The position numbers and the translations under genes are program-made. The notes below the pieces were generated by a model. The model was not told the DNA's origin. It did no database searches and worked only from the letters and a program-made list of their open reading frames with translations. This document shows positions 1-48,472 of a stretch of 48,472 bases of DNA, one piece after another. Location: positions 1 through 48,472 of the forward strand of contig JANWKP010000127.1 of the NCBI GenBank assembly GCA_025451315.1. The letters are read 5' to 3'. Numbering within the stretch: the first letter of the stretch is position 1; every line of letters starts with the position of its first letter. The stretch is from Nitrososphaerales archaeon (GTDB lineage Archaea > Thermoproteota > Nitrososphaeria > Nitrososphaerales > Nitrososphaeraceae).

Positions 1-757
1 CAGTCAAATACATGCTAGGAACATAATGACTGAAAACATCCTACTATTGTTAGCATCATAAAATTTTTTTATTGAATTATGACCCAGTCTCAGTTAATTA
101 GATTATACAATAAACATATACCAGATAAATTATCTAAGTAAATAGAGTCTAGTAGTATCTTGGATAGAAATTAGTTAACGAATAGTTATTACTCATTCAT
201 TTCCTAGTGGGTTAGTAATTTAAGAAAACAATATTTGCTATGATTCCCTTTTCTAACAAATATTTACTAATCTTTAGACACAGCATATATCTACAATTAT
301 TATTGGATTAATACTATCTTTTTGAACTTAGTTTTTATAGTACAATCAATAAATCAATAATTTTTGGAGATGAGAATAAAAAAAGATGTTTCTGTTTACA
401 ACTGTATAAAGATAAGCTTCAACGATCTACAGACATAGAAGAATTCATCAGTATTGTATCCCAGTTGATGAATATATTATTATGATAGATAGCAAGATTT
501 TTTTTTGCTTACTGTTTGATATTGACCCAATAATTATCTCTGATATAATCTATATTTTGAAATAGAAATGCTGCGTGCTGGAAAATATATTAGATCATTT
601 GTCTAAGATATAGAAATATACAATAGATAAATATGCAAGATACTAATACATTCTATAAAAATAATAGTATCAATTGTCTTGTCAAATAAATGCATTATCA
701 TAAAGAAACGATAGTTAAAAAAAGTTTATTATACTAAAATAATTATTAGAATTAATA
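1..757. other. AT-rich intergenic stretch
   Basis: I see no convincing gene here. Around 312-484 on the plus strand there is an open frame of about 57 codons without a usable start, followed by a T9 run and broken frames to about 610. This could be the remains of a gene, but in sequence this AT-rich a frame of that length can arise by chance. Confidence 0.4.
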
Positions 758-1537
758 TTACTTGTTTATGTTGTCAGAATTTTCGTTATGTAAATTTATA
801 AATTCTCCGTAACCGTCGTTAAAATCTTTATATAGATTTTTTAATAAGGTAATAAATTGCCAGTCCTTTGATAATTGTATTTTCATTTTGTTTTCATATT
901 CGTATAGTGTAACTTTGACATCATCATTTAGATTTGGATTAATTGATAGCAAATTGGTTTCATTATACATAATTGTTAATTTAAAACACAATCTGCGTAT
1001 TAACCATTCTAAATCGAACTTCAATTTATCAAAGATTTTGATTTTTTCCTCTTCTTTTTCAGCTAAATTAATATCATCTATAGCATTTAAGGTTACGTTA
1101 CAACATTCCTCTAAATAACTAACAATTTGGGAATAAAATCTTCCAGTACATGTCTTAATTGTTTTTTCATTAAAGAATTGGTACACCAAAGTTTGCAAAA
1201 TTATATTATCTTGATATTTAAGTAAAAATTGTGGAGGATAAATGGATATATTTTGAAACACATAAAATAATCCATAGGTAGTAAATTTATAATTCTTGAC
1301 ATTACTCAGAAACTTGCCTTTTGTACCTTCTATAAATCCAATACCTTCTAAACGTCTTGAAATCAAATAAGAGGCATCATTATTGTCTGGAGATTGATTT
1401 CTTAATTTAAAATACGATGAAAATTTAAATGATGGGTCATGACCTCGAATAAATTTCATTATAAAGGATCGTTCCTCTTGAGTTAAATTGATTTTTTGGT
1501 AAGACAATAAGGAAGATATATAATCTGAGTAAGCCAT
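758..1537 (-). CDS. Hypothetical protein with winged-helix-like N-terminal half
   Basis: This is a 259-residue soluble protein with an ATG start and no signal peptide or membrane segment. Residues about 20-95 look like a winged helix: a helical stretch, then 'SRRLEGIGFIE', then a basic wing and 'NYKFTTYGLFYVF'. That layout is common in Nitrososphaerota DNA-binding proteins. The rest is helical and charged, with a Cys-Cys pair near residue 144. The next gene upstream on the same strand (ends 1692) is separated by about 150 bp, so an operon is not certain. A regulatory role is inferred from the fold impression only; I do not recognise a named family. Confidence 0.6.
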   Translation of the reverse strand: MAYSDYISSLLSYQKINLTQEERSFIMKFIRGHDPSFKFSSYFKLRNQSPDNNDASYLISRRLEGIGFIEGTKGKFLSNVKNYKFTTYGLFYVFQNISIYPPQFLLKYQDNIILQTLVYQFFNEKTIKTCTGRFYSQIVSYLEECCNVTLNAIDDINLAEKEEEKIKIFDKLKFDLEWLIRRLCFKLTIMYNETNLLSINPNLNDDVKVTLYEYENKMKIQLSKDWQFITLLKNLYKDFNDGYGEFINLHNENSDNINK

Positions 1538-1691
1538 GATTAGGATAGTAAGTGTATTACAGATTTATAAATTATATAAATTTGAGGAAATTTATATTCA
1601 AAAGTTATATTTATTAAATTAAATGTAGTGTTATGTCAATTTATATAACCACAACCAATATATAATTATATGTGTCTTATTAAGTGATTTA

Positions 1692-2045
1692 TTAATTAAG
1701 TGGAAATTCTAATGTTGCATTTTCTAATTCCAGAATTGGAATATATATAGAATGGGATTCATTTCCGACATCGTCTATATATTTATATTCTCCACTTTGT
1801 TTATTCAACTGAATAAACTTCGTTAACGGTTTTTCGTTCAATATACTATAGTGTATTAAACTGCTTCCTATTGAACTATTATAGATGAATATAAGATTTT
1901 GGTTTTTGTAATTTAGAGAATAAAGTAATGAACTAATACCCAATGCAGATTGGGCTGATGATAATATGATCTTGAACATATCTTGAAGAGAGCGATACTT
2001 GAGATATCTAAAATTGAATTTATTATTTTCTGACACGTTAATCAA
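1692..2045 (-). CDS. Hypothetical protein, 117 residues
   Basis: This is a small protein with no signal peptide or membrane helix. The frame opens with TTG, so the true start is uncertain. The composition (alternating hydrophobic strands in the middle, acidic residues towards the end) is that of a small alpha/beta domain. I do not recognise it. It lies on the same strand as the winged-helix-like gene at 758-1537 and is divergent from the methyltransferase gene at 2228, with about 180 bp between the starts. Confidence 0.45.
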   Translation of the reverse strand: MINVSENNKFNFRYLKYRSLQDMFKIILSSAQSALGISSLLYSLNYKNQNLIFIYNSSIGSSLIHYSILNEKPLTKFIQLNKQSGEYKYIDDVGNESHSIYIPILELENATLEFPLN

Positions 2046-2227
2046 TAAATAATACCCATTATTAGACCTTGCTAATAAATTTAAGAGGAGAAAGAAAAAA
2101 TCAATTTTTGTTAGATTTTATAAATAACAAGTAATTATATCCCATTATTGATTATAATATTCTCACTCGAAAATCTGATCCAAAAATCTTATAAGTCAAT
2201 CTGTTTCATTCCACGAACTAGGATCAA

Positions 2228-3070
2228 ATGATTCATGTAAATAAAATATATAATATTGATTGTATGGAATTTATGAATTTATTAAAAAAAGAGGATACGA
2301 TAAAAATTGATGCAATAGTAACATCTCCTCCTTATAACATTAATAAGCCATATTCTAAATATAATGATAAAAGAGATAAAAATGAATACCTTTTATGGTT
2401 ACAAAAAGTAGCTAACAATAGTTTACAGATTTTAAAAGAAGATGGATCTTTTTTTCTCAATGTTGGTGGAAGACCTGCAGATTATATGCTTCCTTTTGAA
2501 ATTTGTAGCAAGTTCATCGGAGCTGGGTATAAGTTACAAAATACAATCCATTGGATAAAATCACTATCTATTGAAGTGGCTGATATAGGGAAAAAAAATA
2601 ACATCATAAAAACTGATTCTTCTATTGGACATTTCAAACCTATAATTAGTCAGAGGTTTCTCAGTGATCTTCATGAATACATCTTTCACTTTACCAAAAA
2701 AGGAGATTTAGCGATTGACAAATTAGCTGTAGGAGTAACATACCAAGACAAATCAAATATAGGAAGATGGAAATCTGCTAAAACGGATAAGAGAGATAGG
2801 GGAAATATATGGTTTATTCCTTATAATACAATTCAAGAAAAAAGACCTCATCCTGCAACTTTTCCCGAAAAACTACCGTACTTGTGTATTAAATTACATG
2901 GTATTAAAAAAAATACAATTATTTATGATCCCTTTATTGGAATAGGTACCACAGCATTGGCGTGTATTAATTTAAACGTGGAATTTTTAGGTACTGAAAT
3001 AGATAATAGATACATAGAAATTGCCAATGAAAATATACAACTTCGATATATAAAAAATAAAAAAACCTAA
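2228..3070 (+). CDS. Site-specific DNA methyltransferase, beta class (N4-cytosine or N6-adenine)
   Basis: This 280-residue protein transfers a methyl group from S-adenosylmethionine to an exocyclic amino group in DNA. The catalytic motif IV 'TSPPYN' is at residues 32-37 and the SAM-binding motif 'DPFIGIGTT' is near residue 235, so the motif order (IV before I) places it in the beta class. The middle region (about 60-200) should hold the target-recognition part. SPPY alone does not settle cytosine versus adenine. No restriction endonuclease lies beside it, so it appears to be an orphan. Its last 4 bases overlap the end of the convergent ileS gene. The ATG start follows an AT-rich region. Confidence 0.85.
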   Translation: MIHVNKIYNIDCMEFMNLLKKEDTIKIDAIVTSPPYNINKPYSKYNDKRDKNEYLLWLQKVANNSLQILKEDGSFFLNVGGRPADYMLPFEICSKFIGAGYKLQNTIHWIKSLSIEVADIGKKNNIIKTDSSIGHFKPIISQRFLSDLHEYIFHFTKKGDLAIDKLAVGVTYQDKSNIGRWKSAKTDKRDRGNIWFIPYNTIQEKRPHPATFPEKLPYLCIKLHGIKKNTIIYDPFIGIGTTALACINLNVEFLGTEIDNRYIEIANENIQLRYIKNKKT

Positions 3071-6000
3071 TTTATCGATATGTTTATTTCTCTTCCATCA
3101 ATTTCAATCTTCTTGTATTCAATACCTTCCTCCTTTTCTTCAGTTAAAACTACAGATTTGACTCTAACTAGATATGTTAAATCGTTTCTATGTAAAGACA
3201 AAGAACATATCTCATCTTTTTGTAGGTCAGTAATATAAGCAGTTGATAGAATTTCAGTCGGGTTATAGGATTTTTCTTTTCGTAATTGTTGTAGGTTCCT
3301 AGCCAAATCACGTACTAGACCCTGTGTAATTAATTTTTGGTCACGATTTGTAGACATAAATATCATTAAATTATCTTTTTCTGCATAAACATAACCGTCT
3401 TTAACTGAAAACGAAATCTCCAAATCTTGCTCATGTATATCAACAAAAGAAGAGGTAGATTTATCATAAATCAGGTGAACCATTTTGGATCTTTTAAGTG
3501 TATGAAGAACCTCTACTTTGTCAAGTTTTTCAAATTCTGATATAACCCTGCCTATATCAGATTTAACCTGTGGTGCTACTCTTTTTCGAATTATATTAAT
3601 TAAAGGTAAAATAGGAAGATTGGACTTAATCATTTCTAGAACTTTTTCCATTGTATTGGATATATGAATTTGGATAACTTTATAAGATTGTACATTCAAT
3701 TGGTTTTTCAATATTTCATATATATCATTCTTAGTTAATTCTGTATCAACTTGATGATGATTGCAATAGTTTTCTGTATTATTATTGGATGGTGTTACGA
3801 TTCCATTCTCTAAAAAGGAACATATTACCACCTGTGTTACAGGCCATCTTCGCTTAATTTTTGCTTTCATTCTTGCAGAATTTGCTAAAGATATTATTGT
3901 TTTTATTTTTTCAAAAGTATTCTCAAGATCATGATCAATCAAAGATGTTTCTACATCAGGCCATTTAGAGAGAAGTACACTATCTTTAGAAGTATCGATC
4001 TCTTTTAAATTATTTACCTTACTGAAGCAATTCAAATATAGATATTCTGTAATAAATGGAGATACTGGGTGAAGAATAATATCAATTTTCTCTAGTACAT
4101 AATCTAGAATTGAAAAAATTGCAAGCCTTCTGTTTAGTTCCTCAATACTATCGTTCCAAATATAATTTCTTGTAAGTGGTATGTATGTTTGACTAACATT
4201 ATTGATTATGAATTCTTCAATAGCTTTTGTTGCTTCATGAAATCTGCAATTTTCAAATAACAAATTGACAGTTTTTATTAAATTTTGTAATACTGAAAGA
4301 AGCCATTTTTCAGGAGTTTCTAATAAGTTGTTTTTGATTGTCCATTTGAGGTCATGAATACATCTATCAAAATTGTCGAGAATACTATTTTGTTTCAAAT
4401 AGATATGCAAATAATAAAGTGTACTAAGTATTTGATAAGGTCTTGAAATCATTTCTTTTAGACTGAAATTTAATGCTTCTATAGGAGATGCTTTCCAGAT
4501 AAAATAGAATCTAATGAGATCTATTGAATTCTTTTCAAGCATTAAATTAGCTTCTATTACATTCCCAGCGCTTTTACTCATTTTATTACCTTTTTCATCT
4601 AAGACATGTCCTTGAAACAGAAAAGATTTGAATGGTGCAATAGATTCATTCTTTAATATTACATTTTGTATTAATAGAGAATATGACCAACCTCTGGTTT
4701 GATCTATACCTTCAGTTAAAAATAACGCAGGAATCAATTTTTTATAATCTTGATTGTTAAACGATGCAAAAGGAGCAGCACCACTATTATGCCAAGTGTC
4801 TAATACATATGGTTCTCTTGTCATCAAGGAATTACATTTAGAACAGTTTATTTTTATTTGATCTATCCATGGTCTATGTAGTTCAAAATGTCCTTTATCA
4901 ATCTGAGAAATAATACTGTTATTCTTAACTGATATACTTTCAGAATATTGAGCTTTGTCTATATCATGTTTTAAAATTAAATTACTATTTTTATCTATAA
5001 CAAGATTAGAAGATCTAGTCACCAGGTCATTTTTATCTGATATTAATTCTTTATGCCTACAATTGGAACAAACCCAAATAGGAATAGGCGTACCCCAAAT
5101 ACGTTCCCTTGATATACACCATGGCACTTTTTCTTTAATTATTTCGATAAATCGGTTTTTAGGAGCTTCAAAAAAATATTCAACATCTTTAGCAGCCTCG
5201 ATAGATTTATCACCCAATTTATCGATCATGTAAAAATATTCTCGTCGTGCCAACCATACAAGTTTATGATGAGAACGCCAACATGTTGGATACTGATGTT
5301 TAATTTTTCCAATTTTTATACTAGCCTTTAATTCTTTCATTATTTGTACAATTTTCTCATCAGTATCGCGAACAAAATAACCACTAAATTCTCCTGCTTG
5401 ATCTGTAAAGACAACTCTGTCGTCAATTGGAACAAAAATAGGAATATTTTTCTTTTTAGCTATGTTAAAGTCTTCTTCTCCATTAGCAGGAGATAAGTGA
5501 ACAATTCCACTCCCTGTTGTTACATCTACGAAATCTTCAGATACCACAAAATGAATTGATTTGGAATCTGCGAGCTTTTTAAGTTCTGGAATTAAGTCCA
5601 ATAATGGGTGGATATAATACTTTCCATCTAGATCTTTACCTTTTACGATTTTTTTAATTTTATAAAATTCTATATGGAGCTCATTCATAAGTTCTTCTAT
5701 TCTAGTTTCTCCTACAATCCACACTTGTTTATCCGCCTCTACGTAAACATAATTAGCGTCAGGATTTACTCCCACAAGTTCATCTGTAATTAATGTAAAT
5801 GGCATAGTAGTCCAAACTATCATATATGTATCTTCGTCAGCTAATTTTACCTTGTAATAAAATGAAGGATCTTCAACAGTTTTATATCCTTGATTCACTT
5901 CAGAATTACTAAGAGACGTTTGACATGATGGACAAAATGCAACAACCCTAAATCCTTCCTGTAAAACCCCATTATCCCAAGCAGTTTTGAGATACGACCA

Positions 6001-6486
6001 TTCTCTTTCAATATAGTCATCGTGAAAAGTCCAATATCCATTCTCATAATCGAAAGACATTCCAAGCAATTCATCTACTTCAATCCATTTTTTATTGTAT
6101 TTTTTAACAATGGATTTACATGTTTCAACAATTTTTTCTATCCCCACCTTGTTGATATTTTCGGTTTTATTTCCTGTTAATCCTAATTCTTTTTCTGCCT
6201 GTAGTTCTACTGGTAAACCTTGGGTATCCCATCCAGGTCTAAAAATAACTTTGTTCTGATTTAACGTCTGAAATCGAAACCATAAATCTTTTATTATTCG
6301 TCCTCTTAAGTGACCTACATGCGGTTCTCCATTCATGGTTGGGGGACCATCCACGTATCCGATCATTTTTTTATTTTGTCGAATATCTATTTCTTTTTTA
6401 AAAAAGTCATTATACCTGATTAATTTCTTGTAGTCACGTATCTCATTTTCGATGATCTTGGGATCGAATTGTCCATGAAGTTCCAT
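3067..6486 (-). CDS. ileS: Isoleucyl-tRNA synthetase
   Basis: This 1139-residue class I synthetase charges tRNA-Ile with isoleucine in the cytoplasm. The HIGH-type motif is 'PHVGH' at residues 55-59, followed by 'GWDTQGLPVE'. The KMSKS motif lies near residue 635 in 'GNKMSKSAGN'. Between them is the CP1 editing domain with 'VWTTMPFTL', and cysteine pairs ('CPSC', 'CSNC', 'CSKC') probably bind zinc. The C-terminal half holds the anticodon-binding helical domain and the long tail of archaeal/eukaryotic-type enzymes; the length fits that type. It is convergent with the methyltransferase gene, sharing 4 bp. The ATG start fits the family's 'F.p..iE..i' opening. Confidence 0.97.
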   Translation of the reverse strand: MELHGQFDPKIIENEIRDYKKLIRYNDFFKKEIDIRQNKKMIGYVDGPPTMNGEPHVGHLRGRIIKDLWFRFQTLNQNKVIFRPGWDTQGLPVELQAEKELGLTGNKTENINKVGIEKIVETCKSIVKKYNKKWIEVDELLGMSFDYENGYWTFHDDYIEREWSYLKTAWDNGVLQEGFRVVAFCPSCQTSLSNSEVNQGYKTVEDPSFYYKVKLADEDTYMIVWTTMPFTLITDELVGVNPDANYVYVEADKQVWIVGETRIEELMNELHIEFYKIKKIVKGKDLDGKYYIHPLLDLIPELKKLADSKSIHFVVSEDFVDVTTGSGIVHLSPANGEEDFNIAKKKNIPIFVPIDDRVVFTDQAGEFSGYFVRDTDEKIVQIMKELKASIKIGKIKHQYPTCWRSHHKLVWLARREYFYMIDKLGDKSIEAAKDVEYFFEAPKNRFIEIIKEKVPWCISRERIWGTPIPIWVCSNCRHKELISDKNDLVTRSSNLVIDKNSNLILKHDIDKAQYSESISVKNNSIISQIDKGHFELHRPWIDQIKINCSKCNSLMTREPYVLDTWHNSGAAPFASFNNQDYKKLIPALFLTEGIDQTRGWSYSLLIQNVILKNESIAPFKSFLFQGHVLDEKGNKMSKSAGNVIEANLMLEKNSIDLIRFYFIWKASPIEALNFSLKEMISRPYQILSTLYYLHIYLKQNSILDNFDRCIHDLKWTIKNNLLETPEKWLLSVLQNLIKTVNLLFENCRFHEATKAIEEFIINNVSQTYIPLTRNYIWNDSIEELNRRLAIFSILDYVLEKIDIILHPVSPFITEYLYLNCFSKVNNLKEIDTSKDSVLLSKWPDVETSLIDHDLENTFEKIKTIISLANSARMKAKIKRRWPVTQVVICSFLENGIVTPSNNNTENYCNHHQVDTELTKNDIYEILKNQLNVQSYKVIQIHISNTMEKVLEMIKSNLPILPLINIIRKRVAPQVKSDIGRVISEFEKLDKVEVLHTLKRSKMVHLIYDKSTSSFVDIHEQDLEISFSVKDGYVYAEKDNLMIFMSTNRDQKLITQGLVRDLARNLQQLRKEKSYNPTEILSTAYITDLQKDEICSLSLHRNDLTYLVRVKSVVLTEEKEEGIEYKKIEIDGREINISIN

Positions 6487-6606
6487 AAATATATAAGAAG
6501 ATGATGTTACAGAGCCATTCTTTATGTTTTTGGATGATAAGATAAAAAAAGGTCAAGTTCGTTTTAGCCGCAAAAGAAATTGAGAAATAAGAATTTTGGT
6601 ATATTA

Positions 6607-7278
6607 TTACATTATTATTTTTATAGAATCAATAATTTTTTCAACCACTGGCAAGTCTTTATCAAAATTTTCGACGGTTGACTGATAAGTTAATGTGAAT
6701 AATCTCTTATCAATTAGAGAGAAAATTTCCATAATTTTACCTTCGAGGCCATTGTCTTCATATTTATATTTTACAATATGAAAAGATGATGGATTACCAT
6801 CTATAGTATACTTGTTTAGGTCTTTGTCTAAAACTTCATAAACCTCATATCCAGAAGAAGATGCATCTATACCAAATTTTTCAGCCTCATCTAAAACAAT
6901 TTTATTAGTAAACTCTTCAGGATTTGAAAGTGATGAAAATGAGATTCCAATAAATGAGAATGGGTTATTTTTAATTAATTTAAAATCAAGGACATGAAAT
7001 TTTGATAATTTCTTTTCTACGTTCCAATCATGGGGATATTTAAGTACAAATTTATCGTTAGAAAAAGTCAACCAATCTGTTGCTGCAACATCTGTTGTCC
7101 CTGTTTCATTTTTACTGCTGCTATTGATATTACTGCTACTAATGTTAGTATTATTAGTAAAATTAGAGTTTTGAGCAAAGGAAAGTTTAGAAATATCGGA
7201 GAATTCCAGATCAAATGAGACAAGAATAATAAAAAATATTGAAGATATTAACAATAAGCTTGTTATGTAATTGAACAT
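6607..7278 (-). CDS. Secreted PsbP-like protein
   Basis: This 223-residue protein has an N-terminal hydrophobic segment (residues about 5-24) that looks like a signal peptide or anchor. A Ser/Asn-rich linker follows (about 35-65), then a single globular domain. The domain starts 'FSNDKFVLKYPHDWNVEK' and ends with strands around 'FTLTYQS' and a final helix 'VVEKIIDSIKI', the pattern of PsbP/DUF1795-type domains, which are common on thaumarchaeal cell surfaces and of unknown role there. The 120-bp gap after the ileS start means it is probably transcribed separately. Family assignment is by pattern memory. Confidence 0.75.
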   Translation of the reverse strand: MFNYITSLLLISSIFFIILVSFDLEFSDISKLSFAQNSNFTNNTNISSSNINSSSKNETGTTDVAATDWLTFSNDKFVLKYPHDWNVEKKLSKFHVLDFKLIKNNPFSFIGISFSSLSNPEEFTNKIVLDEAEKFGIDASSSGYEVYEVLDKDLNKYTIDGNPSSFHIVKYKYEDNGLEGKIMEIFSLIDKRLFTLTYQSTVENFDKDLPVVEKIIDSIKIIM

Positions 7279-7405
7279 ACATTATGTTTAACGAAGATTA
7301 TTATTAATAATCTTTGTTTTAGATTCAAAGTTGAATTGATAATCTCATAACCTATAACTTTAGACAAAAAATTTAGTTTGGTATGATAATAATAGATAAA
7401 AAAAT

Positions 7406-8407
7406 TTAACTAATATATCCCATATTAGATTTTCTATTTTGAGGAAACATTAATTCTTCTTCTTGTTCATCAGTAGGCACACCTTGTGGAAGTTGTCCCG
7501 ACTTTGCCAACATCTGTTGTTCTAAATTTTTAATAAGTATTTCAGTATCTTTAGATCTTTTATTCATTTCATCCATATTGATATTTATTCCCAGTACATT
7601 ATTCAAAATTTCTAAAAGATTTTTTGATGCTTTTGCATCAATTACATATCCAGACGTTTCACCTAACAAACAGATCCCCTCTATCCCTCGAAGTTTTCCC
7701 AATCCAAGTATAAGACCATTCATTCCCGTAATGTTCCCATTATCAAGGGTTGAAATATTAAAGGATCTAAAAGATTTTACTATTTCTTGATTAGTAGCTG
7801 TTCCATAAATTTTTGGATTATTTACAAAGGTACCTGTAACATATGAGGCTAATGAATAGATATTTGAAATTTTAAATTTTGTAATCAAGTCTAGAATTTG
7901 TTCAGATAGTATATATTCTGAACCTGGAACTACTGGCTGTGAATCACCAGTGAGAAGAATGAGATCTTTAGAGGATAACGAACCACTAGTAATGGAGTTT
8001 AATGAGGTGGTTGATTGTTGATGAGGAGAAAGAGGAAGAGGAGGAGTATTAGGAGAATCACCATTAATTGATTGATCTAATTGTACTTCGGGTTTGCCAA
8101 TTTCTTTAATTTCTTTTTTGATTTTGCTCGATTTATTCTTATTGCTATTACTAGTATTTTTTACATAATAAATACTATTTTTAACTATATTAGTTGTCCC
8201 ATCTGCTTGTATTACAACCTGTGGTGAAAAATAAGATGAAAAGAGATCTGCCATATGAATAGCACCAAGTTCCTTTATCAAATAATCAACTGCTAATTTT
8301 CCGACTAATCCGGTTCCAGGAAATCCACAGATTAAATGTGGTGAATGTAAAGGAGGAGTTTTTTTTTCAGAAAAAACTATCTCGATGGGTTTTGACATAG
8401 AAAACAT
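7406..8407 (-). CDS. PAC2 family protein (proteasome-assembly-chaperone-like)
   Basis: This 333-residue soluble protein has 'HLICGFPGTGLVGKLAVDYLI' near the N-terminus, a hallmark of the PAC2 fold. Later come 'LLTGDSQPV', 'YVTGTF', 'GMNGLILGLGKLRGIEGICLLGETSGY' and 'DAKASKNLLEILNN'. Archaeal PAC2 homologues are related to eukaryotic proteasome assembly chaperones, but their role is mostly unproven. Residues about 98-145 form a Ser/Pro-rich, low-complexity insertion that splits the domain. The ATG at 8407 or one three codons later could be the start. It is divergent from nnrD with about 145 bp between, which should hold both promoters. Confidence 0.88.
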   Translation of the reverse strand: MFSMSKPIEIVFSEKKTPPLHSPHLICGFPGTGLVGKLAVDYLIKELGAIHMADLFSSYFSPQVVIQADGTTNIVKNSIYYVKNTSNSNKNKSSKIKKEIKEIGKPEVQLDQSINGDSPNTPPLPLSPHQQSTTSLNSITSGSLSSKDLILLTGDSQPVVPGSEYILSEQILDLITKFKISNIYSLASYVTGTFVNNPKIYGTATNQEIVKSFRSFNISTLDNGNITGMNGLILGLGKLRGIEGICLLGETSGYVIDAKASKNLLEILNNVLGININMDEMNKRSKDTEILIKNLEQQMLAKSGQLPQGVPTDEQEEELMFPQNRKSNMGYIS

Positions 8408-8551
8408 TGTACAAGGAATAGTCTATTCCTTTCTTTCTTTAAATGTTGCGGGGTGTCAAAATAGAATCCAACAATACAAAGAATATTTCTATTCTATTAG
8501 TGAGTTAAAAATCAAGTAAGGTTTATTGATTATTGTCATTTTAATACAATA

Positions 8552-9442
8552 TTGGAATCTCCTGAATTAGTGAAAATAAATGATGATATGATAAAAAAGG
8601 TGTTAGTGCCAAGAAAAAATTCGTCGAGAAAGGGAGATAATGGAATTGTACTGGTCGTAGGAGGAAGTAGTATTTATCATGGTGCTCCAGTATTGGCATC
8701 AATAGCAGCTTTAAGGTCGGGTACAGATTTGGTATATACTGCAGTTCCCAGCGTTAATGTAGAATCAACGAGATCATATTCACCTAATCTCATAGTGATA
8801 CCTCTTGTTGATCAAAGATTAACTATGGGTTCAGCAGCACGATTAATTAAATCACTTCCAAAAAAAGTAGATGTAGCCACAATTGGTATGGGTATGAGTA
8901 TAGCTAAAAAGGAAGCATTATTGAGTTTAGTTGAGAAATTGTTGCAGAATGGAAGCAAACTTGTGCTTGATGCATCTGCATTAATTCCTGAGATATTACC
9001 CAAAATAAAGGGCTCAAATTGTATTATTACTCCTCATGGGGGAGAATATATGAGAATTTTTGAAACAGAATTAAAAAACTATAACAATAGTAATAGTGAA
9101 AATGAGCAAATTTGGGATGTTTTTAAGAATGCAAAAAAATATGGAATAACAATCATCCTCAAGGGATGGAAAAATATTATTTCAGATGGAAAGCTAACCA
9201 CAGTTATTGAAAGAACTACACCTGCTATGACAGTTGGTGGAACAGGAGATGTCTTGGCTGGTCTTGTAGCAGGTTTTTATAGTAAATTGGATTCTTTTGA
9301 AGCTTCATGCACAGCTGTTTATCTTAACGGACTTGCTGGGATTATCGCATATCAAAAGTCAGGATTACACATAGTAGCAAGCGATCTACTAGACAATCTT
9401 CCAGAAGCATTGAAAAAATTTGATCAGATAGAAAATAACTAA
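8552..9442 (+). CDS. nnrD: ADP-dependent NAD(P)H-hydrate dehydratase
   Basis: This enzyme of the ribokinase-like fold repairs hydrated NADH or NADPH using ADP. The N-terminal 'SRKGDNGIVLVVGGSSIYHGAPVLAS' is the family's nucleotide-side signature. 'LDASALIPEIL' and 'CIITPHGGEYMRIF' follow, and 'AMTVGGTGDVLAGLVAGF' carries the catalytic GTGD. The usual fused epimerase domain (NnrE) is absent, so this is the stand-alone form, about 296 residues. The listed start is TTG; a GTG at 8570 or an ATG at 8588 would leave the core intact. Confidence 0.92.
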   Translation: MESPELVKINDDMIKKVLVPRKNSSRKGDNGIVLVVGGSSIYHGAPVLASIAALRSGTDLVYTAVPSVNVESTRSYSPNLIVIPLVDQRLTMGSAARLIKSLPKKVDVATIGMGMSIAKKEALLSLVEKLLQNGSKLVLDASALIPEILPKIKGSNCIITPHGGEYMRIFETELKNYNNSNSENEQIWDVFKNAKKYGITIILKGWKNIISDGKLTTVIERTTPAMTVGGTGDVLAGLVAGFYSKLDSFEASCTAVYLNGLAGIIAYQKSGLHIVASDLLDNLPEALKKFDQIENN

Positions 9443-9537
9443 CTAAGTTACTATTGTGGTAATGGCTAATAACATTTAATAATTTCTACATGTAAATGGA
9501 AATTAAAAATTGTCAATATAATATGAATAATACAATA

Positions 9538-11142
9538 TTACTGGAGTAGTTTAGAATATCTAATGTGAAATGTATTAATAGTAATCTCTTCAGATATTTC
9601 TGATATTTTTGGTGTAATCTCGATCTCATATTTTAAATTTATGAAATATAAACTCAATAATATTGTCAATATAATTAATGATTTGTTTTTGCCTTTTGAA
9701 TGGATACTTAAAATATTATTGTTACCATCAAATTTTAGTCCTCCTGAATAATTCATCTTAAGGATTAAATCTACAATTTGAATAAGTTCCTCAATAGTGA
9801 AATCAGTGAGATTTACACCATATCTCTCCAAAGAATTAAGAAAGGAATTATGATTTTTACTAAAATCAATTTTAGAATTATAATCGTAGAGTCGTTTACT
9901 TTTATATTTTTTATTGTTCAATAACATATTATTATTGTCTTTTTCTTCTTCATTTTTTGACTGACTTTGATGAGAAGACATCGTAGTAAAATGGTGGGGA
10001 AGAAAATGAGGAGATTGAGAATTGGAAGGAAGATGAGAAGATGAAGTTACAGAACCATCAGATTTGGTATTAACAGATAATGAAGATAAAATTGAAAGAT
10101 ACATAGAATATAAATATGGAGAAGTTGAAAAACATGAGAAATCCTCAATAAATTTAATGAGTTGAACGACTTTTAATTGGTTCACAGATTCAGTTTTATT
10201 TAGACTTTTGATCTCAACTGCTTTTTTCCATTCCTCTTCAAAAATTTTCATATAAGAAAATCCCAATATATCAATGGAGGTGAATAATGCTGCCTTACCA
10301 TTTCCTCCATCTATATTTATTATATTACCTGAATCCAGTATAATAATATTAGAAAAAACATTTCCAACCTTTATCATAATTTCATTTGGTAAAAAAGATA
10401 AATCTTCACTACCGATACATTGATTGGATATTAAAAATTTTATCTCTATTCCCTTGGTAATAGCTTTAATTAATAAAGATTTACACTGTGAAATCAATCT
10501 TAAACCCCAAACGTCAAGAATAGCTATAATACTAGTTCGAGAATTTTCTACTAGGGTGGTTAATTTTTGGAAAGTAGATTTTGGATCTAGTATAAAATAT
10601 CTTTTTTCTTCTAACCCTTTCAAATAATTGCTTTTATCATTAATCTTTTGTAATTTGTCAATAACTTTTTTCATATTCATCAGCCGTTGTTCTTGAGTTA
10701 GTACAATTTCTTCGAAAGCTTCGGTTGGATTTATGGCACTACATATTAACGGTTTTTGTTGAGAGATTACAGATAAGCCCTTTTTTTCTAATTTTTTTAG
10801 GGTGAGATATATTTTCGTTCTTGGTAAATGAGAATAATATGCTATTTCACTAGCAGAGAGGGAGCCTTTACCTATCATAGTTAAATAAGCCCTAGCTTCG
10901 TATTGTGAGATGCCAAATTCTTCTAAATTTCCTATTAAATCATTATTTTCAATACTAATATTATTGACACATCTAGTAGTATCACTTTCATTCCTGATGT
11001 TATTATTATTATTATTATTATATTGCCTATCTTCATTTGAAAAATTCTGTTTTTTTGCCTCGAAAACCTTTTTATTATTTAAATTGTTAATTAAGGGATC
11101 TTGAAAGGAATAGCCATCGTCATGGATGTGTCTTTGATTCAT
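9538..11142 (-). CDS. TrmB family transcriptional regulator with PLD-like domain
   Basis: This is a 534-residue DNA-binding protein. After a 65-residue Asn-rich N-terminal tail, residues 72-140 form the TrmB winged helix ('LEEFGISQYEARAYLTMI', 'HLPRTKIYLTLKKLEKKGL'). A short coiled coil (about 141-175) and a phospholipase-D-like domain (about 180-300) follow, as in many thaumarchaeal TrmB paralogues. Residues about 350-410 are a Ser/His/Asn-rich linker and the last 90 residues form a small unknown domain. The sugar-binding domain of classical TrmB is not evident, so the signal is unknown. It is divergent from the CdvB-like gene, with 184 bp between starts, and might control it (inference). 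Confidence 0.85.
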   Translation of the reverse strand: MNQRHIHDDGYSFQDPLINNLNNKKVFEAKKQNFSNEDRQYNNNNNNNIRNESDTTRCVNNISIENNDLIGNLEEFGISQYEARAYLTMIGKGSLSASEIAYYSHLPRTKIYLTLKKLEKKGLSVISQQKPLICSAINPTEAFEEIVLTQEQRLMNMKKVIDKLQKINDKSNYLKGLEEKRYFILDPKSTFQKLTTLVENSRTSIIAILDVWGLRLISQCKSLLIKAITKGIEIKFLISNQCIGSEDLSFLPNEIMIKVGNVFSNIIILDSGNIINIDGGNGKAALFTSIDILGFSYMKIFEEEWKKAVEIKSLNKTESVNQLKVVQLIKFIEDFSCFSTSPYLYSMYLSILSSLSVNTKSDGSVTSSSHLPSNSQSPHFLPHHFTTMSSHQSQSKNEEEKDNNNMLLNNKKYKSKRLYDYNSKIDFSKNHNSFLNSLERYGVNLTDFTIEELIQIVDLILKMNYSGGLKFDGNNNILSIHSKGKNKSLIILTILLSLYFINLKYEIEITPKISEISEEITINTFHIRYSKLLQ

Positions 11143-11288
11143 TAATACTCATGTAATATAATATTTAAAATAAAATCCCTCTGTCAACTAGATTATGTCA
11201 AAACAAAAAAAATTACTGAGCTAAATTGGATTATGTAACTTTAGACTGTTGTTACCATAGTTACTGCCAAACATTGAACTTGATGGTG

Positions 11289-11301
11289 TTATATATATAT
11301 A
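11289..11301 (+). promoter_or_regulatory. Candidate TATA box of the CdvB-like gene
   Basis: An alternating TA run (ttatatatatata) is centred about 31 bp before the ATG at 11327. With the usual archaeal spacing of about 26 bp this puts the transcript start only a few bases before the ATG, suggesting a nearly leaderless message. Confidence 0.4.
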
Positions 11302-11326
11302 CTACAAGAAAAAATGACCAATTCAC

Positions 11327-12094
11327 ATGAGCGAAAACGATACACCACAAGAAATTCTAAAGAATAATTCTTCTTCTTTGATGGTAACAACAACAGCAGC
11401 AGCAGCAGCAGCAGCAGCAATAGCAAACACCATAACAGATGAATGTAAAAATGTAAAAATGGATCATTTTAACTTAAAGCTTCATAATAGCAGTATTCAG
11501 AATTGTCATAGTGCTCAATTTTCACATGATATTGATTTTCATTTAATTAAATACAATATCCCATTAAGACCAAAGATAAAACAAATACAATACAGGATTA
11601 ACAATGAAATTATAAAGCTTCAAAATATATTCAATGAGTTAAAAACTCAAGATGAAGAATTAATAAAGAAATTAGACATTTCTATAAAAGAGAACAACAT
11701 TCAATATTCTTCTTTAATTTCTTCTGAATTAAATGGTATTAGAAAATCAATTAGAGCTATATGGACTTCAAAAATTGTTTTAGATACATTGCATAATCAA
11801 ATTTGTAGTATTTCTAGCTTTAAAGATCTAGTTGAGAAACTCACCCCCTCATTGACAGTAATGAAAAGTATTAGATCGTTATTAATTTCCCATGTTAGGG
11901 AATCAGATCATGATTTTAAGAATATATTAGATTTGCTATGTGATGTTCTTTTTAATGCTGGTCAATTAGGAGGATATTTAATAAATTTTAAGATAGCAAA
12001 CAACACAGCACTGGATATTACAGATGACGCGATATTTGAGGCGGAAAATAAAATAAAAATAGAATTTTTACCTATTCCTAAGGTAATAACATAA
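11327..12094 (+). CDS. ESCRT-III/CdvB-like protein
   Basis: This 255-residue protein resembles the archaeal division protein CdvB (Snf7/ESCRT-III fold), which polymerises on membranes at mid-cell. The core starts at 'PLRPKIKQIQYRINNEIIKLQ' (about residue 81) and continues through the charged helices 'RKSIRAIWTSKIVLDTL' and 'LTPSLTVMKSIRSLLISH' to about residue 215. An 80-residue N-terminal extension precedes it, with a poly-Ala run (residues 24-31) coded by repeated GCA/GCC triplets. Nitrososphaerota carry several CdvB paralogues; this one lies apart from any visible cdvA or cdvC, so it is more likely an accessory paralogue than the main division copy. Confidence 0.8.
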   Translation: MSENDTPQEILKNNSSSLMVTTTAAAAAAAAIANTITDECKNVKMDHFNLKLHNSSIQNCHSAQFSHDIDFHLIKYNIPLRPKIKQIQYRINNEIIKLQNIFNELKTQDEELIKKLDISIKENNIQYSSLISSELNGIRKSIRAIWTSKIVLDTLHNQICSISSFKDLVEKLTPSLTVMKSIRSLLISHVRESDHDFKNILDLLCDVLFNAGQLGGYLINFKIANNTALDITDDAIFEAENKIKIEFLPIPKVIT

Positions 12095-12281
12095 ATATTC
12101 AAACAATCGTGTCTGTATTTATATTCATATTCAATAAAATTTATTTTAATTTATTTTATCTTACTTCTTTTTAGGTTAGTTCATTTTACTAATATAGATT
12201 TTTATATAATAAAGAATGGCAAGAGAGAGAAATAATAGTAATAGTAATAGTTAGGAGTAGCAGTCATTCTAGCTATTATTT

Positions 12282-14174
12282 TTATTTCTTTCCTTCATCA
12301 ATATAAAAAATTGATTCATTTTTATTCAATGAAGATCCAGCGATTAAATTTAAAACAGAAGTTGTAACATTCTCTATATTTGATTCAATTCCTTCAATAT
12401 TTCCAGGTAGAATTAAGTTTAATGTGATTTTCGATCCTAACACATCAGATAATTCTTGGTTAACTGTAGCAGTATATGGTCTAAGAGCACCTCTAAATAC
12501 CTCAGATCTTGCCCTTGTTAGGCCAGATATTTTCTTTCCGGATGGAGAATCAGGTCCTAGAATGACTATTATTCCCTTGGAATCTTTAAATTGAGATGGC
12601 TTTTGAATAGCATCGGGTGGCGACATAAATTTGACAGCTTCTCTTGTAATCAATCCAGGAATATGGATAAAGTTCTCTACTAGTATATCCCATTCCTCTC
12701 TGGACAAAGATAACAGACTGCGATTGTAATCATATTCACCTGTAACATGAATAACAGAATCAATACTTCCAAACTTTGTTTTGGCAGTATTAAAAATTCG
12801 TTTTACTTGTTCTTCGTCTGAGAGGTCCAAAGAATGACTATGAAAATCTTTATAAAATTTTGTATCGTCACCATTGTTTTTACTGAGGATTATTACTTGT
12901 TTTACACCGCTATCATTCAATCTGTTTGCGAGACTAGTGATTCGCTGAACATCTTTTTCCTTTGAGGAGGTTGTTGTGATAACTACTACTTTTTCTTTTA
13001 AATTTTGTATGTTATTATCATCGATAGAGGTTCCCACAATAGGTTTGACAGGATAGAATACTCTATCATTAGGGATAACCCTACCATTGATCAATTTACT
13101 GATAGTATCATCTGACAACGTCAAGACCATCTCAGCTACTTCCTCTTGGCTGAGAAATTCATTATCTACTATCATTTTACTGGTATTTTTTTGAATTTTT
13201 TCTGCTATTTCCTGTATCTTCATTAACATTCCTTCAATCGTTTTATTTAGATCATCTTGGTTGGTAGTAAGAGAAGAGGAATCAGGATTGGAATCATCAT
13301 GCTTACTGGTACTATTACTAGTAGTAGTCGAAGAAGAAGTAGAAGAAGAAACAGATAATCTAGAACTAGTTACATGCTGTGCTATTTCCTTAATTCCCTT
13401 TGAAAATACCTCTTGAGATTCTCCTAAAAGATCCAATCCTTTTGTTGCAGATAACTCTACCTCAGATGAATCAAGGCCAGGATATCCCCCTATACGCAAA
13501 AATTCTGCTGCTGCTTTCGGATAAACAGTTTTATAAATCCTATCAGAATGTACAGGTCCTGGATTAGTAGCCACAGACTTTATTCCTCGTTCTACCAACT
13601 CCCATGCTAAAGCTTCAGCTAGTCTATTTTTAGCACCTTGTGCGGCAGTGTACGGAGTTCTGAATCTATAGGGTCTTTGTTCGTATTTGTTTTCTTCAGT
13701 GAAAAATGTAGCAATTGTTATAATTTTGGATTCTTTGTCCATTACTTTAAGTCCCTGGACAGATGTCCAAAAAGTACCAGTTAGATGGATAGCAACACAG
13801 TCCTTAAAATCCTGAAAGGAGGCATTAGTAAAGGTCTTTACAGGCCCAGAGACTCCTGCATTATTGACAATAATATCAACCTTACCAAATTCTTGTTTGA
13901 TATTTGAGAACATTTCGTTAATCCCATTCTCATCTGCTACATCAACACCAGAAAAAGACCTGACAGTTCCTGATGATCCTGCTTTTTTCATAATATCATT
14001 AAGGATCTCAGTGGTCTTATCCAATGGCTCTTTTCTTCTTCCCATTATAATAATACTCGCACCATTTTCTGCGAATTTTTTAGCAATCGCTTGACCAATA
14101 CCTGTTCCGCTTCCAGTAATCACGACAACTTTATCTGAAAATTTTAATCTTGTTGATTTTAAAGATTCTGCCAT
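12282..14174 (-). CDS. Tandem short-chain dehydrogenase/reductase protein
   Basis: This 630-residue protein has two Rossmann-type SDR domains. The first (residues about 10-270) has 'VVITGSGTGIGQ' (NAD(P) binding, 18-28), 'VNNAGVSG' (103-110) and 'ATNPGPV'. However, at the usual YxxxK site the sequence is Y175-T-A-A-Q179, with a lysine only at 182. A Ser/Thr-rich linker follows (about 272-310), then a helical bridge. The second domain (about 385-620) lacks a clean glycine motif ('VVITTTSSKEKD') and has 'HVTGEYD' where NNAG would be, so it looks structural. The substrate is unknown. Tandem SDR pairs also occur in Chloroflexus malonyl-CoA reductase, but no functional equivalence can be claimed. 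Confidence 0.8.
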   Translation of the reverse strand: MAESLKSTRLKFSDKVVVITGSGTGIGQAIAKKFAENGASIIIMGRRKEPLDKTTEILNDIMKKAGSSGTVRSFSGVDVADENGINEMFSNIKQEFGKVDIIVNNAGVSGPVKTFTNASFQDFKDCVAIHLTGTFWTSVQGLKVMDKESKIITIATFFTEENKYEQRPYRFRTPYTAAQGAKNRLAEALAWELVERGIKSVATNPGPVHSDRIYKTVYPKAAAEFLRIGGYPGLDSSEVELSATKGLDLLGESQEVFSKGIKEIAQHVTSSRLSVSSSTSSSTTTSNSTSKHDDSNPDSSSLTTNQDDLNKTIEGMLMKIQEIAEKIQKNTSKMIVDNEFLSQEEVAEMVLTLSDDTISKLINGRVIPNDRVFYPVKPIVGTSIDDNNIQNLKEKVVVITTTSSKEKDVQRITSLANRLNDSGVKQVIILSKNNGDDTKFYKDFHSHSLDLSDEEQVKRIFNTAKTKFGSIDSVIHVTGEYDYNRSLLSLSREEWDILVENFIHIPGLITREAVKFMSPPDAIQKPSQFKDSKGIIVILGPDSPSGKKISGLTRARSEVFRGALRPYTATVNQELSDVLGSKITLNLILPGNIEGIESNIENVTTSVLNLIAGSSLNKNESIFYIDEGKK

Positions 14175-15137
14175 TATAATTCTGGCACATTATATCATAC
14201 TATATATCTTTTGCTAATTTTATTACATTTTATGGTTTCAATTTATTATTTACAGTTATTAAATTTGATTGAAGTATTTGACGATGCAGTGACAGTTGGT
14301 ATCATAAAAATAGCAGAATAACACAGTATAGATTTTAAGCATCTCCTGCATCTTGATAATATAAATGGGTGTTAAATTTGCCGCATAACACCCATTGTGT
14401 TAACTTCTTTTAAAAGAGGTTTTGTGTGATATTTTATAGATACAATAAAAAATATAAAGCTTATAGGTTTTTGCGGTAAGACTAATCTATTGTTGATTTA
14501 TTATTATTATCTTTTATTTTATTAGTACTGCTTTAATTTCATATAAAATCTATTTTTTGATTGTTGATATAGAAATTATATGTAGTTTGTTTTACTATTT
14601 TAGTTGTATACCTGCCAATTTTATCTGTATTATTCATGGTAAGCGAATTACTTTAGCATTGTTAAGTATATCAATCGCTGTTGGTACTTCGTCAATTACT
14701 CTACATATTAAAAGGAGAAGAGCTAAAAGTCATGTTTAAGGTTAGTTATATGATGAGTAATTTTGCAGAGTAATTTAATTAAGAAAAAGATGTAGTATAT
14801 ATGTATGTAAATAATTAATGTTAAAGGTGGTGCACATATATATTTACAATAATAATTATTTTCACGTATTAAACTACATTCGTCAATTGCAATTTTTAAA
14901 ATAAATTGTCAGTAGAACAATGGAAAAACTTAAGTATTACTAAATTCAAGAGACAAAAAAAATAATTTTTATATTAACAAAATGCACTTTAAAATAAAAA
15001 TTGAATTCTTTTGTTGTTTTATAGATTTAGATAACAATTAAAGATCATTATTGGTTCATGTATCTGTACCAAACAAACCGTAATTACTATATTATAGATG
15101 GTAGATAGGATAGAACCTGTATATATTCATCGATATA
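14175..15137. other. Long intergenic region with hairpin
   Basis: No convincing protein gene was found in this stretch between the tandem-SDR gene and the small zinc peptide. It contains the perfect inverted repeat at 14364-14396, listed separately. A weak TTG-started frame at 14557-14739 is not supported. Confidence 0.5.
14364..14396. repeat. Perfect 11-bp inverted repeat (hairpin)
   Basis: The arms aatgggtgtta (14364-14374) and taacacccatt (14386-14396) are perfectly complementary around an 11-base loop. The stem is GC-rich for this region. No T-run follows directly, so it does not look like a simple terminator. It could be a palindromic regulator site or part of a structured RNA. Confidence 0.7.
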
Positions 15138-15251
15138 TTATTCTAAAAATTGATGACAATCACATTTTGTACATTTACAGTCACCTTGGTATAATACATG
15201 ATTTCCTTTTAGATGACTACATCTCTTACAGATTAAGAGTTCCTCGCTCAT
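15138..15251 (-). CDS. 37-residue zinc-binding peptide
   Basis: A short ATG-started frame encodes a peptide starting MSEELLICKRC, with 'CKRC' at residues 8-11 and 'CKCTKCDC' at 25-32, plus histidines at 13, 18 and 33. This is dense in zinc ligands and fits the small zinc-ribbon peptides of Nitrososphaerota. Six cysteines in 37 codons is unlikely by chance in AT-rich DNA. The role is unknown; nucleic-acid or protein binding would be typical. It is transcribed alone on the minus strand, divergent from the membrane protein gene at 15658. Confidence 0.65.
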   Translation of the reverse strand: MSEELLICKRCSHLKGNHVLYQGDCKCTKCDCHQFLE

Positions 15252-15648
15252 TTAATCATATAGATATATCATGAATAAAAATATACCTAAATCAAATATA
15301 GAGGATCCAAATGGACAGAAATGATATTCTAGATAACAGATATTACATAAACTATTGATTTTCATATTTTTATCATTTTTCTATTTGATATGTGATTAAT
15401 ACCATTATTCATAGTAACTAGCATGTAAATTATTTAAGACTAACCAAATGGTTTAAGATTAAAATCATCGAACAAATCAACAATTTTTTATTGGAGTCGA
15501 TTTTATTATTATTGCTATAACTCTATCATCAGCTCTCGTCGATGTCTTATTAACCTCTGACATCCTCATTTTTAAAATGAAAAGACAAAAGATAAAATTG
15601 AATCCAGTTAATCCGTTACCTTTAAGAGTGGAATGCGACTAAAGACAA
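15252..15648. other. Intergenic region between divergent genes
   Basis: This stretch should hold the promoters of the zinc peptide (minus) and of the membrane-anchored protein (plus). A plus-strand frame ending near 15644 reads as a hydrophobic then basic peptide but has no start codon, so I do not call it a gene. Confidence 0.4.
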
Positions 15649-15657
15649 TTGCCAAGA

Positions 15658-16233
15658 ATGAAGAGTAAATTAAATAGGATATTTATTCCAATTATTTTTA
15701 GTTTTATTTTAGGAAACTTTCTTGTAGCTTCACATTCGTCGCAGATTATTATTAAAGATGTTTTTGCACATCAACTTTTTAATTCTTCAGGTGAGAAAAT
15801 AGGCAATTACTATGTACAAGTTGCAACGGACCCAGAAATACCTACAACTGGTCAAAATGTAAAGATAATGATGAGAATATCTAGTGTAGATGGTACAGAA
15901 CTTTCAGATGTTCCTATTTCTATTTCAATAACAAAAAATGGACAAGAAATCGAAAAAATTCCTCAAATAATAGTAACAGGTGGACATTATGATTTGAATT
16001 ATAAATTCTTAGAACAAGGAAATTATGTTTTTTATATAGATGTAAATGATATTTACTTTACAGGAAAAACTATAACATACATATTCAATATTAGCACATT
16101 GAGTCCTTTTGGTTATATATTTTATTCATTAATTACTTTTGCAGTAGTAACACCTCTAGTAGTATTAACAGTTATATACATAACAAACAAGAGAAGAAGT
16201 AAAAAGCAGATATCAGAAAATAAGAGTCTATAA
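15658..16233 (+). CDS. Membrane-anchored extracellular beta-domain protein
   Basis: The ATG at 15658 is preferred over the in-frame TTG at 15649, because it starts a good signal peptide ('MKSKLNRIFIPIIFSFILG'). The product is then 191 residues. The middle (about 40-145) is beta-rich, with 'TDPEIPTTGQNVKIMMRISSVDGTEL' and 'GHYDLNYKFLEQGNYVFYIDV', the pattern of an immunoglobulin-like or copper-resistance-type beta sandwich. A C-terminal membrane helix (about 150-175) and a basic tail anchor it. It lies just beyond ctaA, convergent with the oxidase operon. Similar domains occur in archaeal copper and respiratory proteins, but no ligand motif is visible here. Confidence 0.7.
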   Translation: MKSKLNRIFIPIIFSFILGNFLVASHSSQIIIKDVFAHQLFNSSGEKIGNYYVQVATDPEIPTTGQNVKIMMRISSVDGTELSDVPISISITKNGQEIEKIPQIIVTGGHYDLNYKFLEQGNYVFYIDVNDIYFTGKTITYIFNISTLSPFGYIFYSLITFAVVTPLVVLTVIYITNKRRSKKQISENKSL

Positions 16234-16339
16234 AATAGAAACAAATAGAAAAGTATTATGAATAATAACAAACCAACTACTTAAATTAACTAGGAATAAT
16301 TGCTCAAGTATTTATTTTTAAAAAAGTTATACTGTTTAT

Positions 16340-16813
16340 TTAAGAAACAGTTGACTTTTCCAAATTTGAAATAGATTCTTTATTATTATTATTATTTTGT
16401 ATTTTCATACTGTATAGGACGACTAGAATCAACATCGAGAATAATATTATTCCTATTCCCAGATGTAAAGTTACTAGATGAGAATGGAGACGTTCTAGAA
16501 TTACAACAGCACCCAATGTAATTTGAGCTATTACTGCAGATCCTGCAATAATGGAAGCGATCTTCATCCCTTTCGGGGCTTGTTTTGATTTAAGTGTAAA
16601 CAACATTGTTATGATAACCATCAATCCTGTAATTGCCGCTATAGTACGATGAAAATATTCTATTATAAAATCTTGTAGAGGAACCAAACCTGCCGGACAT
16701 AGTGGCCAATCAGGACATGATAAACCTACGCCTGAAGCACTAACATATCCACCTATAAACATCAAGACAAAAAGTATAGAAAGTGTAGAAAAAGAAAGAG
16801 TCTTTAGGAGCAT
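16340..16813 (-). CDS. ctaA: Heme A synthase, archaeal half-size CtaA/COX15
   Basis: This four-helix membrane protein of 157 residues oxidises the heme O methyl group to make heme A for the oxidase encoded upstream. Signatures are 'GGYVSASGVGLSCPDWPLCPAG' at about 21-42 (with the two conserved cysteines), 'EYFHRTIAAITGL' and 'LHSHLVTLHLGIG', which supply heme-ligand histidines. Bacterial CtaA has eight helices; archaeal forms such as that of Aeropyrum have four and are thought to dimerise. It is the last gene of the oxidase operon, about 50 bp after the cupredoxin gene. The tail is Asn-rich. Confidence 0.93.
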   Translation of the reverse strand: MLLKTLSFSTLSILFVLMFIGGYVSASGVGLSCPDWPLCPAGLVPLQDFIIEYFHRTIAAITGLMVIITMLFTLKSKQAPKGMKIASIIAGSAVIAQITLGAVVILERLHSHLVTLHLGIGIILFSMLILVVLYSMKIQNNNNNKESISNLEKSTVS

Positions 16814-16862
16814 AATTAGTTTCTTGCCCTTGTTGGTTTTTTCTTGTCTTGTCTATTTCAAA

Positions 16863-17405
16863 TTACTCTACTGTCAAAGTACCTGTCATATACGGATGTA
16901 CTGTACAATAAAATGGGTGGGCCCCCGCATCAACGTTTGTGGTCTCGAGTACCTTGAATTCGCCACCATTTATTATACTGGTATCGAAAAGCTTGCCAGA
17001 AGTTGCATCTGATGCACCTTTACCGTTAGTAACTGTATGAGGCATAGTATCAGCGTTATCAACAAGTATTGTATTACCTTTCTTGACTGTTAGTTGATCT
17101 GGATTAAAGGCAGGACTTCCCTGAACGGCAGCTCCTTGCAAGATTGTTAAAGTAGCATCAGTTTTTGGTTTAGCAGCTGGCGCCTCACTCTTTGCTGCAA
17201 CAGGAGGAGCAACTCCTCCTGGAGGATTGGATAAGTCTACTTCAGGTTTTAGTTTAGATGATTGTGGTGGGACAGAATGCATGTGCTCCCATTGGCTCAG
17301 AGCTATGACCGTTCCCACGATCATAATTCCTACAATTATAACTAGACCTTTAACTAGTCTTTTGGAAGTTGTTCTAAGGATGTGGCTATCGTCGTCTGTA
17401 GTCAT
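16863..17405 (-). CDS. Membrane-anchored plastocyanin-like cupredoxin
   Basis: This 180-residue electron-transfer protein has one N-terminal membrane helix (about 18-40), a Pro/Ala-rich linker (about 50-80) and a type 1 copper domain (83-180). Copper ligands are the histidine in 'MPHTVTNG' and the Cys, His and Met of 'FYCTVHPYMTG'. It probably passes electrons to the CuA site of the neighbouring oxidase outside the membrane. The copper domain is closely similar to the C-terminal domain of CoxII at 19041, so the two look like recent paralogues. The start ATG and the ribosome binding site lie in a 57-bp repeat of the coxA 3' end. Confidence 0.93.
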   Translation of the reverse strand: MTTDDDSHILRTTSKRLVKGLVIIVGIMIVGTVIALSQWEHMHSVPPQSSKLKPEVDLSNPPGGVAPPVAAKSEAPAAKPKTDATLTILQGAAVQGSPAFNPDQLTVKKGNTILVDNADTMPHTVTNGKGASDATSGKLFDTSIINGGEFKVLETTNVDAGAHPFYCTVHPYMTGTLTVE

Positions 17406-17495
17406 AATACTCCTCTCCTAGCTTTAATGGGTCTCTTTATGTGGCTCTTTTCGTCTGTAGTCATAATACTCCTCTCCTATAGCGAATGGGTCTCT
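17380..17495. repeat. Tandem duplication across the coxA end and cupredoxin start
   Basis: Positions 17380-17436 and 17439-17495 are imperfect copies with a period of 59 bp; 29 bases (17392-17420 and 17451-17479) are identical. One copy codes for the C-terminal part of CoxI. The other contains the coxA stop codon, the spacer and the start of the cupredoxin gene. Confidence 0.85.
17412..17419 (-). promoter_or_regulatory. Shine-Dalgarno site of the cupredoxin gene
   Basis: On the minus strand AGGAGAGG stands 6 bases before the ATG at 17405. It supports this start. The same bases in the other repeat copy are coxA codons. Confidence 0.65.
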
Positions 17496-18956
17496 CATGT
17501 TTGCGAACGCTCCTTTCACAGAACTCTTCAACAGATTGTATATCATTAATAGATATGAAAATCCCACAATCCATGCACCTATTGTCGCGATTTGGTTCAT
17601 TGCTATCCATTCTGGCAATGGAAGATAATCGAAATACCTTCTAGGCATTCCCATTAATCCCAGTACGTGTTGTGTCATAAAGACTATTATTATACCTGAA
17701 AATGCTGCTATCCAATGTATTTTTGCCAGTTTTTCATTATACATTTTTCCAGTGATTAACGGGAACATGTAATATATGAAACCCGTAAATGTAAGAGATA
17801 CAGTCCCCATCAGGATCAAGTGGAAATGCCCTACAACCCAGTAACTATCATGGGTTATAAAGTCTAAAGGTAATGCAGTATTGACAACACCACCCGCACC
17901 TGATGCAAAGAATAGCATTATACCTCCTACACCAAATAGCATAGGAGCTGCGAACTTTATCCTTCCTCCCCACATCGTTGCTACCCAGTTAAAGACATGC
18001 ATTGCCGAAGCCGGTACGGCTGCCAAAGTACCAACCATGAAGACGGTTTTCTCTGTGAAACTCATACCCGTTGCAAGCATGTGATGAGCCCATGAAGCAA
18101 ATCCAATAGTGGATAGTAGCATAAACGCTATCACACCCGACTGGTAGCTAAATATAGGTTTTCTTGAGAATTTAGGTATCATCTCATATAACATACCCAC
18201 TGCCGGGAGCAAGAATATGTACACCTCAGGATGGAATGTAAACCAAAAGAGATGTTGATACGCTATCGGATCTCCACCTAATGCAGGATTAAAGAATCCA
18301 GTTACACCAAGCCTATCTGTATACAGCATGATTAATGCTGCAGCAAAGGTAGGTATAGCAACTAGAGTCATAAATGAGATAGATAATATCGACCATGCAA
18401 ATAATGACATTTTCATTATTGGTAAATCTGGATGTTTACACTTTAGCATAGTAACTATAAAGTTTATAGAACCAAGCACTGATGACAGACCTAAAATCTT
18501 TAAACCAAATATCCATAACTCTGCTGCAGGTCCTGGTGCTCGTATAATAGAATATGGTGGATATGCAGTCCATCCAAGATCTGCAAATCCCAGCCAGACC
18601 ATTGCAGCTCCCACAGGGATCATCCAAAATGCTACTGCGTTCAACTTTGGCCAGGCCATATCTTTGTATCTAACCAAAATAGGAATCAAGTAATTTCCAA
18701 TACCAGCACCGAAAGGAATAGCCCAGAGGAATAACATTGTTGTACCATGAACGGTAAAGAATCTATGAAATGTATTTGGATCTGAAATAATTTGTTGACC
18801 AGGCAAAAATAATTCTGCTCTAATCGCCAATGCTAATGCTCCACCCAACATCAGGAAGGTTATTGAGGTAATAATGTACAATAAACCAATATCAGTATGA
18901 TGTGTAGAGAAGATTATCTCCCACAATGCACGTGGTTTTTTAACTTCTAGAACCAT
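17424..18956 (-). CDS. coxA: Heme-copper oxidase subunit I
   Basis: This 510-residue, 12-helix membrane subunit reduces O2 to water and pumps protons. Visible ligands are the low-spin heme histidine in 'FTVHGTTMLFLW', the CuB histidine and cross-linked tyrosine in 'FHPEVYIF', the CuB pair in 'SWAHHMLATGM', and the heme histidines in 'VVGHFHLILMG'. Glu within HPEV suggests an A1-like D channel. Upstream on the same strand are the two CoxII parts; downstream are the cupredoxin and ctaA, so this is one operon. The last 20 codons lie in one copy of the 59-bp-period duplication. No subunit III is seen here. Confidence 0.97.
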   Translation of the reverse strand: MVLEVKKPRALWEIIFSTHHTDIGLLYIITSITFLMLGGALALAIRAELFLPGQQIISDPNTFHRFFTVHGTTMLFLWAIPFGAGIGNYLIPILVRYKDMAWPKLNAVAFWMIPVGAAMVWLGFADLGWTAYPPYSIIRAPGPAAELWIFGLKILGLSSVLGSINFIVTMLKCKHPDLPIMKMSLFAWSILSISFMTLVAIPTFAAALIMLYTDRLGVTGFFNPALGGDPIAYQHLFWFTFHPEVYIFLLPAVGMLYEMIPKFSRKPIFSYQSGVIAFMLLSTIGFASWAHHMLATGMSFTEKTVFMVGTLAAVPASAMHVFNWVATMWGGRIKFAAPMLFGVGGIMLFFASGAGGVVNTALPLDFITHDSYWVVGHFHLILMGTVSLTFTGFIYYMFPLITGKMYNEKLAKIHWIAAFSGIIIVFMTQHVLGLMGMPRRYFDYLPLPEWIAMNQIATIGAWIVGFSYLLMIYNLLKSSVKGAFANMRDPFAIGEEYYDYRRKEPHKETH

Positions 18957-19040
18957 TTGAATGCCTCCACAATTTCACTCGCCGAATTATACAAAGCATG
19001 ACTATCAATAAAAGTATTTTGTTTATTCATCCCTTTCTAC

Positions 19041-19913
19041 CTACTCTACAGTTAAACTCCCTGTCATGTACGGATGCACCATGCAATAGTATGGATGTGC
19101 TCCTGCATCAACAGTTGCTGTATCTATTTCGCCTGAATCGCCACCATTTATTATACTCGTGTCAAAAAGCTTACCAGAAGTGGGGTCAGATCCACTTTCA
19201 CCATTAGTGACGGTATGAGGCATAGTATCTGCATTATTAACAGTTATTTTATCACCTTTCTTGACTGTTAGTTCATCCGGATCATAGTCTGGATTTCCCT
19301 GTATTGATGCACCATCAAGGATTGTCAGTGTAACCCCTCCCGCTGCTGCAGATGTAGCGTTTCCTCCTGCTGCTGCAGATGTAGCGTTTGATGATGGTTG
19401 TTGTTCCTGAGTTGCTGATTGTTGTTGTTGAGCTGGTGGTGTTGTTGTTGTTGTTGCAGCTGAAGGCTCAGACTCTGCTGCTGCTTCAGTAACTGCAGGT
19501 TCCACAAATAATTTTGCTTTCATATTATAATGACTGAATCCACAATACTCTCTACACTGAATAAGATATTCACCATCTTCGGTAAACATATTCCATAATG
19601 TGTTAATTCTTCCAGGAACTGCATCTATCATAAGAGTCCAATCTGGAACATTAAAAGCATGATTAACATCGAGAGAAGTAATTTCAAATCTATACGGTTT
19701 ATCTTGTTGAACATGAAGTTCGTTTACTTCTTTGGTTCCATCAGCGTGTTCAAAACTCCAAAACCACTGCTGTCCAATGACCTTAATGGTTTCAGCATCT
19801 GCTGGAACTTCTTCTATAATTCGTTCAACATCCCATGAGGCCGCACCCACCCAAATTAAAATTGCCACTACTGCAGCGATATAAACCCATTCATACATAG
19901 CATGGCCTGCCAT
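19041..19913 (-). CDS. coxB: CoxII C-terminal part (CuA domain) fused to plastocyanin domain
   Basis: This 290-residue protein starts with what is normally the second membrane helix of CoxII (about 5-26). The CuA domain follows, with 'QQWFWSFEH' and the copper motif 'CREYCGFSHYNM' (about 119-130). A low-complexity Ala/Thr/Gln/Ser linker (about 140-195, containing a doubled ATSAAAGG unit) leads to a plastocyanin domain with 'MPHTVTNG' and 'YYCMVHPYMTG'. It accepts electrons and passes them through CuA to CoxI. The start ATG overlaps the stop of the upstream small gene by one base (TAATG), which points to translational coupling and to a CoxII split between helices 1 and 2. Confidence 0.93.
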   Translation of the reverse strand: MAGHAMYEWVYIAAVVAILIWVGAASWDVERIIEEVPADAETIKVIGQQWFWSFEHADGTKEVNELHVQQDKPYRFEITSLDVNHAFNVPDWTLMIDAVPGRINTLWNMFTEDGEYLIQCREYCGFSHYNMKAKLFVEPAVTEAAAESEPSAATTTTTPPAQQQQSATQEQQPSSNATSAAAGGNATSAAAGGVTLTILDGASIQGNPDYDPDELTVKKGDKITVNNADTMPHTVTNGESGSDPTSGKLFDTSIINGGDSGEIDTATVDAGAHPYYCMVHPYMTGSLTVE

Positions 19914-20194
19914 TAACGCATCTCCTCTTTGGTTTTGTCTAGGAATCTATTCTTTTTGTGTGATTCTCTGTATCTAAAACATATGTATAAAATCACACCC
20001 TGTACGATTGCACCTACTATAAATGCTGCAACCATCAGTTTAAAAAATAATCCCCATACCTCAACATTTCTATATATATATCCCTCTGGAGATGTAGTCT
20101 CTTGGGCGAAAACTTGTCCAACAAAGCTTACATACAGAATAGAGAAGAGTGGTAGAAAAGCCAATAATATCCAATATTTATACTGCAATCTCAT
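19913..20194 (-). CDS. CoxII N-terminal part (signal peptide and first membrane helix)
   Basis: This 93-residue protein has a signal-like hydrophobic segment (about 8-30) and one membrane helix (about 49-73) ending in 'YICFRYRESH', the usual end of CoxII helix 1. It then ends where CoxII would continue to helix 2, which is encoded by the next gene. So it most likely supplies the missing first part of subunit II. It is the first gene of the oxidase operon; a purine-rich 'AAGGGAG' lies just before its ATG. Confidence 0.75.
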   Translation of the reverse strand: MRLQYKYWILLAFLPLFSILYVSFVGQVFAQETTSPEGYIYRNVEVWGLFFKLMVAAFIVGAIVQGVILYICFRYRESHKKNRFLDKTKEEMR

Positions 20195-20272
20195 TAACTC
20201 CCTTTATGTTGGCACTTAAACCCAACGCATCTAATTTAAGGTTTTTGAATTATAGTATTTTATTTATTATTA

Positions 20273-20896
20273 CTAATCATTGATGTACCTTTTCGCCCCC
20301 ATGAAATTAACTGCTGAAATCGACCACATTCTGAATTCCTGTTTCAAGATTGTTAGAGCAGCATTTCGCATATGCCATTTAAAGAGGGATTCAGGTTTCA
20401 GATCTAATATGTAAGAAATTGCGGCCTTGATAGGATCAAGATGGGTTACTAATAATACGTTATGATTACTGTATCTAGCCATAATTTGATCAAGTAAATC
20501 CTTTATCCGTGACTTTACCGAGATAAAGGGTTCAACTCCATGATCAGTAAGAACAGAATCATCCCCCATATAGAAACTTAAAAAGAGATTACCATACTTG
20601 TTTAATATTTCATCATAATTAGTGCCAGCCAATTTTCCTAAATCGATTTCATATAGTCTATCGTCTATTTCGTAATCAAGGCCTAACTCTTCTCCTACAA
20701 TATGAGTTGTTTCAAGTGCCCTAGTAACTGGACTAGAATATATTTTTGAAATTGACATATTTTTTAATAATTGAGCAGTCTCTCTAACTTGCAGTCGTCC
20801 TTGTTCGGTAAGATGTGATTCTAGATGTCGGCCAACCAGAATTCTGTTAACATTGTTATCGGCTTGTCCATGTCTCATGAAAATTGCTAGACTCAA
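20273..20896 (-). CDS. Histidine phosphatase family protein
   Basis: This 207-residue protein is of the phosphoglycerate-mutase-like branch. The phosphate-accepting histidine is in 'MRHGQADNN' (R8-H9-G10). Other conserved parts are 'SSPVTRALET' (about 54-63), the acidic 'YEIDLGKLAG' and the second histidine in 'VTHLDPIKAA' (about 150). The length is normal for a single-domain phosphatase. Motifs do not reveal the substrate (sugar phosphate, nucleotide or other). It lies downstream of, and is divergent from, the F420 gene; it is not clearly part of the oxidase operon. Confidence 0.9.
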   Translation of the reverse strand: MSLAIFMRHGQADNNVNRILVGRHLESHLTEQGRLQVRETAQLLKNMSISKIYSSPVTRALETTHIVGEELGLDYEIDDRLYEIDLGKLAGTNYDEILNKYGNLFLSFYMGDDSVLTDHGVEPFISVKSRIKDLLDQIMARYSNHNVLLVTHLDPIKAAISYILDLKPESLFKWHMRNAALTILKQEFRMWSISAVNFMGAKRYIND

Positions 20897-21012
20897 TATA
20901 TTATAATTTTCATCTCCATTAATTTAAATTAATTGTATAAAAAATATCAATTTCAATAAAATCTATAGTTCATGGACAAACTGTCATTAGCACCACATAG
21001 CCATATGAAACA

Positions 21013-21024
21013 ATATATTTAAAA
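21013..21024 (+). promoter_or_regulatory. Candidate TATA box of the F420H2:NADP oxidoreductase gene
   Basis: The AT-rich box atatatttaaaa is centred about 38 bp before the ATG at 21056, which predicts a leader of about 12 bases. Confidence 0.35.
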
Positions 21025-21055
21025 CATATACCGAGAAAAGTGAGCTGTTTCAAAT

Positions 21056-21751
21056 ATGAAAATAGGAATTGTGGGTGGAACTGGTGGAATGGGTGAAGGT
21101 TTTGCTTTGAGATGGTGTGTAAACCACCAGATAGTGATAGGTTCAAGAGACAAAAATAAGGCATCCGAAGTCGCCAATAACTATACGAAAATTGCACAAG
21201 AGTTCTATAAAGATAAAAAGATTGGTGGAGATGGTGAAGCAGGAAACATCTCGGGAGATAACAATTTCGACCTTGTCAAGGATCTGGATATACTGATTCT
21301 TTCAATACCATACGAGTCGATTAACGATACATGTAGCAAGTTATCTAAAGATACAAGTGATAGCTGTATTGTTGTTTCTCCAATTGTGCCTATGAAATGG
21401 ACAGAAAAAGGTTTTAGATACATACCATTTGAAGAAGGAAAAAAAACCGCAGCAGAATTAGTTGCAGATAATTTCAAATCAAGATCAAGAATTGTATCAG
21501 CCTTTCATACAATCTCTGAAGTAAAGCTTAAAAAATTAGAATTAACTCTTGATGCAGATACATATATCTGTGGAGATGATACATCAGTTGTAGAAAAGAT
21601 AAAAGGACTAGCTTCTGAAATACCGGGTTTACGTCCTATATATTTAGGAGAGCTATCTATGACTTATCAAGCTGAAGTACTTACGCCAATGTTGTTGAAC
21701 GGCGCCAAAAAGAATAAATTAAAAAATCCTGGACTGAAATTAGTAGTGTAA
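21056..21751 (+). CDS. npdG: F420H2:NADP+ oxidoreductase
   Basis: This 231-residue cytoplasmic enzyme moves hydride between coenzyme F420 and NADP. The NADP motif 'GIVGGTGGMGEGFALRW' (3-20) followed by 'IGSRDKNKA' is diagnostic, and 'LILSIPYESI', 'VSPIVPMKW', 'SAFHTISEVKL' and 'ICGDDTSV' match the family along its length. F420 is widespread in Nitrososphaerota. A small membrane-protein gene starts 6 bp later and is probably co-transcribed. Confidence 0.93.
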   Translation: MKIGIVGGTGGMGEGFALRWCVNHQIVIGSRDKNKASEVANNYTKIAQEFYKDKKIGGDGEAGNISGDNNFDLVKDLDILILSIPYESINDTCSKLSKDTSDSCIVVSPIVPMKWTEKGFRYIPFEEGKKTAAELVADNFKSRSRIVSAFHTISEVKLKKLELTLDADTYICGDDTSVVEKIKGLASEIPGLRPIYLGELSMTYQAEVLTPMLLNGAKKNKLKNPGLKLVV

Positions 21752-21757
21752 TAAGTT

Positions 21758-22066
21758 ATGAACTACACGTTTAAAGACGATAATCAACTCAGACGTGGAA
21801 AAAATTGGATGTCCGCTATGGGCGTCTTATTTATCGTGATGGCAGTTGTTATAGCTTTAAGGAACTTGTATTTTGTGTCTACACAACTTTCTTTTGAATT
21901 TTATCTCGATAACTATACAAATGGGGACATTACAAATGAAAAATTCGTAATAGCTATGCTTATTGGTGGAGGATTTTTGTTGTATTGGGGTCGTTTCAGG
22001 AAAAAAGATGATGATGATGAGGTTGACGATTATGATCATCGTAGAAGACCACCATCACCAGGCTAA
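21758..22066 (+). CDS. Small two-helix membrane protein
   Basis: This 102-residue protein has two predicted membrane helices (about 18-36 and 64-78). A short loop lies between them, and the tail is very acidic then basic/proline-rich ('KKDDDDEVDDYDHRRRPP'). I do not recognise the family. The 6-bp gap to npdG suggests co-transcription, though no functional link is apparent. Confidence 0.65.
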   Translation: MNYTFKDDNQLRRGKNWMSAMGVLFIVMAVVIALRNLYFVSTQLSFEFYLDNYTNGDITNEKFVIAMLIGGGFLLYWGRFRKKDDDDEVDDYDHRRRPPSPG

Positions 22067-22453
22067 TTTGATAATGTGAACAACAAATTTCTTTCTTGAA
22101 GATTAATCGACTACAATAACAGCAAAAATGAATACAATAACAACAACAAAATACATACATTTATAATATGTAACTCTTCCTGTGTAACCTATAACAAAAT
22201 TTTTCATATTTATTTATTTATTTATTGTAAATAATATGTGTATGTGATGTTTCAATATCATTTACGTGCTACGTATTACGTGACCTCAGAAATGTTATAT
22301 ATTTTTAACTTTCTGCTGTTCTGATTTTATAATCTTTTATTAGGATTGGACAAAACTAAATGATTGTATTCTTACAAGTCTATTCTTTTCCCCTCTCTCT
22401 CCTTTCCTTCAGGTATCTATCAAATTTATAAATACATTTTTTGTGTTTGCACT
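22067..22453. other. Intergenic stretch
   Basis: This AT-rich stretch contains CAACAA-type short repeats near 22110-22150. I see no supported gene or RNA. Confidence 0.4.
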
Positions 22454-22872
22454 ATGCCAAATCTCGACCCTTGGATAAATCAAAATAATAATGATTATGA
22501 AGATATGACTACAAAAAAAATAAACAAATTTGAAAATCATTTACTGTCTATTAGTTGAACGCCAAGTAATGATTCATCCTAACTCGCATCCTACCTATAA
22601 TGAACATCAACAAAAAATCATAGAAATGATAGACTGGGTTTTGGAAAAATATAAAACAATAGCCAATAAAAAAGATAAACCAAGAGAATGAGGAACAAGA
22701 AGTAATAATAATAGAAGATATTATTCAAGAACTTGATAAAAAAAGAAAAATAGCTATAACGAAAAAGCAAAAAGCTGTACTAAAAGATGAAGTGTTGGAA
22801 TACAGAGAAGAAGAAGATACTATTGATTATATTCTTATCTTAATCCATGAATCGACAGGTAAATTGTATTAA
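22454..22872 (+). pseudogene. Frameshifted small hypothetical gene
   Basis: Three short frames follow one another with coding-like composition. They are MPNLDPWINQ... (22454-22558), a frame reading 'CLLVERQVMIHPNSHPTYNE' to a stop at 22691, and a charged frame to a stop at 22872 ('EDIIQELDKKRK', 'DYILILIHESTGKLY'). The frames overlap, and no single one has both a start and the full length. The simplest reading is one soluble gene of about 135 codons broken by two frameshifts. Two small separate genes remain possible. The family is unknown. Confidence 0.4.
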
Positions 22873-23090
22873 AATAAAAAAAATTAGTCAGAAATTACTT
22901 TAAATTTTTATTTTACTTTTTATTTAGAATTACATCTTCAGAAAAATGTTGTACATTGTTATCTCCAATTGTAGTAATAAATAAATAATTTAAAACAATA
23001 TTATAAGAAACTTTCAGAAAATTCGATTTGTAATTCTATGTGAGATTTTTTTCATATGTTATATTAATAATCTCCTGCTCTATTATTCAA

Positions 23091-23657
23091 ATGAAATATC
23101 AAAATACAATTGTCTACTTGGTAATTCCACTTGCTCTCTTATCTATTCCGTCATTGCTAGAAAATGTACAAGCTCAGACCAATTCGGTCAACCAAACAGC
23201 ACCACAACCACAAAATCAAAACATAAATGTCACCGCTCAGGCATTAATGAAAGTAGATATCTTTGAATTAAAAAATACTTTGATGAAAGCAAAGGTAGCA
23301 ATAGTTGATGAAAATTTCAAAGAAGCACTAACAGGTGTTGGAGATGTTGAATCACAATTATTACTATTAGAACCTTCGCCTACTAAATTTCTAAGTGTTT
23401 TACATAAAGCTATTAAAACCATCGATAGTTCAGACATTAATAAATCATTAGATGCTCTTACTAGAATTCAAGTTACTATATTAAAAGCAGAGAACCAAAT
23501 ATTCAAAGCTGCGGTGGCAGATCCTCAAATGATACAACAATTTGATACTATGAATAAACCAAATATTAATGAAGAAGAAGATTATGAAGAAGAGAGGATA
23601 CAACAATTTATTAATAATGAGGAACCAAACCTGAAGAAGAAGCTTATTCAGAAATAG
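23091..23657 (+). CDS. Secreted hypothetical protein
   Basis: The ATG at 23091 is chosen because it starts a textbook signal peptide ('MKYQNTIVYLVIPLALLSI' with cleavage after 'ENVQAQ'); the in-frame GTG at 23040 adds only 17 residues in front. The mature part of the 188-residue product has a Gln/Asn-rich linker and then a helical region of about 100 residues with 'ELKNTLMKAKVAIVDENFKEAL' and 'LLLLEPSPTKFLSVLHKAI'. It ends in an acidic tail. Similar small exported helical proteins are frequent in Nitrososphaerota, with no known role. Confidence 0.7.
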   Translation: MKYQNTIVYLVIPLALLSIPSLLENVQAQTNSVNQTAPQPQNQNINVTAQALMKVDIFELKNTLMKAKVAIVDENFKEALTGVGDVESQLLLLEPSPTKFLSVLHKAIKTIDSSDINKSLDALTRIQVTILKAENQIFKAAVADPQMIQQFDTMNKPNINEEEDYEEERIQQFINNEEPNLKKKLIQK

Positions 23658-23662
23658 AAGAT

Positions 23663-24092
23663 TCATAAAAGAACTTTCTCCTTTTTTAATAATTGATATA
23701 ATTCACTGTAAGTTGAATCTGTCTTTATCTTTTCTTTACTCATTGGACCAACACCTTTATTCACTGCATTTTTTAGTGCATATTTTATCCTGTATTCAAA
23801 ATTTCTGTAATTGTAAGTTTTCTAATTTATCACATCTATCCAACCAATTTTTAATAATTGTATAAGATTCTTCATATGATAATTTTCTTACGTTTATTAG
23901 ATAAGGAGCTAATATCAAATCAATTACTAACTTTCGATAATTTGGAATAGGAGTTAGTATTAAGTGCTCAACCCAGGAATAATAATTTCCATTTTCAAAT
24001 TGATTATTTCTAACAGATAATATTTTTGCTTTGTTTCTGAACTTTTTATTGCGTTTATGAAATTCTGATATGCAATAGTATCTTTTTTTTTG
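23663..24092 (-). pseudogene. PriX-like primase subunit remnant
   Basis: On the minus strand one frame reads 'YYSWVEHLILTPIPNYRKLV', 'DLILAPYLINVRKLSYEESY' and 'IIKNWLDRCDKLENL', then stops near 23806. A second frame continues at once with 'NYRNFEYRIKYALKNA', 'GVGPMSK' and 'SELYQLLKKEKVLL' to a stop at 23663. Together they match the pattern I remember for thaumarchaeal PriX, the third, non-catalytic primase subunit ('YRK..I...LAPYLINVRKLS.EE'). The frameshift and the lack of a clear start mark it as decayed. A third frame further upstream may be part of the original N-terminus or of another gene. Confidence 0.55.
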
Positions 24093-24204
24093 TTAATAAA
24101 ATTGATGATGATGATTCAATAATATTGTTGTTGTTGCTCCTCCTCCTAATACCGCTAATAAAATCCACCAATACGTCTATTATAGTAAAATGAAATTATT
24201 TAAT

Positions 24205-25125
24205 TTATGATAAACTAAAAGAATTTGACATTTCCCTTAGTTTTTGGATTCTTTTTTCTACTGGTGGATGTGTTGAAAACAGGTTAACTAATGAATTTGA
24301 CGAGAAGGCCGGGATAATAAAAAAAGCATTCAAGCTTTGAAACTTTTGAGCATGTTGCTGTGGTACTTTATGCATACTTCCACTAATTTTAGCTAAAGCA
24401 CTTGCTAATTTCATTGGTTTTCCAGTCATCTGTGCAGATCCTCGATCTGCAGCATACTCTCTATAACGTGAGATAGCTCTTGTTATAATAAAACTGATAA
24501 TCCATGTAAGTACAGCTACCACAACAACGATAAGCATAGCACCTCCAGCATTATTTCTGGATCTGTCTCCGTATCCTCCTCCAAACATGGCTCCAAAGAG
24601 AGCATATCTCATTAGAAAGCTCGCTACAATTGAGAATAGACTCGCAAGGGTTAATACCAGAACATCCCTACTCTTTACGTGAGAGAGTTCATGACCAATT
24701 ACAGCTTCTAGCTCATCATAATCTAAAATATTTAGCAAACCTGTTGTTACAGCAACCAGAGAACTTTTGTGGCTTTTTCCTGTAGCAAATGCATTTGGCA
24801 TGCTAGTATTAACAACAGCTACCTTGGGTTTGGGAAGATTATTTCTTTTAGCCAAGTTTTCAACAATTTCATGAACTTGCGGAAACTGCTCTCTTGAAAC
24901 AATCTTGGCTCCAGAAAACCATACCACCATTTTATCAGAAAAATACCACTGAGCTAATAACATTGCTGAAACCATAATTGTGATTGGAATGAATCCAACT
25001 CCCAAATAGGTTAGAACAACAATAAAAATAGCATATAATGCTGAAAGTGCTATAAAGCAAAAAATTAGTCTTAAAGATAAACTGGGGTCTCTTTTATATC
25101 TGAATAATCTATTATCGGGCCTCAA
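24205..25125 (-). CDS. htpX: HtpX-type M48 membrane metalloprotease
   Basis: This 306-residue zinc protease of the membrane helps degrade misfolded membrane proteins. The zinc motif HELSH is at residues 145-149 in 'AVIGHELSHVKSRD', and a third ligand glutamate probably lies in 'RYREYAADRGSA'. Membrane helices are at about 18-40, 45-62, 155-178 and 192-215. 'PNAFATG' and 'FSTHPPVEKRIQKL' are family hallmarks. The frame opens with TTG, in keeping with several genes here. It lies 35 bp after the aminotransferase gene on the same strand, so co-transcription is likely. Confidence 0.93.
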   Translation of the reverse strand: MRPDNRLFRYKRDPSLSLRLIFCFIALSALYAIFIVVLTYLGVGFIPITIMVSAMLLAQWYFSDKMVVWFSGAKIVSREQFPQVHEIVENLAKRNNLPKPKVAVVNTSMPNAFATGKSHKSSLVAVTTGLLNILDYDELEAVIGHELSHVKSRDVLVLTLASLFSIVASFLMRYALFGAMFGGGYGDRSRNNAGGAMLIVVVVAVLTWIISFIITRAISRYREYAADRGSAQMTGKPMKLASALAKISGSMHKVPQQHAQKFQSLNAFFIIPAFSSNSLVNLFSTHPPVEKRIQKLREMSNSFSLS

Positions 25126-25160
25126 AGATGATACACGCTCTGTATATATATTATGACGTT

Positions 25161-26381
25161 CTATGCATTTAAATTACTTGGTGTTTGCTTGTTTGTTGCA
25201 ACTGCCAAAAAGGTTTCCAATCTATCCATTGCTTGTTCTAACAAGTCTTCATTGGCCAAATATACAATTCTAAAATGATCTGATCCAAACGTGGAGCCAA
25301 AGCCAGACCCATGTACAGTTAATACTCCAGTCTTGTTCAAAAGATCGATTACAAATTCAAGGTCATTTTTCCATCTACCAGCAAGATCGATCTTGGGAAA
25401 TACGTAAAATGCACCCTTTGGTAATGTGCTTGAGACTCCTGGTATAGAATTTAGCCTTTTTATAATGTAATCGCGTCTTCTCCTTAATTTATGGACCATC
25501 TCAGTAATATGGTCTTGTGGTCCGCGTAATGCCTGAACCGCTGCTTTCTGAACTGGTAAATTGGCTGCTATTCTAACTCTTGCAAGTTTGGGAACATTGA
25601 TTCTAAAATCATCAAGTTTTGAAGATCTGCTATTAATACACATATAGCCACACCGCCAACCGGTCATCAAATATACTTTGGAGAAGCCGTTTAACAGGAT
25701 AACAGGAAGATCTTTAGAGACGCGTCCGATTCCAGAAAAATTGTCATCAAATACTATTTTATCATATATTTCGTCACAAATAATATACATATCGTCATTT
25801 TGAGCAGCAATATCTACAATATTCTTCAAGTCGTTCAGCGAAAAAACTTCACCTGTAGGATTGTTAGGACTTATGAGACAGATGGCACTGGTTTTAGAAT
25901 TAATCTTGGATTTTAAATCATCAACATCAGGTTTTCCATCAGGATGTATCTTGAATTCTACAGGTTTTCCTCCATAAAACTTTGCGTATGAAGCATAAGG
26001 TGGATAATGTGGTCCGGGCATCAGTATTTCATCACCAGGACTGACAACGGATGCCAAAGTCATATCGAGTGCTTCTGAAACTCCGTTTGTAACTAGAACA
26101 TCATTTTCAGTTACGTCAAAGCCTTTTCCTTTCTCTTTTTCTACAATGGCTTGTCGAAGCTCTGGTAATCCTTCAGATGCAGTATAGTAGTTTTCATTGT
26201 TTTGAACTGCTTTAATCAAGGCATTTTTAATGTGGTCAGGAGTGGGAAAGTCATACTGTACTGGATCACCGATATTGAGATAGATTACATTTTTGCCATT
26301 CTTTTTTTCATATTCTCTAGCATGAGTAATGATATCTCTAATAGCATATTCAACACCAGCTGTCCTCTCTGAAACTTTCAA
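25161..26381 (-). CDS. PLP-dependent class I/II aminotransferase, alanine/aspartate type
   Basis: This 406-residue enzyme transfers amino groups using pyridoxal phosphate. The cofactor lysine is K235 in 'NGFSKVYLMTGWRCGY'. Other family residues are N174 in 'SPNNPTGE', D203 and Y206 in 'CDEIYD', and the substrate-carboxylate arginine near the end. 'NIGDPVQYDFPTP' and 'YYTASEGLPELR' fit the archaeal alanine/aspartate subgroup, but substrate choice cannot be read from sequence. The ATG start matches the family N-terminus. Confidence 0.9.
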   Translation of the reverse strand: MKVSERTAGVEYAIRDIITHAREYEKKNGKNVIYLNIGDPVQYDFPTPDHIKNALIKAVQNNENYYTASEGLPELRQAIVEKEKGKGFDVTENDVLVTNGVSEALDMTLASVVSPGDEILMPGPHYPPYASYAKFYGGKPVEFKIHPDGKPDVDDLKSKINSKTSAICLISPNNPTGEVFSLNDLKNIVDIAAQNDDMYIICDEIYDKIVFDDNFSGIGRVSKDLPVILLNGFSKVYLMTGWRCGYMCINSRSSKLDDFRINVPKLARVRIAANLPVQKAAVQALRGPQDHITEMVHKLRRRRDYIIKRLNSIPGVSSTLPKGAFYVFPKIDLAGRWKNDLEFVIDLLNKTGVLTVHGSGFGSTFGSDHFRIVYLANEDLLEQAMDRLETFLAVATNKQTPSNLNA

Positions 26382-27080
26382 TTGAGTATTTAACTATTAG
26401 GAATTACCTAGATAAAGTATTCTCTATACCATTAAGCATAAAATAATCCATTAAACATTATATTTTGTAAATTTGCGACTAATATTCAATGGAAAATGAT
26501 AGCAGGGTAGAATGCAGATTTCCCTTAAATCCTTTATTTATACCTAACAATAAAGGACTTTTTCTCTAAATTGCATATTATAAGAAGAGAAATCTAAGGA
26601 AAAAAGAAGTTGAAAGTTAGATACAAACAATGAATTCTTGTGGTATAGACTATATTTTTTTACTAAATATAACAAAAAAGGTGAAAATGGTATCGATACA
26701 GTCAAGATATGATAGACTTTTGAACGTAATTTTATCATATATAAAAAAATTGTTAAATAGAAAAAATTCAGGGATGGACAAGCCCTCCTGCATTTTTCTC
26801 AGTATATTTCATTTATTGATATAAAAAGTCTATCTAAGAATCTAACGATAATAATATTTAATTTAATTAGAGTTTTATTCCAAATATTAATTTTAACTAA
26901 TGGTGAAATAACAACACATCAATTTTACATCTTAAATTCAGAAATTAATTATAATCAATAAATCCCATGAATTTAAGTTAACAAAATAATTCATATTCTA
27001 AATTCTCACGTTAGATTATCTTGAGTGATTCAGAAAAAAAGAATTTAATTAAATAAGAGATAATTTTTTAATATAGTAAT
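26382..27080. other. Intergenic region before tRNA-Arg
   Basis: This AT-rich stretch has overlapping short frames on both strands (around 26544-26824) with no family resemblance. I see no gene. The promoter of the tRNA should lie in the last 60 bp. Confidence 0.45.
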
Positions 27081-27155
27081 GGGCTCGTAGCGTAGCCAGG
27101 ATATCGCGGCGGTCTTCGGAACCGCAGGTCGTGGGATCGAAGCCCTCCGAGCCCG
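27081..27155 (+). tRNA. tRNA-Arg (anticodon TCG)
   Basis: The 75-base gene has a perfect 7-bp acceptor stem (gggctcg with cgagccc) and a D arm with GG in the loop. Its 5-bp anticodon stem (gcggt/accgc) carries loop cttcgga, so the anticodon is TCG, and the T arm is gtggg-atcgaag-ccctc. CCA is not encoded. The T stem has a T-T mismatch at its second pair and the T loop starts with A instead of T. No intron is present. Bases 27137-27155 belong to the element's attachment core. Confidence 0.93.
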
Positions 27156-27156
27156 T
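27137..27156 (+). other. Left attachment site (attL core) in tRNA-Arg
   Basis: Twenty bases from the T loop to one base past the tRNA end recur exactly at 48109-48128. In the same register the motif GGGGTTCA is also shared (27165-27172 and 48137-48144). A tRNA 3' end next to a tyrosine recombinase gene is the classic archaeal integration site. Confidence 0.85.
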
Positions 27157-27202
27157 ATTATATCGGGGTTCATATACAAGGATTGTGCAATAGTGAAAGA
27201 GA

Positions 27203-27210
27203 AAGGAGAG
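27203..27210 (+). promoter_or_regulatory. Shine-Dalgarno site of the integrase
   Basis: AAGGAGAG stands 7 bases before the ATG at 27218 and supports that start; most genes in the window lack such a site. Confidence 0.55.
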
Positions 27211-27217
27211 ACGCCTA

Positions 27218-28540
27218 ATGCCGCAAAAACTTGAAACTGTTCTGAAACATGTAGAAAAGATTAGCAATGAGGTAAATAGGCAATTGATAAAAGAATATCA
27301 CAAATATCTTGTCTCTAGAGACACTAGCACAAACTATCAGAAGGACAATATCAAGTTAGTCCATATGTTTGCTAAATTTATAGGAGATTCCAAGAGTTTG
27401 CATGATATAAAAAATCAAGAAATTATAGTCGCATTTCTTGACACACGAAGAAAAAGCAAAGAAGAGGATCCAGAACAAAGATGGACTACCACTTGGAACG
27501 ACTATCTCTGGCGATTAAAGATGTTTTACAGATGGTTATATAATCTTAAGATAAAAGGAGATGATCATCAAAAATATAATATTAGTAGTTGGATTACACC
27601 AGAATTTGTTAATATCAATAAAAAGAAAACAAAACGGTTGAGTCCATATAATGAATCTGAAATCTGGGATAGAGAAGAGTTATTATCAATTGTAAAGTAT
27701 GAGCCTTACAAAAGAAATAAGGCAATATTGACCCTCCTCTGGGACTTTAACGCTAGACCTCATGAAATAACTTTAATGCGAATTAAGAATTTGAGACTAA
27801 GAGAAAAATATGGCGAAGGTGAAGTTCCTTATGAGGCCAAAACTGGAACTGGACCTATTCTTCTCACATTTTCGTTTCCCTACGTACGTGATTGGTTAAA
27901 CGAGCATCCTTTTAGAAATGAACTCAACGCAAGGTTAGTTTGTAACCTTACAACTGGCGGACCGGTTAAACCTAATGCAATATGGGATATGATGAGGCAA
28001 TTAAAAATAAGAATAAAGAGATTATTAGATAATAATGAAATCACAGATATAAGAGAACGAGATAAACTAGAATATCTTATTAGATCAAAGAAATGGAATC
28101 CCTATTGTATTAGACACTCATCGATAACTAATGATTCTGATTATCTACCGGAGTATGCATTAAAGAAGAAAGTGCGATGGTCAATGAATTCACGTCAAGG
28201 TACTCGTTATATTAAAACAAGATTAGGTAACGAATTAAAAGAGAAAATATTACAATATAATGGAATAATAACTGACAATGAAGCTAAAAAAAAGCAGGCT
28301 ATCCTTATTTGTCCCAGATGTGAATTTGTTAATGTGATAGAAAATAAATATTGTTCAAAGTGTAGCTATCCTATAAAACCAGAAGCATACAAAGAAATTA
28401 AAATTGCAGAGGATAAAAAATTAAAACTATTAGAAGAAAAATATGCTAAAGAAATTCAGTTAGTCAGACAAGAAATGAAAGATAAATTTCAACAGATACT
28501 TGAAAGAATTGATATTAGCACTCTATCATCAATTAACTAA
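27218..28540 (+). CDS. int: Tyrosine recombinase (integrase) with C-terminal zinc ribbon
   Basis: This 440-residue protein catalyses site-specific recombination between the element and the tRNA gene. It has an N-terminal helical core-binding domain (about 20-130) and a catalytic domain with R180 in 'NARPHEI', K208 in 'EAKTGTG', R299 in 'CIRHSS', W321 and the nucleophile Y331 in 'GTRYIK'. The first His of the usual HxxR box is Tyr. After it come a zinc ribbon with C365, C368, C379 and C382 and a charged coiled coil (about 395-430). The gene is whole, unlike SSV-type integrases that are split by integration, and starts 62 bp after the tRNA. Confidence 0.92.
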   Translation: MPQKLETVLKHVEKISNEVNRQLIKEYHKYLVSRDTSTNYQKDNIKLVHMFAKFIGDSKSLHDIKNQEIIVAFLDTRRKSKEEDPEQRWTTTWNDYLWRLKMFYRWLYNLKIKGDDHQKYNISSWITPEFVNINKKKTKRLSPYNESEIWDREELLSIVKYEPYKRNKAILTLLWDFNARPHEITLMRIKNLRLREKYGEGEVPYEAKTGTGPILLTFSFPYVRDWLNEHPFRNELNARLVCNLTTGGPVKPNAIWDMMRQLKIRIKRLLDNNEITDIRERDKLEYLIRSKKWNPYCIRHSSITNDSDYLPEYALKKKVRWSMNSRQGTRYIKTRLGNELKEKILQYNGIITDNEAKKKQAILICPRCEFVNVIENKYCSKCSYPIKPEAYKEIKIAEDKKLKLLEEKYAKEIQLVRQEMKDKFQQILERIDISTLSSIN

Positions 28541-28572
28541 ATTTATTTAATTAGCGAAAATTAATTTATGGC

Positions 28573-29190
28573 CTATTGCAAGATAGCATTTACAGGTTCA
28601 CTCAACCTAGTACTTTTTTCTTTACCTATTACTTCTTGCAATATGTATAGGGATTTTTGAGTATCATCATTGTAAATTTTAACATTATCATTGTTATCAC
28701 AATAAGTTTTTGCAAAGTCATAATCAGTATGAGTTATAAAGTAATTTTTGATTCTTCTCGACGTTTTCATGAGTTCGAGTAGTACGATTGAAATTATTTC
28801 ATTATAATCTTTATCATCTAAATCCGACCATTTAAGATACGCTTGTACCGTATACCTTTTTAATATATCATAAAGAATGTGAAATAATGTTTTTATAGAT
28901 TTTCTTACAGTCTTTTCAGGTAATACTTTGATTTTCTTCGCTTTATATAAAGTAGAATATATTGATAAATCTAATTCCTCTAGTAAATTTTTGAGTAATA
29001 CACAAAATTGTCTTTCAAAATTTTCTATTTTTTTTAAGGCGTTGAACCATAGACTATTAATAAATCATTTATCTTATACTCTAGAAAATTTTTAAGATTT
29101 TTGTATCTAATTTATCGCTAAATATTTTCAGATTGTAATACTCATTATAGAGATCACTTGGATTGGTATTATTCTGTCTATTCTATCTAG
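28573..29190 (-). pseudogene. Decayed hypothetical gene beside the integrase
   Basis: A minus-strand frame stays open for about 160 codons from a stop at 28573 back to about 29056 ('KKIENFERQFCVLLKNLLEE', 'LPEKTVRKSIKTLFHILYDI', 'KTSRRIKNYFITHTDYDF'), but its only ATG is at 28770. Further upstream two other frames continue with similar composition ('KNFLEYKINDLLIVYGSTP', then 'EYYNLKIFSDKLDTKIL'). This suggests one helical, lysine-rich protein of about 195 residues broken by two frameshifts and lacking a start. I do not recognise the family. Confidence 0.5.
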
Positions 29191-29215
29191 GCTACTTTCT
29201 CATAATAAGAGTACC

Positions 29216-29223
29216 TTTATAAT
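29216..29223 (+). promoter_or_regulatory. Candidate TATA box of the serine protease gene
   Basis: tttataat is centred 28 bp before the ATG at 29248, which predicts a leaderless transcript starting at or next to the ATG. Confidence 0.4.
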
Positions 29224-29247
29224 TTTCTATTTGCATATATAACTTGT

Positions 29248-30294
29248 ATGACTAACAACCAAGACGAGAATACCAGTGAATTTAAGGCGTTTAAGTTGGA
29301 TGATTCGACACGTAGGAAACTCTCATCAGATAATTATTCCAAGTGTATAACTGTATATAACAGAATTAATAAACAATTGGTGAATGATTATCCTAACATT
29401 ACTGGAACAGGGATCAGGCTAAAAGTCACAAATGGAGAAGTTCTTGATAAACCAAGTATCCTTATCATGGTCAAGAAAAAACTATCGCTCCAGAAAATTA
29501 AAGAACTCGGGGAAAAAATTCTCCCTATAGAAATTGAAGGAGTACCAACAGATGTAGAAGAGACTGGAGAGATTATTGCTATGCAAAATGCTTCTGATCC
29601 GGAAGTGCTTCAAAATCCATCCGGTTGTATTCTCAAACCTGGTTATAAAATAAATGCTGCAGGAGGACGTGGATTTTCTGGAACACTAGGATGCTTTGTA
29701 AAGGATAGAGCAGATGGTAGTATATCATTATTAAGCAATCATCATGTAATAGGTAAGTACGGTATAGGTGATAGAATAATTCAGAATGGCGAATATATCG
29801 CTACTGTATCTAAAGATATTGAATATAATAATAATATAAACTTGGTAGATGCCGCTATAGCGAAATCTAGGAGACCAGTTGATCTTCAAATTCCCGGTAT
29901 AGGTATTCCGCATGGCATTCGACAAGTTCCATCGGTTACCGATAATTTACTGGTTAAGAAAACAGGTCAACGGACCGGATTGACAACAGGAAAAATAGCC
30001 ACTTTAGGTTTGGTATGTAACAAGCTTATTAATGTTGAGAAGGGTCCCACTCCTGTCTTAAAAAGATTTGACCAGTTATATGAGATAGAGCCGGCAGAAG
30101 GTAACAATTTTTTTTCCGATGAGGGAGACTCAGGATCTATTGTTTTAGATGCGGATAGGAATGTCCTAGGCCTTTTAATTGCAGCAAATCCTCTTAATGA
30201 CCCAACAATCCCAATTAAAAAATCATATGTATGTACTATCGAAAATGTCCTTCAGATGCTGAATATTGAGCTTCTAACAGAGGACGACTGGTAA
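29248..30294 (+). CDS. Trypsin-like serine protease, NAL1-like family
   Basis: This 348-residue protein has a complete catalytic triad: H166 in 'LLSNHHVIG', D201 in 'LVDAAIAK' and S295 in 'DEGDSGSIVL'. 'VKKTGQRTGLTTGKI' (about 237-250) is typical of the NAL1-like branch of chymotrypsin-fold proteases. Residues about 50-110 form the small alpha/beta domain that precedes the protease in this family ('GTGIRLKV', 'IEGVPTDVEETG'). There is no signal peptide, so it probably acts inside the cell or is released by another route. Its neighbours in the element suggest it may process one of the giant proteins; this is inference only. It is convergent with the LCAT-like gene. Confidence 0.88.
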   Translation: MTNNQDENTSEFKAFKLDDSTRRKLSSDNYSKCITVYNRINKQLVNDYPNITGTGIRLKVTNGEVLDKPSILIMVKKKLSLQKIKELGEKILPIEIEGVPTDVEETGEIIAMQNASDPEVLQNPSGCILKPGYKINAAGGRGFSGTLGCFVKDRADGSISLLSNHHVIGKYGIGDRIIQNGEYIATVSKDIEYNNNINLVDAAIAKSRRPVDLQIPGIGIPHGIRQVPSVTDNLLVKKTGQRTGLTTGKIATLGLVCNKLINVEKGPTPVLKRFDQLYEIEPAEGNNFFSDEGDSGSIVLDADRNVLGLLIAANPLNDPTIPIKKSYVCTIENVLQMLNIELLTEDDW

Positions 30295-30355
30295 TTCACT
30301 AAAGCCTAGGTGTCTTCTATTTAGTTGCAGAAATATTATTCGGCAGTTAATGCTT

Positions 30356-31555
30356 TTACTCGTTAATCAAATTCAAAATACAGTTTAGCGGACACTCATC
30401 CTGAATTAATTGCATATGGTCGATACCACGAAACTGTTTCGCATATTTAAGTTTTAAGCGTCCATTGGTTATTATTCCATCTAGATTATATGCACTCTTT
30501 TCAGGCACGATTCCATCTCCAATTGGGTTAAATTTAAATGATACATCTTTTGTCTGCTTAGAATACTTGACTCCAGTACCTGTTTTAAGCTCAGTTGAAT
30601 ATATAACATAGGTATTATCTAATGGAGAGGATTTTCCTAGTAAATTGTGAAAGTTTACCGCGTTTCTGACTAGTTCCTTTCTGTCTAGTTTCTCATTATT
30701 GAGAGCGAGGAAAGAAAACTTAGATTCTTCAGCAATGTAATTGCTTTTTATATTTGTTCCCTCGGAATATCCTGCGTAAGCAGGAACATCTCCTGGGCTA
30801 ATATGAAATAATGGTTCGCCTGGACTAACAACAATTATTGGTTCGCTTGGTATAATACGAACTATTGGTTCGCTATATATTAAATCTGGAAGCAACTGAT
30901 AGATTCCTGGAAGTTCATTGAATACAAACTCACCTTTTGGCATATAAAAATCTGTATTATTGCCAAAAAATGATCCCTTTCCAGACTTTAAAATAGAATA
31001 TATATTCGGACACCCATGATTGGGAGTTCCTATAAGTATCTGCTTTTTAATATTATGTGGATTAGAAGGATTCTGCCTGAGATATTCGCGAGAAAGTAAT
31101 CCGCCCATGCCATGACCCACTAAATATGTTTCACCAACGTTCTCAGTGTGCTCAATAATGAAATTTTTTAGTTTTTTTGCAGTTTCAAACAGATCTTGCC
31201 TCCAATCATAGGGATATTCAAAAAATAATCTAGCGGAGGAATCTATGCTCCCTGTTGACCAGTGATCTTCCTTCTGTAGGATTTTAAAATCATTATCCTC
31301 AAAAAATTCCCTAGTTTTATTATAGGTTACGTCTGGATAGCAGAGGCAATGGAATAGCCAATCGAATTTTATATCTAACAATTTATTTGGTTCAAGATTG
31401 ATAGAAGGATCCCTTAATTTACTAGTTTCAAAACCTCCTGAATATATAGTGCCTTCGTCACTTTCTAGAGTTGGAGCCCAGACCTTCTCAGAGCCATCAT
31501 AAAGCTCTGAACCACCTACAGTAGGAAGAAAAACAACACACTTGATCACCAACAA
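30356..31555 (-). CDS. LCAT-like alpha/beta hydrolase with substituted nucleophile
   Basis: This 399-residue protein is of the lecithin:cholesterol acyltransferase/lipase type: 'VVFLPTVGGSELYD' at the N-terminus, 'PYDWRQD' (about 115-121), then the nucleophile elbow and 'ILIGTPNHG'. The elbow reads G-H-G-M-G (147-151) where G-H-S-M-G is expected, so the catalytic serine is glycine (codon GGC). The acid and base look kept: D347 in 'GDGIVPEKSAY' and H380 in 'GIDHMQL'. Near residues 232-265 four 9-residue units follow one another ('SEPIVRIIP', 'SEPIIVVSP', 'GEPLFHISP', then a partial one). No signal peptide is present. Starts are TTG or GTG; a GGTGA site lies before them. Enzymatic activity is doubtful. 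Confidence 0.85.
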   Translation of the reverse strand: MLVIKCVVFLPTVGGSELYDGSEKVWAPTLESDEGTIYSGGFETSKLRDPSINLEPNKLLDIKFDWLFHCLCYPDVTYNKTREFFEDNDFKILQKEDHWSTGSIDSSARLFFEYPYDWRQDLFETAKKLKNFIIEHTENVGETYLVGHGMGGLLSREYLRQNPSNPHNIKKQILIGTPNHGCPNIYSILKSGKGSFFGNNTDFYMPKGEFVFNELPGIYQLLPDLIYSEPIVRIIPSEPIIVVSPGEPLFHISPGDVPAYAGYSEGTNIKSNYIAEESKFSFLALNNEKLDRKELVRNAVNFHNLLGKSSPLDNTYVIYSTELKTGTGVKYSKQTKDVSFKFNPIGDGIVPEKSAYNLDGIITNGRLKLKYAKQFRGIDHMQLIQDECPLNCILNLINE

Positions 31556-31663
31556 CTCTCACCATACAAAAATGATTTCGATATAGAAACTATCAAAAAA
31601 TTCTTTTAATTTATTTGCAGGCACATAATAGAAATGCCGAAGTCTGTCCATCTTTACTATAAC

Positions 31664-31671
31664 CTTATAAC
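31664..31671 (+). promoter_or_regulatory. Candidate TATA box of the giant-gene cluster
   Basis: cttataac is centred about 36 bp before the TTG at 31703, giving a predicted leader of roughly 10 bases. A second box (tatataaa, about 31688-31695) is too near the start to serve this gene. Confidence 0.35.
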
Positions 31672-31702
31672 AATGTATTTTTAATAATATATAAAGTGTA
31701 TA

Positions 31703-34700
31703 TTGGCTAGTCAATTCTTCTTATCAATTGTAGAACAACTGAGTTTAGCTTTTAAACCCCTAGAAGAAAGTCTAGAGAGTTCAGAAAAATTTTCCAATCT
31801 TTTGGAAAGGCATGGCTGGCGAGTAGAATCAACTTCATTTGATATAGATCAAATAAGAAATTTTTTTGATCCATCTAACACCAATGGATCTAGCTTTGAT
31901 AAACTCTCTATTCTGATCGATCAGACTATTGGATCTGATTTGGAATCTATAGTTGATATTTATCCTCAGATTCTAAGCATTCTTCAAGATATCATAAAAA
32001 ACATACAAAGCCTAGTGGTACTTAGCTCAAACCCGCCACTACATTTGCCTTTTCCATTTAATAATTCTGAGTTCTGGCAAGAATTTCCTGGTGAGCTCAT
32101 AGAAGAATTATTAATATCATATCTTGAATTTTATCAACCTTTTTTATTCTCGATCCTGCAATTTCTTGGAATAATTGAAAGAGAAAATGTAATAGTAAAT
32201 GAAACAGTTACAGGACGCATCAACTATACTAAGGCGATCCTACGCTACGATAATTTAAAGTATATTACACAACCTGAGGAGCTGCGTAAAAGGGTTTATG
32301 GATGGGGTACAGATGAATTTGATTTTGAGCTTCTTTTAAACAATCTTAGGCAGCTCATAAATTCATTCGGTAATCTAAGCGGTCTTTATATTCCATCTTC
32401 TCAACTTCTAGAGAATTATTATGCTACTACTAATACTGTTCTTCCAAGACTACAAGAACTCCGTATACCTATTTTAGGTGGCATCAATGAAGATAACGAA
32501 TTACCCTTTGATGTATCTACGCATGTTTTTCCTATTCCACGAGAGGGCGATCAAGACGGTATGCCAGTTGGAATTGTAATGCTTCTAGAAGTAGCTGGTA
32601 ATATACCGTTTGATATCTTGGATAAACTATTCAAATTGAGGATAGGAGGAGGTATTGAGACAATACGGGCCATGAAAATTGAGGCTCGTCCAGAAAATAC
32701 TAAAGTGCTATTCATGAATCCTGATATCGATAAACTAGATATACATGCATCATCTAGCCACAGATTTATCCGTCCAAAGATTCTCATAGGTTCTGAGAAT
32801 TCTCATAACATTAAAATTTTTGACCTTGGATTTGGAATTAGTCTACTAGGCACTATAGAAGATGCAGAAGTTAAAATTGCAATAAAGATACAAAAAGCTC
32901 AACTCATTATAGACAACTCTGATGCCAATATTGATTCTTTCATAAAAGATAGCTTCGGAAATAGGTCTTATACTATAGAATTTGGATGTTCATTAGTATA
33001 TTCTTCAAAACGTGGCATCCATTTTGAAGGTAATTCTGGACTTGAAACGACTATACCTGTTAATCGAACAATAGGTACGATCAAGATCGATACTTTAACT
33101 CTTGGAATAATGAACACAGATAAAGGACTTGATCTAGTTGCCGGTATAACAGGAAGCATAAAGTTTGGCCCAGTGTCAATCAGTATTGAAAAGGCAGGTG
33201 TATTCTTCATGCTAAATCATGTGACAACAAATGAAGATACACAACAAAAGATATTTGGTGATCTATTTTTGGACTTTGGTTTTAGATCACCTTCTGGATT
33301 TGGAATAACTATAGATAGTAATGGAGTAAAAGGTGGCGGATTCATTTCAAGGAAAGAATCAGAATATTCTGGTGTAATAGATCTTAATATTAGAAAGATT
33401 TCCATTCAGGCTCTCGCATTTTTGGACACAAGAGATGGCTCATTCCTTTTCGCAATTTTTTCCAATTTACGATCTCCAATTCAACTTGGAAGTGGATGGA
33501 AGATAACCAAAATAGGTGGAGTAATTGGCATAGATCGTACTGTATCACTTGGCGATATTGTATCTGGAATTAGATCTGGAATACTAGATTCAGTTCTGTT
33601 TCCAGATAACGTAATTCAAAATGCGCCTCAAATAATCAATGATTTTAAACGGGTATTTCCTACCAAATCAGGACAACATCTCATAGGTCCTGCAATAAAA
33701 ATTGTATATGGAACTCCTACACTTCTTACAGGGGATATTGCATTACTCTTAGAATTTCCAAATCCATTTCAACTCTCTGCTATTGGCAGGATTAGATCCA
33801 AGATTCCAAACGAAGAAAGTCCAGTGATACAAATCAATATCGCGATTTTGGGAGCAATTGATTTTGCAAACCTACGATTAGGTATCTATGGTTCACTATA
33901 TGATTCAAAGATCCTTGACTTTGCGCTTTCTGGTGACATGGCTATGGCTGCAAGTTGGAGCCCAGAAGAAAAGAATTTAATTTTAAGTCTCGGTGGATTT
34001 AATCCCCGATTCAAACCACCATCAAATTTTCCGCCATTTAACGCACCTCCTCTAAAAAGATTAACAATTGCTTTCTCTAGTTATGTTAGTCTACAATGCT
34101 ATGTTGCTTTGACATCAAATACATTGCAATTTGGTGCAAGAGTAGATGCTCTTTTTAAAAAAGGTAGCGCGACAATTTCCGGCTTTCTAGGCTTTGATGC
34201 ACTAGTTCAGTTTGTTCCATTATATTTCATAGTTGATGTTATAGCAGGATTTTCCGTAAAGTATAAAGGTAGATCTCTGGCTAGTATAAAGTTTTCAGGC
34301 TTCATAGAAGGACCAAATCCTATTAGAATCAAAGGTTCTGTAACATTTTCTATTTTATGGTGGGATATTTCAATAGGGGTAGATAAAACTTTTGGTATTC
34401 AGATACCTGAGCTAATATCTAGCATTGATCTCTGGCTAATACTAAGAGATACTCTAGAACAAAATGATAGTTGGATAGCAGAGCTTCCAACATGGGCTAT
34501 TGATGGCATAATTGTAAAGGGATCTTCTTCTTCTGAAGAAGAAAATGAAACAAACAATAATGGTCACGAAAGATTATTGGTTCATCCTGTAGGAACACTG
34601 AAAGTATCTCAAAGGATAGTTCCATTTAATCATACACTAACCAAATTTGGAACATCTAATCCACTAGGTAACCCTCAATTTAAAATAATCTCACTACTTG

Positions 34701-35239
34701 ATGAATCTACAAATTTAGTTACTACTCAAGATTATTTTGCGCCTGCACAATTTTCAAATTACGATAATACACAAAAACTTTCATTGAAATCATTTGATCT
34801 TATGGATTCAGGTGTTATGCTTGGTGATGGACACGTTGATATTTCTTGTCCTCTTGAATCTATATCAAAGAAACAAATGATATATGAAACAATAATGATA
34901 CCTGCACAACCAGAGCAACAAATAGCTCCTTATTTTCCTATGAAGATCCATACACAAATCTTTGAATTTTCAAGTTCTGCATATAAGACTCGATTGACAC
35001 AAAACCAAAATAATATTCAATACAAATCCAAACTACAAAAACCAGCGGTCTCTATTACTAACGAGCGATACATTATCTTAGATATTGACAAGAATCTAGT
35101 AACACCCACAGAACCAAGTTTACATGGTGAATATAGTCAGGCGCAAGCTATAAACAAGTTACAAGATTCTAAAATTAAAAATAAAAATAACTTGAAGATA
35201 TTTTCTATTTTTGAAAAACCATCGGAGATAACCACATGA
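31703..35239 (+). CDS. Giant beta-rich protein, DUF6603-like
   Basis: This 1178-residue protein opens with TTG, the only possible start before a stop. Residues 1-250 are helical. From about 260 to 940 it is a long series of amphipathic beta strands. The middle block matches what I remember of bacterial DUF6603: 'IGGVIGIDRTVSLGDIVSGI', 'GILDSVLFPDNVIQNAPQII', 'FPTKSGQHLIGPAIKIVYGT', 'YDSKILDFALSGDMAMAASW', 'LGGFNPRFKPP', 'ALTSNTLQFGARVDALF'. Residues 940-1178 are a polar tail. No signal peptide or membrane helix is seen. Such alternating strands could form an elongated groove or tube, but function is unknown. Its last 4 bases overlap the next gene (ATGA), implying coupled translation. Confidence 0.85.
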   Translation: MASQFFLSIVEQLSLAFKPLEESLESSEKFSNLLERHGWRVESTSFDIDQIRNFFDPSNTNGSSFDKLSILIDQTIGSDLESIVDIYPQILSILQDIIKNIQSLVVLSSNPPLHLPFPFNNSEFWQEFPGELIEELLISYLEFYQPFLFSILQFLGIIERENVIVNETVTGRINYTKAILRYDNLKYITQPEELRKRVYGWGTDEFDFELLLNNLRQLINSFGNLSGLYIPSSQLLENYYATTNTVLPRLQELRIPILGGINEDNELPFDVSTHVFPIPREGDQDGMPVGIVMLLEVAGNIPFDILDKLFKLRIGGGIETIRAMKIEARPENTKVLFMNPDIDKLDIHASSSHRFIRPKILIGSENSHNIKIFDLGFGISLLGTIEDAEVKIAIKIQKAQLIIDNSDANIDSFIKDSFGNRSYTIEFGCSLVYSSKRGIHFEGNSGLETTIPVNRTIGTIKIDTLTLGIMNTDKGLDLVAGITGSIKFGPVSISIEKAGVFFMLNHVTTNEDTQQKIFGDLFLDFGFRSPSGFGITIDSNGVKGGGFISRKESEYSGVIDLNIRKISIQALAFLDTRDGSFLFAIFSNLRSPIQLGSGWKITKIGGVIGIDRTVSLGDIVSGIRSGILDSVLFPDNVIQNAPQIINDFKRVFPTKSGQHLIGPAIKIVYGTPTLLTGDIALLLEFPNPFQLSAIGRIRSKIPNEESPVIQINIAILGAIDFANLRLGIYGSLYDSKILDFALSGDMAMAASWSPEEKNLILSLGGFNPRFKPPSNFPPFNAPPLKRLTIAFSSYVSLQCYVALTSNTLQFGARVDALFKKGSATISGFLGFDALVQFVPLYFIVDVIAGFSVKYKGRSLASIKFSGFIEGPNPIRIKGSVTFSILWWDISIGVDKTFGIQIPELISSIDLWLILRDTLEQNDSWIAELPTWAIDGIIVKGSSSSEEENETNNNGHERLLVHPVGTLKVSQRIVPFNHTLTKFGTSNPLGNPQFKIISLLDESTNLVTTQDYFAPAQFSNYDNTQKLSLKSFDLMDSGVMLGDGHVDISCPLESISKKQMIYETIMIPAQPEQQIAPYFPMKIHTQIFEFSSSAYKTRLTQNQNNIQYKSKLQKPAVSITNERYIILDIDKNLVTPTEPSLHGEYSQAQAINKLQDSKIKNKNNLKIFSIFEKPSEITT

Positions 35240-38200
35240 GCGATTTTGCAAAAGAGACAAAATATACATTTCTACCGTGGATTCGAACAGGACTTGGAAC
35301 TCGAATACCAAATAATACACAAACATTAAGACCTAAGGTTCCTGTAGAATTGAAACTTAAAAGATATGATAATGGTGGTAATGAACATGTGGAAACAGTC
35401 ACAAAAGACGTATTTTTATATGGTCCAGCAGACGTTGAAGGAATCTTGAAAAGTGTAATTATAAGAACTGAACCAAAAACCAATGGATTAAACTTTGAAG
35501 CAAACTATTTACCTCATATTGAATTTTCTCAAAGTGACTTTCCATGGAGATATACACCTACGGTATCTGATCCAAATTCAAGACCAAGACTGTTACCCTG
35601 GCTATGTTTGATAGTACTAAAGGAATATGAATTTGAGTTGACCTCCTCTATGACCAACAGAAATGGACATAGCAGTATATTGCCCAAAATTATACTTAAC
35701 AAGATACCATCAGAGTGTCTTCCTGATTTACAACAATCATGGGCTTGGGCTCACTGTCAGATTACAGAAGAAGTTGATACTCTAGAAAAGCTCAGGCAAA
35801 TTATGGTCGTACAACCATACAAATGTACATCTAGAATAATATGTCCTAGAAGTTTAGAATCAAATACAAAGTATTTCGCCTTTCTAGTTCCATCTTTTGA
35901 AGCAGGAAGGCTAGCAGGGCTTGGACGTATAGAAGAACTTAATGAAGGCATTAATAATGGTACAATCAAGGGAACAACCGCTGCTTGGAGAAGAGATGGA
36001 CACTCACCATCACAACAAATTCTAGAACTTCCAATCTATTATCAATGGGAGTTTAGTACAGCAGACAGTACAAGTGGTGGAGGAGATTTTGAAGCCTTAG
36101 TAAGAAAATTAAAACCATTAGACGTGGAACTGTCAGAAAATATAGGATTACGTAAGTTGGATGTAAGCAAACCACTTGAGATAACTGCCGATGATGATGG
36201 TGATAACCAGAATGATGATGATGATGATGGAAACATATTTGGAATCTCAAAACCCTTAAGCTTGGGAGGAGTATTGTGGTCTACTAGTGCCAAAGAAAAA
36301 GCAGATCAAACACAGATTGATGTACGCAATTATTCAATTCCTAATGATCCAGATAGTCCTTCACCAGAAGAGATTAGAAAATTCATCATGTCTCTTAAAG
36401 AGATGCTTGATTCTCCTGAAAGACTAACTTGGAGTTTTGTTCCTTATACTGCTAGTGATAAAAAAGAAGATCCTTCAATTTCAGTTCCGATCTACGGAAA
36501 ATGGCATGCTGCAAAAAAAATTATATCAAAAATCAGCAATGATAATCAAGATCCAGAATGGATAAAAAATATTCTTGATAATAATGATCTTTCTGATAGT
36601 CAAAGACAAGAATTATTAAAACTTCTGGATAAACTCAGGGATAATTCACCTTTTCTCTGGCTGGAAGAGCTTAATTTAGATCCTAAAAACAGAGTTGCGG
36701 CAGGACTTGGAACAATAGTTATCCAGGAGCTTCAGGAAGATCTTATGGCAGCAGCGTGGGACCAGGCAGGAGCAATTGTTGAAGCAAATAGGCGTTTACG
36801 ACTAGCTAAACTTTCACGAACACTCTCAAAAAATGTATTTGATAAAACACTGAAAATTATGAATCCTGATACAATGATTAGCACCATTACCCCATTTCAT
36901 ACAAGAGTATCCATTAGTATGGAAGGAACAACTACTCATGGAGAAACAATTGCAAATATACTACATAATAGTCCTATCCCTAATGCTTTTTTCACACCAT
37001 CGTTTAGAAAGATAACCTCAAGACGAGGAAAAATCCACAGAGGGTTGTTGAGTGAGGATAATCATGAGAATAATCTTCTTTTTTCTAACTTGCTTAAAGA
37101 CTTTAACAAGAATTTGTCAAATGAGGATCCTAATCGTCCATCGAAAAGATTTATGACTACAATAGAATCCCTTCTTCCCATACCAGAAATTGACAGTAAT
37201 CGATTTTCAACAGAGAAAGATTTTCTTGATGATCAATTCTTGTCTAATAATCCTGATTTCAAGGATTTAGAAAAAACTATACCAAATTTTGAAGAAACGG
37301 TCATTGAAGAATTACCAAACACAAAAACAGTGCCTCTTGATAAAATACATGAGCGATTGTTTATTGATCTGGATCCAGATTATACAATAACTACCAAAAC
37401 TTTGTTCGAAATTCATAGACCAGAACGACATAGAGAAAACTTGAAAGATAAATTAGATCCAATAATGGTTTATCCAAAATTTAATCGTCCCATGTTTGAA
37501 CCGTTATTAAATATTTCTGAAGAATTATTGCTTCCTGGTGTTGAAGATATTCCAGAAAACACGGTTAGTTTACTGGAAGTAAATTCTGCTTTTATAAACA
37601 GCTATATGGTTGGATTAAATCATGAAATGTCTAGAGAATTACTCTGGAGGGAATATCCCACTGATCAACGTGGTAGTTATTTCAGACAATTTTGGGATCC
37701 ATCTATAGCGATCGAAAGAGAAAGACTACAACGTTTATCCTCTCTTGGTCTTGATGCACAAGACAGTCTTCCTAGAGAGGATGACGAAAAGATAATTGAA
37801 AAATATCGAGATATAGATGAGATTCACAAATGGAAAGAAAGTAGCATATCTGACCCTAAAAATCAAAATATATCTATAGAACCAAAAGCATTTTTAATCA
37901 AAGGCGAACTAATGCGGAGATATCCAAATGCCATAATTTACGCAATAAGAGCAGTATGGTACAAAAACAAGCCTACTCTACCAACCATCACTCAAACGGA
38001 TCCTAACACAGGTTTAGTAAAACGTGTATTTCCGAATTTATCGGAGGAGATCAGAGAACCCCTATTTAAGGGAACAATGAATCCAGATATAACTTTTTTC
38101 GGTTTTTCCATACCAGAAGCTGAATTATTGGGAGAAATACAACACGATGGACCAGAACCTGGAAATGAACATGTTGATGGTACTCACGACAAAGCGGGAT

Positions 38201-38490
38201 GGTTTTTCGTTATTCAAGAACAGCATTCAGATCCAAGATTTGGAATCGATCTAGGACATGATGATGATCTTCCAGTAGACCCTGATTCTCTTACAGATTG
38301 GAACAATCTTAGCTGGAATTATATAACATTATTACTACCATCATCAAATCAACACATAGATTTAGAAAATGGTATTCTAAAAGACAAGGAAATTAACGGG
38401 ATAAAATGGGGTTCTCATTCAGCTGATATGGCAAATATACTGCTACAATTGCCAGTTAGAATAGCAATTCATATTTCTGAGCTAATCTAG
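35236..38490 (+). CDS. Giant hypothetical protein, second gene of DUF6603 cluster
   Basis: This 1084-residue soluble protein has a mixed fold and no signal peptide. Conserved-looking stretches are 'YTFLPWIRTGL' (10-20), 'FLYGPADVEGI' (60-70), 'EANYLPHIEFSQSDFPWRYT' (88-107), 'RLLPWLCLIVLKEYEF', 'LPDLQQSWAWAHCQI' (162-176), 'AFLVPSFEAGRLAGLG' and a C-terminal 'HDKAGWFFVIQEQHSDPRFG' followed by the last 90 residues. I recall these patterns from unnamed bacterial proteins next to DUF6603 genes. An aspartate-rich low-complexity run lies near residue 315. The ATG overlaps the previous stop; the next gene follows after 86 bp. Role unknown; a structural part of an assembly is my best guess. Confidence 0.8.
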   Translation: MSDFAKETKYTFLPWIRTGLGTRIPNNTQTLRPKVPVELKLKRYDNGGNEHVETVTKDVFLYGPADVEGILKSVIIRTEPKTNGLNFEANYLPHIEFSQSDFPWRYTPTVSDPNSRPRLLPWLCLIVLKEYEFELTSSMTNRNGHSSILPKIILNKIPSECLPDLQQSWAWAHCQITEEVDTLEKLRQIMVVQPYKCTSRIICPRSLESNTKYFAFLVPSFEAGRLAGLGRIEELNEGINNGTIKGTTAAWRRDGHSPSQQILELPIYYQWEFSTADSTSGGGDFEALVRKLKPLDVELSENIGLRKLDVSKPLEITADDDGDNQNDDDDDGNIFGISKPLSLGGVLWSTSAKEKADQTQIDVRNYSIPNDPDSPSPEEIRKFIMSLKEMLDSPERLTWSFVPYTASDKKEDPSISVPIYGKWHAAKKIISKISNDNQDPEWIKNILDNNDLSDSQRQELLKLLDKLRDNSPFLWLEELNLDPKNRVAAGLGTIVIQELQEDLMAAAWDQAGAIVEANRRLRLAKLSRTLSKNVFDKTLKIMNPDTMISTITPFHTRVSISMEGTTTHGETIANILHNSPIPNAFFTPSFRKITSRRGKIHRGLLSEDNHENNLLFSNLLKDFNKNLSNEDPNRPSKRFMTTIESLLPIPEIDSNRFSTEKDFLDDQFLSNNPDFKDLEKTIPNFEETVIEELPNTKTVPLDKIHERLFIDLDPDYTITTKTLFEIHRPERHRENLKDKLDPIMVYPKFNRPMFEPLLNISEELLLPGVEDIPENTVSLLEVNSAFINSYMVGLNHEMSRELLWREYPTDQRGSYFRQFWDPSIAIERERLQRLSSLGLDAQDSLPREDDEKIIEKYRDIDEIHKWKESSISDPKNQNISIEPKAFLIKGELMRRYPNAIIYAIRAVWYKNKPTLPTITQTDPNTGLVKRVFPNLSEEIREPLFKGTMNPDITFFGFSIPEAELLGEIQHDGPEPGNEHVDGTHDKAGWFFVIQEQHSDPRFGIDLGHDDDLPVDPDSLTDWNNLSWNYITLLLPSSNQHIDLENGILKDKEINGIKWGSHSADMANILLQLPVRIAIHISELI

Positions 38491-38576
38491 GTCTTATCTT
38501 AGCAAAAGCTTATCAATTAATTCTCTCTTTGAATATTGTGAAAGAACGAACCCAAATAGGATGTGTCCATATTTAA

Positions 38577-41500
38577 GTGGCTGTTTTGGATAACAAATTT
38601 CCAGTCTTATTCTTTCCAATAAGATTAGAGACAAAATACCATATTACAGATGAGGGAAAGAGGATTCTTAGAATTAGATTCTTTCCTGATCAAATATCCA
38701 TAGATACTTTTGATCCTAGACTTACAAATCAAGAGATAACAGATGCAAAGGATTATTGGACAACTGTAAAAAGCATTGAGCATACAAACACTGAATTTGA
38801 AAATAATAGAGAAAATGCATGGCAGAAATTAGTAAACAAATACGGCTGTAATCGAGCTGCCTATATCTCCAAAAGTGTAATTAAATATGATCCAGTACAG
38901 AATCCTGATCCTACTAACCCCGAATTTCGAGAAGTGAATGGAATCGAAGTACAAGAAGAGGATATAGTTGGTATTTGTAGAGCACTTCCCAGAACCTTTA
39001 GGGTCTACGGCAAATTTAAAGATGAATCTTCTCCGACATTCTTAGGTGAATCTAACCAAATTTTAAAAGAATTACATGTAGGATCTTTTACTTTCGATGA
39101 TGATATTGAAATTCATGATTCTTTAAAGTGGCTTACTAGTTTTAAAGCAGCAAAAGATAATGGTATGGCGATAGAGATAGAACTAACTGAAGACAGGTTT
39201 CTCCAAGGTTTTGAATACATTTTTGTCTGTGGAGTTAAAGATGATCTAACACCACAAGAAACAAAGATATTTGTAGAGAATTTATTTAGAGCCCATCACT
39301 ATACAACAGGATTTAGTTTCCTCAAACAAGGAACACCAACTAACTTGGTTAATAGACAAACCGAACAAAATAATAGTTTTTCATCCTTATCTTCTTCCAC
39401 AAATGTAAAGACATGTAGACAAATAGAGTTCTCAGGATTATTTGCATTAGAAAGCCAACCTTTTTCTGTTGTAGACATGATTCCTGATGGCAGGATATTT
39501 GAAAAAAAACTTGGAGTTGATCATCTATCATCAGGAGTAAATAATGCAAACAATATGGAACAGATTAGTGCAGCTTATATGTCGATTTTGCTATTGCCCG
39601 TGATTATTGGAGAGTTATTGAAAAAAACACAATTATCTGATATCTTTTTGACTAGACTAAGGGGACATTTTATAAAAAATGTTAGAGCGCAAGGAAGTAT
39701 TCCACCTTTTAGAATAGGTAAGGTACCATACGGAATCTTACCTCTAACACATCTATCTCATCTTAGAGACTTTCATCTTGTTATTGATTGGGAGGATTCT
39801 AGCCTGATTCAAAATTATAGTGCCCATATTGGAACTTTTTTTCATTATTTGAAAAATATATGGTTAGAGCATGTTAATGATGTCCCAACCATAATGAATA
39901 TACCGAATGGTGTTTCGCCTGAAAAACAATTAGTAAATATCCTATCCATGGAGGCATTCTCTCATTCTTATTATGTAAGAGGTTTAAGAGACTACAATTA
40001 CATTGAAAATTTTATTTCTAAAAAACTTGGAATTATTCTTAATGTGATAGCAAATCGCCTGCTAGAAGCAAACAAGACTAGAATTAATACGATGTTAAAA
40101 TCACTATTTAACATTCAATCAGTCTCAACAATTCCTCTTGATTTAACTGAACTATACAGGCGTATTCTAGGTTCTGGATTTACCAGAATGAATATACCTT
40201 ATACTTCAAAGCTCAATGAAGATAAAGAGATTACTGTTCCTACATATTTAATGGACATGTATCTGGATCTTAATGAATTTGGAATAGACTCAAATTATTT
40301 AAAGACGAGTGAAGAACAATCCCAGATAGATGGATTTCTTCCATTGCAAAAAGATGATTCTTTACTCTTTAAATTGTTAAGATACTCCGCAAGTATATTG
40401 GGAGGCGATCTGAATCAGATTAACGATATCTCACAAAGGCAAAAGTCATTAGATGAATCGAAATTTGCTGAAAGTCTAAAATTTTTATCAAAGACAGTAG
40501 GAGAAAAAGATCCACTCGGCTTAGAATCGCTAATGCTTCAAGTTCTAGATCTTGCATCGTACAGACTAGATGCTTGGCTAACATCATTTGCTAATCAGAG
40601 ACTGGATTACCTTCGTGAATATAATGATGTCACAAAAACAGGTCTATATATAGGCTGTTATGGATGGATAGAAAATCTTAAACCAAAAAATATAGGCGGT
40701 CCTGCTGGAGAATCTCCAAAAAAATCTGTTTATCCAGGTGGATACATACAATCTCCTTCTTATGCTCATGCAACTTCTGCTGCAGTTTTACGGGATGGCT
40801 ATCTCACTCATTCAAATGATTTGGACAAGAAAGATCTACTAAAAATAAATCTTACTTCAAAAAGAACCAAGGATGCTCTTGAAATTATACGGGATATACA
40901 TAATATATCATTGAATGAGCTATTGGGATACAAATTCGAGAGAAGACTACATGATGATGAGATCGATTATCTCATAGATGAATTCAGAAAGTACTTTGTC
41001 CTTAAAAAAGATGATCTTAAGGAATTAGAGGGGAGCAATACAGTAGAAGCTTCCAAGGAGAGAATAGTTCCAAGGAATCTAGTAGATGGTTTTTCAGTTT
41101 ATAAACATTGGAAACGGCTAATCGAGAACATAGCTAATGCTGATGCATTGTCTATCAAAAATTTTATGGCAAATGATCTACAAGGTCCAAATGATCGAGG
41201 ATGGCATTCGTTTTATATCGAAATCAGAATTAAATATGCTCAAGATGATCAAAAAATAATTGAACTGATTAATCGCCTCAAACCTCACTTAGACTTCCTC
41301 CTTGATCAAATTGATGCATTATCTGACCTATCGATTGCAGAGAGCGTTTACCAAGCTGTTAATGGAAACTATGAGCGTTCAGCAGCAGTTTTGGATGGAT
41401 TAAGTGGTGAAGGAGAGATTCCTATACCAGAGGTCGCCTCAATACCAGTAGGAGGTACATATCAAGTACAAAAGATTGTACTAGCAACAGAAACAGATCC

Positions 41501-43166
41501 ATTGATAAAATTAAATCTTCGTGATATTAACGATAATAGTAATATTAACACTTCTTTCAAAAATCCAAGGATAATTGCGGAACCAAATCTAAACAGGATC
41601 TTAAAGTCTTATTACGGTGATATTCTTTTCTGGATCTATCTCAAAGATCATAAAGATGGAAATGTTATATCTCCACCAGTTGAAGTAACTCTATCCTCTC
41701 TAGGACTTGAACCTATAGATCTATTACATATTAAGGAAACAGAACTTAAGAACAGACTCAAATATTATGGAAAAACATCAAATCTGTTAGATAATAACAG
41801 TTCTATTGTATACTACTGTGATGTTGAACAATTTGATAAAAAGCCACCAAGTGAAAAAGATAATATTGATAAAAAATCATTCTCAGAACTTCAGCTTCTA
41901 ATCCGATCATTACAGGAGATGTTTGGGCAGAGCATACCACTAAAATATTCTGATTTCATTTCACCTCAGTCGGATATTTCTGACAACAGCGGTGATGATT
42001 CAATACAAACAAATATTTCAAAGAATATGATTATGGAGATATTTCAAAGATTTTATGATTTAGTTTTCTTGACAGCTAGAACTATAGAAGAACTGGAAAC
42101 AGCAGAGAATAATACTCTTTCTATAGAGATAAAGAGAGAGGCAATTATGAATGCAAGTTTCTTCAATCTTTCTTCAGATATTTTCCCTATTTACGATGAT
42201 GAAATTATAATAGATTCTGAAAAACTTAATGAAAAAATTGGATTAGTAATAACTGAATTACGATCAAGGTTGCAAAAACTGAGAATAGGGGATATCAAGA
42301 CAAAATTATCCGAATGGAGAATTAAACTAGAATCCGAAGGTGGCAATCCTGAATCTCTCTTTAATCTTGTATATCGCCAAATGCATAATATAGATGAAGC
42401 AGATGAGATTGACACTACTTTAACTCTATACAATAAACTCCTTGATACCTTGATAAGTGGTTTTAGAATTATCATCAATGCTCCATCATTTTTAATAATT
42501 CCACCATTTGAATCTCCTCCTCCTGATATTATCAAAAATTTTGAACCATCATCACCATCCAAAAATAAAAAGGCGCTGAAATGGATTAGAAAAGCAGCAT
42601 ATGTTAGACCAAGACTAAAGCACTTTGATGATATCACTATTTTCAATCAGATTTTTGAATCAGCAGACTTTTCATTTTACTATGACAAGAATAAATTCAT
42701 GCAAAATGCTGGATCCATATCTAACGATGTAGAGGATAATAATCCAATTTCTATGGTTATTTCTATGTCTAATAAAACAGGTATGCCCGAAGATCAGAGA
42801 GAAAAATTTCCACCACCAGATCCAAAGAAATTAGCAGGGTTGATAATAGATGAATGGGTCGAGAAAATTGTTTTTCCAGAACAAGACACGACAGTCGCCT
42901 TTCATTATAATGGTCCAAGTACTGAGGCCCCACAATGTCTTCTGCTCGCTGTATCTCCTAACGATTCACATGCTTGGAATTGGGATGATCCGACAAACAA
43001 TACATTAAAGGATCTGATTGTAGACGCGATGGATCTTATGAAAATCCGAGCAGTAGATTATCGTTCTTTAAAGGAGTTAAGTCAATTCCTTCCTACTATT
43101 GTAGTTAATTCATCGGGATCACCTATTTACACAAGATTATATGAGAAAGGAGGAGAAACTGAATAA
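38577..43166 (+). CDS. Giant hypothetical protein, third gene of DUF6603 cluster
   Basis: This 1529-residue protein, the largest in the window, has a GTG start. Its N-terminus 'FPVLFFPIRLETKYH' and 'RFFPDQISIDTFDPRLTNQE' (8-53), 'RIGKVPYGILPL' (near 380), 'YRLDAWLTSFANQRLDYLRE' (near 660), 'GCYGWIENLKP', 'GGYIQSPSYAHATSAAVLRD' (near 720) and 'LIIDEWVEKIVFPEQDT' (near 1421) are patterns I recall from large bacterial proteins of unknown function. Long helical stretches separate them. There are no membrane helices or export signal. It follows the second gene by 86 bp and precedes the fourth by 55 bp. Size and context suggest a scaffold subunit; no enzyme motif was found. Confidence 0.8.
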   Translation: MAVLDNKFPVLFFPIRLETKYHITDEGKRILRIRFFPDQISIDTFDPRLTNQEITDAKDYWTTVKSIEHTNTEFENNRENAWQKLVNKYGCNRAAYISKSVIKYDPVQNPDPTNPEFREVNGIEVQEEDIVGICRALPRTFRVYGKFKDESSPTFLGESNQILKELHVGSFTFDDDIEIHDSLKWLTSFKAAKDNGMAIEIELTEDRFLQGFEYIFVCGVKDDLTPQETKIFVENLFRAHHYTTGFSFLKQGTPTNLVNRQTEQNNSFSSLSSSTNVKTCRQIEFSGLFALESQPFSVVDMIPDGRIFEKKLGVDHLSSGVNNANNMEQISAAYMSILLLPVIIGELLKKTQLSDIFLTRLRGHFIKNVRAQGSIPPFRIGKVPYGILPLTHLSHLRDFHLVIDWEDSSLIQNYSAHIGTFFHYLKNIWLEHVNDVPTIMNIPNGVSPEKQLVNILSMEAFSHSYYVRGLRDYNYIENFISKKLGIILNVIANRLLEANKTRINTMLKSLFNIQSVSTIPLDLTELYRRILGSGFTRMNIPYTSKLNEDKEITVPTYLMDMYLDLNEFGIDSNYLKTSEEQSQIDGFLPLQKDDSLLFKLLRYSASILGGDLNQINDISQRQKSLDESKFAESLKFLSKTVGEKDPLGLESLMLQVLDLASYRLDAWLTSFANQRLDYLREYNDVTKTGLYIGCYGWIENLKPKNIGGPAGESPKKSVYPGGYIQSPSYAHATSAAVLRDGYLTHSNDLDKKDLLKINLTSKRTKDALEIIRDIHNISLNELLGYKFERRLHDDEIDYLIDEFRKYFVLKKDDLKELEGSNTVEASKERIVPRNLVDGFSVYKHWKRLIENIANADALSIKNFMANDLQGPNDRGWHSFYIEIRIKYAQDDQKIIELINRLKPHLDFLLDQIDALSDLSIAESVYQAVNGNYERSAAVLDGLSGEGEIPIPEVASIPVGGTYQVQKIVLATETDPLIKLNLRDINDNSNINTSFKNPRIIAEPNLNRILKSYYGDILFWIYLKDHKDGNVISPPVEVTLSSLGLEPIDLLHIKETELKNRLKYYGKTSNLLDNNSSIVYYCDVEQFDKKPPSEKDNIDKKSFSELQLLIRSLQEMFGQSIPLKYSDFISPQSDISDNSGDDSIQTNISKNMIMEIFQRFYDLVFLTARTIEELETAENNTLSIEIKREAIMNASFFNLSSDIFPIYDDEIIIDSEKLNEKIGLVITELRSRLQKLRIGDIKTKLSEWRIKLESEGGNPESLFNLVYRQMHNIDEADEIDTTLTLYNKLLDTLISGFRIIINAPSFLIIPPFESPPPDIIKNFEPSSPSKNKKALKWIRKAAYVRPRLKHFDDITIFNQIFESADFSFYYDKNKFMQNAGSISNDVEDNNPISMVISMSNKTGMPEDQREKFPPPDPKKLAGLIIDEWVEKIVFPEQDTTVAFHYNGPSTEAPQCLLLAVSPNDSHAWNWDDPTNNTLKDLIVDAMDLMKIRAVDYRSLKELSQFLPTIVVNSSGSPIYTRLYEKGGETE

Positions 43167-43221
43167 GAATACAAAATAGGTTGAAGATATCTAAATCTCA
43201 AATGGAGTTGACAATCTGTAA

Positions 43222-45294
43222 TTGAGTTTTAGAAATTTCTTTTCATGGCAGAGAATCGAGCCACATTCTCGCCGAAGTGATTTTTCAAAGGGAGTTCAGG
43301 CTACAATCCATGATCCAGCTTGGATGCTTGCAAGGCAATGGCAGTTAGGAGAATTCGAAGGAGAAGATGCCGGTTCCCCAATTTGTAGTGTATTAAATTC
43401 AAGGGAATATAAAATACTGAATGTTTTGTTTAATGGTTTAGAGGGTAATTCAATTTCTTATGATGATAATATGCCGCTAGAGACGTTAATAGAAAAGACA
43501 AAACTTGAAATTTCAACGAAAGTTAAGAAAGAAAATGAGTCGGATAATATGCCCATATCCTCAATCTATGTATCTACCCCACAATTGGATCTACAAATGC
43601 GAGTTAAAATGGGATTGCATTTTCAACATGAAATGTATAGAATACTCCAAGATATGGGTATTCAATCAGACAAAATAAATGATATAAAACAGTATTTTGT
43701 ATCTCACAACCAGAACGAAGAGTTTAGATTGTCTTTTGATGACTTAAATGAGAAACAACAAGAATCTGAAATTGATTCTACTACAAACTATCTCTCTGCA
43801 ATACAAGGAAGAGTTATAGACATATACAAAATCTATCATGAGCCACAAGCACTTACCATTCTAAGAGATAAATCCAAAGCAAAGTTTGTAGATGATTCCA
43901 GTTTAGCTGATAGAATAGCTGATGGACTTGCGGTTGCATTTACGAATTTGAAGCATTGGTGGGATGGTAATGTTACTTCTTCTTCAGAAGAAGACGAAGA
44001 ACCATTTTTTGAAACACCAGTGATAGAAAGTGGTACAAATAATAATAGTAATGATAATGATAATCATGAATACTATACCACATCTAATGCCTGGGATCCA
44101 AGACATTTAGAATATAGTTTCAAAGTGCAATTAGTACCTCGGTTAGACAATAATAACAATAATAATAATGACACAAAATTGTTACTCGATGCATCGGAAT
44201 ACAAAGAAGACCTTTTAGACTGGTATTCATTTACTTTGGAAGAAGAATTTTCTGCACAGCAACCTATTTCTGAGTCAAAAAAGGTTACTTTGACTCCTAC
44301 TCAGCTAAAATTTACTGGTATGCCTGAAAAAAGATGGTGGAACTTTGAAGATAGCTATGTAGATTTTGGCTCATTAGAACCCAAGAAGAATAATATCGCC
44401 AGTATATTGCTGATGGAATTTGCTCTAGTTCATTCTTCAGATTGGTATGTCATACCCTATCAAATGAGACTTGGTACATTAAGCAAAATAGATAGTCTCG
44501 AAATAATTGATTCTTTTGGTGATCAGACTATAATAGAACCTGCCGGCTTTACAGCTCGAGAAAAAAAAATGTTAGAAAATAACAAATCATGGTATTCTTG
44601 GAATATGTTTTCACTTTCAAAAAAATATAAAGATCAGGATCCTAATAATACGAACATTAGCGGTAACATTCCTTATTTTTTTCTTCCTCCAACTACTGAT
44701 CATAATCTATCAGGCCCTGCATTAGAAGAGATAAAATTTCTACGAGATGAAATTGCAAATCTCACTTGGGGTATAGAGAAAGCATATAGATCGTTATATG
44801 GAGAACCTATTTCTGGATATGAAACTCAGGTACCAAGAAACAACAATAATAATGAACAATCAAGAAATAATAATAATGAAGATATCAGCAATAATCTAGG
44901 TTCTAATAAACCAGTCAAATATACTCTAATGACAACTGTTCCACCAAATTGGATTCCATTTATTCCAGTTCATACTACTAACTTTTTATCCAATCCAGTA
45001 ACAAATCTTCCATCACAATTGCATATAGAGTTGCAAAGAGGATCTATAATAAATCCTAAAACAAAGGAACCTCAACGTCCTAATTCAAGACTGCTAAATG
45101 AAGTTCCACCTCCTTATTATATTGATGAATCTGAAATACCTAGATCTGGAATTATTATCTCTGAAAAGTGTCGGCGTATTATGTGGCATAATGGAAAAAT
45201 ATTTCTTTGGATTGGACGGAAAAAATCTGTAGGTACAGGAGAAGGTTCAAGTGCTCTAAAGTTTGATTCTATACCACTAGATAAGAAAATGTGA
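43222..45294 (+). CDS. Hypothetical protein, fourth gene of DUF6603 cluster
   Basis: This 690-residue protein opens with TTG. Residues 29-53 contain 'IHDPAWMLARQWQLGEFEGE' then DAGSP, a very conserved opening in the bacterial relatives I remember. The C-terminal part has 'TVPPNWIPFIPVHT' (about 573-586), 'YYIDESEIPRSGIII' and 'FLWIGRKKSVGTGEGSSALK', also conserved there. Between them are Asn-rich runs (near 270-280, 310-320 and 540-560) that look like archaeal expansions. There is no signal peptide or membrane helix. It closes the co-directional run; a 700-bp spacer follows, so the transcript probably ends here. Function unknown. Confidence 0.8.
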   Translation: MSFRNFFSWQRIEPHSRRSDFSKGVQATIHDPAWMLARQWQLGEFEGEDAGSPICSVLNSREYKILNVLFNGLEGNSISYDDNMPLETLIEKTKLEISTKVKKENESDNMPISSIYVSTPQLDLQMRVKMGLHFQHEMYRILQDMGIQSDKINDIKQYFVSHNQNEEFRLSFDDLNEKQQESEIDSTTNYLSAIQGRVIDIYKIYHEPQALTILRDKSKAKFVDDSSLADRIADGLAVAFTNLKHWWDGNVTSSSEEDEEPFFETPVIESGTNNNSNDNDNHEYYTTSNAWDPRHLEYSFKVQLVPRLDNNNNNNNDTKLLLDASEYKEDLLDWYSFTLEEEFSAQQPISESKKVTLTPTQLKFTGMPEKRWWNFEDSYVDFGSLEPKKNNIASILLMEFALVHSSDWYVIPYQMRLGTLSKIDSLEIIDSFGDQTIIEPAGFTAREKKMLENNKSWYSWNMFSLSKKYKDQDPNNTNISGNIPYFFLPPTTDHNLSGPALEEIKFLRDEIANLTWGIEKAYRSLYGEPISGYETQVPRNNNNNEQSRNNNNEDISNNLGSNKPVKYTLMTTVPPNWIPFIPVHTTNFLSNPVTNLPSQLHIELQRGSIINPKTKEPQRPNSRLLNEVPPPYYIDESEIPRSGIIISEKCRRIMWHNGKIFLWIGRKKSVGTGEGSSALKFDSIPLDKKM

Positions 45295-46000
45295 TCAAAT
45301 CTAATCTTCATTAAAATTTGATCCTACATAAAAAACTAACTGCTAAAAGAACCATTTTGTATCAAAAAGTATGCGTGATAGGTAAAAATAAAATATCTTC
45401 CAGAGAGGATGATGTAGATTTATAAAGCCCAGTATATGCAAATGTCAAATTTCGTAGCAAGTTCTCCTTTTTTTAGTTGATATTTAAATTAGCTCTAATT
45501 TGGTCATCTAGAATAGATCATGAGAAAAATATAACACCATTTCATGTTATACAATTGTCCGTATAAGCTCAAGATAAGACTTTATGATTGCCTGAATATA
45601 TAAAGTTGAAAATTAAAAACAAGGAAAAGAAGAATATTAAATATTGTGTAAATTTGGTCACAAGAATGAGTTTTAATAGGATATGATTAGAAAATTTAGA
45701 TACAAAGATTCATCTAATTTTGATGAAAGTCAAATACGCAGATTTAATATTTTGATAATTATAAATTTGATCGTGATATTATAGTAGAATTTTTATAATA
45801 AGCCGAAAACAAATACGTCGACAGTTTTAAAGATAAATATGTCTATATAATTGATTTATCATTCTGAGTAGGACAATGAATGATTATTACTAATATATAG
45901 ATTAGTTTAAACTAGAACTACCTGCCAAAATCTATAAAAGATACTACTTATTATCTAAATTATAACTAACTTTATTTTATATATTGATAGAAATGACAAA
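45295..46000. other. Intergenic spacer inside the element
   Basis: About 700 AT-rich bases separate the giant-gene run from the FG-GAP gene. A T7 run near 45468-45474 could serve as a terminator of the cluster transcript. No gene or RNA is recognised. A TATA-like ttttatatat lies just before the FG-GAP gene. Confidence 0.4.
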
Positions 46001-47839
46001 ATGATAGCCTTGTCAGCAATAATACTTGCAGGTCTACTTTTAGTTTCTCTTATAGAATCTCTAACGACTATGATAACAGAACAAATAACAACAATGAAAG
46101 AAAATTATGTATATGCAGAATCACCCACTAACGATCAAAATTCCCCATTAATTGCAATTTCTTCTAATGCAAGCTCAATTGGGACAATCAAAACAAATGC
46201 TACTAGTTCTCCTTTCAATCCTTTTAGTCTCAATTTAAAATCTCAAGGTGCTTCCGAAGTAACTGGTGATTTTAATGGTGACGGATTTGAAGATCAGGCT
46301 TTCGGGATTCCAGAAAAAAACGCTGGTTCTATAAATAACGCTGGTTCTGTGCACATCATATATGGTTCTTCAGATGGCTTGAGTGCTGCTAACGTTTTAC
46401 CCAACCAGATATGGAACCAAAACTCTCCTTTTATACAAGGCAGTCCAGAAGATGATGATTTGTTCGGTTCGGCTCTTGCTCCCGGAGACTATAATGGTGA
46501 TGGATTTGATGATTTAGCTATCGGAGTACCTGGAGAGGGTTTAGACCTTGCTATTGTCTCGTTTCATGATTTTGATGCGAGTATTAATTCCAATTTATTT
46601 GCAGAAAATGCTGGTGTTGTGCAAATTATCTATGGTTCTGCACATGGTCTAGTAGCTTCTACCCAACTGCCAGCCCAATTCTTCATACAAGGTTTTGCTA
46701 GTATAGAAGACATTGGTGAATTAAATGATTTGTTCGGTGCAGATCTCTCCTCAGGCGACTATAATGGTGATGGACTTGATGACCTCGCTATCGGAGTACC
46801 GGAAGAGAACGTCGGTGATGTAAGTTGGTCTGGCGTCGTCCACGTTATCTATGGTTCCTCGACTGGTCTGTCAGCTACTGCAGGTTTGCCAGACCAGTTG
46901 TGGACACAGGATTTGATAACACCTGATTTGGACTTATTCTTTTATGGAGATATTGGAGAATATGATAGGTTCGGATCATACCTCTCGTCAGCTGACTATA
47001 ACGGTGACGGGCGAGATGACCTGGCTATTGGAGCTCCAGACGAAGATAATTATGATGTGGAAAACACTGGCGTAGTCCATGTCATCTATGGTTCCTCTAC
47101 TGGTCTGTCAGCTTCTGCTGTTATACCTAGTCAGTTGTGGGAAGAAGCAGATATAGATATTATTGATTTTGAGAATGATTTCTTCGGTGCAGATCTCACC
47201 TCAGGCGACTATAATGGTGATGGACTTGATGACCTTGCTATTGGAGTAACGGGCGAAGACTTTGACGCAGAAAATGTTGGCGTCGTCCACGTCATTTATG
47301 GTTCCTCGACTGGTCTGTCAGCTACTGCTGTTATACCCGCCCAGCGGTTGGGGACACATAACTCTACTGGTTTCGGATCCTTCGGGGGGGTCCTCTCGTC
47401 TGGTGATTATAACGGTGACGGGCGCGATGACTTGGCTATTGGAGTACCGTCAGAAGCCATTGATACTTTGAAATATGCTGGTTTTGTCAAGGTGATCTAT
47501 GGTTCTTCTGATGGTCTTTCAGCTACTGCAGTTTTACCAAGACAAACGTGGACACAGAACTCTATCAATATAAAAGATTTTTCTGAGCAGATTGATTTCT
47601 TTGGTTACTCTCTGTCGTCAGCTGACTATAACGGTGACGGGCGCGATGACTTGGCTATAGGAGTACCGTACGAAGATTTTGGTGGAACGCACATTGTCGG
47701 CCCGTTATGGGATGTAGGTATAGTCCATATCATATATGGCTCTGTAGATGGTCTGAATGCAAATAGCGTTTTAGCAAACCAGCTATTGTGGGAGGGATCA
47801 ATGGCTAACCGCTTCGATTACTTCGGTGCAATTCTCTAG
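46001..47839 (+). CDS. FG-GAP/integrin-alpha-type repeat surface protein, C-terminally truncated
   Basis: This 612-residue exported protein has an N-terminal hydrophobic segment (about 2-20, signal peptide or anchor). A Ser/Asn-rich spacer is followed by seven FG-GAP blades, each with a calcium-loop motif of the form DYNGDGxDDLAIG, the first near residue 90. Such blades form a beta propeller used in adhesion or ligand binding on cell surfaces. The frame stops at 'RFDYFGAIL', exactly where an eighth blade would begin its calcium loop, so the end is probably lost. Several blades are nearly identical at DNA level. The base composition looks richer in G and C than its neighbours. It stands 270 bp before the right att site. 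Confidence 0.88.
   Translation: MIALSAIILAGLLLVSLIESLTTMITEQITTMKENYVYAESPTNDQNSPLIAISSNASSIGTIKTNATSSPFNPFSLNLKSQGASEVTGDFNGDGFEDQAFGIPEKNAGSINNAGSVHIIYGSSDGLSAANVLPNQIWNQNSPFIQGSPEDDDLFGSALAPGDYNGDGFDDLAIGVPGEGLDLAIVSFHDFDASINSNLFAENAGVVQIIYGSAHGLVASTQLPAQFFIQGFASIEDIGELNDLFGADLSSGDYNGDGLDDLAIGVPEENVGDVSWSGVVHVIYGSSTGLSATAGLPDQLWTQDLITPDLDLFFYGDIGEYDRFGSYLSSADYNGDGRDDLAIGAPDEDNYDVENTGVVHVIYGSSTGLSASAVIPSQLWEEADIDIIDFENDFFGADLTSGDYNGDGLDDLAIGVTGEDFDAENVGVVHVIYGSSTGLSATAVIPAQRLGTHNSTGFGSFGGVLSSGDYNGDGRDDLAIGVPSEAIDTLKYAGFVKVIYGSSDGLSATAVLPRQTWTQNSINIKDFSEQIDFFGYSLSSADYNGDGRDDLAIGVPYEDFGGTHIVGPLWDVGIVHIIYGSVDGLNANSVLANQLLWEGSMANRFDYFGAIL
46733..47248 (+). repeat. Near-identical DNA repeats in the FG-GAP gene
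   Basis: Bases 46733-46798 and 47183-47248 match at all but about three positions. A second type (gactataacggtgacggg-c/a-gatgac) recurs near 46993, 47407 and 47626. The spacing follows the blade length, with two blade types partly alternating. Confidence 0.75.
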
Positions 47840-48108
47840 TCAAATGCATCCAAAGATGATGGTGTCATAATGCGCATATTCCCTTAGAAACAGTAAGTTT
47901 CCAATCCTATTACTTCATCAACACAAATTATAACGAAAACTTCTAAAAAAAAAGCTAAATACAAGATATTTGAATTCCCATATATGACAAGTTCAAATCC
48001 TACTGATTTTTCTTTGCTTTTCTAATCTATTGGAAATTTTTTAATGAAAACTAATTAAGTTACCAAGTTAATAAATACAAGATTACCGATCCCAACTATA
48101 TGTGATGC
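47840..48108. other. Spacer between truncated FG-GAP gene and right att site
   Basis: I see no gene here. The sequence right after the stop codon no longer resembles an FG-GAP blade, consistent with a deletion or rearrangement at the element's end. Confidence 0.4.
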
Positions 48109-48128
48109 TCGAAGCCCTCCGAGCCCGT
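48109..48128 (+). other. Right attachment site (attR core)
   Basis: This is an exact copy of the last 20 bases of the tRNA-Arg region (27137-27156). The upstream part of the tRNA is missing, so this is only a fragment, as expected for the far end of an element integrated into a tRNA gene. GGGGTTCA at 48137-48144 extends the similarity. Confidence 0.85.
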
Positions 48129-48144
48129 GTATTAGTGGGGTTCA

Positions 48145-48332
48145 ATAACATTTTATAACGTATAATATTGTGGATATCAATTTATTATCACAACTAATAA
48201 TAGGTCGTCTTTCTATTTTCTAAGAGATTGTATTTTAATTTATATAGGCATCATAGTAAATTTGTAAAATATTTTAATTGGTTATAACGAAGAACATATT
48301 AGAAAAATAAATATTGGTTAGTTATATTTTGT
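48145..48332. other. Spacer after the right att site
   Basis: This is AT-rich chromosome sequence with no recognisable gene. It would originally have followed the tRNA before integration. Confidence 0.4.
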
Positions 48333-48472
48333 CTAAGTTACTATTACTTTCCATGCGGGATGAATTTCATTCCATCCTTTTGGTTTATCTATAACCCAAG
48401 CTCCCCATACTTCTACCTTGTCTCCTTTATCAGGTAATTCAATATATTTAGAATCTTGATCTTTAGGAACAA
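48333..48472 (-). CDS. C-terminal part of OB-fold-like protein (cut by window edge)
   Basis: The minus-strand frame from the window edge to a TAG at 48333 gives 46 residues with 'KGDKVEVWGAWVIDKPKGWN' then EIHPAWKV. The GW-EIHP pattern resembles small OB-fold-like domains such as DUF3465 and related exported proteins. The N-terminal part, where a signal peptide would be, lies outside the window. It belongs to the chromosome beyond the element. Confidence 0.65.
   Translation of the reverse strand, partial: VPKDQDSKYIELPDKGDKVEVWGAWVIDKPKGWNEIHPAWKVIVT

What the first reader, a model, noticed from the sequence alone, without database searches (positions are those of the whole stretch)
31703..45294. 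Four-gene giant-protein cluster (DUF6603-like plus three partners) in an archaeal element
Four very large genes in one direction, with a 4-bp overlap and gaps of 86 and 55 bp, together encode 4481 residues. None has an export signal, membrane helix or known enzyme motif. The first looks like bacterial DUF6603; the others carry strong motifs that I recall only from uncharacterised bacterial neighbours of that family. Such conserved company points to one assembly. It could be a long beta-groove or tube with scaffold subunits, but that is a guess. Its presence in an archaeal integrated element implies transfer between domains.
Basis: partly seen in the sequence, partly recalled or inferred. Interest (0 to 1): 0.92.

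Follow-up and report, generated by a model that had tools for sequence, protein, structure and literature searches.

The report
Conserved four-giant-protein machine in mobile DNA
A 21-kb piece of mobile DNA in an archaeon carries four giant genes that occur together, in the same order, in scattered bacteria and salt-loving archaea, often beside one of several digestive enzymes; no characterised relative was found for the set, and its job is still unknown.

Summary
Only the first has a family, DUF6603 (E=8e-106). 396 relatives of C were confirmed in genome contigs; none of B or C in 2.9 million viral contigs. New findings: (1) the cluster is cargo of a 21-kb element in tRNA-Arg (exact 20-bp att repeat at 27137 and 48109). 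(2) The gene just upstream of A is often an enzyme, of varying kind (trypsin-like, subtilase, PhoD-like, M64). (3) Unrelated slot proteases share a C-terminal domain of ~115 aa found nowhere else in 45 core-bearing genomes; the window's own protease lacks it. No core protein has a signal peptide. A is predicted as a long antiparallel beta meander; D matches no solved fold. Best reading: a giant scaffold carrying a swappable hydrolase, probably acting outside the producing cell. The anatomy is firm; the function is inferred (about 0.35).

The parts
27137..27156 (+). left att site: 3' end of tRNA-Arg (tRNA 27080-27156)
   Evidence: exact 20-bp repeat with 48109-48128
27218..28540 (+). tyrosine recombinase (integrase) of the element, with C-terminal zinc-ribbon-like stretch
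   Evidence: XerD-type, weak but consistent hits: TIGR02225 E=3e-4, PF02899 E=1.4e-3; position next to tRNA
29248..30294 (+). trypsin-like (NAL1-like) protease, putative slot enzyme; H, D and S of the triad in register; lacks the C-terminal tag domain
   Evidence: phrog_20754 protease E=1.6e-33; homologous to slot proteases upstream of A elsewhere
30356..31555 (-). LCAT-like alpha/beta-hydrolase; nucleophile elbow reads GHGMGG (Ser missing); opposite strand, membership uncertain
   Evidence: PF02450 E=2.3e-12; sequence
31703..35239 (+). core gene A: DUF6603 protein, 1178 aa
   Evidence: PF20248 E=7.8e-106; model
35236..38490 (+). core gene B, 1084 aa
   Evidence: conserved in all clusters
38577..43166 (+). 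core gene C, 1529 aa
   Evidence: 396 relatives in genome contigs
43222..45294 (+). core gene D, 690 aa
   Evidence: model
46001..47839 (+). FG-GAP beta-propeller protein with hydrophobic N-terminus (exported or anchored); membership uncertain
   Evidence: PF01839 E=4.7e-58; N-terminal hydrophobic segment
48109..48128 (+). right att site, exact copy of the tRNA-Arg 3' end

Best explanation
A-D are the subunits of one giant protein assembly that moves between prokaryotes on plasmids and integrated elements. The gene before A supplies an exchangeable catalytic subunit: protease, PhoD-like phosphoesterase and others. In one lineage the proteases dock through a common C-terminal domain (inferred from its sharing by unrelated folds and its restriction to the slot). 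A forms a large amphipathic beta sheet that could bind or cross lipid (predicted only). B, C and D build the scaffold (inferred). The complex has no Sec-type signals, so it would be released by lysis or another route and would bring its hydrolase to other cells or their surfaces (inferred). In the window the catalytic part would be the trypsin-like protease at 29248-30294. Shown: conservation, gene order, slot enzymes, shared domain, mobility, lack of signals. Not shown: complex formation, secretion, activity, target.
For: A-B-C-D in order on one strand in 68 of 69 complete clusters, near-overlapping genes; same set in bacterial and haloarchaeal plasmids. Slot directly upstream of A: 14 PhoD-like and 14 tagged proteases among 54 loci, others with M64/M6, PLDc, Het-C, M23 or kelch hits. 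Shared ~115-aa C-terminal domain on subtilase and trypsin folds, no copy elsewhere in 45 core-bearing genomes; in a 248-genome sample 2 of 3 copies lie beside a core. No signal-like N-terminus in 276 core proteins. Surface-type modules fused to core or slot genes: lamin tail, FG-GAP, peptidoglycan-binding. About 27 antiparallel strands predicted in A, many amphipathic.
Against: The window protease lacks the tag and is separated from A by the LCAT-like gene, so its membership is inferred from homology and position. The slot changes rarely on the tree (3 switches in 28 tips; 10 changes in 36). 26 of the 54 upstream genes are unclassified and some may be chance neighbours. One protease with the tag stands alone (L155). 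No direct evidence of export or of a complex. A's global fold is low-confidence (pTM 0.47).
Confidence: 0.35

Rival explanations
1. Intracellular conflict (defence-like) complex: A-D sense an invader and unleash a hydrolase within the same cell, giving abortive infection or inhibition of a competing element.
For: Signal-less proteins; sporadic, mobile distribution; proteases as swappable effectors; one slot subtilase scores against a PADLOC subtilase model, E=2.8e-26.
Against: No core protein matches PADLOC; no ATPase, nucleotide-binding or nucleic-acid-binding domain in A-D; surface-type modules are unusual for this.
Confidence: 0.2
2. Extracellular or surface-bound degradative complex for nutrition: a scaffold presenting hydrolases for feeding on proteins, phosphoesters or polymers, comparable in logic to a cellulosome.
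For: Slot enzymes are degradative; lectin-like and peptidoglycan-binding modules nearby.
Against: No Sec or Tat signals on any core protein and almost none on slot enzymes, unlike known secreted scaffolds; one enzyme per locus.
Confidence: 0.15
3. Payload or accessory of an extracellular contractile injection system (eCIS): A-D and the enzyme are loaded into or onto a phage-tail-like particle encoded elsewhere in the genome.
For: The window genome has an eCIS locus on contig C93 while 2 of 60 relatives have the marker; 24 of 50 core-bearing genomes or records have Pvc16_N; core followed directly by eCIS genes in two Chitinophaga.
Against: In the controlled Bacteroidota sample 5/12 DUF6603 genomes against 49/236 others, p=0.14, and p=0.26 without the centre genome. 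Physically adjacent only in one close pair. The combined size of A-D looks too large for a tube lumen (inference).
Confidence: 0.12
4. Lipid-binding or lipid-transfer assembly: A is a beta-groove conduit and the partners are its scaffold, with hydrolases as processing enzymes.
For: Long amphipathic antiparallel strands; Foldseek hits to LptD and ApoB among others.
Against: TM scores at most 0.16 by query length; hits include unrelated barrels; no membrane anchor or partner transporter seen.
Confidence: 0.1
5. Structural module of a virus or tailed particle belonging to the mobile element itself.
For: Giant collinear genes in an integrated element.
Against: No PHROG or Pfam structural hit; no relatives of B or C in 2.9 million viral contigs; no viral fold match for D; found on many unrelated replicons.
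Confidence: 0.03

Closest known systems
DUF6603 (PF20248) proteins of bacteria and haloarchaea with their gene neighbours
   Same: Same four families in the same order on one strand
   Different: The window is a long-branch member in another archaeal lineage, inside a tRNA-integrated element, with a tag-less protease
Extracellular contractile injection systems (eCIS)
   Same: Mobile, present in bacteria and archaea, with variable enzymatic effectors, sometimes in the same genome or next to the core
   Different: A-D contain no sheath, tube, baseplate, spike or ATPase family; association not significant in a controlled sample
Tc (ABC) toxin complexes
   Same: Several giant signal-less subunits with a variable toxic enzyme and FG-GAP/VCBS-type modules (resemblance recalled from memory)
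   Different: No Tc-related Pfam family hit in A-D
Outer-membrane ushers, LptD, porins and ApoB
   Same: Many long antiparallel strands
   Different: No sequence relation; query-side TM at most 0.16; a topology class only

Membership tests
DUF6603 (PF20248) | Match above Pfam's curated cut-off over the whole model | tested here: met
   355 bits against a cut-off of 27, model positions 1-500 of 502
DUF6603-B-C-D core cluster | All four families adjacent, in order, on one strand | tested here: met
DUF6603-B-C-D core cluster | Hydrolase gene in the slot upstream of A | tested here: inconclusive
   Homologous protease present at 29248-30294 but separated by an opposite-strand gene and without the tag
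eCIS | Sheath, tube, baseplate, AAA ATPase and Pvc16 genes in the same operon | tested here: not met
   None in the element; a separate locus on contig C93 has them
Tc toxin complex | TcA/TcB/TcC Pfam domains (VRP1, SpvB, TcdB, RHS) | tested here: not met
   No such hit in A-D, E up to 1
Bridge-like lipid-transfer / beta-groove protein (gene A) | Continuous hydrophobic groove formed by a taco-like beta sheet | tested here: inconclusive
   Antiparallel meander predicted, pTM 0.47, TM at most 0.16
Known anti-phage defence system | PADLOC model match for core genes | tested here: not met
Virus or tailocin module | Phage structural families or relatives in viral contigs | tested here: not met
Trypsin-like serine protease (29248-30294) | His-Asp-Ser triad | tested here: met
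   NHHV, VDAA and GDSG motifs aligned with slot proteases
LCAT lipase (30356-31555) | Catalytic Ser in the GxSxG elbow | tested here: not met
   GHGMGG in the sequence
tRNA-targeting integrated element of Thaumarchaeota (PMC6563490) | Integrase next to a tRNA 3' end and a matching direct repeat at the far end | tested here: met
   a clean empty site was not found in congeners

The most novel reading that the evidence does not exclude
A cross-domain class of giant protein machine: a conserved four-subunit scaffold, including a beta-meander lipid-active protein, onto which interchangeable hydrolases are docked (in one lineage through a dedicated C-terminal domain), spread by plasmids and integrated elements and used to attack or remodel other cells; mechanistically distinct from contractile injection systems and Tc toxins.
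Probability: 0.3. Interest if true: 0.92.

Novelty: categorically new. Interest (0 to 1): 0.74.

Why it matters
About 13.6 kb of collinear coding sequence, kept together in at least 12 bacterial phyla and in distant archaeal groups, has no characterised relative that I could find and no paper in the searched library under the names DUF6603 or PF20248 (the library lacks most subscription journals). The slot enzyme and the shared tag domain turn 'four giant unknowns' into a testable payload-scaffold hypothesis, in cultured bacteria and haloarchaea.

Tried and rejected
The search for related loci with D alone found nothing; an alignment was needed. Profiles of A-D against PDB sequences: nothing significant, best E=0.013 for D to an uncharacterised protein. 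Fold searches for D: none. PHROGs and viral contigs: not phage. PADLOC: core not a known defence system. The eCIS payload idea was pursued in detail and demoted after the 2x2 test. Large partners of the type II loci against C and D: no homology. Empty att site: not cleanly found, because the right-end sequence has another 94% copy in the genome and the congener match is not beside a tRNA. Literature: nothing on DUF6603 or PF20248 in the held library. A single archaeal origin is not claimed: the tree leaves the window on a long branch and an AU test on reduced data gives p=0.043 against archaeal monophyly.

Full report
OBSERVATION. A is DUF6603. B, C and D match no Pfam, NCBIfam or PHROG family significantly.

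THE ELEMENT. An exact 20-bp repeat joins the 3' end of tRNA-Arg (27137-27156) to 48109-48128. It encloses a tyrosine recombinase, a trypsin-like protease, an LCAT-like protein on the other strand, A-D and an FG-GAP protein with a hydrophobic N-terminus. The chance of an exact copy of a given 20-mer in 48 kb is of order 1e-7 (my estimate). Left of the element are ordinary chromosomal genes. Integration at tRNA 3' ends is usual for thaumarchaeal elements (PMC6563490). The right-end sequence has a 94% second copy on contig C282 and a partial one on C125, so the site is probably reused. A clean empty site was not found in congeners.

CO-OCCURRENCE. tblastn of A, B and D against 72,556 plasmid records hit almost the same 13-14 records: haloarchaea, Streptomyces, Nocardia, Rhizobium, Paraburkholderia and Gemmatirosa. 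ORF analysis shows A-B-C-D in order. A pattern from a C alignment gave 396 confirmed relatives in genome contigs. This is a lower bound: one pattern was used, it demands a Q that the window lacks, and 80 loci were kept. With the plasmid loci, 69 clusters hold all four genes; 68 are A-B-C-D on one strand and one is B-C-D-(PhoD)-A. B and C relatives are absent from 2.9 million viral contigs. In the window's phylum sample only this genome has DUF6603 (1/300; 1/61 relatives).

ENZYME SLOT. In 54 of 77 loci with A, a same-strand gene of at least 250 aa ends near the start of A, often overlapping it by 4 bp. Fourteen are PhoD-like, 14 carry a common C-terminal domain, 26 are other. Pfam hits in the slot genes include S8, trypsin-like/NAL1, M64/M6, PLDc, Het-C, M23 and kelch/glyoxal oxidase; some 'other' genes are likely chance neighbours (one set of hits is a GntR regulator). 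The window protease is homologous to the catalytic part of the slot trypsins, with catalytic residues in register.

TAG DOMAIN. Subtilases and trypsin-like proteases, which have unrelated folds, share about 115 C-terminal residues (EV..LIN.NR.V.V.WHR..GP.F ... HGS..L), and a free 128-aa copy precedes the L020 protease. The model was built from these loci, so finding them again is circular. The informative parts are that 45 whole genomes contain no further copy away from the cassette, and that in a 248-genome sample 2 of 3 copies are beside a core not used in the model. The third (L155) is a lone protease. The window's genome has no tag copy.

SLOT AND PHYLOGENY. The slot class mostly follows the core tree: 3 switches between PhoD and tagged protease among 28 tips, 10 changes among 36 with finer classes. 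Exchange is real but not frequent.

STRUCTURE. A: AlphaFold2 pLDDT 75, pTM 0.47; a helical first ~240 residues and about 27 long antiparallel strands, many with alternating hydropathy. Foldseek returns ushers, LptD, porins and ApoB with probability up to 1.00 but query-side TM at most 0.16: a topology class, not a homologue. D: pLDDT 72, pTM 0.74, no match in PDB or viral models.

LOCALISATION. No core protein of 69 clusters (276 sequences) has a hydrophobic N-terminus; one of 54 slot genes does. This is a hydropathy test, not a trained signal predictor. Haloarchaeal D proteins carry lamin-tail domains, a Streptomyces ORF holding B has an FG-GAP repeat, and one slot enzyme has a peptidoglycan-binding domain. 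These lean towards action outside the cell, but that is inference.

eCIS. The window's genome has an eCIS locus on contig C93 (sheath, Pvc16_N, AAA, hub, spike-OB, baseplate). 24 of 50 core-bearing genomes or records have Pvc16_N, and Chitinophaga has both side by side. The controlled comparison is not significant (5/12 against 49/236, p=0.14), and that DUF6603 set mixes two architectures. I keep eCIS as a minor rival.

EVOLUTION. Phyla interleave in the tree, haloarchaea form one nested group, and the window is a long branch not grouped with them. A reduced-data AU test gives p=0.043 against archaeal monophyly. Repeated transfer between domains is the simplest reading; direction is not established.

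TYPE II. About half of the DUF6603 loci in the Bacteroidota sample have A' (and usually a recognisable B') without C or D, with an unrelated ~1250-aa partner, and an MBL-fold or DUF4135 protein upstream in some.

VERDICT. Anatomy (a conserved core in a mobile element with a variable enzyme beside it): about 0.9. Function (payload-carrying scaffold acting outside the cell): about 0.35, with defence, surface degradation, lipid conduit and eCIS payload as rivals. 'Categorically new' is my rating of distance from characterised systems; the families themselves are already in databases, unnamed or as DUF6603.

Noticed in passing
L111 (G000:C93:1-20000): The window's genome carries an extracellular contractile injection system locus on another contig: sheath, T4-baseplate-like, Pvc16_N, AAA with winged helix, hub, spike-OB and baseplate genes.
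   Followed up: yes
window 30356-31555: LCAT-like protein with GHGMGG where a lipase has GHSMGG: the nucleophile Ser is replaced by Gly, so it is probably inactive as a lipase.
   Followed up: no
L144-L149, L152: A second DUF6603 architecture in Bacteroidota: longer A', B' (often split), an unrelated ~1250-1340-aa partner and no C or D; an MBL-fold or DUF4135 (lanthionine-synthetase-like) gene lies upstream in some.
   Followed up: partly
L163 (G000:C282:1-326), L164 (G000:C125:3567): Further copies of the att-right sequence in the same genome (94% over 326 bp; 84% over 56 bp), suggesting repeated or tandem use of the tRNA-Arg site.
   Followed up: partly
L155:9380-10792: A trypsin-like protease with the C-terminal tag domain but no core genes within the 20-kb stretch fetched.
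   Followed up: no
L007:17047-18852: A lone D gene on a Streptomyces anthocyanicus plasmid, next to an alpha/beta hydrolase on the opposite strand.
   Followed up: no
L011, L015: On one Halobellus plasmid two clusters have core genes broken into several ORFs, apparently decaying.
   Followed up: no
L024 and L061 (Chitinophaga): Core cassette directly followed by eCIS genes (Pvc16_N, contractile sheath), the only case of adjacency seen.
   Followed up: yes
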